Shown here: positions 1 through 57,521 of the stretch, piece after piece
How positions within the stretch are numbered: the first letter of the stretch is position 1
Layout of the letters: every line of letters starts with the position of its first letter
Source of the DNA: Clostridia bacterium
GTDB taxonomy: Bacteria; Bacillota; Clostridia; UMGS1883
Direction of reading: 5' to 3'
NCBI GenBank assembly: GCA_030527235.1
Contig: JAUNBL010000008.1
Span: forward strand, 1-57,521
Length of the DNA stretch: 57,521 bases
Made by a program: the position numbers and the translations under genes
Notes under the pieces: generated by a model
What the model saw: the letters and a program-made list of their open reading frames with translations, nothing else
The model's database searches: none
What the model was told of the DNA's origin: nothing

Positions 1-59
1 TCAATGTTTAATTTCTATAATTATCAGCCGGCAAAATTGTTTTATACAGAAAAAAAGCA

Positions 60-88
60 TTGACAACCGTCAGTTTGCATAGTATAAT
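60..88 (+). promoter_or_regulatory. sigma-A-type promoter of the tRNA-Trp gene
   Basis: A perfect TTGACA (60-65) and a perfect TATAAT (83-88) are separated by exactly 17 bases, 77 bases upstream of the tRNA. This is the strongest housekeeping promoter in the window and fits a stable-RNA gene. The first 59 bases are AT-rich with no gene visible. Confidence 0.85.
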
Positions 89-165
89 AATCATCAGCGC
101 ATGCGGGGATATGGTTCGGTCGTTAAAATAGCTGTCTCCAAAGCCTTAACTTTACAATTTAATAT

Positions 166-240
166 AGGGGTATCATACAATGGTTAGTATGACGGTCTCC
201 AAAACCGTTCATGAGGGTTCGAATCCTTCTACCCCTGCCA
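166..240 (+). tRNA. trnW: tRNA-Trp (anticodon CCA)
   Basis: The cloverleaf folds completely. The 7-bp acceptor stem pairs 166-172 with 230-236. The D stem is ATAC/GTAT (175-178/187-190). The anticodon stem is ACGGT/ACCGT around the loop CTCCAAA (197-203), giving anticodon CCA at 199-201. The T stem GAGGG/CCTTC encloses TTCGAAT. The discriminator is G237, as usual for tryptophan, and the terminal CCA is encoded (238-240). It stands alone between its own promoter and terminator. Confidence 0.95.
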
Positions 241-242
241 TG

Positions 243-286
243 ACAGAACCGTATTTTTGATAAAAAATTGCGGTTCTGTTTTTTTA
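243..286 (+). terminator. rho-independent terminator of tRNA-Trp
   Basis: A 9-bp stem (243-251 with 271-279) is followed at once by a run of T to 286. It starts two bases after the tRNA CCA end. Confidence 0.85.
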
Positions 287-330
287 CCTAAAAACCCTGT
301 TTTCAAGGGGTTTCACGGCTTTACAACATA

Positions 331-367
331 AAAAACGAACCGCGCCGAGGTGATTCTCGGCGCGGTT
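331..367 (-). terminator. terminator of the giant SLH protein gene
   Basis: A 12-bp GC-rich perfect stem pairs 338-349 with 356-367 around a 6-base loop. On the minus strand it is followed by a U-run, seen as the A-run at 331-335. It lies about 70 bases beyond the stop codon of the minus-strand surface-protein gene. Confidence 0.8.
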
Positions 368-436
368 TTCCGCTTTTTTAGTTTTTCGGCTCGGAGTAAT
401 AGTTTTCTCATGGAAGCCCCTTTTATCAGCGTCTAT

Positions 437-3400
437 TTATTCTGCTGCGTTAAGACTTTCTGCGGATTGGCTGATTACGGCATCGCTCCCGAAAAACCTC
501 TGCAAGATTGCCGCCGCCTCGGCGCGTGTTGCGTTTCCTTGCGGGTCAAGCCGATTGTTTTCCTTGCCGGAAATAAGTCCTGCGCCTACCGCCCATTCCA
601 TATCGGCATATGCCCAATCGGAGATGTCGTCGGCATCTGCAAACTGCGTCAAATCGCCTTTAGCATTTGTTTCAATGCCCTTGCAGGAAGCATAACGCCG
701 CATAATAGCCGCAACCTGTTCACGGGTGATATTGTCGTCCGGCGCAAAGATGGTTTCGGAATAACCTTTCACAATGCCTCTTTCAGTCGCCCAGTTGACC
801 GCGTCTATGTACCAGTTTTGCGTTAAATCCGTAAAGCCGCTGTCATAGTCGGTTAAAATCGGCTCGCCCTCTGCGCGCCACAGCGCCGTTACAAGCATTG
901 CCCGCGTCAGAATTTCATTAGGTGAAAATTCCGTTTCGCTTGTCCCGCCGAAATATCCGTTTTCCGTCACATACTTTACCGCGTTATAGAACCAATCGTC
1001 CTCGTCAACGTCCGTATACGGATTTTCCCATTCGGGATTCACAGGGTCAACAGGCTCTGTGCTCTCCTCAAGCCATTTTGCATACAGCGTAAAGTTCTTT
1101 GTAACCTTTTGAGCAAAATCATATTCTTCGGAAAGCTCGCTGTCAAGATACCAGCCGTCAAACGTATAGCCCTCGCGCGTCGGTTCTGCCGGCTCGCTCA
1201 AGACTGCTCCGCTTCCAACCGTTGAAGCAGCTATCTCACTTCCGCCGTTCGTGTTATAAGTTACGCTATAGGTTGTTGTTACTGTTACAACGCCGCTGCC
1301 ACTGCTGCTGCTGCCGCTGCCGCTGCCGCCACCGCCGCCGCCGGAGGTGGGTTTAACAGATACGGCATCACCCGATATTTCATGGGTCTGCTCTTGCGGC
1401 GTTCCGTCAAGATTTATCGTTACGGTATAGACGCTTGAGGTTGAAAAGCTGCCCGATAAGGTGTATGTTTTGTTGTTGCTGCTTGCGGAAACTTTTGTGA
1501 GCGCAACAATGTCATCGCCGCGTTTAACGGTGAAATTCGACTCCGTCATCCCTTCAACCGCTTCATCAAGTTTGATTGTAAGGTAGGAGCTTCTCGACGT
1601 TCCCGCCGATGCCGTAACAGCAATTTTTGTGATTTCAACATCGCCGGGTTCAAAGGTGATTATATAGTTATCCGCAGCCGCTCCGCTTGCTGTTGCGGCG
1701 CCTGTGTATGTGCCTATCGCTGTTTCGCCGTTTATCGTGTCAAGATATGCAAGTGTAAGCGCGGTTGTGAACACGCTCTCGTCCTCACCGTTTACAAAGC
1801 CGGTGTATTCCGCTTCCAAGGCTGGGTTTTCCGCGCCGTATTCGCGTTTCACGTTCTTAACCTTAATTGTCAGCGGCGCAGGCTGTACTTTGAGCGTTCC
1901 TTTGGTATCGCTTATCACAAACTCGCAGTTTTCATTGCCCGTCTCAGAGAGCGCGGCAGTGATTTCATAATCGCCGGCATTCGCCTTTGCGCCTGCCTCG
2001 TCCGCGTCTGAGCTATGGCTGAGCGAGCTTTCGAGCAATGCCGCAAGTTCCGCGTCCGCATCTAAAATTTCCTGTCCGCTCATTACTTTTAATACATATG
2101 CCGGATTTTCCTCGCCGTAGGTCTTTTCAAGGTTCTCTGCCGACACGACGATTTTTGCCTTGCTGATATACATTGTCAATGAGCCGCCGCCTGTGTAGCG
2201 GTCGTCGGTGATTTCATAGTTCACCGAATACACGCCCGCAGCTTTGGCTTCCGTCACGCTCGCGTCGGTCGTAAGCGTGTATGTAACGTCCACACTGTCG
2301 CTGTCAATCACAAAGTTTTCGTCGCTTGATTTCAATGTCAGCTCCTGCGCTTCTCCCGTATAGGTAAACACATTATTCGGCGCGGAAAGAGTAATCGTCT
2401 TTTTACTCGCGCTAATCTCAAAATCCGCCTCTGATGCCGGATAGTTAACGTCGTCAAGCGTTGCGGTGATTATAACGCTGCCCTCTTTTAAGATTTCCAC
2501 ATCGCCTGTTGCCGAATCAACCGCCGCAACGGTCTCATCGCTCGATGACCACGTAACATTCGCCATCGCCGCGCCAAGCTGCGCATAAAGCCTGAACACG
2601 TCGCCAACGGTCGCATTTTTGTTTCCGCCAAGGATAATAAGCTCCGCGCTGCCCTCGTCTGCCTGTGTAACGGTCAGCGTACCTGTCGCCGTGCAGTCAA
2701 AGATATAGTTGTCGGCTTTTCCTCCGCTTGCTGTGATGTCGTATGTGTCCACCGGACTGCTCAAATCTGCCGTGGTAACGGCAACAGGCGCTTCGAGGAT
2801 TACGCTTTCATCGTCACCGTTCACAAAGCCCGTGTATTCAAACTCAAACTCCGGATTCATCTCGCCGTATCTCCGCGCCGCCGGCTTAATGGCAACGGTC
2901 AGCACAGCCTTTTCAACGATAAACTCGTCCGTTACGGTAAGCTCCTCGTAGTTATCGCCGTATATCTTAGCTATAACCGTATATGTTCCCGCATCCCTCG
3001 GCGCTTCTGTCTGCGGCGTGTAAATGCCGTCTCCGTCATAGGTAATTTCGGCGACCGTGCCTTCAATCTTGTTTACAACGGGCGCGGGAGCCGTCTCGCC
3101 ATAGGTGAAGTTTTCCATCATCACGCTTGTGGACTGCGTATCGAGCATCGCTTTCGCTATCGTCATAACCGCCGACTGCTCGCCCGAATAGTTGCCCGTA
3201 GCCGTTACCACAACTCTGTATTGTCCTGCGTCTGTCGGATTCTGAACCTCGGCGTCATTTTCGTCGTAATACACAATGTCGTAGCTTGCGGGACCCGTCA
3301 CGCTTACAGCTTTCGCCTGTCCGTTGTAGGTGTGATTGAGGTTTGAAATCAATATGCTCTTGCTGTCGGTGGTAATGGTATATTGAATGCTGCCGCTGCC

Positions 3401-5344
3401 CTCAAACGCATCCGAAACAATGGTGTACCGAGCCGTGTAAACGCCAGCTTCCTTGGGCTCTGCGGAGCTGTCGTTTTCATCGAAGTATTCAACCGTTACC
3501 GAAGCGTCGGTCACTTCAAAATCGGAATTGTTGGAGAACAGCTCGATTTCCTGCACCTGCCCGTTATATGTTTTGTTCGTCTGCGTTGCGTAAAGCCTGA
3601 CTGTGGTTTTAGTGACCGCAAGTTCAAAGCTTGCGTTTGTGGTTTCATACCTGCTGTCGTCTATTGTCGCCGTAATGGTGACAGCGCCGGTAGCAATCGC
3701 CTTTACCACGCCGTCTGTGACCGTCGCAACTCTTTCATCGGACGAATACCAGACAATCGTCGGGTACTCGCTCCCGTAGCGTGCAATTACGGTAAACTCC
3801 TCGCCCACCTTCGCCGTCGCCTTGCTGCCCGTCAAAGTGAGAGTTGTTCCCGTTTCTGAATACTGTGAAACTGTCAGCGCGCCGGAAACATAGTCAAACT
3901 CATAGTTGTCCGCGCGTCCGCCCGAAACGACGATATCATAATCGCCAACCGCGCTCTGCGGCGCTCTTGCAGTCGATGCAATCGGAGCCACGATAAACAC
4001 GTTCGCGTCGTCGCCCGTTACAAAGCCGCTGTAGACAAGGGTGAATTCGGGATTCGGCATACCGAATTTCACCGTCTTATCCTCCGCCGTCACCGTCAGC
4101 GTTTTCTTGGTTATCTCAAACGCCTTTGTTAAAGTCAGCGTTTCGTAATTATTGCCCGAGAGCGTTACTATCGCGGTATAGCTGCCCGCGTTTGTCGGAA
4201 GTGCGCTCTGCGGCGTGTAAATTCCCGCTCCCGCATAGGTAACAGCGACCGTCACGCCGCTCGGAGTTGTAACTCCGCTCAAATACGCGCCAATCAAGAC
4301 CTCGCCGTAAACGCCGCCGTCCATTACGACGTTCGCCGCCGTTATGCCTGTGATTCTCGCCTTGGCTATCGTCATAACGCCCGATGCGCTGCCCTCGTAA
4401 TTGCCAATCGCGGCAACCTCAACATAATACGTTCCCGCTTCCCTCGGCTCCGTCACGGTGTAGCCCGCCTCGTCGGTGTAAGTTACTGTGTAATCGTTCT
4501 CGGTAACGCTCGTGTCAACCGCCGCATACTGCGCATTTCCGTCATACGTCTTGGAAAGCCCCGAAAGCCGGAAGCTGACCGCCTTCTTGGTGGTATCAAA
4601 GGAAATATCCGCCGTCTGTTCGTTGTAGTTTCCGTCCGACTGCTTTGTCGCCGTAATCGTAACGCTTCCAACGCCCACGATTTTAACCGCGCCCGTATCG
4701 CTCACCGTGGCAATAGCGGTATCGCTCGATGTCCAGCTAACAACGCCGCTTCCGCTGCCGCCGACGGTGCGCAGTGTAAACTCTCTGTCATAGTCAAGCG
4801 TTCCCGAAAGCCCGCTTATGATAAGCTGCGCCTGACTTGCCGAGATGATATTAAGCTTTACGCCTGTCGGCGCGCCGGTGTAGTTGCCGCTCAGACCGAT
4901 TTCAATGTCATATTCGCCCACCGCTGTCGGTATAACCTGATTCCCGCCCTGGGTGTAGCTTACCGTGTAATTTGTGAACACCGCGCCGTTCAATGTCGCG
5001 CTTATCGGCACGGTCTTGGTGTTTGTGTCGTAGACGTAATCAAGCGTGCCAAAGACGAAGTCTACATTCGCGGGGGTGATGTTCGCCGTGTCGGTTGCCG
5101 TGCTTGCCGCAAGAGCGTAGTTTCCGCTTGCAGAGCCGGTAAGCCCCTGCGCTGTGTAGGTAACGACAATGTCATTACCCGCGTCTGCGCTTGCAAATTC
5201 CGCCGTGCCCAAAACCGACACATACGGCTTATCCGCAGCTAAAACCTCCGTAAGCTCGCCTACAGTAACCTCGGCGTTTACGGTTCCGTCATAGGCTTTA
5301 TCCTTTGCCGTAACGGAAATTGCGGTGATTTGCTTCTTGCTCAC
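437..5344 (-). CDS. C-terminal segment of giant SLH-anchored surface protein (frameshifted)
   Basis: These 1,635 codons are the 3' third of a gene that begins at 14687. Residues 1-567 are MBG/YDG-type and Big_2-type beta-sandwich modules, encoded by DNA identical to the upstream copy. More MBG-like modules follow, then a Gly/Ser linker near 1331-1352 and a Listeria-Bacteroides (InlB-like) repeat near 1355-1425 ending in the YAKW motif. Three SLH motifs occupy about 1440-1620 (for example TDVDEDDWFYNAVKY, and TRAM/TREQ/TRAE turns). SLH triplets bind the secondary wall polymer, so this end should anchor the protein. The segment opens with GTG inside the preceding stop (GTGA overlap), with no ribosome site and no signal peptide, so it is unlikely to be an independent gene. 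It is read as part of one protein after a -1 frame change. Confidence 0.75.
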   Translation of the reverse strand: MSKKQITAISVTAKDKAYDGTVNAEVTVGELTEVLAADKPYVSVLGTAEFASADAGNDIVVTYTAQGLTGSASGNYALAASTATDTANITPANVDFVFGTLDYVYDTNTKTVPISATLNGAVFTNYTVSYTQGGNQVIPTAVGEYDIEIGLSGNYTGAPTGVKLNIISASQAQLIISGLSGTLDYDREFTLRTVGGSGSGVVSWTSSDTAIATVSDTGAVKIVGVGSVTITATKQSDGNYNEQTADISFDTTKKAVSFRLSGLSKTYDGNAQYAAVDTSVTENDYTVTYTDEAGYTVTEPREAGTYYVEVAAIGNYEGSASGVMTIAKARITGITAANVVMDGGVYGEVLIGAYLSGVTTPSGVTVAVTYAGAGIYTPQSALPTNAGSYTAIVTLSGNNYETLTLTKAFEITKKTLTVTAEDKTVKFGMPNPEFTLVYSGFVTGDDANVFIVAPIASTARAPQSAVGDYDIVVSGGRADNYEFDYVSGALTVSQYSETGTTLTLTGSKATAKVGEEFTVIARYGSEYPTIVWYSSDERVATVTDGVVKAIATGAVTITATIDDSRYETTNASFELAVTKTTVRLYATQTNKTYNGQVQEIELFSNNSDFEVTDASVTVEYFDENDSSAEPKEAGVYTARYTIVSDAFEGSGSIQYTITTDSKSILISNLNHTYNGQAKAVSVTGPASYDIVYYDENDAEVQNPTDAGQYRVVVTATGNYSGEQSAVMTIAKAMLDTQSTSVMMENFTYGETAPAPVVNKIEGTVAEITYDGDGIYTPQTEAPRDAGTYTVIAKIYGDNYEELTVTDEFIVEKAVLTVAIKPAARRYGEMNPEFEFEYTGFVNGDDESVILEAPVAVTTADLSSPVDTYDITASGGKADNYIFDCTATGTLTVTQADEGSAELIILGGNKNATVGDVFRLYAQLGAAMANVTWSSSDETVAAVDSATGDVEILKEGSVIITATLDDVNYPASEADFEISASKKTITLSAPNNVFTYTGEAQELTLKSSDENFVIDSDSVDVTYTLTTDASVTEAKAAGVYSVNYEITDDRYTGGGSLTMYISKAKIVVSAENLEKTYGEENPAYVLKVMSGQEILDADAELAALLESSLSHSSDADEAGAKANAGDYEITAALSETGNENCEFVISDTKGTLKVQPAPLTIKVKNVKREYGAENPALEAEYTGFVNGEDESVFTTALTLAYLDTINGETAIGTYTGAATASGAAADNYIITFEPGDVEITKIAVTASAGTSRSSYLTIKLDEAVEGMTESNFTVKRGDDIVALTKVSASSNNKTYTLSGSFSTSSVYTVTINLDGTPQEQTHEISGDAVSVKPTSGGGGGGSGSGSSSSGSGVVTVTTTYSVTYNTNGGSEIAASTVGSGAVLSEPAEPTREGYTFDGWYLDSELSEEYDFAQKVTKNFTLYAKWLEESTEPVDPVNPEWENPYTDVDEDDWFYNAVKYVTENGYFGGTSETEFSPNEILTRAMLVTALWRAEGEPILTDYDSGFTDLTQNWYIDAVNWATERGIVKGYSETIFAPDDNITREQVAAIMRRYASCKGIETNAKGDLTQFADADDISDWAYADMEWAVGAGLISGKENNRLDPQGNATRAEAAAILQRFFGSDAVISQSAESLNAAE

Positions 5345-6237
5345 ATCGACCGAAAGCTGTGTATTGTGGTAATCGACAGCGTGTATTTGTCCTTGTCCGC
5401 GCCGCCTAAGGTGATACCGCTTACAAACACCGTTTTGCCGGTGCCCGCGTCAGCAGTCGCCATAGCTCCCGTTGCCGAAGCGGATACGTTATCGCCCGCC
5501 AAAACTTCCGCCGATACGTCAACCGCAACGTCAATATCTGTCGTCCCGTCATACTCTCTTGTCAATCTTGCAAGTCTTACCATCGGCGACAATACCTTGC
5601 GCCCCACCGTAAAGGTGCGGGTCGCCGTCTTATCTTCATAATTTGCAAGGGTGGAGGTTGCCTTAATTTGAACCGTACCCGTGCCCGTTATTTCAAGGCT
5701 GTTGCCCGTAAGCTGCGCATTGCCGCTTACGACTTGATAGCTAATCGCGCTGCCGGTCGGCGCGCCCGCTGCCGAAAGGGTGAGCGTATCGCCGTAGCTT
5801 ACGCTGTCGGGTATGCCCTCAATGGTAAACACGTCCTGCGCCGCGCTCTTAATCGTCAGCGTGGAGTTGATGTTCTGCGCAATCTCGTAGTTATCGGGGT
5901 CGTCAAGCGTAACGTCAACGTCATACACGCCCTGCTCCGTCGGTAGAGCCGCGCTTCCGTCATAGGTAACGCTGAAGCCCTGGAATACCATGCCCGCGAC
6001 GTAGCCTACCACATTCACGCTCTTTTCCTCGCCGTCGTACACATAGCTTGTGTTGGAGGGCGCGGAAAGCGTCACCTGCGCTTTTGTTATATTTGCGCTC
6101 GTGCTGCCCTGTATCGTGGCTGCTATCGCATAATTGCCGCTGTCCGCGCCGCCTAAGCCCGTTATGGCGTAGGACACGCGCTTTGCATTTCCTGCGTTTG
6201 CATCGTCAAAGCTGCCCGTGACCTCAACCGTCAAAAC
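3642..6237. repeat. inner copy (A) of 2,596-bp perfect direct repeat
   Basis: Every stretch compared by eye matches 6632-9227 at a constant offset of 2,990 bases, and translations in several other frames are also identical. Identity begins at the GTTTCATACC shared by 3642 and 6632 and ends before the G/A difference at 6238/9228. The repeat encodes Ig-like modules of the giant surface protein. Confidence 0.9.
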
Positions 6238-8334
6238 GTCGCCCGAAAGCTTTGACGCGTCCTTGACAACAGCCGTTACCACAGCGTCTGTTGTTCCGTC
6301 GTAGTTCTTTTCACGCGCAAATACGTCAAAGTCAGAGGCTGTCAAGGTTTTCGGTACAATTTTGAACGTCGCGCCCGTTACCGAAATTTCATAGAGAACG
6401 TTGTCGGTAACGGTGGCGTAAAGCTCGTACCTGCCCACGTTGTCGCCCGCTTCGTAGTCAGTGACAATCGTCACGCCCAGCGTTTGCAGACTTTCGCCAT
6501 TGCTCGATACATAGCCCGCCGCCCCTGTTATGTCCGCTTTCGCCGTGCCGTAGGCGTATTCCGCCGCGCCCGCCGAGAGCGTCACCGTGACAGGCTCTCT
6601 GATAACCACGAGGTTAAAGTCCACACTCTTAGTTTCATACCTGCTGTCGTCTATTGTCGCCGTAATGGTGACAGCGCCGGTAGCAATCGCCTTTACCACG
6701 CCGTCTGTGACCGTCGCAACTCTTTCATCGGACGAATACCAGACAATCGTCGGGTACTCGCTCCCGTAGCGTGCAATTACGGTAAACTCCTCGCCCACCT
6801 TCGCCGTCGCCTTGCTGCCCGTCAAAGTGAGAGTTGTTCCCGTTTCTGAATACTGTGAAACTGTCAGCGCGCCGGAAACATAGTCAAACTCATAGTTGTC
6901 CGCGCGTCCGCCCGAAACGACGATATCATAATCGCCAACCGCGCTCTGCGGCGCTCTTGCAGTCGATGCAATCGGAGCCACGATAAACACGTTCGCGTCG
7001 TCGCCCGTTACAAAGCCGCTGTAGACAAGGGTGAATTCGGGATTCGGCATACCGAATTTCACCGTCTTATCCTCCGCCGTCACCGTCAGCGTTTTCTTGG
7101 TTATCTCAAACGCCTTTGTTAAAGTCAGCGTTTCGTAATTATTGCCCGAGAGCGTTACTATCGCGGTATAGCTGCCCGCGTTTGTCGGAAGTGCGCTCTG
7201 CGGCGTGTAAATTCCCGCTCCCGCATAGGTAACAGCGACCGTCACGCCGCTCGGAGTTGTAACTCCGCTCAAATACGCGCCAATCAAGACCTCGCCGTAA
7301 ACGCCGCCGTCCATTACGACGTTCGCCGCCGTTATGCCTGTGATTCTCGCCTTGGCTATCGTCATAACGCCCGATGCGCTGCCCTCGTAATTGCCAATCG
7401 CGGCAACCTCAACATAATACGTTCCCGCTTCCCTCGGCTCCGTCACGGTGTAGCCCGCCTCGTCGGTGTAAGTTACTGTGTAATCGTTCTCGGTAACGCT
7501 CGTGTCAACCGCCGCATACTGCGCATTTCCGTCATACGTCTTGGAAAGCCCCGAAAGCCGGAAGCTGACCGCCTTCTTGGTGGTATCAAAGGAAATATCC
7601 GCCGTCTGTTCGTTGTAGTTTCCGTCCGACTGCTTTGTCGCCGTAATCGTAACGCTTCCAACGCCCACGATTTTAACCGCGCCCGTATCGCTCACCGTGG
7701 CAATAGCGGTATCGCTCGATGTCCAGCTAACAACGCCGCTTCCGCTGCCGCCGACGGTGCGCAGTGTAAACTCTCTGTCATAGTCAAGCGTTCCCGAAAG
7801 CCCGCTTATGATAAGCTGCGCCTGACTTGCCGAGATGATATTAAGCTTTACGCCTGTCGGCGCGCCGGTGTAGTTGCCGCTCAGACCGATTTCAATGTCA
7901 TATTCGCCCACCGCTGTCGGTATAACCTGATTCCCGCCCTGGGTGTAGCTTACCGTGTAATTTGTGAACACCGCGCCGTTCAATGTCGCGCTTATCGGCA
8001 CGGTCTTGGTGTTTGTGTCGTAGACGTAATCAAGCGTGCCAAAGACGAAGTCTACATTCGCGGGGGTGATGTTCGCCGTGTCGGTTGCCGTGCTTGCCGC
8101 AAGAGCGTAGTTTCCGCTTGCAGAGCCGGTAAGCCCCTGCGCTGTGTAGGTAACGACAATGTCATTACCCGCGTCTGCGCTTGCAAATTCCGCCGTGCCC
8201 AAAACCGACACATACGGCTTATCCGCAGCTAAAACCTCCGTAAGCTCGCCTACAGTAACCTCGGCGTTTACGGTTCCGTCATAGGCTTTATCCTTTGCCG
8301 TAACGGAAATTGCGGTGATTTGCTTCTTGCTCAC
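5341..8334 (-). CDS. middle segment of giant SLH surface protein (frameshifted)
   Basis: These 997 codons consist wholly of repeated Ig-like modules: Big_2-like stretches with the SSDxxIATV pattern, MBG modules with KTYDGNAQ, and YDG modules with NYDGTTDAVV. The first 567 residues equal those of the next segment and the last 300 equal the end of the previous one, because this segment spans both copies of a perfect DNA repeat. It begins at a GTG overlapping the previous TGA and ends in TIHSFRSM-stop exactly like that segment. It has no signal peptide, anchor or Shine-Dalgarno sequence. It is most simply the centre of one interrupted protein, not a gene of its own. Family membership is by motif recognition only. 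Confidence 0.7.
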   Translation of the reverse strand: MSKKQITAISVTAKDKAYDGTVNAEVTVGELTEVLAADKPYVSVLGTAEFASADAGNDIVVTYTAQGLTGSASGNYALAASTATDTANITPANVDFVFGTLDYVYDTNTKTVPISATLNGAVFTNYTVSYTQGGNQVIPTAVGEYDIEIGLSGNYTGAPTGVKLNIISASQAQLIISGLSGTLDYDREFTLRTVGGSGSGVVSWTSSDTAIATVSDTGAVKIVGVGSVTITATKQSDGNYNEQTADISFDTTKKAVSFRLSGLSKTYDGNAQYAAVDTSVTENDYTVTYTDEAGYTVTEPREAGTYYVEVAAIGNYEGSASGVMTIAKARITGITAANVVMDGGVYGEVLIGAYLSGVTTPSGVTVAVTYAGAGIYTPQSALPTNAGSYTAIVTLSGNNYETLTLTKAFEITKKTLTVTAEDKTVKFGMPNPEFTLVYSGFVTGDDANVFIVAPIASTARAPQSAVGDYDIVVSGGRADNYEFDYVSGALTVSQYSETGTTLTLTGSKATAKVGEEFTVIARYGSEYPTIVWYSSDERVATVTDGVVKAIATGAVTITATIDDSRYETKSVDFNLVVIREPVTVTLSAGAAEYAYGTAKADITGAAGYVSSNGESLQTLGVTIVTDYEAGDNVGRYELYATVTDNVLYEISVTGATFKIVPKTLTASDFDVFAREKNYDGTTDAVVTAVVKDASKLSGDVLTVEVTGSFDDANAGNAKRVSYAITGLGGADSGNYAIAATIQGSTSANITKAQVTLSAPSNTSYVYDGEEKSVNVVGYVAGMVFQGFSVTYDGSAALPTEQGVYDVDVTLDDPDNYEIAQNINSTLTIKSAAQDVFTIEGIPDSVSYGDTLTLSAAGAPTGSAISYQVVSGNAQLTGNSLEITGTGTVQIKATSTLANYEDKTATRTFTVGRKVLSPMVRLARLTREYDGTTDIDVAVDVSAEVLAGDNVSASATGAMATADAGTGKTVFVSGITLGGADKDKYTLSITTIHSFRSM

Positions 8335-9227
8335 ATCGACCGAAAGCTGTGTATTGTGGTAATCGACAGCGTGTATTTGTCCTTGTCCGCGCCGCCTAAG
8401 GTGATACCGCTTACAAACACCGTTTTGCCGGTGCCCGCGTCAGCAGTCGCCATAGCTCCCGTTGCCGAAGCGGATACGTTATCGCCCGCCAAAACTTCCG
8501 CCGATACGTCAACCGCAACGTCAATATCTGTCGTCCCGTCATACTCTCTTGTCAATCTTGCAAGTCTTACCATCGGCGACAATACCTTGCGCCCCACCGT
8601 AAAGGTGCGGGTCGCCGTCTTATCTTCATAATTTGCAAGGGTGGAGGTTGCCTTAATTTGAACCGTACCCGTGCCCGTTATTTCAAGGCTGTTGCCCGTA
8701 AGCTGCGCATTGCCGCTTACGACTTGATAGCTAATCGCGCTGCCGGTCGGCGCGCCCGCTGCCGAAAGGGTGAGCGTATCGCCGTAGCTTACGCTGTCGG
8801 GTATGCCCTCAATGGTAAACACGTCCTGCGCCGCGCTCTTAATCGTCAGCGTGGAGTTGATGTTCTGCGCAATCTCGTAGTTATCGGGGTCGTCAAGCGT
8901 AACGTCAACGTCATACACGCCCTGCTCCGTCGGTAGAGCCGCGCTTCCGTCATAGGTAACGCTGAAGCCCTGGAATACCATGCCCGCGACGTAGCCTACC
9001 ACATTCACGCTCTTTTCCTCGCCGTCGTACACATAGCTTGTGTTGGAGGGCGCGGAAAGCGTCACCTGCGCTTTTGTTATATTTGCGCTCGTGCTGCCCT
9101 GTATCGTGGCTGCTATCGCATAATTGCCGCTGTCCGCGCCGCCTAAGCCCGTTATGGCGTAGGACACGCGCTTTGCATTTCCTGCGTTTGCATCGTCAAA
9201 GCTGCCCGTGACCTCAACCGTCAAAAC
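6632..9227. repeat. outer copy (B) of 2,596-bp perfect direct repeat
   Basis: Partner of 3642-6237. The 394-bp spacer between the copies (6238-6631) is a diverged paralogue of the sequence from 9228 onward, so the whole unit is a 2,990-bp tandem duplication in which only part has stayed identical. Confidence 0.9.
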
Positions 9228-12200
9228 ATCGCCCGAAAGCTTTGAAGCGTCCTTGACGATCGCCGAAACGACAGCGTTTATTGTTCCGTCGTAATATTTG
9301 TTACGCGCAAATACGGTAAAATCGTTTGCTGTCAGCGTTTTGGGAACAATTCTGAAGCTTGCGCCCTTTACCGAAATATCATAGGTTGCATTTTCGGCAA
9401 CAGTGGCGTAAATTTCGTATCTGCCCGCGCCGTCGCCCTGCTCATAATCGATATTCGGGGTAATTCCGAGCGCTTGCAGGTTTTCGCCGTTTTCCGCCGA
9501 AACGCCGTTTAAAATCTCCGCTTTTTCCGTTCCGTAGGGGTACTCGCTCGCTCCCGCCGTAAGCGTTACCGTGATGGGTTCTTTGCTAACGACAAGGGTA
9601 TAGCTTGCGTAAACGGGGGTCATGCCGGTAACATTGCTTTCCGCCAAAATGGTTGCCGTGCCTTCGCCCCTAATTGTGACCGTGCCGTCCGTGCCAACTG
9701 TCGCAACGCCCTCGTTGGAGCTTGAATAGGTGACGGTCGAGTTTTCGTTTTCGTTTGTCAGCGCGTTTGCAAACGTGCCGCTTGTCACATATTTATTCAC
9801 CATTCCGGCGGCAAAGTAGATAGGCTTTTGCTGCTGTGCGGCAGGCGTTATGGTTAGTATGCCGTAGCCGTCATAAGCGGCGGCAAGCGTTTCTGCGTCC
9901 TTGCCCTGCGTATCGGCAATATCCACATATCTGTTCGCATAGCCTTCGAAAGTGAAGGTATCGTCTATCTCCGCAGTTGCCGCCGAAGCAGCGTCCGCCT
10001 CATAGAAATACCTGCCGGGCAGAATAGGCTCTGCAATTTCATCGCCCACCGTGCCGTCGTCGTTAACCTTATAATATTTATCTCCCACAACGCCGAGATT
10101 GTAGGTGTCGCCTTCATACTCGGTGGTCGGGCGGGCATAAATCGCACTGCTGGTGTAGGTCACCTCGGTGATACCGTGGTCTATGGGCAGTATTTTACTG
10201 TCGCCCTGCTGATACGGCTGATACAACACCTCAAAGGTCGCCGCCGCAGTGCCGCCGGTGATTGTCGCCTTGTTTATGCCCGGCTTGAATTCGTCTGACG
10301 CAGACACGTTTCTTTGGGGCGTGACGGTAAGCCCGTATGTGTCAAAGTCGTCAATCGTTATATAACTTATGGTTGTTTTGTTGTTGTAGGTAATCGTTAC
10401 CATTAAGCCGTAGTAGCTTGCGGAGTCCCCCGAGCTGTAGGTGAACCCGTCCGACGGCGAGGTTATTTCTATCTTTTCGATTGCTACCTCGACAGGTATG
10501 TAGTAGTCGGCGGTGTTTATCGTGGCGTCTTTCTTCAAGGTGTATTCGGTATCATCATCTCCCGATTTTTTCAAAAGAAGCTTCGGCAGCAGACTGCTTA
10601 TATCAAGATCTTTTTTTACAACTAAGGACCGACCGATATCAGCAAAAACCATCTCGATTTGGTTTTCAAGCGTTGTCACTTTGTATTGCGAACTATTGTC
10701 TTCGTAGCTAAAGTTAAGCATTGCACCGGGTGCAAGCGCTATTTTCCCGCCGCCTTCGCTTCTGATTGAGGTTACGTTTACCATTCTGTAAAGATTGTGA
10801 AGTCCGCCCGCCTCAATCACAAGACTTGCATTGTGGAGTAAAATTTTTTGGTCTGTCGAAGCGCTCACATTGTTCAAATACACCTTTTTATTTTCGCCGT
10901 GCAGTGCAAAAAGATCAGAGCCGCTCCGTTTTAAGACAATATTCTTAAATCTTGTGTCTGCTTTTAGGCGCGGGTCGAGGACAGCCGTCCATGTTTTCCC
11001 GTTTCCGTCTATGGTGCAGGGCTTGGTCGGCATAGACAAGTTGCTGTCAGAGCTTACGTCCTTCAAAAGCGTAATTGTTGCGCCGTCTACCGAGGCCGAG
11101 CTGCTTGCGTTCACCGCCGCAATCGCTTCGGCAAGGGTCAAATGCTTTGTGGTAACGCCGCCCACGGTAACGCTTGCCACGCTTGGGTCATACGGCTCGT
11201 CAAAGATGGGGGTAAGGTCGGTGTCGGATTTGGCTTTCCAAGTGTAGAAGCTTACGTCCGCTGTTGTTTTAACCCATTCATTCAATTTTTCAACAAGCAG
11301 GGTTTCGCTGTTTGTTAATTTCATGGTGCTTTTGTTAAATGTGGCTGCAATATTTTCGTTAAACACAAACATACCACCAGCGCCGCCAATTGCGGTTGTG
11401 TTTTCAGGGTGATACAGATTGCTTGCCGTGCCGCTGTTAGTGCCTATTAAAGCGCCATAGACAGCCATGCAGACAACCGTGTCCGTGCTGTAGCAGTTTT
11501 CCACCGTCCCGTTGTCGTAGTTGTAACCCGCGATACCGCCGGCATCGGTGCCGATGGTGATAATGCCCGTGTTGTAACAGTTGTATATATCGCCGAAGTT
11601 TCGGCCTGCTATGCCGCCGCCTTGACTTATTCCCTTAACAGCAGCTTCGTTGTAACAGTTTTGTATATGACCGTTACCGACGTTTGTTCCTGCAATGCCG
11701 CCGACATAATTCCTGCCCGTGACAGAGCCGGTAACACCGAGATTTTTGATTGTGTCCATATTTACGCCGAACAAGCCCTGATCATTGGCAGAGCCGTTTA
11801 TATACAGCCCGCTTATCTCAAACATTCCGCCGTCGAAAACGCCCCTAAAGGGTGCGGCAACGCTGCCAATCGGCTCCCATGACACGCCGAGAGTTTCGCC
11901 GCAAACGGTTGACAAATCAATATCGTTCATCAGCTTAACCGTCTTGCCGTCAAAGTCGTTGCCGGCGTTTACCGCATTGCGGAAAAGCACAAGGTCGTCG
12001 GCGGTGCTGATTTCGTCGGTAAGAATGTCAAGGCTTACCGCGCTGTCCGGCATGATAAAGCTCGCCGGATTTGACAATGCGCTTGTGCCGCCGGTGAAGG
12101 TTAGCGTCTCCGCACCCGTCCACGCGCTGAAATTTCCGTCTGCCGACAAAATTGTAACCGTCTGCCCCTCGGCCGCCTGTGTGATTTCCGTCCCTGCGGC

Positions 12201-14687
12201 GTTTTTGACGGTAACGCCCACCGGCACGTTCACATCATAAGCGGTTATCGTGCCGCTCTTAAGGTACTTTCCGCTCGATGAAATTGCGTGTCCGCCGTTT
12301 CTTACAGTGAAGGGGCTGCCGTCAATTTCCGCCGCGTCTGTTCCGTCTGCGCTTGTTCCCGTTTTGACTGTAATCGCCGTATCTGCGGCGGGGGAAACCG
12401 TGAGATTGCGAATCGCACTGCCGCTGCCGTATCTGCTGGCAGCAGTAACCGTGCCGCCGGTGATTGTAACGGAGCCGGAATAATTCTTGTTATCATTGGC
12501 AGTGCCGATTCCGATGCCGTCGCCGCCGTAACCGGAGGTTCCGTTCGCTATGACTGTTCCGCCGGAAATCTCAATGGCGCCAAAGGAATAATTGTTTGCC
12601 AAATACGCCAGACCAATGCCGGGATTACTGCCATTTCCCGTGGCTGTGACTGTTCCGCCGGAAATACGGATGGTTCCTACCGATTCATATAGACCGGCTC
12701 GCGTTCCTATTCCGGCGGCATTATTTCCGTTGGCTGTTATCGTCCCGCCCTTGATGTGGAGTACGGCGCGGGAGTGTACGGCAATGCCCGCCCCTGAATA
12801 TGTGCTGCCGGCATTCAAGCTGCCGCCGCCGTCTATATTGAGGGTTCCGTGCACCCGAACAGCTTCGTTGTCCCATGAATTATTTCCGCTTGTCAGCGTG
12901 TTTCTCAGCGTATTCGCAGAGCCGTCCGCCAGCGTCAGGTTCAGCGTCGCGCCGGAGTGTACGGAAAGCGGGTGGCTGGTGGAAGCTATATTCACTCCCG
13001 CCAGCGTAATGTTGTGCTCGCCGCTTATTACGGTGATGGTGTTGGCGGCAGCGGCGCTGTTAGCGATACGTATATCGCCGGTATAGGGAATCCAATCGAG
13101 ACCTTCGTTGATTGAGTATTCTTTTACTCCGGATTCTTCTCTGAGCCGGATGGGGGCGGTAGCATAGTCATTCACATGAACTGTAAAATCCTGTGTGTAG
13201 TCCTTCGTTTGCTGCTTATCAATATCATAATCGCCGTTTTCAATGGTGGCGGTGACAATCGTCGTGCCACCTGACAGACCTCCTGTCGTTGCTCTGAACG
13301 TATTTCCGGTTATGCTCGCTCCGGTGCCGTTTTGCTCTTTCACGCTCCAAACTATGGTTTGGTTGGTAGAGGTGGAGGGCGTCACCGTGCCGCTGAGAGA
13401 AAGATCCGTGTTCACAAATGCGTCGGTGGGAACATCGGAAATATTGCCAACCGCTGTAAATATGGTTCCTCCGCTTGATGTGACTGCGCCGTTTATATCA
13501 ATGCCGCTTTTGTTGATAATCCTTCCCTTGTTGGTAAGCGTAACGCCGTCGGCAACGGTCAAGATCGTGCCCTCGCGGAGAATCAGCGTTTCCCCGTCGG
13601 CAATCGTTGAATCTTTCGTGATGGTTACGCCTCTTTTTGCTGTGATATCACCGCCGGAAATTGTGATATTGTCGCTATTGACGCTGGAGCTACCTCCGCG
13701 GCCGATGCCTGCTGGATCATTCGCAGTGTAAAAACCCGAACCGCCATTTGCGATGATTGTACCGCCGGAGATGGTAATATTGCCGCTATTGCCGCCGCTG
13801 CCATTGCCGATACCGGCGCCGTCGAGGCCACCGTTTGCGGTAATTGTACCGCCGCTAATGGTGATATTGCCGCCGCTGCCGCCGCTAGCGCCGCCGATGC
13901 CGGCACCGCAGGTGCCGCCTGTTGCAGTGACGCTGCCGCCGTTAATGGTGATATTGCCGCCGTTGCCGTTGAGCCCTCCGCCGATTCCTGCGCCTCCATT
14001 AATACCATCTGATCTGCCGATTGCAGTGACGCTGCCACCGTTAATGGTGATATTGCCGCCGCTGCCGTACGCCCCGCCGCCGATGCCGGCACCGCGGGTG
14101 CCGCCTGTTGCAGTGACGCTGCCGCCGTTAATGGTGATATTGCCGCTACCGCCGCTGTAGTCATGCCGGCCGAAGCCGCCGATACCTGCGCTGTATTGGC
14201 CTCCAGTTGCTGTAAGCTTGCCGGCATTGTCACCGGAGCCGTTGGCTGCGATATTCAAAATTGCTCCCCCCGGAACCCCCAGTCCGGCTCTTTCAAATCC
14301 GCTTTTTAGCGTATTTTCTGAGTTTTCCTCCAGCGTCAAGTTCACCGTTGCGCCGCCTGCAATAGAAAAGGCGCAAACGCTGCTATTCGCCGACACGTTG
14401 ATATTCACACCGTTCAATGTAATGCTGTGCGTGCCGCCACTTACGGTGATGGTGTTGGCGGTGGAATTAGCAACTTTTGTTTGTGTGATGATATAGCCGT
14501 TGGGATTGTGGGTTGTGACACTGTTCCCGTCTGCATCATACCCGGACAGCGTTCCGTCGCCTATGGTAATCGGTCCTTTGTCGATGTACAGCGTGGTTTC
14601 GCCCGACGCAAACGCCGCGTTTGCAGGGAGCAGAGAAATCGCCATGCAAATTGCTAACGTCATCGCTAATATTTTTTTCGTTTTCAT
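8331..14687 (-). CDS. N-terminal segment of giant secreted surface protein with glycine-rich beta-helix-like repeats (frameshifted)
   Basis: Start chosen at ATG 14687, not the upstream in-frame ATG at 14708, because GGAGG (14695-14699) sits at the right distance only for the inner start. A signal peptide covers residues 1-28. Residues 30-350 are ITVSGGTHSITLNGVNI-type repeats with NITINGGSVTATGG/GAGIGG units, suggesting a right-handed beta-helix or carbohydrate-binding fold. A second such block lies at 575-795. GLUG motifs (GGIAG..NCYN) lie near 990-1076, a Big_3-like Ig domain at 1405-1469, Big_2 at 1632-1699 and YDG/MBG modules at 1785-2118. From about residue 1820 the DNA is the outer copy of the 2.6-kb repeat. 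Translation ends at TGA 8331 in the middle of a module, so the SLH anchor is lost unless the frame is restored. Likely role: adhesion or an S-layer-associated matrix. Confidence 0.78.
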   Translation of the reverse strand: MKTKKILAMTLAICMAISLLPANAAFASGETTLYIDKGPITIGDGTLSGYDADGNSVTTHNPNGYIITQTKVANSTANTITVSGGTHSITLNGVNINVSANSSVCAFSIAGGATVNLTLEENSENTLKSGFERAGLGVPGGAILNIAANGSGDNAGKLTATGGQYSAGIGGFGRHDYSGGSGNITINGGSVTATGGTRGAGIGGGAYGSGGNITINGGSVTAIGRSDGINGGAGIGGGLNGNGGNITINGGSVTATGGTCGAGIGGASGGSGGNITISGGTITANGGLDGAGIGNGSGGNSGNITISGGTIIANGGSGFYTANDPAGIGRGGSSSVNSDNITISGGDITAKRGVTITKDSTIADGETLILREGTILTVADGVTLTNKGRIINKSGIDINGAVTSSGGTIFTAVGNISDVPTDAFVNTDLSLSGTVTPSTSTNQTIVWSVKEQNGTGASITGNTFRATTGGLSGGTTIVTATIENGDYDIDKQQTKDYTQDFTVHVNDYATAPIRLREESGVKEYSINEGLDWIPYTGDIRIANSAAAANTITVISGEHNITLAGVNIASTSHPLSVHSGATLNLTLADGSANTLRNTLTSGNNSWDNEAVRVHGTLNIDGGGSLNAGSTYSGAGIAVHSRAVLHIKGGTITANGNNAAGIGTRAGLYESVGTIRISGGTVTATGNGSNPGIGLAYLANNYSFGAIEISGGTVIANGTSGYGGDGIGIGTANDNKNYSGSVTITGGTVTAASRYGSGSAIRNLTVSPAADTAITVKTGTSADGTDAAEIDGSPFTVRNGGHAISSSGKYLKSGTITAYDVNVPVGVTVKNAAGTEITQAAEGQTVTILSADGNFSAWTGAETLTFTGGTSALSNPASFIMPDSAVSLDILTDEISTADDLVLFRNAVNAGNDFDGKTVKLMNDIDLSTVCGETLGVSWEPIGSVAAPFRGVFDGGMFEISGLYINGSANDQGLFGVNMDTIKNLGVTGSVTGRNYVGGIAGTNVGNGHIQNCYNEAAVKGISQGGGIAGRNFGDIYNCYNTGIITIGTDAGGIAGYNYDNGTVENCYSTDTVVCMAVYGALIGTNSGTASNLYHPENTTAIGGAGGMFVFNENIAATFNKSTMKLTNSETLLVEKLNEWVKTTADVSFYTWKAKSDTDLTPIFDEPYDPSVASVTVGGVTTKHLTLAEAIAAVNASSSASVDGATITLLKDVSSDSNLSMPTKPCTIDGNGKTWTAVLDPRLKADTRFKNIVLKRSGSDLFALHGENKKVYLNNVSASTDQKILLHNASLVIEAGGLHNLYRMVNVTSIRSEGGGKIALAPGAMLNFSYEDNSSQYKVTTLENQIEMVFADIGRSLVVKKDLDISSLLPKLLLKKSGDDDTEYTLKKDATINTADYYIPVEVAIEKIEITSPSDGFTYSSGDSASYYGLMVTITYNNKTTISYITIDDFDTYGLTVTPQRNVSASDEFKPGINKATITGGTAAATFEVLYQPYQQGDSKILPIDHGITEVTYTSSAIYARPTTEYEGDTYNLGVVGDKYYKVNDDGTVGDEIAEPILPGRYFYEADAASAATAEIDDTFTFEGYANRYVDIADTQGKDAETLAAAYDGYGILTITPAAQQQKPIYFAAGMVNKYVTSGTFANALTNENENSTVTYSSSNEGVATVGTDGTVTIRGEGTATILAESNVTGMTPVYASYTLVVSKEPITVTLTAGASEYPYGTEKAEILNGVSAENGENLQALGITPNIDYEQGDGAGRYEIYATVAENATYDISVKGASFRIVPKTLTANDFTVFARNKYYDGTINAVVSAIVKDASKLSGDVLTVEVTGSFDDANAGNAKRVSYAITGLGGADSGNYAIAATIQGSTSANITKAQVTLSAPSNTSYVYDGEEKSVNVVGYVAGMVFQGFSVTYDGSAALPTEQGVYDVDVTLDDPDNYEIAQNINSTLTIKSAAQDVFTIEGIPDSVSYGDTLTLSAAGAPTGSAISYQVVSGNAQLTGNSLEITGTGTVQIKATSTLANYEDKTATRTFTVGRKVLSPMVRLARLTREYDGTTDIDVAVDVSAEVLAGDNVSASATGAMATADAGTGKTVFVSGITLGGADKDKYTLSITTIHSFRSM
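13640..14210. repeat. imperfect tandem repeats encoding GG-N-ITI-GG beta-helix units
   Basis: About six units spaced 85-100 bp repeat a GCCG..AATGGTGATATTGCCG core near 13650, 13750, 13850, 13930, 14030 and 14118. Each encodes one NITINGGSVTATGG...GAGIGG turn of the giant surface protein. Unit number could vary by slippage. Confidence 0.75.
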
Positions 14688-14757
14688 TTCTTTTCCTCCA
14701 AACCGCAATTTTCCGTTTTTTCACTTTCTTTCGCGAATACAAATTCTATCTGATATA

Positions 14758-14785
14758 ATTGTACCATATTTTTGGAGAAAAGCAA
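14758..14785 (-). promoter_or_regulatory. probable promoter of the giant surface-protein gene
   Basis: On the minus strand TTGCTT (14785-14780) and TACAAT (14763-14758) are 16 bases apart, about 70 bases before the start codon. It is a partial consensus match, the best in this intergenic region. Confidence 0.5.
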
Positions 14786-14836
14786 CACAAAAATTATTGA
14801 ATAAACTAAAAAAATAGGTAGAAGTTAACAAAATGG

Positions 14837-14859
14837 AAACCGCTTGCTTCAAGCGGTTT
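14837..14859 (-). terminator. hairpin terminator downstream of the lipoprotein gene
   Basis: A 9-bp perfect stem AAACCGCTT/AAGCGGTTT surrounds a 5-base loop, with a modest T-rich tail on either strand. It separates the lipoprotein gene (stop 14956) from the promoter of the giant gene. The same hairpin, read from the other strand, occurs at 22148-22170. Confidence 0.55.
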
Positions 14860-14897
14860 TCATTTTCTCTACAATTTTTCCAATATTTCACCATGCG

Positions 14898-14922
14898 GCT
14901 CTCACTGCCTCTCGCCGTAAAA
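14898..14922. repeat. 25-bp intergenic repeat, copy 1
   Basis: The 25 bases at 14898-14922 are identical to 15877-15901, and both are followed by GGTGA. Each copy lies 35-45 bases past the stop codon of a minus-strand gene. On the minus strand the flanks CTCAC/GTGAG can pair. Function unknown. Confidence 0.7.
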
Positions 14923-14955
14923 GGTGAGCTTATAATTGCCTATGTAAACTGCAAT

Positions 14956-15711
14956 TTAATTTGGAGCAATAATTTCCGTACTGTCCGGAGTACATTGCTT
15001 GACTGTAAAATCAAATATACTTGAAGCGTTTCTGTACAAAACGGCAACTCCGGAGGAAATCGGACGTTCCGGCGCCTCTTCCTCCATTTCATAATCAGGC
15101 AGCCCTTCATAATATGTGAAATAAACGTGATAGTCTGTCTCGGATTGCTCCACATTATCAATCCTAACATAATTAATCGGGTCTCCGTCTGCGCCGATGA
15201 TAAAATATTCTCCGTCCTTTTCCTCTATGCCCCAAAACTGGGGGGATACTTCAAAATCATATACTTTGCCTAAGGCGGATACAAACACGTTATCACATTC
15301 GCTCTTGCTCAAGCCTTGTAATTGTACGATGCGTTCATGATACAAAGACTTTCGATATGTACCATTATCGTCTATCCACCCATATCTATACACAAGATTC
15401 CATAGTATGTTTGAAGCGTGCATGGGGGCGATATCATTATTCGGTATTATGCTGATTGGCGTGGGATAATGATTGATAAGCGCAGCTAAAAGCGCTTCGA
15501 TTTTTGCGGTATCCTCCGTTGATAAATTGACTGATGTTGCTGCCTCAGGTTCAAGCTCTTGCGTGCCGTCATAGTCGGCAATGTTTCCGTATTCTGTCGC
15601 CTCTGTTTGCTGTGTCGGCGAAGCAATGTCGCTGCTTGGAGTATGCTCCGCGCTGCACGCAGACATTAAGAATGCCATCGCCAGACAAACTACGCACATT
15701 AATTTTTTCAC
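14956..15711 (-). CDS. putative lipoprotein of unknown function
   Basis: 251 residues starting at GTG 15711, chosen because AGAGGTG lies 7 bases upstream and the signal sequence follows directly. The N-terminus is KKLMCVVCLAMAFLMSAC, a lipoprotein signal with the lipobox cysteine near residue 19, followed by a Ser/Thr/Glu-rich linker. The remainder is an acidic globular domain with no catalytic motif I recognise; it contains ISIIPNNDIAPMHASNILWNLVYRYGW and a C-terminal half rich in aromatic beta strands. It is expected to sit on the outer face of the membrane. It lies downstream of the cohesin amidase gene with a 233-bp gap and its own leader element. No family can be named. Confidence 0.8.
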   Translation of the reverse strand: MKKLMCVVCLAMAFLMSACSAEHTPSSDIASPTQQTEATEYGNIADYDGTQELEPEAATSVNLSTEDTAKIEALLAALINHYPTPISIIPNNDIAPMHASNILWNLVYRYGWIDDNGTYRKSLYHERIVQLQGLSKSECDNVFVSALGKVYDFEVSPQFWGIEEKDGEYFIIGADGDPINYVRIDNVEQSETDYHVYFTYYEGLPDYEMEEEAPERPISSGVAVLYRNASSIFDFTVKQCTPDSTEIIAPN

Positions 15712-15778
15712 CTATAACACCTCTTTCTTTATTAATCGGACATCTGCATGTTTTTTTGAAACCCGAATTGTCCAAAAA

Positions 15779-15815
15779 CTTTCTCAAATGTTCTCCGTTT
15801 GCGAAAAGCCTGTGA
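15779..15815 (-). promoter_or_regulatory. 37-bp conserved hairpin element upstream of the lipoprotein gene, copy 1
   Basis: It matches 21858-21894 at 36 of 37 positions in the same orientation, the only difference being 15784/21863. On the minus strand TTTCGCAAA pairs with TTTGxGAAA around a loop CGGAGAACA. Here it ends 68 bases before the GTG start. It may act as an RNA leader element or a protein site; I recognise no known riboswitch class. Confidence 0.55.
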
Positions 15816-15876
15816 AGATTCGTATGAATGCGTGGTTTCGGAGGTTTTCATTTTTCCTGCAATATTTTGCTGTGCA

Positions 15877-15901
15877 GCTCTCACTGCCTCTCGCCGTAAA
15901 A
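15877..15901. repeat. 25-bp intergenic repeat, copy 2
   Basis: Identical to 14898-14922 and likewise just beyond a minus-strand stop codon (15945). The flanking TTTTCATTTT tract upstream is also shared in a looser form. Confidence 0.7.
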
Positions 15902-15944
15902 AGGTGATTTCCTGCGGGTTAAAGAGGCTTTCGCCTTTGCCAAA

Positions 15945-18900
15945 TCAGAAATTGAACAACTTCGCTTCTGTGATAGGCCGCATAATAGAATTCCAAACAA
16001 AGATTTTTGCATATGCGGCAAGCGTAGACTTTTCAATCGCAACACTTGTTGTGTCATCCTTTGCCAATTCCTGACGTTTCATAGAAAGCAACTTACCCTC
16101 ATCATCATAGATTCCCGCATATACCGTTGCCGTTTCTGTGCAGTTCTCAACAGTTATATCGAAATACCATCGTGCGGATGTTTCTGCAAAATCAACCACT
16201 AATTCTTTTGTTGCAAAGGAGCTTGTATCAACAAAGGGTATAGCGTTTTCGCTCGCATACGTTTTAGCATATGAGTTGCTCGTTGCATATATTGTCATCT
16301 CATCGCAATTTCTGAACGCATGTGTTCCAATGCTCAAAACGCTATCTGAAATGTATGCCTGTTGAAGATTAATGCAGCCATAAAACGCTCTCGAACCGAT
16401 TGCCGTCACACCTTCTGAAATGATTATTTTCTTGACATTAAGTCTATCTGCATACCATGGGATAGCCGAAGTGGACGTATAATCTGCCATTGCTCCGATT
16501 CCGCTTACGGTAAAGACTCCGTTTGCATCCAGTTTCCACGCAATTCCGTTACTATCCACACCGCTGTCAACAATGTTTTCTGTAGCTTGCGTTATCACAA
16601 TGTTTTTTACAGCGTCCTTGCAATAAATGTATTCTCCGCTTGCTTGCCCAAGACGAAGGTTTGCAGTAGAGAATTCGGCGCTTCCTGTTTGAGTCAGTCT
16701 AAATGTTGCCGTAACTATAGTCCCGCTTGCCGGCAGGGCGTTTACGCTTGCGAATGTTACTCGAATCTGCCCTTGGGCATATGAATCATTGATTATCGGC
16801 TCAACAGAACCAAGCATATTGCCTTTTGCTGTACTAATCAATTCCATTTTGCTGCTGTCATAACACAGATTAAAGCTGCCGCCTATCGTTTCATAATCGG
16901 AGTCAACATTCACCGCTACTGTTATGGTATCGCCTAACTGGCCGTCCGAAGCATTGATTGTGATATTATCGTTGTCCGGCGAAACCGCACTCGTGTCCTT
17001 TACAATAAAATTAATGCTGATTTCATGCCCGTCAACAGCTAATGTGATTATGCTTTCTCCTGCCGAGCGGGGAGTTATACTTATTGTGTTGGCGCTTTCG
17101 TTAACAGATGCTGAAATAATTGGGTTGGAATAAGTGATAGTAATATTTTCATACAAAGCGCCCTCCGGTAAGGTTGTGTAAAAGAGCCGATACGGACGCG
17201 GTTCATTGCTTAAATCAACCTCCCAAGTTATGGTATCGTTGTTATTGTAATCTCGCCATGCAATGCCGGTCAAATCTTGACCTGCATCAGACTCCACCGT
17301 CACGGTACAGCTTGCTGAAAATCCTCCGTCCTCAGCTGTGGCAGTAATCGTTGCGCTTCCCTCTGCAACAGCGGTAATTAAGCCTGTTTCGGAATCAAAC
17401 GTGACGGCGCTGCCGCGGCAACGCCAGCTGATTGCTTTGTTTGCGGCATTGGCGGGGCTTACTGCTGCTGTTATCGTCTTTGTTTCCCCTATTTTCATAG
17501 TGAGGCTTGAATCGCTGATTGTCAGACCCGTAACAGCTACGCTGTTCTCGCTCCATATTGCATAAAGGGTGACATCAATTTTCAACATCGTAAACCGCCC
17601 ACCCGGTTGAATACTTCCTACCGTCGCATTGGAAGCATAATTCCAGCCAAGGAAGGTGTAGCCGCTTCTTGTCGGTTGTGTTGCACTGATAGTGACTGTA
17701 TTTCCGACGGCGGCAGTTATGGGCGACGGCGCACCGCTTCCGCCGTTGGCGTCAAAATTGATAGTTGATGTAGCCGTCGGCGCTTCTGCATAGATATAGA
17801 CAGGATTAATCAGCCATTTTGTCGGAGTATATATTCCGGTGTAGTTCTGATTTTGCGTTTCAACTGTCATCTTATACCATTTACCCGCTTCAAACTCGGA
17901 GTATGTATAGGTTCCGCTGCTTCCATAGGACGTTTCTCCTGCCGCAATCCTTTTACTGTACGGTTCGCTTTCGGAAGCCGGATCAGGCGTTCCGGATAGT
18001 TCTATCAGATGAAAATAGGAATTGGTTACGTTTTGGCTGGCGTTCCACGCATATGTCACTGATTCTCCTGCTGTGATTGTTTTACTTACATAACCGGAAG
18101 AGGAGGTAAGGCCTGTGGGCGATGTTACAGTCGGAGATTGCGCGCGGGTTCTCACGTAATGAATTTTCCACGAGGACTCTCCTGCGCTGTTTATAGCGCA
18201 GACGCCGATTTTATACCATGTACCGTATTCTACCGGAAGTCTTACAGAGGTTTGGGACAATTCTGTACATGAAACCCCTATTCCTTCGTTTTCGCTGCTC
18301 GGATTCGGATTAGCAGTCAGCTTTTTAACGGAATAATTATATTGCGTTGCATTATCGGAAGTCCAGTGAAAATCTATACTCGAACCATCGGTGTCAAGAT
18401 TCCAGAAGTTGGTGTATGTGGCCTGTCCCGAATAGCCCGGCAAGTCGCCGTTTGTCACGGGAAAGGTGATTGTCGGGGTTGTAGGAACACTCTGAGGAAA
18501 GTGAATCACTTTTGCCCCCATGTTACATTTTGCATCGTGTTCATAGGAGGTATTACGTCCTAATCTGTATTCACCATTGTTAAGGGAACTGTTGTGTGCA
18601 TAAAAAATGGCACTGCCGCTTTCGTTATAACCGCTACAAATAAGAATATGTGGTCTGGTGTTGTGAGAATAGCACCACTGAATAACAACATCTCCTCTGC
18701 TGAGTATATTTTCGTTTTCTGCTTTTGTAGCATAACCACTACTGTTTAATACCAAATCTTTTCCTTCTAATCCCGTGACATCTAAAATGGCGCAATAGCA
18801 GTCATATGTTGTTGTTTTGACTTCAATATCTAATCCTCCTGCCATAACACAACGAGAAACAAATTCTGCACAAAGCTGTTCGGGATTTTTATCACAATTT

Positions 18901-19097
18901 TCAGCGGCATACTTCATTGCCAATTCAACATCATAACTATATTGGCTCATCAATTTTGCATCTGTGATATCACGAGAAAAGGTTGTAATTGGTAGTGACA
19001 GCAAAATAATTATTGTCGCAAGCAGCAAAATAATAGAGTTTTGAAATGTAAAAATTGATGAACCCGTTATTCTTGGTTCTCGTAATTTAGAACGCAT
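15945..19097 (-). CDS. secreted amidase-like (CHAP/NlpC-type) protein with cohesin domain and leucine-rich repeat
   Basis: 1,050 residues. ATG 19097 has AGAGG about 10 bases upstream. A hydrophobic segment at 20-40 serves as signal or anchor. Residues 45-200 resemble the Amidase_6/CHAP-like cysteine fold, with nucleophile candidate Cys in EQLCAEFVSRCVMAGG and His in RPHILICSG. Residues 205-699 are a linker of Ig/Fn3-like, Listeria-Bacteroides and Big_2 modules encoded by DNA identical to the neighbouring gene. Residues about 706-840 read as a cohesin: GDTITVAVNV, IGGSFNLCYDSSKMELIS, GQIRVTFASVNALPASGTIVTATF. Residues 845-955 are a BspA-type LRR_5 (GVTAIGSRAFYGCINLQQ), and a C-terminal beta domain ends in KIFVWNSIMRPITEAKLFNF. 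Likely role: an extracellular cell-wall hydrolase and docking scaffold. It follows the dockerin gene by 55 bp with no terminator visible, so the two are probably cotranscribed. Confidence 0.82.
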   Translation of the reverse strand: MRSKLREPRITGSSIFTFQNSIILLLATIIILLSLPITTFSRDITDAKLMSQYSYDVELAMKYAAENCDKNPEQLCAEFVSRCVMAGGLDIEVKTTTYDCYCAILDVTGLEGKDLVLNSSGYATKAENENILSRGDVVIQWCYSHNTRPHILICSGYNESGSAIFYAHNSSLNNGEYRLGRNTSYEHDAKCNMGAKVIHFPQSVPTTPTITFPVTNGDLPGYSGQATYTNFWNLDTDGSSIDFHWTSDNATQYNYSVKKLTANPNPSSENEGIGVSCTELSQTSVRLPVEYGTWYKIGVCAINSAGESSWKIHYVRTRAQSPTVTSPTGLTSSSGYVSKTITAGESVTYAWNASQNVTNSYFHLIELSGTPDPASESEPYSKRIAAGETSYGSSGTYTYSEFEAGKWYKMTVETQNQNYTGIYTPTKWLINPVYIYAEAPTATSTINFDANGGSGAPSPITAAVGNTVTISATQPTRSGYTFLGWNYASNATVGSIQPGGRFTMLKIDVTLYAIWSENSVAVTGLTISDSSLTMKIGETKTITAAVSPANAANKAISWRCRGSAVTFDSETGLITAVAEGSATITATAEDGGFSASCTVTVESDAGQDLTGIAWRDYNNNDTITWEVDLSNEPRPYRLFYTTLPEGALYENITITYSNPIISASVNESANTISITPRSAGESIITLAVDGHEISINFIVKDTSAVSPDNDNITINASDGQLGDTITVAVNVDSDYETIGGSFNLCYDSSKMELISTAKGNMLGSVEPIINDSYAQGQIRVTFASVNALPASGTIVTATFRLTQTGSAEFSTANLRLGQASGEYIYCKDAVKNIVITQATENIVDSGVDSNGIAWKLDANGVFTVSGIGAMADYTSTSAIPWYADRLNVKKIIISEGVTAIGSRAFYGCINLQQAYISDSVLSIGTHAFRNCDEMTIYATSNSYAKTYASENAIPFVDTSSFATKELVVDFAETSARWYFDITVENCTETATVYAGIYDDEGKLLSMKRQELAKDDTTSVAIEKSTLAAYAKIFVWNSIMRPITEAKLFNF
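17000..18482. repeat. 1,483-bp perfect direct repeat inside the cohesin gene
   Basis: Matches 19371-20853 at a constant offset of 2,371. It is bounded by T/C at 16999/19370 and A/G at 18483/20854, and shadow translations in other frames are also identical. It encodes 494 residues of linker modules. Confidence 0.9.
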
Positions 19098-19152
19098 AAA
19101 TTACAAACCTCTTTTCCTAAAATGTTTTTTATACTTTTGTTTTGGGTTCTAC

Positions 19153-21768
19153 TTAAAATTCATTTATTAATCCCGCATCATATCTCAAAACAAGGTACGC
19201 ATCCATAAAATCAACTTGACCATCATTGTTCACATTGGCTGCGGATTGCTGTTCCTCTGTAAGTGTTTGCAAACCCGCATCATATCTCAAGATGAGATAT
19301 GCATCCATAAAGTCAATTTCCGAGTCGCCGTTTACATCACCTGATAGCGGCGATACTGCACTCGTGTCCCTTACAATAAAATTAATGCTGATTTCATGCC
19401 CGTCAACAGCTAATGTGATTATGCTTTCTCCTGCCGAGCGGGGAGTTATACTTATTGTGTTGGCGCTTTCGTTAACAGATGCTGAAATAATTGGGTTGGA
19501 ATAAGTGATAGTAATATTTTCATACAAAGCGCCCTCCGGTAAGGTTGTGTAAAAGAGCCGATACGGACGCGGTTCATTGCTTAAATCAACCTCCCAAGTT
19601 ATGGTATCGTTGTTATTGTAATCTCGCCATGCAATGCCGGTCAAATCTTGACCTGCATCAGACTCCACCGTCACGGTACAGCTTGCTGAAAATCCTCCGT
19701 CCTCAGCTGTGGCAGTAATCGTTGCGCTTCCCTCTGCAACAGCGGTAATTAAGCCTGTTTCGGAATCAAACGTGACGGCGCTGCCGCGGCAACGCCAGCT
19801 GATTGCTTTGTTTGCGGCATTGGCGGGGCTTACTGCTGCTGTTATCGTCTTTGTTTCCCCTATTTTCATAGTGAGGCTTGAATCGCTGATTGTCAGACCC
19901 GTAACAGCTACGCTGTTCTCGCTCCATATTGCATAAAGGGTGACATCAATTTTCAACATCGTAAACCGCCCACCCGGTTGAATACTTCCTACCGTCGCAT
20001 TGGAAGCATAATTCCAGCCAAGGAAGGTGTAGCCGCTTCTTGTCGGTTGTGTTGCACTGATAGTGACTGTATTTCCGACGGCGGCAGTTATGGGCGACGG
20101 CGCACCGCTTCCGCCGTTGGCGTCAAAATTGATAGTTGATGTAGCCGTCGGCGCTTCTGCATAGATATAGACAGGATTAATCAGCCATTTTGTCGGAGTA
20201 TATATTCCGGTGTAGTTCTGATTTTGCGTTTCAACTGTCATCTTATACCATTTACCCGCTTCAAACTCGGAGTATGTATAGGTTCCGCTGCTTCCATAGG
20301 ACGTTTCTCCTGCCGCAATCCTTTTACTGTACGGTTCGCTTTCGGAAGCCGGATCAGGCGTTCCGGATAGTTCTATCAGATGAAAATAGGAATTGGTTAC
20401 GTTTTGGCTGGCGTTCCACGCATATGTCACTGATTCTCCTGCTGTGATTGTTTTACTTACATAACCGGAAGAGGAGGTAAGGCCTGTGGGCGATGTTACA
20501 GTCGGAGATTGCGCGCGGGTTCTCACGTAATGAATTTTCCACGAGGACTCTCCTGCGCTGTTTATAGCGCAGACGCCGATTTTATACCATGTACCGTATT
20601 CTACCGGAAGTCTTACAGAGGTTTGGGACAATTCTGTACATGAAACCCCTATTCCTTCGTTTTCGCTGCTCGGATTCGGATTAGCAGTCAGCTTTTTAAC
20701 GGAATAATTATATTGCGTTGCATTATCGGAAGTCCAGTGAAAATCTATACTCGAACCATCGGTGTCAAGATTCCAGAAGTTGGTGTATGTGGCCTGTCCC
20801 GAATAGCCCGGCAAGTCGCCGTTTGTCACGGGAAAGGTGATTGTCGGGGTTGTGGGAACTGTTGCGGTTTCTGACCAGCCCAGCGATAACGCAAAGTTGT
20901 ATGTAATAGCTCTTCTGTCATTATACGAGGAACTATGGGCAAGTGCGGCTTGATGCAAATCATACAATGTTATTTTATCATAGGTTCCGACATTGTTCTT
21001 TGCAAGAGCCGCTATAGTATTTGCAGTACCTCCCCATTGATTTCTCAGGTCGGCATAATACACCAATGCCGGAGCAGAAACGATTCCAAGTGATATGCCG
21101 GCATCAATGTATGCTAATGAATCGACGGCAATCAATGCGTTTTGGGCGGCCTTTCCCTCAGCCGTGGTTAATAAAGCTGATATAGCTCGCACCTCTTCGT
21201 CACTAGCTGTTCTATTTTTATGTGTCCAATAGTCAGCTGCATTATTGGCTATTTCATAATAAAGCGTATCACCTAGAATGTTTTGTGCGTTGGTCGGATT
21301 TGCTTTGACAATCGTCTGCAAAAGAGGCAGCGCTCGTCCCGAAAAAGCATTCCACTGAAATTTCCCGATACTCATTCCATGGTTGTTATCGTTTTTATTA
21401 ACTGTTCCATAATCGCCTTCGTTTTGAATAATAATTTTCGTAGCCTCGGCAACAATCAAGTCCTTGCTTTGTGTTAGTTCGGAAACTGACATCAACGAGA
21501 CGTTGTCATCTTCGTATTGATACCCAATTTCTATTTCCGCGATTGTCTCTTTATCGCCAATTGCAGTTGTCTTAAACAGGCGGATATCACCTTCGCAGAC
21601 ATATACGGAATACACTTCTCCAGTAATGTTGCTATGCTCTGAAAGCATACTGCCACGAGATAGGCATTCATTTCCCTTTAATATTTCGCTTTCCGCGTGA
21701 CACAATGTCGAACAAACAACAACCGCCATTAATACGCATAAAACACCATAGACTCTTTTTATAACCAT
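19153..21768 (-). CDS. secreted lysozyme-like protein with C-terminal dockerin
   Basis: 871 residues from ATG 21768. The longer frame from 21831 is rejected because AGGAGG (about 21777-21784) fits the inner start and the signal peptide (VYGVLCVLMAVVVCSTLCHA) follows it. Residues about 85-300 contain NEGDYGTVNKNDNNHGMSIGKFQWN, a lysozyme-like pattern with a candidate catalytic Glu, and a helical C-lobe. Residues 305-799 are the linker shared exactly with the cohesin protein. Residues 808-871 form a type-I-like dockerin with two Ca-binding loops, DVNGDSEIDFMDAYLILRY and NVNNDGQVDFMDAYLVLRY. It should be exported and dock to a cohesin. A long leader of about 200 nt carries a conserved hairpin, and the promoter is overlapped by a palindrome. 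The exact glycosidase family is uncertain. Confidence 0.82.
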   Translation of the reverse strand: MVIKRVYGVLCVLMAVVVCSTLCHAESEILKGNECLSRGSMLSEHSNITGEVYSVYVCEGDIRLFKTTAIGDKETIAEIEIGYQYEDDNVSLMSVSELTQSKDLIVAEATKIIIQNEGDYGTVNKNDNNHGMSIGKFQWNAFSGRALPLLQTIVKANPTNAQNILGDTLYYEIANNAADYWTHKNRTASDEEVRAISALLTTAEGKAAQNALIAVDSLAYIDAGISLGIVSAPALVYYADLRNQWGGTANTIAALAKNNVGTYDKITLYDLHQAALAHSSSYNDRRAITYNFALSLGWSETATVPTTPTITFPVTNGDLPGYSGQATYTNFWNLDTDGSSIDFHWTSDNATQYNYSVKKLTANPNPSSENEGIGVSCTELSQTSVRLPVEYGTWYKIGVCAINSAGESSWKIHYVRTRAQSPTVTSPTGLTSSSGYVSKTITAGESVTYAWNASQNVTNSYFHLIELSGTPDPASESEPYSKRIAAGETSYGSSGTYTYSEFEAGKWYKMTVETQNQNYTGIYTPTKWLINPVYIYAEAPTATSTINFDANGGSGAPSPITAAVGNTVTISATQPTRSGYTFLGWNYASNATVGSIQPGGRFTMLKIDVTLYAIWSENSVAVTGLTISDSSLTMKIGETKTITAAVSPANAANKAISWRCRGSAVTFDSETGLITAVAEGSATITATAEDGGFSASCTVTVESDAGQDLTGIAWRDYNNNDTITWEVDLSNEPRPYRLFYTTLPEGALYENITITYSNPIISASVNESANTISITPRSAGESIITLAVDGHEISINFIVRDTSAVSPLSGDVNGDSEIDFMDAYLILRYDAGLQTLTEEQQSAANVNNDGQVDFMDAYLVLRYDAGLINEF
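19371..20853. repeat. 1,483-bp perfect direct repeat inside the dockerin gene
   Basis: Partner of 17000-18482, in the same orientation and the same reading frame of the linker. The absence of any visible difference across 494 codons points to recent duplication or gene conversion. Confidence 0.9.
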
Positions 21769-21857
21769 CGCCTGACTCCTCCTTTTATGTTTTATAATTG
21801 GGTTGCGTCTCGATTTATACGCGCAGAACATTATCTGCTGAGCATGGCTATTATCCC

Positions 21858-21894
21858 CTTTCGCAAATGTTCTCCGTTTGCGAAAAGCCTGTGA
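21858..21894 (-). promoter_or_regulatory. 37-bp conserved hairpin element in the dockerin-gene leader, copy 2
   Basis: 36/37 identical to 15779-15815. Here the stem is complete: CTTTTCGCAAA faces TTTGCGAAAGG around the 9-base loop CGGAGAACA. It lies 90 bases before the start codon and inside the predicted transcript. No T-run follows, so it is not a terminator. Confidence 0.55.
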
Positions 21895-21976
21895 CTGTCA
21901 GAGCAAAATGTCTCTTTATTTCACCCCGCCGCATTATTGATAAAAAGTCTTCGACAGCAAGACAAATCCTGTATAA

Positions 21977-22006
21977 ATTATATAACACAGCAGGTGTGGT
22001 TGTCCA
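21977..22006 (-). promoter_or_regulatory. promoter of the lysozyme-dockerin / cohesin genes
   Basis: On the minus strand TGGACA (22006-22001) and a perfect TATAAT (21982-21977) are 18 bases apart. The predicted transcript starts near 21970 and has a leader of about 200 nt. Confidence 0.65.
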
Positions 22007-22012
22007 CACCTG
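21991..22012. promoter_or_regulatory. palindromic operator candidate overlapping the -35 box
   Basis: A perfect 9-bp inverted repeat, CAGGTGTGG and CCACACCTG, with a 4-base centre covers the -35 hexamer of the dockerin-gene promoter. This is the position and symmetry expected of a repressor site. It lies upstream of the transcript start, so an RNA terminator is unlikely. Confidence 0.5.
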
Positions 22013-22144
22013 TTCATCCCATTTAGACGCCTGTTTATCAGGATTTGTATTATTTTGTAATCCGATTTTGCGATATGTATTGCTGCAACAGTATTGCTTA
22101 TGAAATAGGAGCGTCAGTGCGCATCTTTATTATTAACCATATGC

Positions 22145-22171
22145 AAAAAACCGCTTGAAGCAAGCGGTTTG
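22145..22171 (-). terminator. rho-independent terminator of the uronate operon
   Basis: A 9-bp stem (22148-22156 with 22162-22170) has a 5-base loop and, on the minus strand, a six-U tail. It is 35 bases past the uxaC stop codon. Confidence 0.8.
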
Positions 22172-22205
22172 AGATTTAATGCTTTTGTATTGACAGCTGC
22201 CAAGG

Positions 22206-23555
22206 TCATACATTAAGGTATTCTTTTATGTTGTCATGGCAAATGCCGCGAATAATTGTACCAAGAGCCGCTTCGTCGCGCGGATACTCACCTGCATCCA
22301 CCCATCCACCGACAACAGAGCACAAGATACGCCTGAAATATTCATGCCGCGTGTAGGATACAAAGCTTCTGCTATCTGTAAGCATGCCTATAAAATCACC
22401 CAAAACTCCCATACTCGCCAAACAGCGCAGCTGTTCTTCCATTCCGTCGCGATGGTCGCAAAACCACCACGCGCTTCCAAACTGAATTTTGCCGCGAACG
22501 CCACTGTTTTGGAAGTTGCCTGCCATGGACGCAAGAGTAGCATTATCCTTTGGATTCAGGCAGTAAAGCACAGTTTTAGGGAGTGAGTCTTCTTTTTCAA
22601 GGCTATCCAAAAGCGCAGACAGCGAGGCGGCTATGCACCCATCGCTCAAAGAATCAAAACCGCTGTCCGGCCCCAAACGGGCGAACATGCGTGAGTTATT
22701 ATTGCGCATGGCCCCGATATGCAGCTGCATTGCCATGGCGTGTTGTGAATACTCCTTTGCGCAAAATCTGAAAACGGCCGTCTTGAAAATCTCCTCCTCC
22801 AGTGCGCTGATTTGCTCGCCGCGGCGTCTTTTAGCGAAAACCGCCTCTGCGTTTCCGCATGCAAAGGGGATTTTTTCAAACGAATGGTCCGACAGCACAC
22901 AGCCCGCCGCCGCAAAGTATGCTATACGCTCGGCGAGGCGTTCTTCCAATTGCGCAAAGGTCGTAACGTTAAGCTGCTCCATATAATCCCAAAAATCGTC
23001 CTTTTCAATCGCCATGGCGCGGTCGGGTCTAAACGTGGGCAGCACGCGCAGCTTTGGGCTCTGCAATACTCTATGGCATTGCAAATCTTCCGTAGGGTCG
23101 TTCGTAGTGCATACAAGCTCTACTCCGGAGTTCTCTATAAACTCGCGCGCACCGCAGAGCTTGTCATTCACACGCTCGTATATTTCGTCCGCCGTTTTCT
23201 CCGTGAGCATTTCCTCTATACCAAAATAGCGGTAAAGCTCCAAATGCGTCCAATGGTATATCGGGTTCCCCACGGCGTAAGGCAGCGTTCTGGCAAACGC
23301 GCGCCATTTCTCACGCCCCGGCGCGTCTCCTGTTATGAATCTTTCTTCCACTCCGTGCGCGCGCATGAGCCGCCACTTATAATGGTCTCCTGACAAAAAC
23401 AACTCGGAGGCGTCCTCAAAACGGTGGTTTTCTGCTATGAGCGCAGCATCGAGATGGCAGTGGTAGTCTATGATTTTGCAATTCTTTGCATAAGTATGGT
23501 ACAAATGCCGTGCGCAGGGGGTTTTGAGCATAAAGTCATCATTTATAAAAGTCAT
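22206..23555 (-). CDS. uxaC: uronate (glucuronate/galacturonate) isomerase
   Basis: 449 residues, close to the usual family size of about 470. It interconverts D-glucuronate and fructuronate, or D-galacturonate and tagaturonate, in the cytoplasm. Family hallmarks are the metal-site motif IIDYHCHLDAALIAEN near residue 30, the HYKWRLMRAHGV block, HWTHLELYRYFGI, and late NNNSRMF and GSAWWFCDHRDGMEEQ blocks. GGGAGG precedes ATG 23555. The start overlaps the preceding dehydrogenase stop by 4 bases (ATGA), so translation is coupled. It is the last gene of a five-gene operon. None of the usual partners (uxaA, uxaB, uxuA, kdgK, kdgA) lies in this window. Confidence 0.95.
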   Translation of the reverse strand: MTFINDDFMLKTPCARHLYHTYAKNCKIIDYHCHLDAALIAENHRFEDASELFLSGDHYKWRLMRAHGVEERFITGDAPGREKWRAFARTLPYAVGNPIYHWTHLELYRYFGIEEMLTEKTADEIYERVNDKLCGAREFIENSGVELVCTTNDPTEDLQCHRVLQSPKLRVLPTFRPDRAMAIEKDDFWDYMEQLNVTTFAQLEERLAERIAYFAAAGCVLSDHSFEKIPFACGNAEAVFAKRRRGEQISALEEEIFKTAVFRFCAKEYSQHAMAMQLHIGAMRNNNSRMFARLGPDSGFDSLSDGCIAASLSALLDSLEKEDSLPKTVLYCLNPKDNATLASMAGNFQNSGVRGKIQFGSAWWFCDHRDGMEEQLRCLASMGVLGDFIGMLTDSRSFVSYTRHEYFRRILCSVVGGWVDAGEYPRDEAALGTIIRGICHDNIKEYLNV

Positions 23556-24538
23556 ATCCTTTTTCCTCCCGGTGCAAGCAAGATACGTTCGCCTGCGCTT
23601 TTATACAAGGCGTGCGTAAGCTCTGTCACGCGCCGCGCGTCCTCTAAAGATACAAAGTGTCCGTTGCCTGTTTCCAAATATGTGTAATAGTCCTCAAACA
23701 GTTTGTTGTGCCCGCTGCCCCAATAGGGTTTGCCAAGCACGCCCGCCGTATCCTTTGCCAACACACTCGCTTCGCCTTTGCAAAGACGATACAGCGCGCC
23801 GTCACTGTACCGATACAGCGCGTCGTCCGTTTCAATCTCAAGGCGCATGGGTGAATTGGTCGGGTAGGTATTCGTGGCAAAAAACACCCCCCTTGCTCCG
23901 CTTTCAAACTCTATCAGCGCATCACAGGTGTCCTCCACTTCAATCGAAGGCATGGACTTATTGGAAATGGTGGCGCAAACGCTTGCCGCCTCGCCTCCGA
24001 AAAGGAGCATTAGGTCTAAAAGATGCACTGCCTGATTGATAACAACGCCGCCGCCCTCTGTTGCCCATTTCCCACGCCATGGCGCGCTCGCGTAATACTC
24101 CGCGTCGCGTTTCCACGTAAGCGCTGCAAAAATCGAACGCACGTCCGGACAAATCGAGAGCAGCTTTTCCACACAAGGGTTATATCGATTTTGCAATACG
24201 CAGCAAACGTCTTTCGCTCCCTTTGCGGCGCGAAGCTGACGCCACTGCGCCTCGTCTATCGCCGCGGGTTTCTCAAGTACAACCTTCTTTCCCGCCTCAA
24301 GCGCTGCGAGCGCCATCGTCACATGCAAAAAGTGCGGCGTGCAGATATGTACAACGTCTACCTCTCCGTCTCTGAGCGCGTCCGCATAATCGTTATACAC
24401 CTTTTTGCCGCACAGCGCCGCTGTTTTCGCCTCATCAATATCGCACACGGCAACAAGACGCGCATATGGCGCGTCTTCAAGCAGCTGTGCGTGTACGCTG
24501 CCAATATTCCCGTATCCGACAACACAAGCGTTTTTCAT
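23552..24538 (-). CDS. Gfo/Idh/MocA family NAD(P)-dependent sugar oxidoreductase
   Basis: 328 residues. The N-terminal Rossmann fold opens VVGYGNIGSVHAQLLED; the family EKPAAID motif lies near residue 90 and TEGGGVVINQAVHLLDLMLLFGG, with the catalytic His/Asp, near 165. Such enzymes oxidise or reduce a sugar hydroxyl/ketone. Here it lies between a TIM-barrel isomerase and uxaC, with ATGA overlaps on both sides. It may replace the missing tagaturonate/fructuronate reductase, or act on C3 of a glycoside. The substrate cannot be read from sequence. Paralogous to the gene at 25287-26438 but clearly diverged. Confidence 0.88.
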   Translation of the reverse strand: MKNACVVGYGNIGSVHAQLLEDAPYARLVAVCDIDEAKTAALCGKKVYNDYADALRDGEVDVVHICTPHFLHVTMALAALEAGKKVVLEKPAAIDEAQWRQLRAAKGAKDVCCVLQNRYNPCVEKLLSICPDVRSIFAALTWKRDAEYYASAPWRGKWATEGGGVVINQAVHLLDLMLLFGGEAASVCATISNKSMPSIEVEDTCDALIEFESGARGVFFATNTYPTNSPMRLEIETDDALYRYSDGALYRLCKGEASVLAKDTAGVLGKPYWGSGHNKLFEDYYTYLETGNGHFVSLEDARRVTELTHALYKSAGERILLAPGGKRI

Positions 24539-25287
24539 ACATATCCTCTTTGTGTAAGAAAATTATAACTCGTCTTAAGCGCGTCAATCGGGTCGCCGTC
24601 ACAGTAATCCTGCTCCACCATGGCATACTCCGCACCTGACATGTCCGCAGCAGCCAGAATTTCGTCCCAGTTAAGGTTTCCGCTGCCAACAGGCGCCATA
24701 GCGGTTTGAAAGCCCTTTATTTTCAGGTCCTTATAATGCAGCACAACCGCTCTTTTGCCGAGCCTTTCTATCATCTTGGCAGGGTCCTGCGCCGCGAACG
24801 CAAGCCAGTACACGTCCAAAATGAACTTCATATCTGTATTTTCAATGAGGTAGTCCATAATATATTTGCCGTCTAAGCGCATGAATTCAAACGCATGGTT
24901 ATGGTATGCAAAACACATTTTGCGCTTTGAAAGCTCCTGCGTGGCACGGTTTGCAACTTTTATAAACTCATTTAGACTCTGAGAGCTGTTCCCCATCTCC
25001 TCTGGCATCATGCCCAGTCCGGCAATCGAGCACGAGAGCGTGCTCTGGTATTCGATTACTGCGTCTATATTATCTCTGTAATCAGCGTAGGGTCTGTGCG
25101 TGCAAATCGGCTCCAGCGAATACTTATCAAGTATCTCACGAACGTCCGCCGCACCCACGCCCACGCCGGAGACCTGTACGCATTTATAACCTATTTTCGC
25201 AATTTTGCCAAGCGTGGCATCAAGGTCCGCCGTACTTTTGCAAAGGTCGCGCACGGTAAAAAGCTGCGCTCCTATCCTCTTATCCAT
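24535..25287 (-). CDS. sugar phosphate isomerase/epimerase family TIM-barrel protein
   Basis: 250 residues of the AP_endonuc_2/xylose-isomerase-like TIM-barrel fold. It starts RIGAQLFTVRDLC. Metal-site motifs are CFAYHNHAFEF, FILDVYWLAF, VVLHYKDLK and AMVEQDYCDG, supplying Glu/Asp/His/Glu ligands. Members next to Gfo/Idh enzymes include sugar isomerases, C4 epimerases of 3-ketosugars (YcjR-like) and 3-ketoglycoside-cleaving enzymes. It overlaps both neighbours (ATGA downstream, TAATG upstream). Activity unknown, family sure. Confidence 0.87.
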   Translation of the reverse strand: MDKRIGAQLFTVRDLCKSTADLDATLGKIAKIGYKCVQVSGVGVGAADVREILDKYSLEPICTHRPYADYRDNIDAVIEYQSTLSCSIAGLGMMPEEMGNSSQSLNEFIKVANRATQELSKRKMCFAYHNHAFEFMRLDGKYIMDYLIENTDMKFILDVYWLAFAAQDPAKMIERLGKRAVVLHYKDLKIKGFQTAMAPVGSGNLNWDEILAAADMSGAEYAMVEQDYCDGDPIDALKTSYNFLTQRGYV

Positions 25288-26438
25288 TAATACGTCCCCT
25301 CCGTTTCGGCAGTCTTTTGGACAACCTTTTTAACTACCGTTGAATTCTTAATTTTTTCATTGAGTATATCGTAGAACTCGTCGTGCGGGAAGTTTTTCAC
25401 GTCCGCCCAGTTTCCCGTCCATGCAGAATAGTGTATGGCGTTTGAAATAGTAAGCCCGAAAACGCCTTCTTCTCCCGGCGCCAGCAGCGGTGTTCCCTTT
25501 TCTATCGCGCGCACAAAGTTGCGCAGAATACCGGCGTGCTGCTCGTTCTTTCCATGTACAGGAATTTCACAGCGCCATACATCGGGATTTCCGAAAACGC
25601 CTTCAAATATACGGTTAAACTCTCGCTCTGAAATTTCGTTGCGGTCAAACATCAGCCTGCCGCCCTCTACCACAACGCGCCCCATGTCACACGCAACCTC
25701 AAGACGATTGGTTCCCGGCGTTTCGCCGGTGGAGGTTATATATACGCCTGTGAGTCCGCTTTCATACTGCATAAACGCGGTCACGTCATCCTCAACCTCT
25801 ATATCATAGTATTTCCCAAACGACACCTGCGACAATATTCTGTCGGGCATCCCAAACATCCACTGCCACAAATCAAGCTGGTGCGGGTTCTGGTTAATAA
25901 GCGCGCCGCCGCCCTCTGTTTTCCAGGTCGAGCGCCATGTGCAGCTATCGTGGTACGACTGGGGTCGGTACCAATCCGTTATTGTCCACTGCACACGCTT
26001 CAGTTCGCCCAAAAGGCCCTTTTGAATCATGTCTCTGAGCTTTTGATATATCGGATTCGTGCGCTGATTATACATTATGCCGAATACTCTGTCCGTCTTT
26101 TTTGCGGCAGCATTCATCTCAAGCACCTGCTTAGTGTACACTCCCGCAGGCTTTTCCGTAAGCACGTGCAAATTATTTTCAAACGCTTTAATCGCAATCG
26201 GCGGATGCTCATAGTGCGGTACGGCTATTATAACGGCGTCCACACACTTCGCGGCAAAAAGTTCCTCCGCACTTTCAAATATTGCCGCATCGGGATAAAG
26301 CGCAGCGGCCTTTTCACGGCGCCAAGGCGCAATGTCGCACACGGCGGCAAGTGCGCCTCCATCAGCCCGCCCCTTCGCAAGAGTCTCCGCATGTGCCGTA
26401 CCCATGTTGCCAAAGCCGATAATTCCAAATCTAACCAT
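25287..26438 (-). CDS. Gfo/Idh/MocA family oxidoreductase, second copy
   Basis: 383 residues. Dinucleotide motif FGIIGFGNMGTAHAETLA at the N-terminus, LTEKPAGVY near 95, and the catalytic block TEGGGALINQNPHQLDLWQWMFG near 170. The stop overlaps the next start by one base (TAATG), and its start overlaps the previous gene by 8 bases. Longer than its paralogue at 23552, with an extra lysine-rich C-terminal tail. It probably oxidises a sugar or uronate moiety using NAD(P) and acts in concert with the flanking TIM-barrel proteins. Confidence 0.88.
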   Translation of the reverse strand: MVRFGIIGFGNMGTAHAETLAKGRADGGALAAVCDIAPWRREKAAALYPDAAIFESAEELFAAKCVDAVIIAVPHYEHPPIAIKAFENNLHVLTEKPAGVYTKQVLEMNAAAKKTDRVFGIMYNQRTNPIYQKLRDMIQKGLLGELKRVQWTITDWYRPQSYHDSCTWRSTWKTEGGGALINQNPHQLDLWQWMFGMPDRILSQVSFGKYYDIEVEDDVTAFMQYESGLTGVYITSTGETPGTNRLEVACDMGRVVVEGGRLMFDRNEISEREFNRIFEGVFGNPDVWRCEIPVHGKNEQHAGILRNFVRAIEKGTPLLAPGEEGVFGLTISNAIHYSAWTGNWADVKNFPHDEFYDILNEKIKNSTVVKKVVQKTAETEGTY

Positions 26439-27291
26439 TTTGCTCCACTTCCTTTATTATTTTCATCAATGCCTCAAACGCCATAGTGAACTTTCCGGCA
26501 TCGCTCTTGGAAAGTTTTGTCATTTTATCGTCCTTCTCAAGAGCCGCCAGCCCTTCAAAGCTGCCTAAATGCGGCTCCAGGCTCAAAAATCCGCAGTAGC
26601 CTCTGTCCGAAAGCGCGCGTATAATTTCACGCACACAGCCGTCGCCCTGTCCGGCCGGCACAACAGCGCCATCCTTTTGCGCATCCTTTATATGCACATA
26701 TTCTATATATTCTTCTATCTCGTAATAGGCATCGGGGAAAACCGTCTGACCGCACTGCACAAAGTTCGCCATATCAAATACGGCGCGCAGGTGTTCTGAG
26801 CCAACGCTCTCAAAGATGTCGCGGCAGCGGCGCGCCGTCTCACCATAGATGTCCTTTTCATTTTCATGGAGCAGCACCACTCCTTCTCGCTTGGCCTCCT
26901 CCGCCATGGCGTTCATTCTGAAAAGCGCCTCGTCACGGTGCAAATCCTTCTCGTTTGCCGGCATGAAGAAGCTGAACACACGAATAAACTGCGTATCAAG
27001 CATTTTCGCCGTCCTAATCACGCGGCGGAGCTTCGCAAGATGCGCGTCAAAATCGTCTCCGATATCAATCTTTCCAATCGGAGAGCCTATTGAAGATGCC
27101 GAAATCTTGTATTCGCGCATCTGCTTTTTCAGCGCGGTGACTTCCTCGTCCGAAAGGTCGGCAATATTCTTCCCGTTTATTCCTCGCGGCTCAAAGTAGC
27201 TCATGCCAAGCTCCTTCAAGTGCGCAAACTGTTCTGCGGTTACGGGCGAAATTTCATCAGCAAAACCCGATAGCATTAAATTCATTTTCAA
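26431..27291 (-). CDS. sugar phosphate isomerase/epimerase family TIM-barrel protein, first gene of operon
   Basis: 286 residues of the AP_endonuc_2-like TIM barrel. Metal-ligand motifs are VLLHENEKDIYG (Glu), AVFDMANFVQCG (Asp), YVHIKDAQ (His) and FLSLEPHLG (Glu). It starts at ATG 27291 behind GGGAGG and opens the operon that ends with uxaC. It differs clearly from the second TIM-barrel gene (24535), so the two probably catalyse different steps. Candidate roles: epimerisation or isomerisation of a keto-uronate, or beta-elimination of a 3-ketoglycoside. Expression is probably controlled through the direct repeats at 27341-27371. Confidence 0.87.
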   Translation of the reverse strand: MKMNLMLSGFADEISPVTAEQFAHLKELGMSYFEPRGINGKNIADLSDEEVTALKKQMREYKISASSIGSPIGKIDIGDDFDAHLAKLRRVIRTAKMLDTQFIRVFSFFMPANEKDLHRDEALFRMNAMAEEAKREGVVLLHENEKDIYGETARRCRDIFESVGSEHLRAVFDMANFVQCGQTVFPDAYYEIEEYIEYVHIKDAQKDGAVVPAGQGDGCVREIIRALSDRGYCGFLSLEPHLGSFEGLAALEKDDKMTKLSKSDAGKFTMAFEALMKIIKEVEQNG

Positions 27292-27340
27292 TACCTCCCT
27301 TTCGCCAGTTTAGCATAGTTTTGGTATAACTTCTCGTACT

Positions 27341-27371
27341 ATATTGACTTAGCTATTGCGTATATTGACTT
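27341..27371. promoter_or_regulatory. AraC-type operator: two 10-bp direct repeats 21 bp apart
   Basis: ATATTGACTT occurs at 27341-27350 and again at 27362-27371, in the same orientation and exactly two helical turns apart, between the divergent uronate operon and the AraC gene. That geometry is classic for the two HTH motifs of AraC-family activators. The proximal half-site would abut the -35 region of a minus-strand promoter whose -10 could be TATGCT (27317-27312). The minus-strand promoter lacks a good -35, consistent with activator dependence. Confidence 0.6.
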
Positions 27372-27403
27372 TTTGTGTTAATATACTTGTGAGGCGATGC
27401 ACG

Positions 27404-28240
27404 ATGAGAAAGCTTTTATTTGAGGCGGCAAGCAAAGAGCGCGGCTTTTCTTACAGCCATATTCTGGACGAAAGGCCGCAGACGAACGATTTTACACTTC
27501 ACACGCACGAAAACCTATACGAAATCCTTTACGTTATCCGGGGCGACTGTGAGTTTCGCGCGGAGGGCAACACGTATGCCTTAAGCCGGGGCGGTTCAGC
27601 GCTCACCCACAACAATGAACTGCACCGTGTAATTCATTTAAGCAACGCCTGCTATGAGCGCGTTGTTATAAATCTGTCCCCTGAGTTTTTTGAGCAAAAC
27701 GGCTGCCTGCAATACGCACAGCCGTTTTGCGGCAGAAATATCGGCGAGGACAACGTAGTCTATGCAGATGGCCTTGAAGATGCCATGAGCCGCCTTGAGA
27801 GCTACGGCGGCAGTCCGGCGGTTACTCAGGCTGTTCTGATTGAGATTTTGCACCTTTTGGGCGAAGCGTTCAGGAGAAAAGGCGAAAAGGGTATTGCACA
27901 AAAGCATTTACGTGATATAATACTCTATATAAATGCGCATCTTGCGGAGGACTTGTCGCTTAACGCGCTCTGCGCGCGGTTTTACATAAACAAATCGTAC
28001 CTATGCCGCCTGTTCCGCAAGGAGACGGGGCTTACCATAAACCGCTATATTACGATAAAGCGTCTCGGCGAGGCGCTGCGCCTTTTTGACGAAGGCGCAA
28101 CGCTTACCGATGCCGCACTCGGCGCTGGCTTTGGCAGCTATTCAAATTTTTATAAAATGCATGTACGCGAAAAGGGTCTGCCGCCCTCGCGCAGCATGGG
28201 AATAAACACCAAAATTCCACCGAAAGGATGGTTCAAATGA
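27404..28240 (+). CDS. AraC family transcriptional regulator of the uronate cluster
   Basis: 278 residues from ATG 27404, chosen over the upstream ATG at 27356 because GAGG lies at 27391-27394 and homology-like sequence starts with RKLLFEAASKERGF. The N-terminal cupin (FTLHTHENLYEILYVIRGDCEF) would bind a sugar ligand. The C-terminal domain has two HTH motifs, LSLNALCARFYINKSYLCRLFRKETG and TLTDAALGAGFGSYSNFYKMHVREKGLPPS. It is divergent from the uronate operon and overlaps the kinase gene by ATGA. It presumably binds the 21-bp-spaced repeats upstream of both units and responds to a uronate or derivative. Confidence 0.92.
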   Translation: MRKLLFEAASKERGFSYSHILDERPQTNDFTLHTHENLYEILYVIRGDCEFRAEGNTYALSRGGSALTHNNELHRVIHLSNACYERVVINLSPEFFEQNGCLQYAQPFCGRNIGEDNVVYADGLEDAMSRLESYGGSPAVTQAVLIEILHLLGEAFRRKGEKGIAQKHLRDIILYINAHLAEDLSLNALCARFYINKSYLCRLFRKETGLTINRYITIKRLGEALRLFDEGATLTDAALGAGFGSYSNFYKMHVREKGLPPSRSMGINTKIPPKGWFK

Positions 28241-29418
28241 ATTTATCTTTGCAGGATGTTTTCTTGGCGGAGTATCCGCAGGCGAACGACATTAGGGAGG
28301 CGTTTTGTCCGTACCGGGTCTGTCCCATAGGCGCTCATTCTGACCATCAATACGGCTTGGTGAGCGGGTTTGCGATTGACCAAGGGATAAAGATGCTGTA
28401 TACCGTTACGGAAAATGGCGTTATCGAGCTTTCAAGCCGCAATTTTACCGGCAAGGTGCAGTTTCACATACATGACATACCAAAAAAACAGCTTGACTGG
28501 GCAGACTATCTGCGCGGCGCGGCGATGGCTCTCGGAATTAAGCATGAGCTGCACCGCGGCATTTACGGAGTGATTGAGGGCAGCCTTCCCGTGGGCGGTC
28601 TTTCTTCCAGCGCGGCGGTCATAATTTGCTTTCTCGCGGCGCTGTGCCGCGCCAACAAAATTGCGCTGACCGCACACGAGATGATAGAAACCGCGCTTTG
28701 GGCCGAAATGCACTACGTTGGCATAAACGTGGGGAAGCTCGACCAGTCCTGCGAGGTATACAGCCGCAAAGACAATCTGCTGTTTTTGGATACTCGTGAT
28801 GATACATATGAGCTTATCCCGCAGCATCCGAACATGGCGCCCTATGAGTTTGCGATATTCTTTTCAGGTGTGGAACGTACGCTTGTCGGCAGCAAGTTTA
28901 ACATGCGCGTGGACGAGCTTAAGGCGGCGTCATACGCGCTTAAAGGTTTTGCCAAAATGGAGTACGGCCGTTTTGCTGACAGCAGGCTTCGTGACGTACC
29001 GCGCGAAGTTTTTGATAAATACGCTTCCCGCCTTCCCGAAAATTGGTTTAAGCGGGCAACGCACTTTTACACAGAGTTTGAACGCGTACAAAAGGGCGCC
29101 GAGGCATGGCGCAGCGGGGATATCGCCGCTTTTGGGCGTCTTTCCTCGGAAAGCGGCTACAGCAGTATTTACAATTATGAAACCGGCTCCGATGAGCTCA
29201 AAGCGCTCTATGACATAATGCTCAAAGCCGATGGAGTGTACGGAGGACGTTTCAGCGGCGCGGGCTTCAAGGGCTGCGTAATGGCAATAATTGACCCGGC
29301 GTACGAAACCTCTATCAACAGTTATGTGTCGCGCGAATATCTGAAACTCTTCCCCGCGCTTGACGGCAAGTTCAGCGTCCATTTCTGCCATAGTTCGGAT
29401 GGAGTCAAGCTGTATTAA
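28237..29418 (+). CDS. galactokinase-family GHMP kinase, probable galacturonokinase type
   Basis: 393 residues from ATG 28237 (AAAGGA upstream, ATGA overlap with the regulator). The GHMP ATP-binding motif PVGGLSSSAAV lies near residue 115. True galactokinases carry GRVNLIGEHTDY near the N-terminus; this protein has PYRVCPIGAHSDHQYG, which resembles what I recall of plant galacturonokinase (PYRICPLGAHIDHQGG). With uxaC nearby, phosphorylation of D-galacturonate (or glucuronate) at C1 is a better guess than galactose. C-terminal GHMP motif: YGGRFSGAGFKGCVMAII. Substrate assignment is inference. Confidence 0.85.
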   Translation: MNLSLQDVFLAEYPQANDIREAFCPYRVCPIGAHSDHQYGLVSGFAIDQGIKMLYTVTENGVIELSSRNFTGKVQFHIHDIPKKQLDWADYLRGAAMALGIKHELHRGIYGVIEGSLPVGGLSSSAAVIICFLAALCRANKIALTAHEMIETALWAEMHYVGINVGKLDQSCEVYSRKDNLLFLDTRDDTYELIPQHPNMAPYEFAIFFSGVERTLVGSKFNMRVDELKAASYALKGFAKMEYGRFADSRLRDVPREVFDKYASRLPENWFKRATHFYTEFERVQKGAEAWRSGDIAAFGRLSSESGYSSIYNYETGSDELKALYDIMLKADGVYGGRFSGAGFKGCVMAIIDPAYETSINSYVSREYLKLFPALDGKFSVHFCHSSDGVKLY

Positions 29419-29458
29419 ATGTTAGCTTCTTTTTGCAAAGCCAAAATCTTAAATACAA

Positions 29459-29490
29459 ATCGCCCTCTGCTCTTACCGGCAGAGGGCGAT
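29459..29490. terminator. bidirectional hairpin between convergent kinase and ligase genes
   Basis: A 12-bp perfect stem (29459-29470 with 29479-29490) has an 8-base loop. It lies between the stop codons of two convergent genes (29418 and 29527). The tails are only moderately T-rich on both strands. Confidence 0.7.
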
Positions 29491-29526
29491 TAGCTTTGTT
29501 GCCGCATTCGCGCACAGACAGGCGTT

Positions 29527-30798
29527 TTAATAAAAGCGCGAGTATTTTTCGATTGCCGCTTCAACACCCATTTGCCGCGCTTCTTTAGCAGGGTTTGTCA
29601 TACGCTCGGCACGGCTGAAAACGGGTTCAAGAAACTTTTCTTCGCCTTTTTTACAACGCGTCAAGCCTTCGCCGGCTATTTGCACCAGGTCTGTAAGCAG
29701 CGAGCGGAGGCGTTCATATTCTATCGGACACTTGCCTTGTACCGCAAGCGCGCGCATGGCGGAATTTGGGAGCGGAATATCCTCTTTTGCAAGCCTTGAT
29801 GCGGCTTTTTCCATATTCGCCAAAAGCCCCTTGTTAAACGCACTCGGTGCAAACGTTTCTGACATCGGCTGTTCGCAGTCGCTGCGTATCTCCAGTGTAC
29901 CCCGCCGCGTTATTTCCACATTGCAAAATGACAAATAACACTCAATATCCGCCGCAGGCGCTGTTTTGAAATACTCTGACAGGATTTGCGGCTTGAACAC
30001 TTCGTACTTGCCGTTTCGTATACGGTTAAACATGCCTTTCTTTTTGAAAAGCTCTATAATGTCCTGCTCTGATTCAAGCTCGTCGTCTACAACGCCGGTT
30101 ATGGAAGGACACATTCCGAAAGCGCTTTTTTCCCACAGGTAATCGCGATAGCACAAAAAACGACCATTGTCAAAATCGTTGGAGTTTGCAAAAAGGAGCG
30201 CGCGCACAAAATCTGTTTTCGCAAAAAACGAGTACGCGCGAGCCAAGTCCCGTAGGTTCACGTCAAGATGCGTCTGTACGCTTGACAGATAGGCGGGAAA
30301 GTCGCACATACCATGTTCGCCGCGAAAACGAGTTAAGTACTCGCGCACCATATTATACGTCGAAAACTCCACCGGAAGCGGCTGTGCGTATTTCATGTAC
30401 GGGTTAGTCCCCATTCCGGTCAGAGTATGGTTATGACTCAGAAAATATTCCTGCGCAATCTGTGCATAGCTGTAAAACCGCTCTGCAAGTTCGGTAAGGC
30501 TTTCGCCGTGGTTTAACGCAATTTCAAAATTGTTATACGAGTTATCATAGGAAATACAGTCGCCGGCACCGTTGACAGCAAAGCATACGCGGCCTTGCTC
30601 ATCAAAAAGCTCCTCGTGAAATCCGCGCTTAAGGAAAATGTCAAACACGCCTCTTGCCACATCGATATCCACACGGCATTTCGCTTTGTTGATAAGCGGG
30701 AATTCGTGCTCCGTTCCGACGTGACGCGTATCACGCCGGAACGGGGCCAAAAAAGTCTTTTCTATGAGTGCGTCAATTAAGTCAACATCTTTTTTCAT
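29527..30798 (-). CDS. glutamate-cysteine ligase (GCS2) family ATP-dependent ligase
   Basis: 423 residues. The motif HVGTEHEFPLI near residue 26 and conserved blocks SYDNSYNNFEIALN, SSVQTHLDVNLRD, FANSNDFDNGRF and TLEIRSDCEQP fit the GCS2 carboxylate-amine ligase fold that couples glutamate to cysteine or another amine. Its start overlaps the stop of the large secreted protein gene by 4 bases (ATGA), tying it translationally to a polysaccharide-active exoprotein, an odd partner. No glutathione synthetase gene is nearby. It could make gamma-glutamylcysteine or another gamma-glutamyl product. Confidence 0.8.
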   Translation of the reverse strand: MKKDVDLIDALIEKTFLAPFRRDTRHVGTEHEFPLINKAKCRVDIDVARGVFDIFLKRGFHEELFDEQGRVCFAVNGAGDCISYDNSYNNFEIALNHGESLTELAERFYSYAQIAQEYFLSHNHTLTGMGTNPYMKYAQPLPVEFSTYNMVREYLTRFRGEHGMCDFPAYLSSVQTHLDVNLRDLARAYSFFAKTDFVRALLFANSNDFDNGRFLCYRDYLWEKSAFGMCPSITGVVDDELESEQDIIELFKKKGMFNRIRNGKYEVFKPQILSEYFKTAPAADIECYLSFCNVEITRRGTLEIRSDCEQPMSETFAPSAFNKGLLANMEKAASRLAKEDIPLPNSAMRALAVQGKCPIEYERLRSLLTDLVQIAGEGLTRCKKGEEKFLEPVFSRAERMTNPAKEARQMGVEAAIEKYSRFY

Positions 30799-33700
30799 TC
30801 AATCGTTTTGACCTCGCAAATCGGTTCCATGCCGTCCCACGCGAAGATACGCAGCGAGCTGCATTCTGTGTCCAGCTCAGAGACGACCTCAAGGCTGCGC
30901 GGCGTTTTGGCAAACGCACTTGTTATTTTAACAAGCGCTCCGTCCTCATCATATTGTGCAGCCACAAGTCTAACGTCTCTCGTCATAAACGAAGCTTCCA
31001 CCGTTATCGCATCCTCCGTAATGGACGTAATAGCAATTTGGTTCTGTTCAATCGGCGTATAACCCTCAATTTTGAGCGTTGGAGCGTACGCAGTGTTTTC
31101 GGAATAGAACACGCCGTATGCCTCGCTGCTCTCGGAAACAACCATAAAGTTAAGGCTTGTACGACCCTCAACACTGTTAAAGTATTCCGTAACGTCGAAC
31201 TCCACTGCATTCATGACCCCTGCGCCGAGTTCATCGCCAATATCCACCCTCGCAATCGGGTCGCAGTCCGGTATGCTCGTAATTCCCGCTACCGTGGCGC
31301 GAGTCCATGAGGAATCAAGATTCTCCATCGGGTAGAGCGCAAACTTCGTTGCAGTGGTTTGGTTGCTGTCCGCTCCTGTATAAAGAGTCACTGTCGCCTT
31401 TGTCGCCACGGTACCCTCATTACAGTCAAAGCCCATCAGCCCGAAAAGCGCCCCCGATGTGGAAGTTGTGCGGCTGTCCGCCATTATGCGGTTCTGATAC
31501 TCCGCCGTGTTCTCATGGTTCTGACCGGTAGCCCTCCTGATTGTCGCTCCGCGAAGCGCCGTAAGCGTATTTTCAGGTACGCTTGTACCCAGAAGGTTGT
31601 ACACAATCGTAACGTCATACGCCTCTCCGTCGGCGATAATATCGCTGCCTGTTGTATGCGAATATTCGTAGACATATCCGTCAGTTATAACAACACTCTC
31701 AAATCCATCCACCACTCCCGTGGAAAACGATTCCCCGAACGCAACTTTAGCTGCTGTATCCGCTTTGAGCTGTACGCCGTAATTGTCTGCATAGTGTACC
31801 GTCACATCCGAGGAGGAGATAGCTCTGTAAACAAGCGTGAGCGATGCATCGGCGCTCATCTTTGTCTTAGTGACGCTGCCTTCGGGTACGTACTCGTAAA
31901 GCGCTCCGTTTATGACCTTTCGCTCCTCAGGTACTATCGAGCAGCCGCCCGCACCGCCGTATTGCGATATATACTCAGTCATAAGCTCCTCTTGGTTTTC
32001 AGTGATATAATTTACCGGTACATTTATTTTCGTCCCCATTTGCAGTATCTGCTGCGCTGTAAGCGCGTGGTTGTAAATTCTAAAATCATCCAAATAGCCC
32101 TTATACCACTCGCCGCTGCCCCAGTTTGCACGGCCTATATACGCCACGCTTGAGCTGCCGAGTATATCAGTCAGAGCGTGTGCGCTCGCCAGCGTCGTTT
32201 TCAGCACGCCGTCAACATAGATATAAGTTGTGGATGGCTCTATCACAAGCGCAACATGCTTCCATGCAAGCGATGATGCCGCCGTTGGGTTAGTCGGACG
32301 CGTACCCTGATTGTTGTAGCGTTCCACCGTCATTGTTGTACCCTGGTCATAAAGCGCAAGATAGTGTTCGTAAGGATATGACTGAGCTGCCGCGCTGGGG
32401 GCTGCAAAGAACACCCAGCCGCCGTCTGCCGCGCTTGCCGCACCGTCCTTTTTATTGAAGAATGAAACCGTTATCGAATCATATCCCGTGAGCAGACTCC
32501 CGCCCGCATAGTCGTAAAGGTCAAGATAGCTGTTTGACGTGCCGTCAAAGTACGCAGCTCCTCCGTAAATCGAGTCCTCCGAAACCACAACGTCACCGTT
32601 TATCTCGGATTTGCCAAGCGCGCCTTTGAAGCCCGTAGTATAATCATCAAACGAAAGGTCTATCAGGACTCCGTCATCGTCAACCCCGCTGTTTTCGTAG
32701 TAAACCTCAACCTCGGCGCCGCTTCTCACGGTGAAAATCATGTCGGCCGCCTCGTTAAGAGTCTGGCTCATTGTATACTTTTTACCGTTGTGAATTACGT
32801 AAATCGGAGCGTAGTCACGCGCGTCCACAGTCATGCCCGTGGGAAGGGAAACGCTCATCGGCTCTGCAACGTCGTCACCGGTTTCGTCAATAAGATAAAA
32901 CTCCACATTTACCGAGGCGACACTCTCGCCGTACACCTCAATCTCCGCCGCACTCGGCCGCTGCAGCGAAGATTCAAAATCCACCGTCACATACCTTCCG
33001 TAAGCTTGCTCGTTAAACATAAGTTCACCCGGCGCACCTGAGCATTTCAAGTTGTTTGCGGCAGGCGACTGAGTATTGCTCACATATACGTTTATACTGT
33101 CCGCCACAGCGTTTTTCAAATTCACGCCGCTCACACGGCTGTTTACGCCCAAGTCAAACACTACGCGCGCGTCAGACGCTTCTTTCGCAATCCACTCAGT
33201 CGAAACATCGTTGTCATTTATTAGATTCTTTGTACCGTAAGGCATATGAGACGACACTTCGACATCTTTCGCGTACGCAATGTCGCGTGCACGTTCCTCA
33301 TCCGCTTCTTCGTCAACATTTTCTCCGTCGTAGGAAATGCTCGCTCCGCCGTCTATTGTAACATGCGTCTCGCGCAATTCATCGCCGCAGCGAAGCTTAA
33401 GCGTCGCTTCTGAAGCTTCTGCTGTAGGATTATTCACATAGAGGACGCCGTTTTTTGAAACCCAGGCGGAAAGCCGCCCGTCCGTTTGGATATACGCTTT
33501 TATCTCCTGTCCGTTTGCGGTAAGCGGCGCATCGTAAAAATACGCTATTGAACGATCCGCTTCAATGACCGTACTGTCCGCAAGCACCGGGGAGCCTTCA
33601 GTCGAAGTAAGGATCACATCAAGCGTTGCATCAATAGGTCTGTCAGTGTAAAAATGCGCTGTGAATATATACTCCTTGCCGTCGGGGTCTTTCAGCATTA

Positions 33701-35852
33701 CGGCTTTCCAAGCATCCTTCCCTGACAGCTCCTTAACCTCCGCTGCGAGACTCTGCGTTGTTGCCGCGTCCACATTGGAATACACTACCTGCACTCTGTC
33801 GGCAATCTCCGCGCCGGAGTTAAACGTCCTCTGCTGGGCGCTGTAAGAGCCGTAAAGCTGCATCACATAAACAGAGTTTGAAAGCACACGCTCGCCTGTG
33901 GCCAAACCGGAGCTTCCATCAACAACAATACCGAGCTTATTGTCTACATTCATCCAGTTTCCGCCATATGTCTGTGTGAGAAGTCCGTTAGTGGTCGTTT
34001 CGCCGTCCTGAGTTATGATTGTCCGCGTGTTGCTGGTAAACGGGTCTACTGTGACTGCCAGCGGAAGCCCCTTTTCAGAAGTCACCGTCACCGCCTCGTT
34101 TGCCACCACTTTATCAAGATAGACTACGGCGTTTCCGCCCTCAGGCACATAAAACGCGCTGTACTGCGTAAGTGAGCTGTCCTCGGTAAGAAGGCTGCCA
34201 ATCGTGGCGAAACCGTCTGTATATATTCTGTCGGAGTGGTCCGAAAGCGAAGCGTTCTGCGATTTTCCGCTCACAGCAAAGCTCCCGGTAAAGTTGCCCC
34301 TGTTTGCGGTTTTATACGGGTACACCATGAACGAGGCGTTCAAATCGTCGTCCGTGTCAGGCGTTAAATTTCCCATATATGAACGATAGCTTCCATCGCT
34401 TGATTCATACCACGAAAATGTGGCAAACCTATCCGCGGAAGATGCGCGCATTATCTTAGCGTAGGCGTAGTTGCGTGCCGACGTCGTCTGCGCGGAATAC
34501 TCATCCCAGGACATTGTATCATCATCAATATCCTCCGCCGCAAAATGCTCATAAAGCAGATACCCAAAAACCATTCGCCGCGCACTGACACCCATGCGTC
34601 GGTTTCCAACATCTGGATTAAGCATAAACGCGCCGTCCGCAGTTGTCATCTGCCTCGCCGCAATCATCTGAATACAGCGTGAAGCAAGCATATGCGCCTC
34701 TTTTCTGTTGTAAATTGTGGCAAGCGCGGCATACGACTCAAACTGGTCAAGCAGATACATCGACCAGTCGTTTCCGTTTGGCATTGCCAGCTCGCTGTCG
34801 CTTGTGGCAAGACGGCCGAGTACGTTGTCCCAAACCTCGGCAACATTGTGTCTAAGAGCCTGCGGAAGCGGGAACTGTTCTTTCTTGTCGTCCGGAAGCG
34901 CCATTTCATACATCAGATATGACTCCGAAAGCTCCTGATTTATAACCGTCAAATACGACGTATGGAAAAAGTTGTGATTTTCAAGGGTGTAATCGTCAAA
35001 TAGCGTCGCGCCTATATACCAGTCCTTGCCGAGCTTCCCGTCCACAATGCTCTCATCGTAGGCGTCCGCAGAGGTAGAGTAGCTGTTATAAGCAAAGCTC
35101 TTGCATTTTTCATCCCACGCGCTGGCGTTGGCATGGTCGGGAAACATTGCCACCGCACACGCCAAAATATTCGTATCCCATCCGTTTTCTTCCGCCTTCG
35201 TATCGCTTATATACTGGGTGGGTACACTGCGTGTAAGCTGCTGGTCGGCCTCTCCCACAACCATCTTCTGAATTCCGGCTCTGTCTGCACTTGAAATCTC
35301 GTCCCACATCAAATACGCGGCAACGGCAAGTGATTCCGCCCACATTGACGATTCCCACACCGTGGTGCCGGAAAAGCTGCCCCAATACTGTGAATCTGTA
35401 CACATGTACACCGCATTGGCTCTGTGCGTTCTGTATCCATAGCGGAGCGACTGCAAAAACGTCGCTTTCAACATCTCCCGCGTCAGCTGCACCTTGGTGG
35501 AGTCGTTCGCACTCACAGGAACCATGGGCAGTTCGGCATCGGAGGCATATTTACACAAAAACGCAAAAACAAGCGCATAGTCCGCATTCGGACGAACGCC
35601 CCTTTCCGCACTGTTGCCGGAGACGCCGCTCGATTCAAGGTTTCTGAAATAGCCCAAAGTTGTGTTTATTGGCACAAACTGCGAATACGCATACGGCAGG
35701 TTTTTCACCAAAACATCAACTATCGTCTGCTGAATCTGCGCTTTAGTCAGGTTAGTGTTTTTTACCTGCGCGCCGTCGGGCAGCGCAAATACCGGCAGAG
35801 CCATGGACAGGCAAATTACAAATACGAGAATCCCCCTCAAAGTTTTCATCAT
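30795..35852 (-). CDS. very large secreted multidomain carbohydrate-active protein (alpha/alpha-toroid, F5/8, LamG, CBM96/DNRLRE-like)
   Basis: 1,685 residues behind GGGGGAAG; signal peptide MKTLRGILVFVICLSMALPVFA. Residues about 25-480 are a helical toroid-like domain, with WESSMWAESLAVAAYLMW, DYTLENHNFFHTSYLTVINQ and QFESYAALATIYNR, reminiscent of heparinase/chondroitinase-type lyases. A beta-sandwich region follows to about 850. A discoidin-like domain is near 880-1000 (NLINDNDVSTEWIA). A LamG jelly roll is near 1085-1280 (ITVSFFNKKDG, LDDFRIYNHALT). A DNRLRE/CBM96-like domain is near 1440-1590. The C-terminal domain ending in LRIFAWDGMEPICEVKTIE is also seen in the cohesin protein. Likely binds and cleaves an acidic polysaccharide outside the cell. 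No SLH or sortase signal is seen. The lyase family is not certain. Confidence 0.8.
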   Translation of the reverse strand: MMKTLRGILVFVICLSMALPVFALPDGAQVKNTNLTKAQIQQTIVDVLVKNLPYAYSQFVPINTTLGYFRNLESSGVSGNSAERGVRPNADYALVFAFLCKYASDAELPMVPVSANDSTKVQLTREMLKATFLQSLRYGYRTHRANAVYMCTDSQYWGSFSGTTVWESSMWAESLAVAAYLMWDEISSADRAGIQKMVVGEADQQLTRSVPTQYISDTKAEENGWDTNILACAVAMFPDHANASAWDEKCKSFAYNSYSTSADAYDESIVDGKLGKDWYIGATLFDDYTLENHNFFHTSYLTVINQELSESYLMYEMALPDDKKEQFPLPQALRHNVAEVWDNVLGRLATSDSELAMPNGNDWSMYLLDQFESYAALATIYNRKEAHMLASRCIQMIAARQMTTADGAFMLNPDVGNRRMGVSARRMVFGYLLYEHFAAEDIDDDTMSWDEYSAQTTSARNYAYAKIMRASSADRFATFSWYESSDGSYRSYMGNLTPDTDDDLNASFMVYPYKTANRGNFTGSFAVSGKSQNASLSDHSDRIYTDGFATIGSLLTEDSSLTQYSAFYVPEGGNAVVYLDKVVANEAVTVTSEKGLPLAVTVDPFTSNTRTIITQDGETTTNGLLTQTYGGNWMNVDNKLGIVVDGSSGLATGERVLSNSVYVMQLYGSYSAQQRTFNSGAEIADRVQVVYSNVDAATTQSLAAEVKELSGKDAWKAVMLKDPDGKEYIFTAHFYTDRPIDATLDVILTSTEGSPVLADSTVIEADRSIAYFYDAPLTANGQEIKAYIQTDGRLSAWVSKNGVLYVNNPTAEASEATLKLRCGDELRETHVTIDGGASISYDGENVDEEADEERARDIAYAKDVEVSSHMPYGTKNLINDNDVSTEWIAKEASDARVVFDLGVNSRVSGVNLKNAVADSINVYVSNTQSPAANNLKCSGAPGELMFNEQAYGRYVTVDFESSLQRPSAAEIEVYGESVASVNVEFYLIDETGDDVAEPMSVSLPTGMTVDARDYAPIYVIHNGKKYTMSQTLNEAADMIFTVRSGAEVEVYYENSGVDDDGVLIDLSFDDYTTGFKGALGKSEINGDVVVSEDSIYGGAAYFDGTSNSYLDLYDYAGGSLLTGYDSITVSFFNKKDGAASAADGGWVFFAAPSAAAQSYPYEHYLALYDQGTTMTVERYNNQGTRPTNPTAASSLAWKHVALVIEPSTTYIYVDGVLKTTLASAHALTDILGSSSVAYIGRANWGSGEWYKGYLDDFRIYNHALTAQQILQMGTKINVPVNYITENQEELMTEYISQYGGAGGCSIVPEERKVINGALYEYVPEGSVTKTKMSADASLTLVYRAISSSDVTVHYADNYGVQLKADTAAKVAFGESFSTGVVDGFESVVITDGYVYEYSHTTGSDIIADGEAYDVTIVYNLLGTSVPENTLTALRGATIRRATGQNHENTAEYQNRIMADSRTTSTSGALFGLMGFDCNEGTVATKATVTLYTGADSNQTTATKFALYPMENLDSSWTRATVAGITSIPDCDPIARVDIGDELGAGVMNAVEFDVTEYFNSVEGRTSLNFMVVSESSEAYGVFYSENTAYAPTLKIEGYTPIEQNQIAITSITEDAITVEASFMTRDVRLVAAQYDEDGALVKITSAFAKTPRSLEVVSELDTECSSLRIFAWDGMEPICEVKTIE

Positions 35853-35875
35853 GATTTTTTCTTCCCCCTAAAAGA

Positions 35876-36613
35876 TTATTTATTCTTAAATATTTTTTTC
35901 ACTTCTTCATAGCTCTCCAGCGTACCTATGTCATAGCGCTTGCCGGGCATGACCAGCGCATGTACCGGCGTTTGCTCGCACAAGTAACAGATGAAGCTGC
36001 CCGGAGCATCAGTCTTGCAGCCGCTTTCAATGGCTTCGCGCACAAAATGCAAATCAGTACTTTTGTATATGTAAAACGGACCTACACACCAGTTGGATTT
36101 TGGTTCCTGCGGCTTTTCTTCCATGGAAATAAGCCGGAAGTTTTCGTCCGGAATCATAACGCCGCAGCGACGCAAAACGTTGATATCATTTTCCTGACTG
36201 CACATTACAACGCTTGTGTTCACTTTCTTGTAGTATTCTGCAAACGAAACAAACGAGAAGTCAAGTATATTATCTCCGGCTATGACGAGCAAATCATCTT
36301 GCAGCTTCAGAGTATCTATTGCAAACTGCACGTCGCGCACGGCGCCCAGGCGCGTTTCATTGCTGATAGTGCCGTCATTTAATATGGTTATCGGATTTTT
36401 ATATTTTGCATTTATTTTCCACTCTTCAAAGCATTGCGCATACCGCGCATTTGAAATAATAATATGCTCGTTTATTTCGGGGAGGGTGTCTATGTCCTCC
36501 AAAAGCCGATCCAAAATAGTTTTCCCCGCCACTTCCAAAAGCGGTTTGGGAAAATTCTCAGTAAGCGGGTACAAACGAGTGGCGTACCCCGCTGCAAGCA
36601 CTACGCACTTCAT
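35876..36613 (-). CDS. sugar-1-phosphate nucleotidyltransferase
   Basis: 245 residues of the NTP_transferase fold. The signature VVLAAGYATRLYPLTENFPKPLLEVAGK covers residues 4-31 (nucleotide and Mg binding), followed by VIAGDNILDFSF and VPEKP-like SMEEKPQEPKSN. It transfers a nucleotidyl group to a hexose- or uronate-1-phosphate. It sits 18 bases after glyQS and 23 bases before the large secreted protein, so all are probably cotranscribed. It lacks the long C-terminus of GlmU, and the sugar and nucleotide are undetermined. Confidence 0.87.
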   Translation of the reverse strand: MKCVVLAAGYATRLYPLTENFPKPLLEVAGKTILDRLLEDIDTLPEINEHIIISNARYAQCFEEWKINAKYKNPITILNDGTISNETRLGAVRDVQFAIDTLKLQDDLLVIAGDNILDFSFVSFAEYYKKVNTSVVMCSQENDINVLRRCGVMIPDENFRLISMEEKPQEPKSNWCVGPFYIYKSTDLHFVREAIESGCKTDAPGSFICYLCEQTPVHALVMPGKRYDIGTLESYEEVKKIFKNK

Positions 36614-36631
36614 GTTGTTCCTCCCCTTTTT

Positions 36632-38023
36632 CTAAAATTCTATTGTTTTGGCAACATACTCCTCAAGGTCCTCAATTTTTATCCTCTTTTGTTCCATCGT
36701 ATCACGGTCGCGTACAGTGACACATCCGTCGCTTTCCGTGTCAAAATCCACTGTAATGCACAGCGGAGTACCAATCTCATCCTGGCGGCGGTAACGCTTG
36801 CCTATTGAGCCGGCGTCGTCATACTCGCAGTTAAACTTTTTTGAAAGGACGCCGTATATCTCACCCGCCTGTTCCGAAAGCTTTTTGGAGAGCGGCAGCA
36901 CTGCGGCCTTAACAGGCGCAAGAAACGGCGCCAAACGAAGCACCACGCGAACATCTCCCTCGCCCACGGTTTCCTCATCATATGCGTCACACAAAAACGC
37001 AAGCGCAACGCGGTCCGCTCCGAGCGACGGTTCTATAACATACGGCACATACTTCTCGTTCGTAATCGGGTCCATATATTCCATGCTCTCTCCAGAAGTG
37101 TTTGCATGCTGAGTAAGGTCAAAGTCGGTTCTGTCGGCGATACCCCAAAGCTCACCCCAGCCAAACGGGAACAAGAACTCAATATCCGTCGTGGCATTTG
37201 AGTAGTGGCTCAGTTCCTCCGGGCTATGGTCGCGAAGCCGCATGTTGTTCTCCTTCATGCCAAGAGAAAGCAGGAAGTTCTTACAATAGTCTTTCCAGTA
37301 GGCGAACCATTCCATGTCGCTGCCCGGAGCGCAGAAGAATTCGAGCTCCATCTGCTCAAACTCACGGATTCTGAAAATAAAGTTTCCCGGCGTGATTTCA
37401 TTACGGAACGACTTCCCTATCTGACCTACGCCAAACGGAATTTTTTTGCGTGTGGTGCGGGCAATATTTTTGAAATTAACAAATATTCCCTGGGCTGTTT
37501 CCGGACGGAGGTATATCTCGCTTTTCGCGTCCTCCGTAACGCCCTGGAAAGTTTTGAACATCAAATTAAATTTGCGTATATCGGTAAAGTTGTGTTTTCC
37601 GCACTTAGGGCAAGCGATAGAATTTTCCTTAATATATTCCAGCATTTGCGCATCGCTCCACCCGTCGCAGTTTATACTCTCGCCCTTTTCGGCGCAATAG
37701 TCTTCAATAAGCTTGTCCGCGCGGTAGCGGCTCTTACATTCCCTGCAATCCATCAGCGGGTCGGAAAACCCACCCACATGACCTGAAGCCACCCAAGTTT
37801 GGGGATTCATAAGTATAGCTGAATCAAGGCCCACATTATACGGCGACTGCTGCACAAATTTGAGCCACCACGCACGCTTGACGTTGTTCTTAAACTCCAC
37901 ACCCAGCGGACCGTAGTCCCATGCATTGGCAAGTCCTCCGTATATCTCGCTTCCGGGGTACAAAAAACCTCTGCCCTTGCACAGCGCTACTATCTTATCC
38001 ATCGTCTTTTCCAAATTGTCCAT
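36632..38023 (-). CDS. glyQS: glycyl-tRNA synthetase, alpha2 type
   Basis: 463 residues, the size of the single-chain homodimeric class II enzyme. It charges tRNA-Gly in the cytoplasm. Visible landmarks: [21 protein letters not shown] at the start, a zinc-type [20 protein letters not shown], motif 2 [25 protein letters not shown], motif 3 [18 protein letters not shown], and an anticodon-binding domain from about 350. TAGGAGCG precedes ATG 38023. It has its own promoter divergent from the mtaD-like gene; no T-box is present in the short leader. Confidence 0.96.
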
Positions 38024-38055
38024 CTAAAATCGCTCCTATCTTTTACATCATTCTA

Positions 38056-38084
38056 ATTCTATATCCTGCCGGCCTTTTTGTCAA
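38056..38084 (-). promoter_or_regulatory. promoter of glyQS
   Basis: On the minus strand a perfect TTGACA (38084-38079) and TAGAAT (38061-38056) are 17 bases apart. Transcription would start near 38049, about 26 bases before the start codon. Confidence 0.75.
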
Positions 38085-38094
38085 GCTATTTGAA

Positions 38095-38124
38095 TTGACA
38101 AAGACGTCTGTATTTTGCTATAAT
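38095..38124 (+). promoter_or_regulatory. promoter of the mtaD-like gene
   Basis: Perfect TTGACA (38095-38100) and perfect TATAAT (38119-38124) with an 18-base spacer, 20 bases before ATG 38145 with GAGGTG between. It is back-to-back with the glyQS promoter; the two -35 boxes are only 10 bases apart. Confidence 0.8.
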
Positions 38125-38144
38125 CTGCATAAGAGGTGTTTTGA

Positions 38145-39437
38145 ATGCTGTTTCGCAATATTTCACTTGTAGACGAAAATATGTCTGTACGCCGAAATAT
38201 GTACCTGGGGACAAGGGGAGGCAAAATAGATTATCTTTCAGCGCACCCTCCCGCAGACGAGAAAGCCTTTGGTGAGATCTATCCACACAGCGCGCACCGA
38301 CTACTCGTACCCGGTTTTGTCAATGCGCACACTCATACTCCGATGTATTTGCTTCGCGGCTACGGTGAAAATTTGAAACTGCGCGATTGGCTTTACGGGA
38401 AGATATTTCCCTTTGAATCGCGTATGAGCGGGCATGATGCGTATATAGGCGCTATGTGTTCCATCGCAGAAATGCTGCGGTTTGGGACCACGTCTGCCTC
38501 CGATATGTACTATTTTGCGTCCGACGTGGTGCGCGGTTACTGTGATGCGAAAATGCAAGGCGTTGTCAGCTATTGCACGGTTTGTGCGGACAAGGCGGAT
38601 TATTTCGCGCTTCCGGCTTATAAAGAAACCGCGGCGCTGCTGCGCAATGACGTTTCAAATGGGCTGGTGCGGGTTGAGTTTGCGCTTCATGCCGAGTACA
38701 CCACACATGAATCCATAGCACGCGCTCTTGCCCAAGCCGCTAAAACAAGCGGCAGTTCCATTCATGTTCACGTTTCAGAAACGAAAGACGAAACTGAGCA
38801 GTGCCGCCGACGCCGCAGTATGGATTCGCCTGTCCGCTATCTCGAAAAATGCGGTATTTTTGATGTGCCCGCTGTTGCCGCGCACTGTGTATGGATTGAC
38901 GATGAGGACATGGGTATACTTGCCGAAAAAGGCGTCTGTGTCGCAAGCTGTCCCAAAAGCAACCTAAAGCTTGCCTCCGGCGTTTCCCCGGCGGTCAAGC
39001 TGCTTGAAAAAGGCGTTAACGTTGCCCTCGGCACAGACAGCGCTGCGTCTAACAACTGCCTTAACATGCTTGAGGAGGCACGGGTTTTCGCTCTGCTCCA
39101 CAAGGGCTTTAATCTGGACCCCACTGTCATTTCCCCTGCGTCCGCTCTTTACGCGGCGACCCGTGCCGGTGCACTCGCTCAGGGGAGGACGGACGCCGGT
39201 CTTCTCAAAGAAGGATTCGCGGCCGATATCGCTGTTTTTGACACGGACCGCGAATATATGTATCCCGCGCATGACTTGCTCAGCAATCTGATTTTTTCCG
39301 CCTGCGGAAGCGACGTATGTCTTACCATGGCAGGCGGCCGTATCTTGTACCGTGACGGAGAATTTACAACGCTGGATGTAGAAAAACTCCGCGCGGAGGC
39401 GGAGCTTTCGGTAAAACAGATTTTATCGCACTTATAG
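38145..39437 (+). CDS. mtaD: amidohydrolase, 5-methylthioadenosine/S-adenosylhomocysteine deaminase type
   Basis: 430 residues, usual for the ATZ/TRZ amidohydrolase family that deaminates MTA/SAH and related purines. Metal ligands are visible: VNAHTHTPMYLLRGYGENLKL (HxH), the VHVSETKDE helix, AAHCVWIDDEDMGIL (His) and LGTDSAASNNCLNMLEE (Asp), with terminal AADIAVFDTDREYMYP. Starts at ATG 38145. Its stop overlaps the cinA stop region by six bases from the other strand (39432-39437). Related members deaminate other heterocycles, so the symbol is a best guess. Confidence 0.85.
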   Translation: MLFRNISLVDENMSVRRNMYLGTRGGKIDYLSAHPPADEKAFGEIYPHSAHRLLVPGFVNAHTHTPMYLLRGYGENLKLRDWLYGKIFPFESRMSGHDAYIGAMCSIAEMLRFGTTSASDMYYFASDVVRGYCDAKMQGVVSYCTVCADKADYFALPAYKETAALLRNDVSNGLVRVEFALHAEYTTHESIARALAQAAKTSGSSIHVHVSETKDETEQCRRRRSMDSPVRYLEKCGIFDVPAVAAHCVWIDDEDMGILAEKGVCVASCPKSNLKLASGVSPAVKLLEKGVNVALGTDSAASNNCLNMLEEARVFALLHKGFNLDPTVISPASALYAATRAGALAQGRTDAGLLKEGFAADIAVFDTDREYMYPAHDLLSNLIFSACGSDVCLTMAGGRILYRDGEFTTLDVEKLRAEAELSVKQILSHL

Positions 39438-40670
39438 GTCAAGTGCAATTTTGCGCACCTCGTTAAGCGCATACATTGCGCTGCGCGCGCGTATTGCGTC
39501 GCGGCCGCCGGTATTATTGAACTTTACGGAGTGTATCCCCTTTTTAGTAGCCACTGCACACCAGACAAGCCCAACGGGTTTGTTTTCGCTCGCCGCAGGG
39601 CCCGACACTCCGGTCACGCTCACGGCAATATCGGCTCCGGAGGCGCGTAACGCGCCAAGCGCCATTTCACATGCCGCCTGCTTGCTTACCGCTCCATAGT
39701 CCTTTATTGTCCGCGCGCTCACACCCAAAAGGTCTACCTTTGCCTCGTTTGCATACGTCGAAAAGCCGTATCCGAACACTTCACTCGCGCCGGGAACGGA
39801 TGTAATCATCTGCGAAATCAATCCCCCGGTGCAGCTTTCGGCGGTGGAAAGGCGCAGCCCTTTTTCTTTCAAAAGGTTTACCACTACCTTAGCCATTGAA
39901 TTATCTTCGCCTTCGCCGTATATATAATCGCCCAGCCTCGAATATATCTCCGCCACGGTTTTTTCCATCAGCTGCGCCGCATGCAGCTCGTTTGTTTCCG
40001 CCGCCGTAATTCTAAGCGTTACCTCGCCCTCCTTGGCATAAGGAGCTATCGTAGGATTAGTCTGATTTTCTATTAAATCGTCTATCTTTTCCGCCGCTGC
40101 ACTCTCGCCTATACCGCACAGTCTGAGTACGCGCGAACTCATTATTGCGCCCGAAAGCTTTTTCAGTTTCGGCATTACGAAAGAGTCGAACATTGTTTCC
40201 ATTTCCCTGGGCGGACCTGGCAGGAGGATTATTATTTTACCGCCCTTTTCAATAATACATCCCGGCGCGGTTCCGCATGTATTGGCAATTGCCTGTGCTC
40301 CCTGCGGGATGAACGCTTGTTTTATATTGCTTTCGCACATGGCGCGGCCGACCCGCTCAAAATACCGAAGCATCGCCTCAAGAGACGGCTCATGCAGCTT
40401 CAGCTCAAGCCCCAGCACCTTTGCCACAGTTTCCTTGGTCAAATCGTCCTTCGTCGGACCCAACCCCCCCGTAAATATAACAACGTCGCTTCTCTTTATG
40501 GCCTCTTCTGCCGCCGCTGCCAAACGTTCGCTATTATCGCCGACAACGCTTTCATAATTTACCGCAACGCCTATACTGCAAAGTTTTTCGGCGATGTAGC
40601 GTGTATTTGTATTTAGAATCTGCCCCATGAGAAGCTCTGTTCCGACTGAAATTATTTCCGCAGTAAGCAT
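39432..40670 (-). CDS. cinA: CinA family protein (nicotinamide-nucleotide amidase)
   Basis: 412 residues from ATG 40670. The upstream extension to 40853 is rejected because GGAGGTG lies 5 bases before 40670 and homology starts MLTAEIISVGTELLMGQILNTN. The N-terminal molybdopterin-binding-like domain carries VVIFTGGLGPTKDDLTKE. The C-terminal CinA domain has LRLSTAESCTGGLISQMITSVPGASEVF, the NMN deamidase signature Ser/Lys region. It recycles nicotinamide mononucleotide and is linked to competence in some Bacillota. Transcribed alone, convergent with mtaD. Confidence 0.95.
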   Translation of the reverse strand: MLTAEIISVGTELLMGQILNTNTRYIAEKLCSIGVAVNYESVVGDNSERLAAAAEEAIKRSDVVIFTGGLGPTKDDLTKETVAKVLGLELKLHEPSLEAMLRYFERVGRAMCESNIKQAFIPQGAQAIANTCGTAPGCIIEKGGKIIILLPGPPREMETMFDSFVMPKLKKLSGAIMSSRVLRLCGIGESAAAEKIDDLIENQTNPTIAPYAKEGEVTLRITAAETNELHAAQLMEKTVAEIYSRLGDYIYGEGEDNSMAKVVVNLLKEKGLRLSTAESCTGGLISQMITSVPGASEVFGYGFSTYANEAKVDLLGVSARTIKDYGAVSKQAACEMALGALRASGADIAVSVTGVSGPAASENKPVGLVWCAVATKKGIHSVKFNNTGGRDAIRARSAMYALNEVRKIALDL

Positions 40671-40699
40671 ATTGACACCTCCGTTTTGCTTTTTATATA

Positions 40700-40728
40700 A
40701 TTGTATCATCTGTTTATAAAATTTGCAA
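40700..40728 (-). promoter_or_regulatory. promoter of cinA
   Basis: On the minus strand TTGCAA (40728-40723) and TACAAT (40705-40700) are 17 bases apart, 30 bases before the chosen cinA start. It supports that start: the longer frame would begin upstream of this promoter. Confidence 0.65.
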
Positions 40729-40797
40729 TGTAAGTATTGAATATTCTTATCGCAAAAAAATATGAACAAGTATATTATTTTACTGGAGACAATAATT

Positions 40798-41742
40798 ATG
40801 AAAAAAATGCTGTGTATTATCCTGTGCGCCGCCATGTGTGCCTGTGCTGGCATAAACGAAAAGAAGAAGCTTACTCTGATTTCTTACAACACTCCCGTAT
40901 TTGATGACAGCTACGTCCAGCTGGCATGGGAAGGGTTTGCGAGTGTGAGCACAGAAGCAGACGTTTCTTTTATGGAATCCTCCAATCAAAAGGAGTTTGA
41001 GAAGAATCTCAAACTTGTGATGGACGGCGGCGCAGATTTAATTTTCGCGCCAACCTTTACCGCGCTTGAAAGTGTCTCAATAGAGGCTCAGGAGCACCCG
41101 GACATTTCATTTGTCGTCGGAGACGCTGTCATTGATACATCTATTCCCAACTTGACTGGAATTAGCTTTGCCGTTGCCGAAGCGTCCTTTCTTGCCGGAT
41201 ATATTGCAGCAAACATGGCGCAAAGCGGGAAGATTGGCTTTGTCGGCGGGATGGACGTCAGCGCCATTCATCCGTTTTTACGCGGCTATGAGCAAGGGGC
41301 CAAATACGCTGATAAAGACATAGAAGTACTCACGCGCTATATCGGCACATTTATTGACAGCAGCCTCGCGCGCAGCGCGGCCGAGGAGCTTTTTGCCCAG
41401 GGCGCGGACGTTATTTTTCACTCTGCGGGCGCCGCAGGCCACGGAGTTATTTACGCGGCGGCAGCACAGGGCAAATGGGCAATCGGCGTGGATGAAGACC
41501 AAACGCGTCTCGCTCCCGCAAACGTACTCACATGCGTTGTAAAAAACATTGACACCGCCGTCGCCTCCCTTATGCAGGATTACCTAAACGGCAGAACCAT
41601 AGGCGGAATAAACTTTGAATACGGACTTAACGAGGGCGGGGTGGGGCTTGCAAAAAATAACGGCAATGTTCCCGGAGAGCTTTACATTGAAGCTATGGAA
41701 ATTGCAGAAATGATACAACGCGGAGAAATTACGGCAGAATAA
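40798..41742 (+). CDS. BMP (basic membrane protein/PnrA-like) family substrate-binding lipoprotein
   Basis: 314 residues from ATG 40798 (GGAG 9 bases upstream; the longer start at 40762 has no site). Lipoprotein signal KKMLCIILCAAMCAC, cysteine near residue 17-19. The periplasmic-binding-like body has ADLIFAPTFTALESV, ISFVVGDAV, EASFLAGYIAANMAQSGKIGFVGGMD, ADVIFHSAGAAGHGVIYAAA and WAIGVDEDQT, which match PF02608 purine-nucleoside binding proteins. No permease or ATPase gene is adjacent, so it must serve a transporter encoded elsewhere or act as a sensor. Confidence 0.88.
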   Translation: MKKMLCIILCAAMCACAGINEKKKLTLISYNTPVFDDSYVQLAWEGFASVSTEADVSFMESSNQKEFEKNLKLVMDGGADLIFAPTFTALESVSIEAQEHPDISFVVGDAVIDTSIPNLTGISFAVAEASFLAGYIAANMAQSGKIGFVGGMDVSAIHPFLRGYEQGAKYADKDIEVLTRYIGTFIDSSLARSAAEELFAQGADVIFHSAGAAGHGVIYAAAAQGKWAIGVDEDQTRLAPANVLTCVVKNIDTAVASLMQDYLNGRTIGGINFEYGLNEGGVGLAKNNGNVPGELYIEAMEIAEMIQRGEITAE

Positions 41743-41743
41743 C

Positions 41744-41783
41744 AAGAACGGTCTGAGCTAAGACGCTCGGACCGTTCTTTTAT
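41744..41783. terminator. bidirectional terminator between the BMP and HlyD-like genes
   Basis: A 10-bp stem (41744-41753 with 41770-41779), extended inside by GAGC/GCTC, has a T-rich tail. It begins directly after the BMP stop and reaches the HlyD-like stop on the other strand. Confidence 0.8.
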
Positions 41784-42970
41784 GTGCCGCTTTGCTGCTC
41801 TTTCGGATTCAGAATTATCTCATCGTATATTGCAAGAGACTCAGCTGTACCGTTGGAGGCCTCGGTTACAAGATAAAACTCATCGCACTTATAGACCTCG
41901 CGAAATGTGCGGAACGCCTCTCTGCTGTCGGAGAGGATATACACGCCGGTTTCCCCGTCCTTAACTCGCACCGCAGATGCGGGAACATGTATGCCGGAGT
42001 AGGTGGCCTTAAGCATTTCAAACGACACCTGGCGCGCGCTCGTTATGCCGGAAACATAGCGATTGCTCTTAACGGCAACTGCACACACACCGTCCGATGC
42101 GGGAGATATATAAGTTATATACGCCGTTATCCGATTGCTCGGCGCGTTTTCAAAAATGAGCGACACGCGGGAACCCACCTGGACATCCGTGAGCATTTCC
42201 TCGTCAATATTCGCCGCAATGTACCATTCATAATTATTCACTATCTTGCAAATGCCTGCGGCATTTGCACTGAGGTCCATACCAAGCATCTGCTCCAACC
42301 CCTCCGGGGTCAGTGAAGAAAGTGAGTCCGCCGTGGCAACATTTTCAAAGCCGTCTACCTCAGACTCAAACACTCCGGCGCAAGGCGAGTAAAGCTCCTG
42401 TCTGGTGCCGCCGAGAGACTGCGTTATCTGTGCGCGGCGGCTCTCCAGCTCTTCAAGCAGCTTTTTTGCCGGAGACTGCGCCGCTCCCTCACTCTTGCGC
42501 GACATTATAACGGAAATCTGGTCCGCCAAAAGAATTGCTTCTTTAATATCCTCTCTCGCCGAAGCGGACGTCACCGCTCTTATCCTTTCCGCCAAAAGCG
42601 CGTCAAGATGCTCTGAGTCCGCAGCATAGATATCACCCGAACCTCCGGTGCCCTTTATGCTTTCAATGCGCGTATTTATATCCTCAAGTTCGTTCGCCAA
42701 AACCGCATCATACGCGCCGGAGACAACCGCTCCCAAATACTGCCCGCTTGCCACGCGTTCCCCGTCGGAGAGATTCGTTTCCAAAACTCCTGTCCCCGCC
42801 TGACTTAACACGCGTTCCTCACGAACGACAATTCCGGTGGCATTCACACTTTTTTTAACCGTGGAAAGACGCGCCACTTCCGTTTGGTAGGGCGTCCGCA
42901 GTATGTTTATTGTATTTAGAGCAACAATAACCGCCGCAGCGGCAAGGAGTACGTTTATTACTTTTCGCAA
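41780..42970 (-). CDS. HlyD-like membrane-anchored adaptor protein
   Basis: 396 residues. One N-terminal membrane segment (VINVLLAAAAVIVALNTINIL) is followed by a lipoyl-like beta half (GTGVLETNLSDGERVASGQYLGAVVSG), a central alpha-helical hairpin of about 120 residues, the second half (RQELYSPCAGVFESEVDGFEN) and a beta barrel to the end. This is the layout of HlyD/membrane-fusion proteins, but it stands without an ABC transporter partner. Similar proteins in Clostridia sit in cell-division neighbourhoods; here it follows hfq by 26 bases and may share that transcript. Exact function unknown. Confidence 0.75.
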   Translation of the reverse strand: MRKVINVLLAAAAVIVALNTINILRTPYQTEVARLSTVKKSVNATGIVVREERVLSQAGTGVLETNLSDGERVASGQYLGAVVSGAYDAVLANELEDINTRIESIKGTGGSGDIYAADSEHLDALLAERIRAVTSASAREDIKEAILLADQISVIMSRKSEGAAQSPAKKLLEELESRRAQITQSLGGTRQELYSPCAGVFESEVDGFENVATADSLSSLTPEGLEQMLGMDLSANAAGICKIVNNYEWYIAANIDEEMLTDVQVGSRVSLIFENAPSNRITAYITYISPASDGVCAVAVKSNRYVSGITSARQVSFEMLKATYSGIHVPASAVRVKDGETGVYILSDSREAFRTFREVYKCDEFYLVTEASNGTAESLAIYDEIILNPKEQQSGT

Positions 42971-42996
42971 TGCTTATCCCTTCACTTTACGCGGTT

Positions 42997-43233
42997 TTAC
43001 TCTTCTACTTCCTCCGGGGCAAATCTCACGGTTGAAAGCGGTGCAATCGTAGAAATGGCGTGCTTGTACACGAGCTGCTGACGCCCTTCAGAATCCACCA
43101 CCACTGTGTAATTGTCAAACCCTTTTACCAGTCCTCTGATTTGAAACCCGTTAACGAGATAAATCGTTATCGGCATTTTCTCCTTTCGGACCGTGTTCAA
43201 GAATAAATCTTGTAAATTTGCCACTGTTTTCAT
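42997..43233 (-). CDS. hfq: RNA chaperone Hfq
   Basis: 78 residues, the standard short Gram-positive length. Sm1 motif [23 protein letters not shown] and Sm2 motif [13 protein letters not shown] are complete, with an acidic tail. It forms a hexameric ring that binds small RNAs and mRNAs. Its start overlaps the miaA stop by 4 bases, the conserved miaA-hfq order. Confidence 0.97.
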
Positions 43234-44147
43234 TTTACTTCCCCCTTATAAATAAATGTCTCTGCTATCTCAAATGCCTGTGCATTTTGCACACGTTTTA
43301 TATCTCTATCATGCCGGAACCACGTTTCCTGCCGCTTTGCATAACGCCTTGTTCCGAGCTTGATTTTCTCCTTTGTGTCCTCAAGGCTCATTCGACCGTC
43401 TATATAATCCAGCACCTCTTTGTATCCTATGCCCGCCAACGAAGTTGTACATCTATCGCGAACAGGAAGGAGTACACTTTTTACCTCCTCCACCAGACCA
43501 CGGTCAAACATCTCCTCCACGCGCGCGTTTATTCTATTATATAACACTTCGCGCTCAATATCAAGAGTAAGCTTTAACGATTTATAGATTTGTCTGCCTT
43601 TAGACTCCTCATCGCGAACCCGACGCGTTTTCCCGCTCACCAGGTAACATTCCAGCGCGCGTATTACGCGTTTTGTGTCGTTTGGGTGAAGAAGCTTTGC
43701 CGCATCCATGTCCAGCCGCATTAGGTACTCGTACATAGCCTCGCCGCCATGCTCCGCCGCGCTTTTTATAAGTTCCGCCCTGAGCTCGCCGCTTCCCGAT
43801 ACCGCCGAAAAGTCGGTGTTTTTCAAAAGATTCTCCACATACAGCCCTGTTCCGCCCGCCACAATCGGAACTTTCCCGCGTTCCACGCATTTTGCTATCG
43901 CGCGGTGGGCTGCGTCACAGTAATTGGCAACAGAGTAATTATCCGTTACTTCGACGCAGTCTATCATATGGTGCCTAATTTTACTTTGGTCTTCTTTTGA
44001 CGGCTTTGCTGTGCCTATATCCATACCTTTATAAATTTGCATAGAGTCAGCGGATATTATCTCTCCTCCGAATTTTTCCGCAAGCTCCATTGCCAACGCG
44101 CTTTTTCCCGATGCCGTAGGCCCTACTACGGCGACAAGCTTAATCAT
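43230..44147 (-). CDS. miaA: tRNA dimethylallyltransferase
   Basis: 305 residues. P-loop [44 protein letters not shown] at the N-terminus, then [14 protein letters not shown], and [14 protein letters not shown] near the end, all diagnostic of MiaA. It prenylates A37 of tRNAs reading UNN codons, making i6A, which MiaB (encoded upstream in the same operon) then methylthiolates. Start overlaps the mutL stop by one base. Confidence 0.96.
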
Positions 44148-45928
44148 TACACTATCCTCTTAAACATTTTTTCTATTTGCTCCTTTGTGAAGCGCATAAA
44201 AATCGGTCTCCCGTGCGGACAGGTACTTATTCCTTCCATGGCCAGCGCGTCGGAGAGCAAAATCTCCATCTCGCGAACGGTCATAAAGCGATTTGCTTTG
44301 AGCGCCGCTTTACAGGCAACGGTGTAAATCAGCTTATCGCGAGCCTCCTCGTACTCGCCTTTTGGCAAGCGAAGAATTTGCGTGCAAAGCGAAACGAGCA
44401 AATCTTTCGCCTCTTCGGCCTCCACGCCCGACGGTACCGCGCGCAGCGCAACGGTGTTTTCTCCGAAGGCCTCATACTCGAACCCCGCTTCGGTAAAGAA
44501 CTCCGCATTCCGGACAAGCGCGTCCGCTTCCTCGCGCGTCAGCGTAACGCTTATAGGCGCAATAAGAAGCTGCGGCGCGCAGCGGCCGCCTTTGCTTTTT
44601 ATTTCCTCATATTTCAGCCTCTCGTGCGCGGCATGCTGGTCGGCAATTACAAATTCGTCCTCAACCTGCGCCAATATGTATGTTGCAAAAAGCTGCCCTA
44701 TTACCTTTATCTGCGGTACAATCTCCTCCTGCGGCAAAGGCTCCTTCTCCCTCACATCGCCCTCGCTCACGCTGTTCACGGAGCTATATTTCCTGCGCGC
44801 CGTCTCCGGCGCCGAAGGGACGTATGGCGCAAAGGTAACCTTGTTTCCTGCCGCGTTTATCCTGCCTTGTACACTCTCTATCTGTTTTTGCGCCAGCACA
44901 AAGGGCTTTTGTTTTACACTGCCGGTCAAGGGCGCGTCCGCACTCTGGGCAAGGCGGTTTTTTACCGCCCAATAAAGCGTTGTATAGATTTTTTCATCAT
45001 CCGAAAACTTGACCTCTGTTTTTGAGGGGTGGACGTTAACATCCACCTCGCCGGGCGGCAGCTTTACGTTAAGTACCGCTACGGGGAATCTGCCCGTCAT
45101 AAGGTTGTTTTTATAGCCCTCGGCAAGGGCTGCCGAAAGTGTTTTATTGACCACGCTTCTTCCGTTCACAAAAAAGTATTGCATGGAGCGGTTTGGCCGC
45201 GAAAGCGTATTGTCTCCTATCATTCCCTCCACCAAAACGCCGCTCGCCTCATAAGAAACGTTTAGCATCGCGCGCGCCGTATCTTTGCCAAAGACCGCAT
45301 AAATCGCGTTTTCAAGCTTTCCGTCGCCAGGAGTGAAAAAGATGTCTTTTCCATCGCGGATATAGCGTACGGAAATGTCGGGATGCGAGAGAGCTATACG
45401 CTCGCAAACCTCGCCCACATATGCCGCCTCAGTCGCGTCACGTTTAAGAAATTTCTTGCGCGCAGGCGTGTTATAGAAAAGATTTCTCACGATAACCGTT
45501 GTACCCTCAGGACAGCCAGCCTCAGCACGGCTTATTATTTCCCCGCCCTCGCAAACGATATGGCTGCCCGCGTCTTCGGAAAGAGTCTTGGTTATAATCT
45601 CACTGCGGCTTACGGCAGAAATTGAGCAAAGCGCCTCTCCTCTAAACCCCATTGTAACAATGGCATTTAGGTCCTCCGCGGAGCGTATTTTACTTGTCGC
45701 ATGGCGCAAAAACGCCGTCTCCGCATCGTCAGAGGCGATTCCGGTGCCGTTATCGCTTACGCGGATATAGCTCACGCCGCCCTGCTTAATCTCCACAACA
45801 ATGCTGCGCGCTTTCGCGTCCACAGCGTTTTCGGCAAGCTCTTTAACCACGCTCGATGGTCTTTGTACAACCTCGCCCGCGGCTATTTTTTCGGCAACGC
45901 TTTTCTCTAAAACATAAATCTTTCCCAT
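44147..45928 (-). CDS. mutL: DNA mismatch repair protein MutL
   Basis: 593 residues. GHKL ATPase motifs: EKIAAGEVVQRPSSVVKELAENAVDAKA, VSDNGTGI, FLRHATSKI and MGFRGEALCSISAVS. The C-terminal endonuclease motifs DQHAAHERLKYE, ACKAALKANR and CPHGRPIF are intact, so this is a nicking MutL like that of most bacteria without MutH. It lies two bases after mutS and overlaps miaA by one base. Confidence 0.97.
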   Translation of the reverse strand: MGKIYVLEKSVAEKIAAGEVVQRPSSVVKELAENAVDAKARSIVVEIKQGGVSYIRVSDNGTGIASDDAETAFLRHATSKIRSAEDLNAIVTMGFRGEALCSISAVSRSEIITKTLSEDAGSHIVCEGGEIISRAEAGCPEGTTVIVRNLFYNTPARKKFLKRDATEAAYVGEVCERIALSHPDISVRYIRDGKDIFFTPGDGKLENAIYAVFGKDTARAMLNVSYEASGVLVEGMIGDNTLSRPNRSMQYFFVNGRSVVNKTLSAALAEGYKNNLMTGRFPVAVLNVKLPPGEVDVNVHPSKTEVKFSDDEKIYTTLYWAVKNRLAQSADAPLTGSVKQKPFVLAQKQIESVQGRINAAGNKVTFAPYVPSAPETARRKYSSVNSVSEGDVREKEPLPQEEIVPQIKVIGQLFATYILAQVEDEFVIADQHAAHERLKYEEIKSKGGRCAPQLLIAPISVTLTREEADALVRNAEFFTEAGFEYEAFGENTVALRAVPSGVEAEEAKDLLVSLCTQILRLPKGEYEEARDKLIYTVACKAALKANRFMTVREMEILLSDALAMEGISTCPHGRPIFMRFTKEQIEKMFKRIV

Positions 45929-45930
45929 AA

Positions 45931-48501
45931 TCAGTTCTCCGCCATCTTCTGCAGCTCGTAAAGCGTGTTCAAAGCTTCAATCGGCGTAAGCGTGGTCACG
46001 TCTATCGAGCGCAATTTTTCTATGCAGGGGCTTTGAGTAATACTCTCAAAGCCAATCTGCGCCTCTTCCGTTTTAATATTCACCTCGCGAGTTTCTCCGC
46101 GCTCGGTCTGCGCAAGAACCTCTTTCGCACGCTTTATAACGCTTTCGGGTACGCCCGCGAGTTTTGCAACCTCTATGCCGTAGCTGTCCGAAGTGCCGCC
46201 GCGCACAATTTTGCGCAAAAAAGTAATTTCATCGCCCCGCTTTTTGCAGGCGGTATTGTAGTTCTTAACACCTTCCAGCAAATCCTCAAGTGCGGTGAGC
46301 TCATGGTAATGCGTTGCAAACAGTGTCTTGGCGCCTATGCGCTTTGTCATATGCTCCATAACGGCCCATGCAATCGCAAGTCCGTCAAACGTACTGGTGC
46401 CTCTGCCTATCTCGTCCAAAATGACAAGGCTTTTTTTCGTGGCGTGTTTAAGTATATACGCGACCTCGGTCATCTCTATCATGAATGTACTCTGCCCTGC
46501 CGCCAAATCATCCGAAGCGCCTATACGCGTAAATATCTTATCTACTACTGCACACTCACACGCCGCCGCCGGCACAAAGCTGCCCATCTGCGCCATCAGT
46601 GCAATTATCGCACTCTGACGCATATAAGTTGATTTCCCCGCCATGTTGGGACCTGTTATTATATTTGCCCTGTTCGCCGCGCAGTCAAGCAGCGTGTCGT
46701 TCGGCACGAAAAGCGCATCTTTCTGCACCTTCTCCACCACGGGGTGTCGTCCGCCGCTTATTTTCAAAACATCGGAATTCGTTATCGTGGGCTTTACATA
46801 ATTGTTCAAAACCGCCGCCTGCGCCAAAGAAAGCGCCGCGTCCACGTTTGCAATAACGCGCGCAGTGCGCATTATCCGCTCTAAGCTCTCGGCTACCTGC
46901 AAACGAACCTTTACAAATAAATCGTATTCAAGGGACACCAGCTTCTCCTGCGCACCGAGCACGCTGCTCTCCATCTCTTTAAGACGCGCGGTTATGTACC
47001 TCTCGCCGTTAGCAATCGTCTGCTTGCGCACGTAGTCCTCAGGCACTTTGTCAAGATTTACTCGCGAGACTTCTATGTAGTAACCGAAAACCTTGTTAAA
47101 GCCCACCTTCAGATTTTTTATCCCTGTCCTTTCCCGTTCAGTCGCCTCCAACGCCGCAATCCATTCGCGCCCGCCTTTGGCAGCGCTGCGAAGCGCGTCC
47201 ACTTCCTCGCTGTAGCCTTCGCGAATAAGTCTGCCTTCACGCAGAGTAATCGGAGGCTCAGGCGCAACGGCGGCGTCAAGAAGCATCCGGCAATCCTCGC
47301 ATACGTCAAGCATTGACGCCTGCTTTACCAAAAACGTGCTCTTGCACGCGCATAAAATACGCGCCGTACGCGGCAGCTGTTCAAGCGAAGCTTTGAGCGA
47401 GTTTAGGTCTCTCGCATTCGCAAGACCCATGCTTACGCGGCTCATAAGCCTCTCCATATCCCATACGCGCGCTATTGATTCGGCAAGCTCCTCGCGCAAA
47501 GGCGTGTTGTTTACCAGCTCCTCCACACCTCTCTGCCGGTTAACTATGACATTGGCGTTAACTAACGGGCGCAATATCCATGTTTTAAGCTCCCGCGCGC
47601 CCATTGCCGTTTTCGTATAATCAAGCACGTCAAAAAGGCTGCCCTTTTTCGACTTATCGCGCATTGTTTCGACAAGCTCCAGATTTCGTACGCTTGCCGC
47701 ATCTATCTCCATGAACTCGTGCGAAGCATAAACGCTTATCTCTCGGATTTGACCGGCGCTTCCCTTTTGGGTTTCGTGTATATAGCTCAGAAGCGCCGCT
47801 GTTGTCGTCATTAAATCCTCATCGCACACGGCGGATACATTCTTTATCTGAGATGACACAATTTCCTTTGCGCCTTTTGACGCTTCCTCCGAGTCGTACT
47901 CAAATATAACGGCGTTTGTTCTGTTCGCCAGAAACTCTCCGATGCGGCGGTTGCCGCGCTCCGTGCCGCCTATTGCGACCTCAACCGGAGAAAAGCGCGC
48001 AAGTTCGTTGATAAGCTGCGAAAACGTCGCGTCGTTCTCAACCACACATCCCAAAAGCTCGCCGGTTGAGACATCGCAAAACGTCATCGCGCTTTTTTTC
48101 TTATTCACCAAAAGCGCGGCCATATAATTTGTTCTGCGCGCGGCAAGAACATTCTCATCCATTATCGTGCCGGGCGTTACAATGCGGATAACCTCGCGGC
48201 GCACTATGCCCTTTGCTGCGGCGGGGTCCTCCGTCTGCTCGCATATGGCCACCTTATAGCCCTTAGCAACAAGCCGCGAAATGTAGCCCTCCGCAGCGTG
48301 AAAGGGGACTCCGCACATGGGCGCGCGTTCTTCCTGTCCGCAGTCACGTCCGGTTAGAGTAAGCTCCAGCTCACGCGATGCCGTTATGGCATCTTCAAAA
48401 AACATCTCGTAAAAATCTCCGAGACGAAACATCAAAATCGCATCGCTGTGCTGCTCCTTTACGGCAGTATACTGCTTCATCATTGGTGTAAGCTCCGCCA
48501 T
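45931..48501 (-). CDS. mutS: DNA mismatch repair protein MutS
   Basis: 856 residues, typical MutS1 length. The mismatch-reading Phe-x-Glu lies in LGDFYEMFFEDA at residues about 25-40. Core and clamp domains follow. Walker A IITGPNMAGKSTYMRQ and Walker B LVILDEIGRGTSTFDGLA, with FATHYHELTALED, complete the ATPase. A GGGGGGTG ribosome site precedes ATG 48501. It recognises mismatches and recruits the adjacent MutL. Confidence 0.97.
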   Translation of the reverse strand: MAELTPMMKQYTAVKEQHSDAILMFRLGDFYEMFFEDAITASRELELTLTGRDCGQEERAPMCGVPFHAAEGYISRLVAKGYKVAICEQTEDPAAAKGIVRREVIRIVTPGTIMDENVLAARRTNYMAALLVNKKKSAMTFCDVSTGELLGCVVENDATFSQLINELARFSPVEVAIGGTERGNRRIGEFLANRTNAVIFEYDSEEASKGAKEIVSSQIKNVSAVCDEDLMTTTAALLSYIHETQKGSAGQIREISVYASHEFMEIDAASVRNLELVETMRDKSKKGSLFDVLDYTKTAMGARELKTWILRPLVNANVIVNRQRGVEELVNNTPLREELAESIARVWDMERLMSRVSMGLANARDLNSLKASLEQLPRTARILCACKSTFLVKQASMLDVCEDCRMLLDAAVAPEPPITLREGRLIREGYSEEVDALRSAAKGGREWIAALEATERERTGIKNLKVGFNKVFGYYIEVSRVNLDKVPEDYVRKQTIANGERYITARLKEMESSVLGAQEKLVSLEYDLFVKVRLQVAESLERIMRTARVIANVDAALSLAQAAVLNNYVKPTITNSDVLKISGGRHPVVEKVQKDALFVPNDTLLDCAANRANIITGPNMAGKSTYMRQSAIIALMAQMGSFVPAAACECAVVDKIFTRIGASDDLAAGQSTFMIEMTEVAYILKHATKKSLVILDEIGRGTSTFDGLAIAWAVMEHMTKRIGAKTLFATHYHELTALEDLLEGVKNYNTACKKRGDEITFLRKIVRGGTSDSYGIEVAKLAGVPESVIKRAKEVLAQTERGETREVNIKTEEAQIGFESITQSPCIEKLRSIDVTTLTPIEALNTLYELQKMAEN

Positions 48502-48531
48502 GGCGCACCCCCCTTTGTCGTAATTTTGCTA

Positions 48532-48921
48532 TCAATGGCAGCCCGAGCAGCTTTGGCAGTCGTGAGAACAGCCACCGTGAGGGTCCTTGCCCGTCATGTA
48601 AAACGCCAAAATTGAATTCATGCTGTCTATAAGCGCCTGAAAATTTTTCTGGGCCTCTATATAAGCGGCGATAAGCACATTTTCAGATACTTTACGATAC
48701 TCCTCCTCCAGCGTATCACGCAAAGATGCCATTGTTTCCTCGTCTGCGCCCTGGCGCACCTTTTCGGCCAACTCCTTACGCACACTGCTGTAATGTTCGA
48801 GCAAGCTCAGCGCCTCCGCATCAGCCTCCTGAGCTGCCTCCGCCGCCTTGAACGCTTTGAATTCCTCGCTCTCAATTATCGCCGCGCCCAGCTGGCGCGC
48901 CTTTTCCGCTACTTCTGTCAT
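48532..48921 (-). CDS. YlbF/YmcA family protein with cysteine-rich C-terminal tail
   Basis: 129 residues. A long helical body (VAEKARQLGAAIIESEEFKAFKAAEAAQEAD, then VRKELAEKVRQGADEE) matches the Com_YlbF fold, whose Bacillus members form the Y-complex with YaaT that supports RNase Y-dependent mRNA processing. The final 17 residues, DPHGGCSHDCQSCSGCH, hold four Cys and three His and could bind a metal or Fe-S cluster. It lies between miaB and mutS, 30 and 16 bases from its neighbours. Confidence 0.88.
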   Translation of the reverse strand: MTEVAEKARQLGAAIIESEEFKAFKAAEAAQEADAEALSLLEHYSSVRKELAEKVRQGADEETMASLRDTLEEEYRKVSENVLIAAYIEAQKNFQALIDSMNSILAFYMTGKDPHGGCSHDCQSCSGCH

Positions 48922-48937
48922 ACTATTACCTCCAAAT

Positions 48938-50305
48938 TTATATTAGTTCACCTTGCAGAACCCATGTCTGCGCGCGCGTGATTTTTACGTCCACAAACTT
49001 GTCCTTCAAGTCCTCGCTTCCCGGAAAATTAACTATTTTGTTAGCCTCATTGCGTCCCGTGAGCATGGCGGCATCCGTCTTGCTCACACCCTCTGTAAGC
49101 ACACGCTGAACTTTTCCTACAAAAGAGCGGTTTATATCAAGAGAGATGGTATTTTGCAATTCCAGCATCCGCTTAAAACGCTCCGCCTGCTCCTCTTTTG
49201 TGGAGACGTTTTCCATTTTCGCCGCCGCCGTACCCTGGCGCGGTGAATATATAAACGAAAAAATACTGTCGCATCGTATGCGCTCAAGCATGTCGCATGT
49301 TTGAAGAAAATCTTCTTCCGTTTCCGTCGGAAATCCCACAATAATATCCGTCGTAAGCGCCAAATCGGGCATTAAGGAGCGCGCGTATTCAACAATTTCA
49401 AGATACCTCTCGCGGCTGTAGCGGCGGTTCATATCTTTCAAAACCTTGTTGCTGCCCGACTGCAGCGGCAGATGAAGCTGGTGCGGGATATTGGAATACT
49501 GCGCCATTGTTTCCAAAAGCGTGAACGACAAATCCTTTGGATGACTCGACATAAAGCGGATTCGCTCAAGCCCCTCCACCTCGCTCACGCGGCGCAAGAG
49601 CCGTGAAAACGCGTCCTTTTCTCCAAAGTCGTTTCCGTAGGAGTTCACGTTCTGACCCAGGAGCATAATCTCCTTAACTCCGCTTTGCGTAAGCGCGCAA
49701 ATCTCAGCTAAAATATCCTCCTCGCGGCGGCTGCGTTCCCGACCTCGCACATACGGCACGATACAGTACGAGCAAAAGTTATCACATCCGTACATTATCG
49801 ACACAAACGCTTTAGCGCCGCCGCCGTAGTATGTGGGCACGCCCTCGGCAATCTCCGTGTTTTCGGAAATATCACAGACACGCTCCTTCGTGGTGAGCGC
49901 TTCTTCAAGTAAAATAGGGAATTTCCCCTGCGCATGGGTACCGAAAACCAAATCCACAAATCGGTATCGCGTACGGATTCTCTGAGCCACAGCGCTTTGC
50001 TGTGCCATACATCCGCATACGCCAATAAGCGTGCCGCGCTTTTCGGCGATGTTTTTCAGCGCGCCGAGATTGCCGAAAACACGCTGTTCCGCCCCATCAC
50101 GCACTGCGCAGGTGTTAAACAAAATTACGTCCGCTTCCTCACGCTCACTCGTCAAAGTATACCCCATTTCCAGCAGCATACCCATAAGGCGCTGAGAATC
50201 GTTCACGTTCGCCTGACAGCCGTACGTTTCCACAAGCGCTTTTTTATTTTTTCCTCTGTTCTGCGCGGCCATTCGCGCCATAGCTTCCAAAGCAGCTTTT
50301 TCCAA
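48938..50305 (-). CDS. miaB: tRNA-2-methylthio-N6-dimethylallyladenosine synthase
   Basis: 455 residues from TTG 50305; an inner ATG at 50281 is an alternative. The N-terminal UPF0004 domain has VETYGCQANVNDSQRLMGMLLEMGY. The radical-SAM cluster motif is YGCDNFCSYCIVPYVRGRERSR (CxxxCxxC). A TRAM-like C-terminus has VLTEGVSKTDAAMLTGRNEANKIVNF. It methylthiolates i6A37 made by MiaA from the same operon. Its promoter gives a leader of only about 15 nt, which includes a weak GGAG. First gene of the miaB-ylbF-mutS-mutL-miaA-hfq run. Confidence 0.95.
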   Translation of the reverse strand: MEKAALEAMARMAAQNRGKNKKALVETYGCQANVNDSQRLMGMLLEMGYTLTSEREEADVILFNTCAVRDGAEQRVFGNLGALKNIAEKRGTLIGVCGCMAQQSAVAQRIRTRYRFVDLVFGTHAQGKFPILLEEALTTKERVCDISENTEIAEGVPTYYGGGAKAFVSIMYGCDNFCSYCIVPYVRGRERSRREEDILAEICALTQSGVKEIMLLGQNVNSYGNDFGEKDAFSRLLRRVSEVEGLERIRFMSSHPKDLSFTLLETMAQYSNIPHQLHLPLQSGSNKVLKDMNRRYSRERYLEIVEYARSLMPDLALTTDIIVGFPTETEEDFLQTCDMLERIRCDSIFSFIYSPRQGTAAAKMENVSTKEEQAERFKRMLELQNTISLDINRSFVGKVQRVLTEGVSKTDAAMLTGRNEANKIVNFPGSEDLKDKFVDVKITRAQTWVLQGELI

Positions 50306-50327
50306 ACCGTCTCACACTCCACAGTGC

Positions 50328-50356
50328 ATTTTATCTCAAAATATGCGCCTTGTCAA
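50328..50356 (-). promoter_or_regulatory. promoter of the miaB-mutSL-miaA-hfq operon
   Basis: On the minus strand a perfect TTGACA (50356-50351) and TAAAAT (50333-50328) are 17 bases apart, with the predicted start near 50321. Genes downstream to hfq overlap or lie within about 30 bases of each other, and no other promoter of this quality was noticed in the run. Confidence 0.7.
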
Positions 50357-50373
50357 ATGGTTTAAAAAAAGTC

Positions 50374-50402
50374 TTGCAAAAAATATTAAACTGTGTTATA
50401 GT
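50374..50402 (+). promoter_or_regulatory. promoter of the pheST T-box transcript
   Basis: TTGCAA (50374-50379), a 17-base spacer and TATAGT (50397-50402). It is divergent from the miaB promoter 18 bases away. The start near 50409 places the entire T-box in the leader. Confidence 0.7.
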
Positions 50403-50408
50403 TACGTA

Positions 50409-50660
50409 ACAAAGACGAGGAAGCGGAGAGTAGCGTGAGGGAGCGAAACAGAGAGCATGGTTCGCCGGGCTGAAAGACCGTGCATCGCAAAGCCGCGTGA
50501 AGTTCACCGTGGAGTCGTGTGCCCGAAACCAAGTAAGGCATACCGCGTGCGCGCGTTACAGCGCAAATCAAGCGTCGGGCCGTCGTGTCCGAAAATAGGG
50601 TGGTACCGCGGAATTTATAATTTCGTCCCTAACTGTGTGTTGGGGGCGTATTTATTTTTT
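50409..50660 (+). ncRNA. T-box riboswitch (phenylalanine-specific) with terminator
   Basis: The conserved T-box core AGGGTGGTACCGCG ends at 50610. The UGGN that pairs with uncharged tRNA CCA ends is at 50601-50604. A TTC codon followed by A at 50503-50505 is the likely specifier for tRNA-Phe. The terminator stem pairs 50624-50633 with 50639-50648 and is followed by a T-rich run to 50660; its 5' strand lies in the part that would form the antiterminator. Uncharged tRNA-Phe would favour readthrough into pheS. The specifier position is inferred from sequence, not from a full fold. Confidence 0.92.
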
Positions 50661-50679
50661 GGAAAGGAGTCTTACCATT

Positions 50680-51705
50680 ATGAAAGACCAAATTGAAAGC
50701 ATCCGCAAAAGCGCGCAGGAAGCTATAGCGTCCGTGAAATCGAGTGAGGAGCTTGAGGCGCTGCGTGTGAAATTTTTAGGCAAAAAAGGTTCTTTGACGG
50801 CTTTGCTTCGCACTATGGGTTCGCTTGCCGCCGAAGAACGCCCGATAGTGGGCGCCATGGTTAACGATGTGCGCATCTTCCTGGAGAACGAGGTCGAGAA
50901 ATGCCGCGCCGCGCTTTCAGCGGCGGCGATGGAGCAGCAGCTCGCAAACGAGGTTATAGATGTCACTATGCCCGGCAAGAAACCGAATTTGGGTTCGCTT
51001 CACCCTTTAACACAGGTGCTTAACCGGATTATAGAAATTTTTTCAGGTATGGGTTTTAGTGTCGTGGAGGGACCTGAGATAGAGACAGACTATTATAACT
51101 TTACCGCGCTCAACATTCCCGAAGACCATCCCGCACGCGATACTCAGGATTCATTCTATATTACCGACAGCATTTTGCTTAGAACTCAAACTTCTACGGT
51201 GCAAATCCGCACAATGCAAAATCACACGCAAAAATTACCGATTCGTATTATTTCGCCCGGAAGGGTTTACCGTTCGGATAATGTGGATGCCACACACTCG
51301 CCAGTTTTCACACAGCTGGAAGGACTTGTGGTAGATAAAGGCGTAACGATGGCGGATTTGAAGGGCACTCTTGATACGTTTGCCAAAACCCTTTACGGCG
51401 AGGACGCCGTACTGCGTTTCCGCCCGCACCATTTCCCATTTACCGAACCTTCCGCCGAGGTTGACATGAGCTGCTTCGTATGCGGCGGCAAGGGCTGCAG
51501 TGTGTGCAAGGGCGAGGGCTGGATTGAAATTCTCGGTGCGGGCATGGTACACCCGAAGGTGCTTGAGGAATGCGGCATTGACTCTTCCGTATATAGCGGT
51601 TTTGCCTTTGGCGTTGGCCTTGAGCGCATAACGATGCGTCATTACGGCATAGACGATATGCGTTTGCTCTCGGAAAACGACATGCGCTTCCTTGAGCAGT
51701 TCTGA
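50680..51705 (+). CDS. pheS: phenylalanyl-tRNA synthetase alpha subunit
   Basis: 341 residues from ATG 50680 (AAAGGAG upstream); the earlier ATG at 50635 lies inside the terminator stem and is rejected. The N-terminal coiled coil contains [20 protein letters not shown]. Class II motifs include [32 protein letters not shown] and [25 protein letters not shown], a [17 protein letters not shown] segment, and [22 protein letters not shown]. It forms an alpha2beta2 enzyme with PheT, encoded 19 bases downstream. Confidence 0.97.
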
Positions 51706-51724
51706 GAAAGGAGATAGTATTATT

Positions 51725-54112
51725 ATGAAATTACCGCTTTCATGGCTTGACGATTATATGACCTTGGGCGACGTTTCTCCCAAAGAATACCGCGACGCAA
51801 TGACTATGACCGGCAGCATGGTGGAAGGTTATGAGGAAGAGGGCGCGGACATTCAAAATGTTAAGGTAGGCAAGATAGTTAAAAAGGTTAAGCATGAGAA
51901 TGCCGATACGCTGTCCGTATGCACGGTGGACATAGGCGGAGAAACACTGCAGATAGTTACCGGTGCGCCGAATGTTAACGAGGGCGACTTGATTCCTCTC
52001 GCCGTTGCTCCGGCTCATCTGCCCGGCAACGTGGTGATAAAGGCCGGCAAGCTTCGCGGCGTGCTGTCTCAGGGAATGATGTGTTCTCACACCGAGCTGG
52101 GGTTAGAGCTCTCTGACGTACCCGGTGCAGCGGAGGACGGTGTCATCGTGTTCAAGCAGCCTTACGCGCCCGGCACTGATGTGCGCGAAGTCCTTGGTCT
52201 CGGCGGAGTAACGATGGAGTTTGAAATCACCTCCAACCGTCCCGACTGTCTGAGCGTCATAGGGCTGGCGCGTGAAAGCGCAGTAACCTTCGGCAAGGCG
52301 TTTAATATCCCTGAAGTAACCGTTAACGAGCAATGCAGCGCAGATATAAAGGACGAATTCGGCATAACCGTTAATGCGCCCGACCTTTGCTTACGCTACA
52401 GCGCAAGGCTTGTTAAAAACGTAAAAATCGAACCTTCGCCGGAATGGATGCAAAAAAGGCTCCGTGCAGCAGGCGTACGCGCGATAAACAATATTGTTGA
52501 CATAACAAACTACGTTATGCTTGAGTACGGTCAGCCCATGCATTCTTTTGACACACGCTTTTTGGAGGGCCGTGAAATCGTAGTCCGCTGCGCAAAGCAA
52601 GGAGAAACTATTACCACTCTTGACGGCGGCGAGCACACGCTTGACGACACCATGCTTGTTATTTGCGACACCGCGCGCCCCGTGGCAGTGGCAGGCGTTA
52701 TGGGCGGAGAAAACTCCGACATTAAGGACGATACAACCGAAGTGCTCTTTGAAAGCGCAAACTTTTTGCGCGGGAGTGTGCGCCGTACGGCTAAAAAGCT
52801 TTCGCTGCGCACTGAATCAAGCGCCCGCTTTGAAAAGGGACTTGACGCGCAAAATACCATCCCGGCGCTGAACCGTGCGTGTCAATTAGTTGAACTGCTT
52901 GGCGCGGGCGAGGTGTGTAAGGGGATTATTGATATTAACAATTCGAGCTGCGCGCCGCGCATACTGCCGTTTCGGCCGGAGTGGATACGCACTTTTATAG
53001 GCGCTGAGATTGATTCTGACTTCATGATAAAAACTCTTGACGCGCTCGGTTTTAGCGTTGACGTTGAAAAAGGAGAAGTCTTGGTCCCCTCCTGGAGAGA
53101 GGACGTTGAGGGCGAGGCGGACATTGCAGAGGAAGTCGCCCGTATTTACGGCTACGACAAAATTCCGACCACTCCGCTGCGCGGTGAGACCACACGCGGC
53201 GGACTTACAGCGGCTCAGCAGAACGCGCTCAACATAAAAACCGCACTTACTTCGTGCGGATATTTTGAGGCGATTTCGTATTCGTTCATAAGTCCCAAGG
53301 GCTTTGACTGGACGTTTGCCTCAGAATCCGAACGCGTCGCCGTTGCGCTCTTGAACCCTCTGGGCGAGGACACGAGCGTCATGCGCACATCTATGGCGCC
53401 GTCTATGATGGAGCTTTTGAGCCGTAATTACAAACGCAATAAGAGCGCGCGGATTCGCCTGTTTGAGGCAGGCACCGTCTATATTCCCAAGAGCCTCCCC
53501 CTCACAGAGCTGCCCTATGAGAAAAAGCGCCTTGCGTTAGGCGCTTTCGGTGAGATGGATTTTTACGATATGAAGGGTACAATAGAGGCTCTGCTTGAAA
53601 GAATAAGCGTCAAAAAATTCTCGTTTGATACTGCCGCACGCAACCCGCTCTATCATCCCGGCAAAAGCGCCGATGTGTACGTCAACGGCAAAGCCGTCGG
53701 CGCCTTCGGCGCCGTCCACCCTCTTGTGCAAAAGAACTATGACATCGCCGTTGAATGCTTCTACTGCGAGCTTGACGAAGACGCGCTCATTGCCGCCGCC
53801 GGCAATGCAAAAAAATACAAGCCGCCTGTCAAGTTCCCGTCTCTGACGCGCGATATTTCGGTCGTAGTTGAAGAAGCGGTCAAGGCGGCGCAAATTGAAG
53901 GCGTTATCAAAAAATGCGGCGGTAATTTCTGCGAGAGCATTAAACTGTTCGATGTGTATCGCGGCGCCCAGATTGGCGATGGCAAAAAGAGCGTTTCCTA
54001 TTCTGTTGTCTATCGCGCTGAGGACAGAACGCTCAACGATGAAGAGATTAACACGATTTTCGACAAAACCGTTAAATCTCTCGCGGAAGGCTTAGGCGCA
54101 ACTCTCAGGTAA
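51725..54112 (+). CDS. pheT: phenylalanyl-tRNA synthetase beta subunit
   Basis: 795 residues from ATG 51725, after AAAGGAG. Domains in order: N-terminal start KLPLSWLDDYM, tRNA-binding EMAP-like domain (KVGKIVKKVKHENADTLSVCTVD), B3/B4 editing domain, B5 domain, catalytic-like core (TSVMRTSMAPSMMELLSRNYKRN) and the C-terminal ferredoxin-fold anticodon-binding domain (KFPSLTRDISVVVEE...SVSYSVVYRAEDRTL). Cotranscribed with pheS under the T-box. Confidence 0.97.
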   Translation: MKLPLSWLDDYMTLGDVSPKEYRDAMTMTGSMVEGYEEEGADIQNVKVGKIVKKVKHENADTLSVCTVDIGGETLQIVTGAPNVNEGDLIPLAVAPAHLPGNVVIKAGKLRGVLSQGMMCSHTELGLELSDVPGAAEDGVIVFKQPYAPGTDVREVLGLGGVTMEFEITSNRPDCLSVIGLARESAVTFGKAFNIPEVTVNEQCSADIKDEFGITVNAPDLCLRYSARLVKNVKIEPSPEWMQKRLRAAGVRAINNIVDITNYVMLEYGQPMHSFDTRFLEGREIVVRCAKQGETITTLDGGEHTLDDTMLVICDTARPVAVAGVMGGENSDIKDDTTEVLFESANFLRGSVRRTAKKLSLRTESSARFEKGLDAQNTIPALNRACQLVELLGAGEVCKGIIDINNSSCAPRILPFRPEWIRTFIGAEIDSDFMIKTLDALGFSVDVEKGEVLVPSWREDVEGEADIAEEVARIYGYDKIPTTPLRGETTRGGLTAAQQNALNIKTALTSCGYFEAISYSFISPKGFDWTFASESERVAVALLNPLGEDTSVMRTSMAPSMMELLSRNYKRNKSARIRLFEAGTVYIPKSLPLTELPYEKKRLALGAFGEMDFYDMKGTIEALLERISVKKFSFDTAARNPLYHPGKSADVYVNGKAVGAFGAVHPLVQKNYDIAVECFYCELDEDALIAAAGNAKKYKPPVKFPSLTRDISVVVEEAVKAAQIEGVIKKCGGNFCESIKLFDVYRGAQIGDGKKSVSYSVVYRAEDRTLNDEEINTIFDKTVKSLAEGLGATLR

Positions 54113-54120
54113 CTAAAAAG

Positions 54121-54149
54121 CACGAGCCCATATGGGCTCGTGTTTTTTT
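54121..54149. terminator. terminator of pheST, bidirectional with the esterase gene
   Basis: A perfect 22-bp palindrome (54121-54142) with an outer CACGAGCCC stem is followed by seven T on the plus strand. The minus-strand esterase ends at 54148, so it may serve both. Confidence 0.88.
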
Positions 54150-56679
54150 ATTGCCTCGGCGTCATTGTCTCCATACTGTGCCAAATGAGCGGCTTTCCTG
54201 TAAATTCAAGGAGTGATACTTTGCGCGCCTCTACACTTTTTGTATCCGACCGCACTGCCTCAAGGCAGTCATTGTCATATACCGCGTCTATGCAAAAGAG
54301 TGTATCTTCCGCGCAATACACGGCATACTGTCCTTTCGTAAACGTTATTACACCCGCCGTTTCTACCGCTCTATACGTGTAATTATCTACAAAGAATTTC
54401 CCTGCTGGCGCGCCGTTGCCGCCACGCACAAGCAGTCTGCCGCAGTTTTGCATTTCCAAAGCGTCGCTCCGAAACGCGGCGTTAAGGCATATTATTTCAG
54501 TCTGTCCGCCCTCGGGTGTGACAAACGCGCTGAAGGTTTTACTCACCGTATCCGCCGCGATTTGGACATGGTACACTACATTCTTTTCATACGGCACTGC
54601 ACTCGCCTTGAACTCGCTGCCGTCGCGGTATTCAAAAAGACCGCTTGTATATGCACGCAGCACGATTCCGCAGCTGTTCCACGCACTGACGCCATTTTCG
54701 GCGGCAGTGTGTGCCACAACAGCGTCCACATTGTCCTCAGTCATGCATATGTCAAAGTCTATAACGCTTACTGGCGCTAAATTTCCCGTAGCACGCGTGC
54801 TGAATGACGCTGCAGAGAAAATCCTATCATCGCTTATAAACGGACTGACCGGCAAGCCATTTTCCCCGAAAAGGTTCGGATTTTCAGGAACCGCGCTGTA
54901 AGCGTAACGCACGTATTTAGGCTCGGCAACGGACAAAGACGACACCGTTATCGTCCCGTCTGCATTGATTCGCGCCTCAGCCGGCACATAGTCTCCTGTT
55001 TTGCCTGCCACTTCAAATTCGCAAAGCGAGTCGGAAATGGCATATGTATTTTTAATTTTCAAACCTTTCCCAATGTTTTCAAAATATAGCGTCATGGTAT
55101 TCGCATCCGCTTCCGCACGCAAAAAGCGCGGCGCCGTGGCGTTTTCCTCCCTGCCGTATATAATCTCGCGCGCGGCAGAGGCTATATACGCGGCCACCTT
55201 CTCCTTTCCAAGCGGATGTATGTTTTCATACGTCGCGCTATCGGTATCAAGGATTGTAACCATAGCGGTTTTTTCTGTGTTCTTCACGTTTGCAGCGGCA
55301 ATGCGCTGAGCCTCGCGAAGCGGGGCGTAGTTTTCCTTTGAATATCTCGCAAGCTGCACAAAAATGAACGGAAGGTCCTCAGCCCCCCACTGTTCGCGGT
55401 AGTCATCGATGAGGCGCGCGAATGCCTCGGAATACATAATCGGATAGTTTGCATCACTCTCACCCTGATACCACAATATCCCTGTCACATTGTAATTCAG
55501 CAGCGGATGAATGTGGTTGTTGTATATTTTACCGTTGGAGGGCGTGAAATTGGGCGTTTTGTTTTCATCGGAAAGGCGCATCCAGCGATTTATCGTTGTA
55601 CCGCGCCACGCCACACTCATAAGCCCTATTGGAACATTTGGCTCGTCTGTCAAAAGCTCGCTCGCGAAAAACTGTCCTATGTACGACAGTTCCTTGTTAT
55701 TATCCGCGTCAAGGCTCTGCCACGAGTCGCTCAAAAACGGCACGTTGTATGTTTCGTCCGCGCTGTCAATCTGCCTGAGGGTGAAGTGTTTTATACGCGA
55801 ATCCACAATACGAGACGGAATGTTATCAACCGTAACTCCGCCGCCGAGCTGCTCTGTTGTTTGGTGGTTATAGCTTTGCGCCATATTGGACTGACCTGCC
55901 AGCACGTAAACATCGCCTACGTATACTCTTGATATTTCACAATACGCGTCACCGGCCAAAACCGTAAGCGTGTACGGAGTGAGTCTCGCCTCGGGAGTTT
56001 GCAGTTTGGCTGAAAAATCTCCATTTTCATCGGCAACTGTTTCGCTTATCTTTCCCGCAAATTCAATCTCCACCGTCTCGTGCGGCTTTGCCGTGCCCCA
56101 CACGCAAAACGGCTTATCCCGTGCAATAACCATGTTTTCGGCAAAAAGGTTCGGCAGCGAAAGCATTGCATGATTTGACACGGAAAACTCGCCCGCCGCT
56201 TCACCCAGTCCCCCGCGTACAACCAGCTTGCCCGCGCTTTTCATTTCGGCCGCATCGGAGCGGAACGCCGCATCCTGAGCAATATATACGCCGTCCACCT
56301 TTACGCTGAATTTCTTTCGTTTGAAGTCCATCTTACATATCACGTGATGCGCTTTTCCCGCCTCAACCGCGACAAGGTTTTCTTTATAGAACTCGCCGCC
56401 GCTGCGAACGTCGAAATACCCGCCCGTCATACGAATTACTACAGCGCAGTCATTCCACGCATCTATTGTATTTTGCGCGCTTGAGTAACCTATATATCCG
56501 TTCACATCAGCTTTTAAGGGCGTAACGTCAAATTCCGCTTCCTGTTCTATGAAGCAGTCGCTCCCTCCCACCTCATGGTATGAGAAGTCAGCTGTTGACG
56601 TCCAAGTTTGCGCGTCTGCACAAAGAGTCGGCAGCGTCAGTGTCAATAGGAAAAAAATAATGCATATATATCTTTTCAT
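54148..56679 (-). CDS. secreted sialate O-acetylesterase-type carbohydrate esterase with duplicated flanking modules
   Basis: 843 residues from ATG 56679, chosen over 56694 because GGAGG precedes it and the signal peptide (MKRYICIIFFLLTLTLPTLCADA) starts there. The central SASA/SGNH domain has VYVLAGQSNMAQSY (nucleophile Ser), GILWYQGESDANYP and NIHPLGKEKVAAYIA (His). Two related beta-sandwich modules flank it, at about 25-175 and 660-800. Both contain AFRSDAxEM...G.LxVRGGxG and a W-N-x-C-x-V/I-V/L-R motif. Likely removes acetyl groups from extracellular glycans and binds sugars through the repeats. It follows the DUF6062-like gene by one base. Confidence 0.88.
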   Translation of the reverse strand: MKRYICIIFFLLTLTLPTLCADAQTWTSTADFSYHEVGGSDCFIEQEAEFDVTPLKADVNGYIGYSSAQNTIDAWNDCAVVIRMTGGYFDVRSGGEFYKENLVAVEAGKAHHVICKMDFKRKKFSVKVDGVYIAQDAAFRSDAAEMKSAGKLVVRGGLGEAAGEFSVSNHAMLSLPNLFAENMVIARDKPFCVWGTAKPHETVEIEFAGKISETVADENGDFSAKLQTPEARLTPYTLTVLAGDAYCEISRVYVGDVYVLAGQSNMAQSYNHQTTEQLGGGVTVDNIPSRIVDSRIKHFTLRQIDSADETYNVPFLSDSWQSLDADNNKELSYIGQFFASELLTDEPNVPIGLMSVAWRGTTINRWMRLSDENKTPNFTPSNGKIYNNHIHPLLNYNVTGILWYQGESDANYPIMYSEAFARLIDDYREQWGAEDLPFIFVQLARYSKENYAPLREAQRIAAANVKNTEKTAMVTILDTDSATYENIHPLGKEKVAAYIASAAREIIYGREENATAPRFLRAEADANTMTLYFENIGKGLKIKNTYAISDSLCEFEVAGKTGDYVPAEARINADGTITVSSLSVAEPKYVRYAYSAVPENPNLFGENGLPVSPFISDDRIFSAASFSTRATGNLAPVSVIDFDICMTEDNVDAVVAHTAAENGVSAWNSCGIVLRAYTSGLFEYRDGSEFKASAVPYEKNVVYHVQIAADTVSKTFSAFVTPEGGQTEIICLNAAFRSDALEMQNCGRLLVRGGNGAPAGKFFVDNYTYRAVETAGVITFTKGQYAVYCAEDTLFCIDAVYDNDCLEAVRSDTKSVEARKVSLLEFTGKPLIWHSMETMTPRQ

Positions 56680-56680
56680 A

Positions 56681-57388
56681 TCACTTGCCTCCAAGCCTGG
56701 TCAAAGCACGCACAAGCGAATCCTTTGCCGTACCCCATGGTGCGTCCTGATTCTTATAATCATACTTTTGCGTAAACCAATGTATGTCCTCGTTAAGCGC
56801 GGCAAGCTGTTTTTGAGTTTGAGCACAAATCTCACGCACAAACTCGTCCAGCTCCCTGCCGCCAATTTCTTGGGGCGCCTGCTCTAAAATCAGCTTCGTG
56901 TGCGGAAGGCACAGTCCTTTCGAGTTCTCAAATTTCAGCCTGAAATCACGCTCCTTGCTCCAAAGGTATACAAAGTTTCCGGCAGCTGCAGCCTCTTGGC
57001 GCAAGAACTTATCGCACAGGGCGCACGTGCAGGTGAGCTTGTCTATGTCGGCAGCAATACGAAGCGACGCTTTCTTCATCGCATTCGCACCCATTACAGA
57101 AGGCGCGCCCTTCATCTTACGCGCCAGTTTGCCGCGAAGCTCTTCCAAATATGTGTCCAGCATCAGCGCCAAACCCAGACGGTTGCCCCTTTCATAGAGC
57201 ATTTCAAGGTGCTGCGGGCAAAAGCCGCGGTTATTTGTAACAATGCGGTTATCCGGCTCCATCATGGACGGGCCGAGGAAATAATCTACCGCATCGCTCT
57301 CAAGTTTTTTTGTAACCGCGCACATTACGCATTCGCATTCCGAATTGAGCGCATCGGTAAGCGGTATGCTGTATATTCTTTCTTTCAT
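56681..57388 (-). CDS. DUF6062-like cysteine-pair protein of unknown function
   Basis: 235 residues, ATG 57388. Two CxxC pairs (SECECVMCAV near residue 18 and TCTCALCDKF near 122) and two FCPQH/LCLPH motifs in repeated halves (NRGFCPQHLEMLYERGN; SKGLCLPHTKLILEQAP) suggest an internal duplication with two metal sites. No signal peptide, so cytoplasmic. The pattern agrees with what I recall of DUF6062 proteins of Clostridia, whose role is unknown. One base separates it from the esterase gene, so they are cotranscribed. Confidence 0.75.
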   Translation of the reverse strand: MKERIYSIPLTDALNSECECVMCAVTKKLESDAVDYFLGPSMMEPDNRIVTNNRGFCPQHLEMLYERGNRLGLALMLDTYLEELRGKLARKMKGAPSVMGANAMKKASLRIAADIDKLTCTCALCDKFLRQEAAAAGNFVYLWSKERDFRLKFENSKGLCLPHTKLILEQAPQEIGGRELDEFVREICAQTQKQLAALNEDIHWFTQKYDYKNQDAPWGTAKDSLVRALTRLGGK

Positions 57389-57435
57389 CTCAACGCCTCC
57401 TTATTTTTATTGTACCACCTGTCTCGCTTTTTGTA

Positions 57436-57476
57436 AAGAAAAACCGCACCGCAGCAAAAAAGCGTCATCTGCGGTT
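57436..57476 (-). terminator. possible terminator of a gene beyond the window
   Basis: AACCGCA at 57442-57448 can pair with TGCGGTT at 57470-57476. On the minus strand a T-rich tail follows. The long loop makes it weak. The last 45 bases of the window show no gene. Confidence 0.4.
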
Positions 57477-57521
57477 GTCAATGATGTGACCCAAAAAAAG
57501 TTTGAGCGTTTGCGATAAAGG

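Follow-up and report, generated by a model that had tools for sequence, protein, structure and literature searches.

Two adjoining genes in the 57,521-nucleotide stretch of Clostridia DNA analysed here (the window), which we call A and B, probably encode a secreted two-enzyme muralytic complex held together by a cohesin and a dockerin and derived from a duplicated chassis. According to our model, A would be an NlpC/P60-type amidase or endopeptidase that cuts stem peptides, and B a lysozyme-superfamily enzyme that cuts glycan strands. The cohesin of A would bind the dockerin of B in a calcium-dependent, type I-like manner, giving a two-headed complex, while the stalk (FN3/List_Bact/Ig), together with the leucine-rich repeats (LRR) and tail of A, would position this complex on a surface or target. 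From the sequence we infer the binding of A to B, peptidoglycan as substrate, synergy between the two activities and surface placement. The core of the original prediction, a small secreted lytic complex, remains the reading with the most support, and the architectures found in relatives strengthen it; its picture of two independent hydrolases is given up.

An adjacent cohesin and dockerin

The two ORFs were found where the original prediction had placed them, both on the minus strand, with B upstream of A and a gap of 55 bp between them (19097/19153) (Table 1). For B, the start at 21768 appears preferable to that of the longest ORF (21831, 892 residues), since AAAGGAGGAG lies just 5' of it and a signal-peptide-like sequence follows it. 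Both products are presumably secreted, their signal peptides having been judged by eye. A riboswitch 5' of B was rejected, as there was no Rfam match at the gathering score, and scans for promoters and terminators gave no signal above chance level.

Table 1. Features of the A/B locus, in window positions
Feature	Position	Strand	Details
Gene B: predicted secreted protein; lysozyme-superfamily head, stalk, C-terminal dockerin	19153..21768	-	about 871 aa (start at 21768)
Gene A: predicted secreted protein; Amidase_6/NlpC-P60-like head, stalk, cohesin, LRR, tail	15945..19097	-	1050 aa
B head, lysozyme-superfamily, GH46-like predicted fold	20860..21471	-	AlphaFold2 pLDDT 86.9; Foldseek
B copy of 1,512-bp stalk block	19348..20859	-	FN3-like, List_Bact/Flg_new, Big_2, Ig-like (Pfam)
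B dockerin type I, two calcium loops	19180..19341	-	Pfam E 5.9e-9; genome search E 3.7e-10
A head, Amidase_6/NlpC-P60-like	18489..18992	-	Cys and His kept with Amidase_6 homologues
A copy of 1,512-bp stalk block	16977..18488	-	99.7% identical to B copy
A cohesin domain	16662..16964	-	Pfam PF00963, E 3.4e-10
A BspA-type LRR stretch	16269..16439	-	PF13306, E 1.9e-10; PDB 4h09
A C-terminal tail domain	15948..16244	-	HMM from relatives' Coh-Doc-Coh tails, E 5.5e-7 at Z=1000
37-bp leader element 5' of B	21858..21894	-	self-BLAST; 97% copy at 15779-15815, 5' of gene 14956-15711

Profile searches bore out the cohesin proposed for A and the dockerin proposed for B, both above the curated Pfam cut-offs. 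In A, PF00963 covers residues 712-811 (40.7 bits against 24.1); in B, counted on the longest ORF (892 residues), Dockerin_1 (PF00404) covers residues 831-884 (36.4 bits against 22.9). In PDB sequence searches, the matches were modest: the cohesin resembled scaffoldin cohesins of the C. cellulolyticum type (2vn5, 1g1k; E about 0.002), and the dockerin resembled the Xyn10B-type dockerin (2ccl, 1ohz; E 0.002-0.005). The two loops of the dockerin are near-symmetric, with 17 of 24 residues identical, canonical calcium ligands intact and the same putative recognition residues (FM/LR) in both. Such symmetry of a two-loop dockerin is expected for dual-mode binding.

The host genome (2.09 Mb, 82% complete) is the only one of its genus in our comparison. 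A profile search of the whole of it returned a single Pfam cohesin, that of A, and two Pfam dockerins. By a back-of-envelope estimate (2 dockerins x 2 neighbour slots / ~1,900 genes), the chance that the cohesin gene would adjoin a dockerin gene is ~0.2%, and the neighbourhood of A and B is therefore unlikely to be accidental. Among the ORFs of the window no further cohesin or dockerin was found, as had been claimed. At L004 1152-3501 on contig C2, the gene for the genome's only other dockerin protein precedes one whose beginning resembles a cohesin by eye. A second dockerin-cohesin pair at this place is possible and is not claimed: the Pfam score was 13.1 bits (cut-off 24.1; E 0.11), and a comparison with the cohesins of the same GTDB family by hhalign was negative. 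The second of these genes ends in a tail domain of the A type, by a weak match, and has nothing else in common with A.

Several features of the surroundings were recorded. Just downstream of A, 14956-15711 (minus strand) encodes a predicted small, lipoprotein-like secreted protein without a Pfam family, and a 48-bp element occurs in two copies (14881-14927 and 15860-15907). Further on, 437-14708 (minus strand) encodes a giant MBG/YDG/Big_2 surface protein with C-terminal SLH domains, in three ORFs with GTGA overlaps. A 2.8-kb repeat occurs here in two copies (98.3% identical), and each copy is broken at the corresponding position by an identical -1 frame change, for which a degraded gene, an assembly error or recoding may be the cause. 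On the other side, A/B adjoins a sugar-acid utilisation cluster (22206-29418) with no evident link to it, which holds a glucuronate isomerase, GFO/IDH/MocA oxidoreductases, sugar isomerase-like TIM barrels, an AraC regulator and a GHMP kinase.

A shared stalk with different heads

The stalk block shared by A and B, overlooked in the original prediction, differs between the copies at four sites, none more than 25 bp from an end of the block, and has no third copy elsewhere in the genome. It starts just past the catalytic domain and ends just short of the cohesin or dockerin, so that A and B amount to one stalk whose head and docking end differ between the two proteins. Duplication of a chassis with exchange of its head and docking end would best explain this arrangement. 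Therefore, of the two separate hydrolases initially described, the adjacency holds and the independence does not. The LRR and Ig-like arrays named in the same description are likewise only partly upheld: the modules are there, but each protein has one Big_2 with FN3-like and List_Bact modules in place of an extended series of Ig domains, and LRR occurs only in A, as a single short BspA-type stretch.

A misassembly of the 1.5-kb repeat was considered and judged unlikely by reasoning, because the contig follows the sole path through a single loop (B-head/repeat/dockerin and A-head/repeat/cohesin) and the two copies differ at four sites. The G+C content is 36.8% in the A head, 42% in the B head and 39% in the dockerin segment, against 47.6% in the stalk and 50.3% in the window. 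AT-rich heads and docking ends would be consistent with their acquisition from elsewhere, without proving it.

Neither head has a direct Pfam match. For A, the Amidase_6 assignment comes only from its homologues, which in two other Clostridia genomes are Amidase_6 by Pfam; C41 and H115 are invariant in the alignment with them. The AlphaFold2 model of this head is of low confidence (mean pLDDT 57) and was given a supporting role only. Its 13 best PDB matches, to be read with that low confidence in mind, were all to the peptidoglycan amidase Tse1/Tae1 (best E 1.6e-3), one of these entries being labelled by the locus name PA1844.

The model of the B head matched GH46 chitosanases best (E 3.3e-4, TM 0.57-0.60 with Foldseek). 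GH46 enzymes are chitosan cutters. The candidate catalytic residues of the B head, E28 and D38, are invariant in eight homologues; they lie about 10 residues apart, which differs from the spacing of 18 in GH46. The nearest homologue found (52% identical) comes from a viral contig, where its neighbour is an Amidase_3 gene that has the same GW-type repeats, a setting that resembles an endolysin-like cassette, and other homologues are fused to peptidoglycan-binding (PG_binding_1) and Rv2525c-like domains. Considering the relation of the A head to Amidase_6 and Tse1, together with the endolysin-like cassette and the peptidoglycan-binding fusions of the B-head homologues, we infer that peptidoglycan is the likeliest substrate of both heads.

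In a class sample of 391 Clostridia genomes, the A head had matches in three other genomes and the B head in four, and among 28 genomes of the order both heads were confined to that of the host. A phage origin of the pair was rejected, since neither head had a match in phage genomes and the one viral-contig homologue concerned the B head only.

Docking proteins of related Clostridia and alternative readings

Within the same GTDB family, cohesins were found in 12 of 21 genomes and dockerins in 13. The common form is a single chain of cohesin, dockerin and cohesin (Coh-Doc-Coh) followed by a tail of about 90 residues, which A also carries. The heads that precede it include CHAP (L062, L079), M23 (L063) and, in a second L063 gene, an NlpC-like domain recognised by eye; other Coh-Doc-Coh proteins bear LRR or List_Bact arrays. 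Further cohesin or dockerin proteins include a papain-type peptidase (L084), glucosaminidases (L065, L067), M60 (L064, L069) and S8 (L078) peptidases, and no cellulase or hemicellulase domain was found among the cohesin and dockerin proteins scanned in the family. The M23 and NlpC-like genes of L063 have 2,916 bp in common at 95.5% and thus appear to display the same change of head on a duplicated chassis as A and B.

Genes of this kind also stand in tandem. In L112, from another family, an Amidase_6-RicinB-Coh-Doc gene is followed 4 bp on by a Coh-tail gene, and L091 has Coh-SLH, CHAP...Coh-Doc and Coh...FIVAR-Doc genes in a row; Coh-SLH proteins occur in L078 and L082 as well. In L078 (876-7535), the Coh-SLH gene, with a weakly matching cohesin, and a subtilase gene ending in a dockerin are separated by 4 bp and possibly encode a surface-anchored two-gene protease. 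In an Oscillospiraceae MAG (L097, 4618-12630), cohesin and dockerin genes alternate and GH16 heads sit on the dockerin ones, which indicates that the tandem arrangement is not confined to wall hydrolases. Across the class, cohesins and dockerins occur together in 148 of 391 genomes (Fisher p 4e-49), suggesting that low-copy sets are common.

The relatives that bear names are uncultured Clostridia MAGs, and isolate names among them (for example Lapin and Sheep_Rectum) suggest rabbit and sheep gut. Since their proteins bear both module types, they could form chains or mixed complexes. The cohesin of A is unlike those of their Coh-Doc-Coh proteins and the recognition residues of B also differ from theirs; consequently, what the relatives lend support to is a system of this kind and not the exact binding of A to B.

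This leaves room for A and B to dock mainly elsewhere, B to a surface-anchored cohesin and the cohesin of A to another dockerin protein. The Coh-SLH proteins of L078, L082 and L091 would be anchors of this sort, a second dockerin protein is present in the host genome, and an anchor could be missing from an assembly that is 82% complete. However, no second Pfam cohesin was found in the genome and the sole one adjoins a dockerin gene, and we consider such other partners unlikely. Alternatively, the complex may be real and its substrate another, namely polymers of the host or its diet; B would then be a glycan hydrolase, GH46-like of the chitosanase type or other, and A a peptidase with a papain fold. 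We regard this as improbable: the kinship of the A head with Amidase_6 and Tse1, the endolysin-like cassette around the closest homologue of B and the peptidoglycan-binding domains of others weigh against it, even though chitosanases are the best fold matches of B and papain, subtilase and M60 heads accompany cohesins or dockerins in relatives.

Finally, cohesin and dockerin might have come to lie side by side through domain shuffling in a recombination-prone region, without functional pairing. The near-identity of the two stalk copies and the 2.8-kb repeat nearby point to recent recombination, and the heads and docking ends are richer in AT than the window. Nevertheless, both frames are open, the catalytic and calcium residues are intact, and cohesins or dockerins beside wall-hydrolase heads recur in independent loci, which makes mere shuffling very improbable in our view. 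We favour the two-enzyme muralytic complex.

Comparison with known docking systems

Cohesin-dockerin assembly is known mainly from the breakdown of plant fibre, starch and mucin. A/B is not a cellulosome: with one Pfam cohesin in the 82%-complete genome no multi-cohesin scaffoldin was found there, and neither dockerin protein of the genome carries a plant-polysaccharide enzyme. Neighbouring cohesin and dockerin genes outside a cellulosome are also present in an archaeon, Archaeoglobus fulgidus (AF2375/AF2376); these genes are not known to have wall-hydrolase heads.

The nearest single protein to A is ScaK of Ruminococcus champanellensis, a wall-cutting enzyme with a single cohesin of its own, as A would be, and its lysozyme activity was reportedly described by Morais in 2016. 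ScaK combines a GH25 lysozyme with one cohesin and no dockerin (PMC9210761, PMC6780208). Unlike A/B, it is part of a cellulosome and has a GH25 head, and these two papers describe no adjoining gene for a wall hydrolase that shares its stalk and bears a dockerin.

The original prediction had described the pairing as established for plant-polysaccharide cellulosomes; cases outside these are already documented (PMC12997984, PMC9210761, PMC6780208, PMC3573020), among them mucinolysomes and the glycosidase pairs of Clostridium perfringens (PMC12997984). In the latter, NagJ, NanJ and GH20 pair with NagH, GH95 and GH2 (PMC12997984), and cohesin and dockerin sit, as in A/B, on separate catalytic proteins with no scaffoldin. 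However, their heads act on host glycans and their pairing is experimental, whereas that of A and B is predicted. RflaF_05439 of Ruminococcus flavefaciens has two NlpC/P60 modules and an X-dockerin (PMC3573020), and likewise brings NlpC/P60-type modules into a docking system. There, the modules are delivered by a dockerin to the cell-surface cohesin ScaE of a large cellulosome, while in A the NlpC-type head sits with the cohesin. Amy4 of Ruminococcus bromii, an amylase with a cohesin and a dockerin (PMC5814915), resembles the Coh-Doc-Coh relatives in bearing both modules on one enzyme and in being able to self-associate, and differs from A/B in its starch substrate and in that the A/B modules are split over two genes.

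In the open-access literature, with most subscription journals outside the search, we found no description of a wall-hydrolase pair with matching halves on a duplicated chassis, nor of Coh-Doc-Coh wall hydrolases spread across a whole family. We tentatively propose, as a possibility that extends beyond this locus, that gut Clostridia dock peptidoglycan hydrolases by means of a dedicated system separate from the cellulosome. The exchangeable-head chassis of this system (stalk, cohesin or dockerin, tail) would duplicate by recombination and gain wall-cutting heads, some of them of phage-endolysin type, and the resulting multi-activity muralytic complexes may act against neighbours or on the cell's own wall.

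Altogether, these findings suggest that cellulosome-style docking also serves the breakdown of bacterial cell walls. If this is true, cohesin-dockerin assembly would also organise enzymes that cut the bacterial wall, and the A/B genes would record an evolutionary route by which a stalk was duplicated, its head changed, and socket and plug split between the copies. The pair would also offer a minimal two-protein test case in which lysis by a glycan-cutter and a peptide-cutter can be compared when docked and when apart.

Follow-up and report, generated by a model that had tools for sequence, protein, structure and literature searches.

A clostridial operon for probable non-hydrolytic glucuronide cleavage, joined to a uronate isomerase gene

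Five adjoining genes of a gut-type Clostridia bacterium appear to form one operon for cleaving glucuronides without hydrolysis and bringing the freed acid into metabolism, a reading to which we give a probability of about 0.75. They lie on contig JAUNBL010000008.1 (assembly GCA_030527235.1), positions 1 to 57,521 of which were analyzed as one stretch, referred to below as the window. The operon looks ordinary yet is informative, and it probably represents known chemistry aimed at glucuronides and, in this organism, physically joined to a uronate isomerase. The features are:

27356-28240, plus strand, divergent from the operon: AraC-type regulator (Pfam)
27340-27371, between araC and timB: exact 11-bp direct repeat TATATTGACTT at a 21-bp pitch
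26431-27291, minus strand: timB, TIM-barrel protein (Pfam AP_endonuc_2, 2.1e-28)
25287-26438, minus strand: gfoB, Gfo/Idh dehydrogenase (best PDB match 8tdi)
24535-25287, minus strand: timA, TIM-barrel protein (match to 3-keto-glycoside 1,2-lyases)
23552-24538, minus strand: gfoA, Gfo/Idh oxidoreductase (Pfam; best PDB match P2B11)
22206-23555, minus strand: uxaC, glucuronate isomerase (PF02614, 7e-182, and an NCBIfam equivalog)

The first-pass annotation had described the five genes as overlapping or touching, and the open reading frames bear this out: in the order timB-gfoB-timA-gfoA-uxaC, successive genes overlap by 8, 1, 4 and 4 bases (gaps of -8, -1, -4 and -4). The annotated start of timB is a TTG codon; an alternative ATG at 27285, preceded by GGGAGG, may be the better start. 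Pfam placed GfoA, GfoB, TimA and TimB above its cut-offs for Gfo/Idh and AP_endonuc_2 domains, and none of the four passed an NCBIfam equivalog cut-off, which leaves them with a broad family placement. Elsewhere in the window, the protein encoded at 30795-35852 has 801 N-terminal residues that drew no PDB match.

The assignment of a substrate class begins with GfoB. Its best PDB match is 8tdi, named "P2B11 Glucuronide-3-dehydrogenase" by its depositors (E 2.2e-89; 42% identity over 389 columns), with a bit score of 303, versus 71 to DgpA. The residues K96-P97 and H186 are invariant in 40 of 40 homologues. gfoB would thereby supply the Gfo/Idh-type C3 dehydrogenase gene of a four-enzyme operon, and this kinship strongly suggests that its product is an NAD-dependent glucuronide 3-dehydrogenase. 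The predicted specificity for glucuronides derives from the depositors' name for 8tdi and from the uronate genes that keep the cassette company. GfoA, the second oxidoreductase of the four-enzyme design, is encoded together with the cassette and also matches P2B11 best (8tdi, E 6.5e-31, 32% identity); its E89-K90-P91 and H172 do not vary among the 33 homologues compared. We propose, by elimination, that it acts as the 3-keto-glucuronate reductase.

A profile search with TimA retrieved AtOGE (8bvk), AL1 (8tcd) and BT1 (8tct), and its predicted structure (pLDDT 96.7) most resembles AL1, a 3-keto-beta-glucopyranoside-1,2-lyase (Z 28.6, rmsd 2.0 over 237 residues), followed by BT1 (Z 27.8) and AtOGE (Z 24.6). 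In AtOGE, His132, Asp163 and His189 bind the metal, Glu233 does so weakly, and His134 is indispensable (PMC10628242). TimA residues H129, H131, D158, H184 and E225 align with AtOGE H132, H134 (the catalytic residue), D163, H189 and E233, and none of the five varies among 33 homologues. Both the metal site and the catalytic histidine of an eliminase are thus predicted from residues and fold, and they strongly suggest that TimA is a 3-keto-glucuronide 1,2-lyase, that is, a beta-eliminase. A plasmid search with TimA returned distant relatives only.

For TimB, the comparisons were less specific. A single-sequence PDB search gave no match, and the AlphaFold model (pLDDT 93.7) has a fold of the D-tagatose 3-epimerase/UlaE/AsbF type, for which the matches form a broad tie. 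The hydratase AtHYD (8ro4) is among the tied rows at Z 25.1, with many epimerases its equal, and YcjR (6wn6) appears in the Foldseek list at E 1.6e-12, again tied with many; the attempt to derive a function from structure thus ended in a tie of epimerase-type folds. All 45 homologues share residues E143, D173, H200 and E239, which by our reading of strand positions are candidate metal ligands; the same reading puts E145 in the place of the catalytic histidine of TimA. By elimination, TimB is proposed to be the 2-hydroxy-3-keto-glucuronal hydratase.

In the resulting pathway, GfoB would oxidize the glucuronosyl C3 with NAD+, as its kinship strongly suggests. TimA, as a metal enzyme, would then abstract the proton from C2 through His131, and the aglycone would leave by beta-elimination, a step strongly suggested by its conserved catalytic residues. 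TimB may hydrate the resulting 2-hydroxy-3-keto-glucuronal, and GfoA may reduce 3-keto-glucuronate to glucuronate with the NADH from the first step, making the net result of the four steps a redox-neutral hydrolysis. With a glucuronide as input, the four-enzyme chemistry would yield glucuronate, on which UxaC acts; the family assignment of UxaC is firm, and it would convert glucuronate to fructuronate. Genes elsewhere in the genome (uxuB-like, uxuA, kdgK and kdgA) would complete the route.

We examined this remainder of the route in the assembly, which comprises 2.09 Mb in 100 contigs, is 82% complete and includes the window as contig C33. UxaC is full-length, scores 543 bits against the NCBIfam glucuronate isomerase equivalog NF002794 (cut-off 387), and is encoded by the only uxaC copy found in this 82% complete genome. 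uxuA lies at C36:35756-36811, overlapped by a uxuB-like gene for a 540-aa protein of the mannitol-dehydrogenase family, which matches the NCBIfam models for D-arabinitol 4-dehydrogenase, fructuronate reductase and tagaturonate reductase, in each case below cut-off. kdgK (C75:475-1488; 65% identity to the kdgK of a relative) is accompanied by kduI, which is above cut-off, and by an SDR gene of the kduD/gluconate-5-dehydrogenase type; kdgA lies at C44:8924-9493. The first-pass annotation had called the standard uronate genes absent, which is correct for the scanned open reading frames of the window and incorrect for the genome, where the search for kdgK and kdgA that it had itself advised recovered both. 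A search of this 82% complete genome for altronate dehydratase UxaA (PF04295) gave no match, and galacturonate is for that reason a less likely main sugar.

Related loci place the cassette in a wider setting. A scan with the TimB protein yielded 539 confirmed stretches, of which the best 80 were taken; by their titles, nearly all come from Clostridia and Bacilli. Genes were counted by tblastn, and some loci end at contig edges. Within these best 80, gfoB was found near timB in 67, timA in 42 and gfoA in 42; all four genes occur together in 27, and timB stands alone in 12. In 15 of the 80, gfoB and gfoA are present and timA was not detected; 11 of these do not lie at a contig end. TimA is therefore either not always needed or replaced. 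In such loci, either another lyase may serve or TimB may also eliminate, by analogy with LgdB2, for which elimination is reported in part (PMC7676230). Two loci contain longer frames, timB-gfoB in one of 672 aa (L016) and timA-timB in one of 530 aa (L011), which are apparent natural fusions, or perhaps assembly errors.

Uronate genes recur beside the cassette. uxuA is present in 9 of the 80 loci, uxaC in 5 and either gene in 11, in a total of 1.29 Mb of locus DNA for which a rough estimate from densities among relatives predicts about one such gene. A homologue of the SDR mannonate oxidoreductase was detected in 12 loci, in one at only 30% identity, and 66 of the 80 stretches have no uronate gene. 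In some relatives the cassette is followed immediately by uxuA and the gene for the SDR mannonate oxidoreductase, and the fullest row reads timB gfoB timA gfoA uxuA SDR kdgA kdgK (L015). The position of uxaC varies: it follows gfoA in the window, timA in L016, uxuA in the near-identical loci L019 and L020, and SDR in L029, and it lies on the opposite strand in L066. These varied positions therefore suggest that uxaC was recruited to the cassette repeatedly and is not one inherited accident. The genes closest to P2B11 among these loci (59% identity in L063 and 58% in L034) both stand in the arrangement araC | gfoB timA gfoA timB. In the Paenibacillus loci L035 and L044, the order is araC | timB gfoB timA gfoA.

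A genome-level comparison pointed the same way. Among 60 related genomes, our own included, timB occurs in 17 (E up to 1e-50), uxaC in 31 and uxuA in 23. With p values that ignore shared ancestry, uxaC was found in 14/17 timB genomes versus 17/43 others (p 0.003; 0.005 with our own genome left out), uxuA in 11/17 versus 12/43 (p 0.01; 0.017) and either gene in 16/17 versus 18/43 (p 1.5e-4; 15/16 versus 18/43, p 2.6e-4). The association with both genes together was weaker (9/17 versus 11/43, p 0.044; 0.072 with our own genome left out). In four of the 17 timB genomes (G031, G035, G036 and G040), timB and uxuA lie on one contig no more than 4 kb apart; by contig coordinates, none of the 16 other timB genomes has timB and uxaC on one contig.

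The divergent AraC protein is likely to be the operon's regulator, and it probably switches the operon on. In 28 of the 80 related loci, an araC homologue lies upstream of timB in divergent orientation, at a distance of less than 400 bases. The repeat TATATTGACTT is a possible AraC operator; it was matched in 0 of 100 shuffles, in a test whose pattern was chosen after it had been seen. Conservation of the operator is weak: 8-base repeats with an identical pitch of 21 bp were found in 3 of the 26 loci scanned (L007, L028 and L030), which together with the window are the only ones with exact 8-base repeats at a pitch of 20-22 bases; in L006 the pitch of such a repeat is 31 bases.

Several other readings of the operon deserve consideration. 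The cassette might act on glucosides or other neutral glycosides, with uxaC a passenger or a handler of uronate released by another enzyme. The closest solved relatives of TimA are indeed named 3-keto-beta-glucopyranoside lyases, and uxaC accompanies few of the loci, most of which show no uronate gene at all. We nevertheless consider this reading unlikely, given the close match of GfoB to a dehydrogenase that its depositors named for glucuronides, the attachment of uxuA, uxaC or SDR to the cassette, which varies in position and is seen in several lineages, and the genome-level co-occurrence of timB with uxaC or uxuA. An epimerization in the manner of YcjS/YcjR/YcjQ, in which GfoB would oxidize C3, TimB (or TimA) invert C4 or C2, and GfoA reduce, converting one uronide into another ahead of UxaC, is more improbable still. 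It would suit the fold of TimB, which most resembles those of sugar 3-epimerases and has YcjR among its matches, but those matches are a broad tie, and epimerization has no need of the eliminase histidine and ligand set of TimA.

The first-pass annotation had offered two readings of its own. One, that the Gfo and TIM-barrel proteins replace the two classical enzymes acting after UxaC (fructuronate reductase and mannonate dehydratase), drew on the fact that uxaB, uxaA, uxuA, kdgK and kdgA do not stand beside the operon. Because uxuA, a uxuB-like gene, kdgK and kdgA are present in the same genome, the operon is no stand-in for the classical route, and in relatives the cassette and uxuA are neighbors; a replacement is thus highly improbable. 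The other, in which glycuronides are cleaved oxidatively and UxaC takes up the uronate set free, is well supported by the kinship of GfoB with P2B11 and of TimA with the lyases, and is the reading we prefer.

Gfo/Idh enzymes partnered with TIM-barrel proteins act on 3-keto sugars in E. coli (YcjS/YcjR/YcjQ) and in gut bacteria (DgpA/B/C), and our operon shares this partnership. The earlier comparison with YcjR and DgpB/C was apt in this part only: unlike the DgpA/B/C set, the operon has a TimA that groups with the O-glycoside lyases AtOGE, AL1 and BT1, and a GfoB far closer to P2B11 than to DgpA. A 3-keto-glycoside pathway was reportedly described by Nasseri et al. in Nature in 2024, and P2B11 presumably belongs to it. 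Our operon resembles the P2B11 system in its GfoB, in the placement of TimA in the AL1/BT1 lyase fold group, and in the four-gene cassette around the nearest P2B11 homologues; it differs in that uxaC is part of the operon and TimB has no close solved relative. The PDB entry codes of AL1 and BT1 neighbor 8tdi.

In the Agrobacterium operon, AtOGE eliminates, AtHYD hydrates (on evidence called preliminary) and a Gfo enzyme reduces (PMC10628242). That operon likewise combines two oxidoreductases with two sugar-phosphate-isomerase-like proteins, and its AtOGE aligns with TimA in catalytic histidine and metal ligands. In contrast to ours, its first oxidation is performed by GlycDH, expressed with a TAT-pathway signal protein, its substrates are glucosides, and the four enzymes described include no uronate isomerase (PMC10628242). 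According to the same study, the C-glycoside deglycosidase DgpB/C (CGE) has a small partner subunit, and Glu occupies its first metal position. TimA does not fit this type: its His129 stands at that position, as in AtOGE, and the window contains no small-subunit gene between the five overlapping frames. LgdA/LgdB1/LgdB2/LgdC of Bacillus smithii convert levoglucosan to glucose in four enzymatic steps (oxidation, elimination, hydration, reduction) with NAD+ and Mn2+, a sequence that parallels the one proposed here but starts from an anhydroglucose and ends in glucose, not glucuronate (PMC7676230).

The combination, which had been thought new, is thus new at most in part: the four-enzyme chemistry of oxidation, elimination, hydration and reduction is already known and published, and the tie to uxaC may be new. 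Searches of the open-access PMC literature found nothing on a glucuronide-3-dehydrogenase or 3-keto-glucuronide, on uxuA in combination with Gfo and a sugar phosphate isomerase, or on uronate isomerase with 3-keto and Gfo. As far as that literature was searched, an operon dedicated to glucuronate and linked to a uronate isomerase is an undescribed variant.

Gut bacteria free drugs, hormones and plant compounds from their glucuronides. To our knowledge, nearly all attention to this release has gone to the classical beta-glucuronidases. We tentatively suggest, as a distinct possibility and not as our expectation, a glucuronate-dedicated elimination pathway in which TimB founds a new family of 2-hydroxy-3-keto-glucuronal hydratases (perhaps lyase and hydratase at once in operons without timA), and to which uxaC, uxuA, mannonate oxidoreductase and kdgA/kdgK have been joined time and again in Clostridia to give a full route from glucuronide to KDPG without a glucuronidase. 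The operon supplies four testable enzymes, with a simple readout by NADH and HPLC. If the reading is true, a widespread alternative form of glucuronide cleavage would escape both glucuronidase inhibitors and CAZyme-based predictions.

The GHMP kinase beside the araC gene (AraC-type regulator, divergent from the cassette) could be either a uronate kinase or a galactose kinase. Against galactokinase equivalogs it scored at most 200 bits, below every cut-off, and its motif region resembles that of plant galacturonokinase. Among the best 80 of 539 related loci, a single homologue was recovered (29%). The kinase gene and the genes for four other proteins lie in the window as follows:

15945-21831, two adjoining large proteins
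28228-29418, GHMP kinase gene, sharing 13 bases with the araC gene
29527-30798, 423-aa protein
30795-35852, 1685-aa protein with laminin-G-like domains and weakly matching F5/8-type-C domains

Genes near or within the cassettes of related loci included:

L034:11060-12499, GH4-family gene adjoining the P2B11-like cassette (P2B11 is a glucuronide-3-dehydrogenase)
L016:9974-11992, apparent natural timB-gfoB fusion
L011:8796-10388, apparent natural timA-timB fusion
L006:3882-5753, gene upstream of the cassette whose product contains a Tox-GHH nuclease-toxin domain

GH4 is a glycosidase family with oxidation-elimination chemistry.

The two adjoining large proteins of the window have long near-identical stretches in common, including a 300-base copy pair (99%, spacing 2371), and one of them carries a cohesin domain. 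By eye, the other has a dockerin-like end. Searches of Pfam and NCBIfam returned zero matches for the 423-aa protein, as did Pfam and PDB sequence searches for the N-terminal 801 residues of the 1685-aa protein; these residues might constitute an undescribed glycan-active domain.
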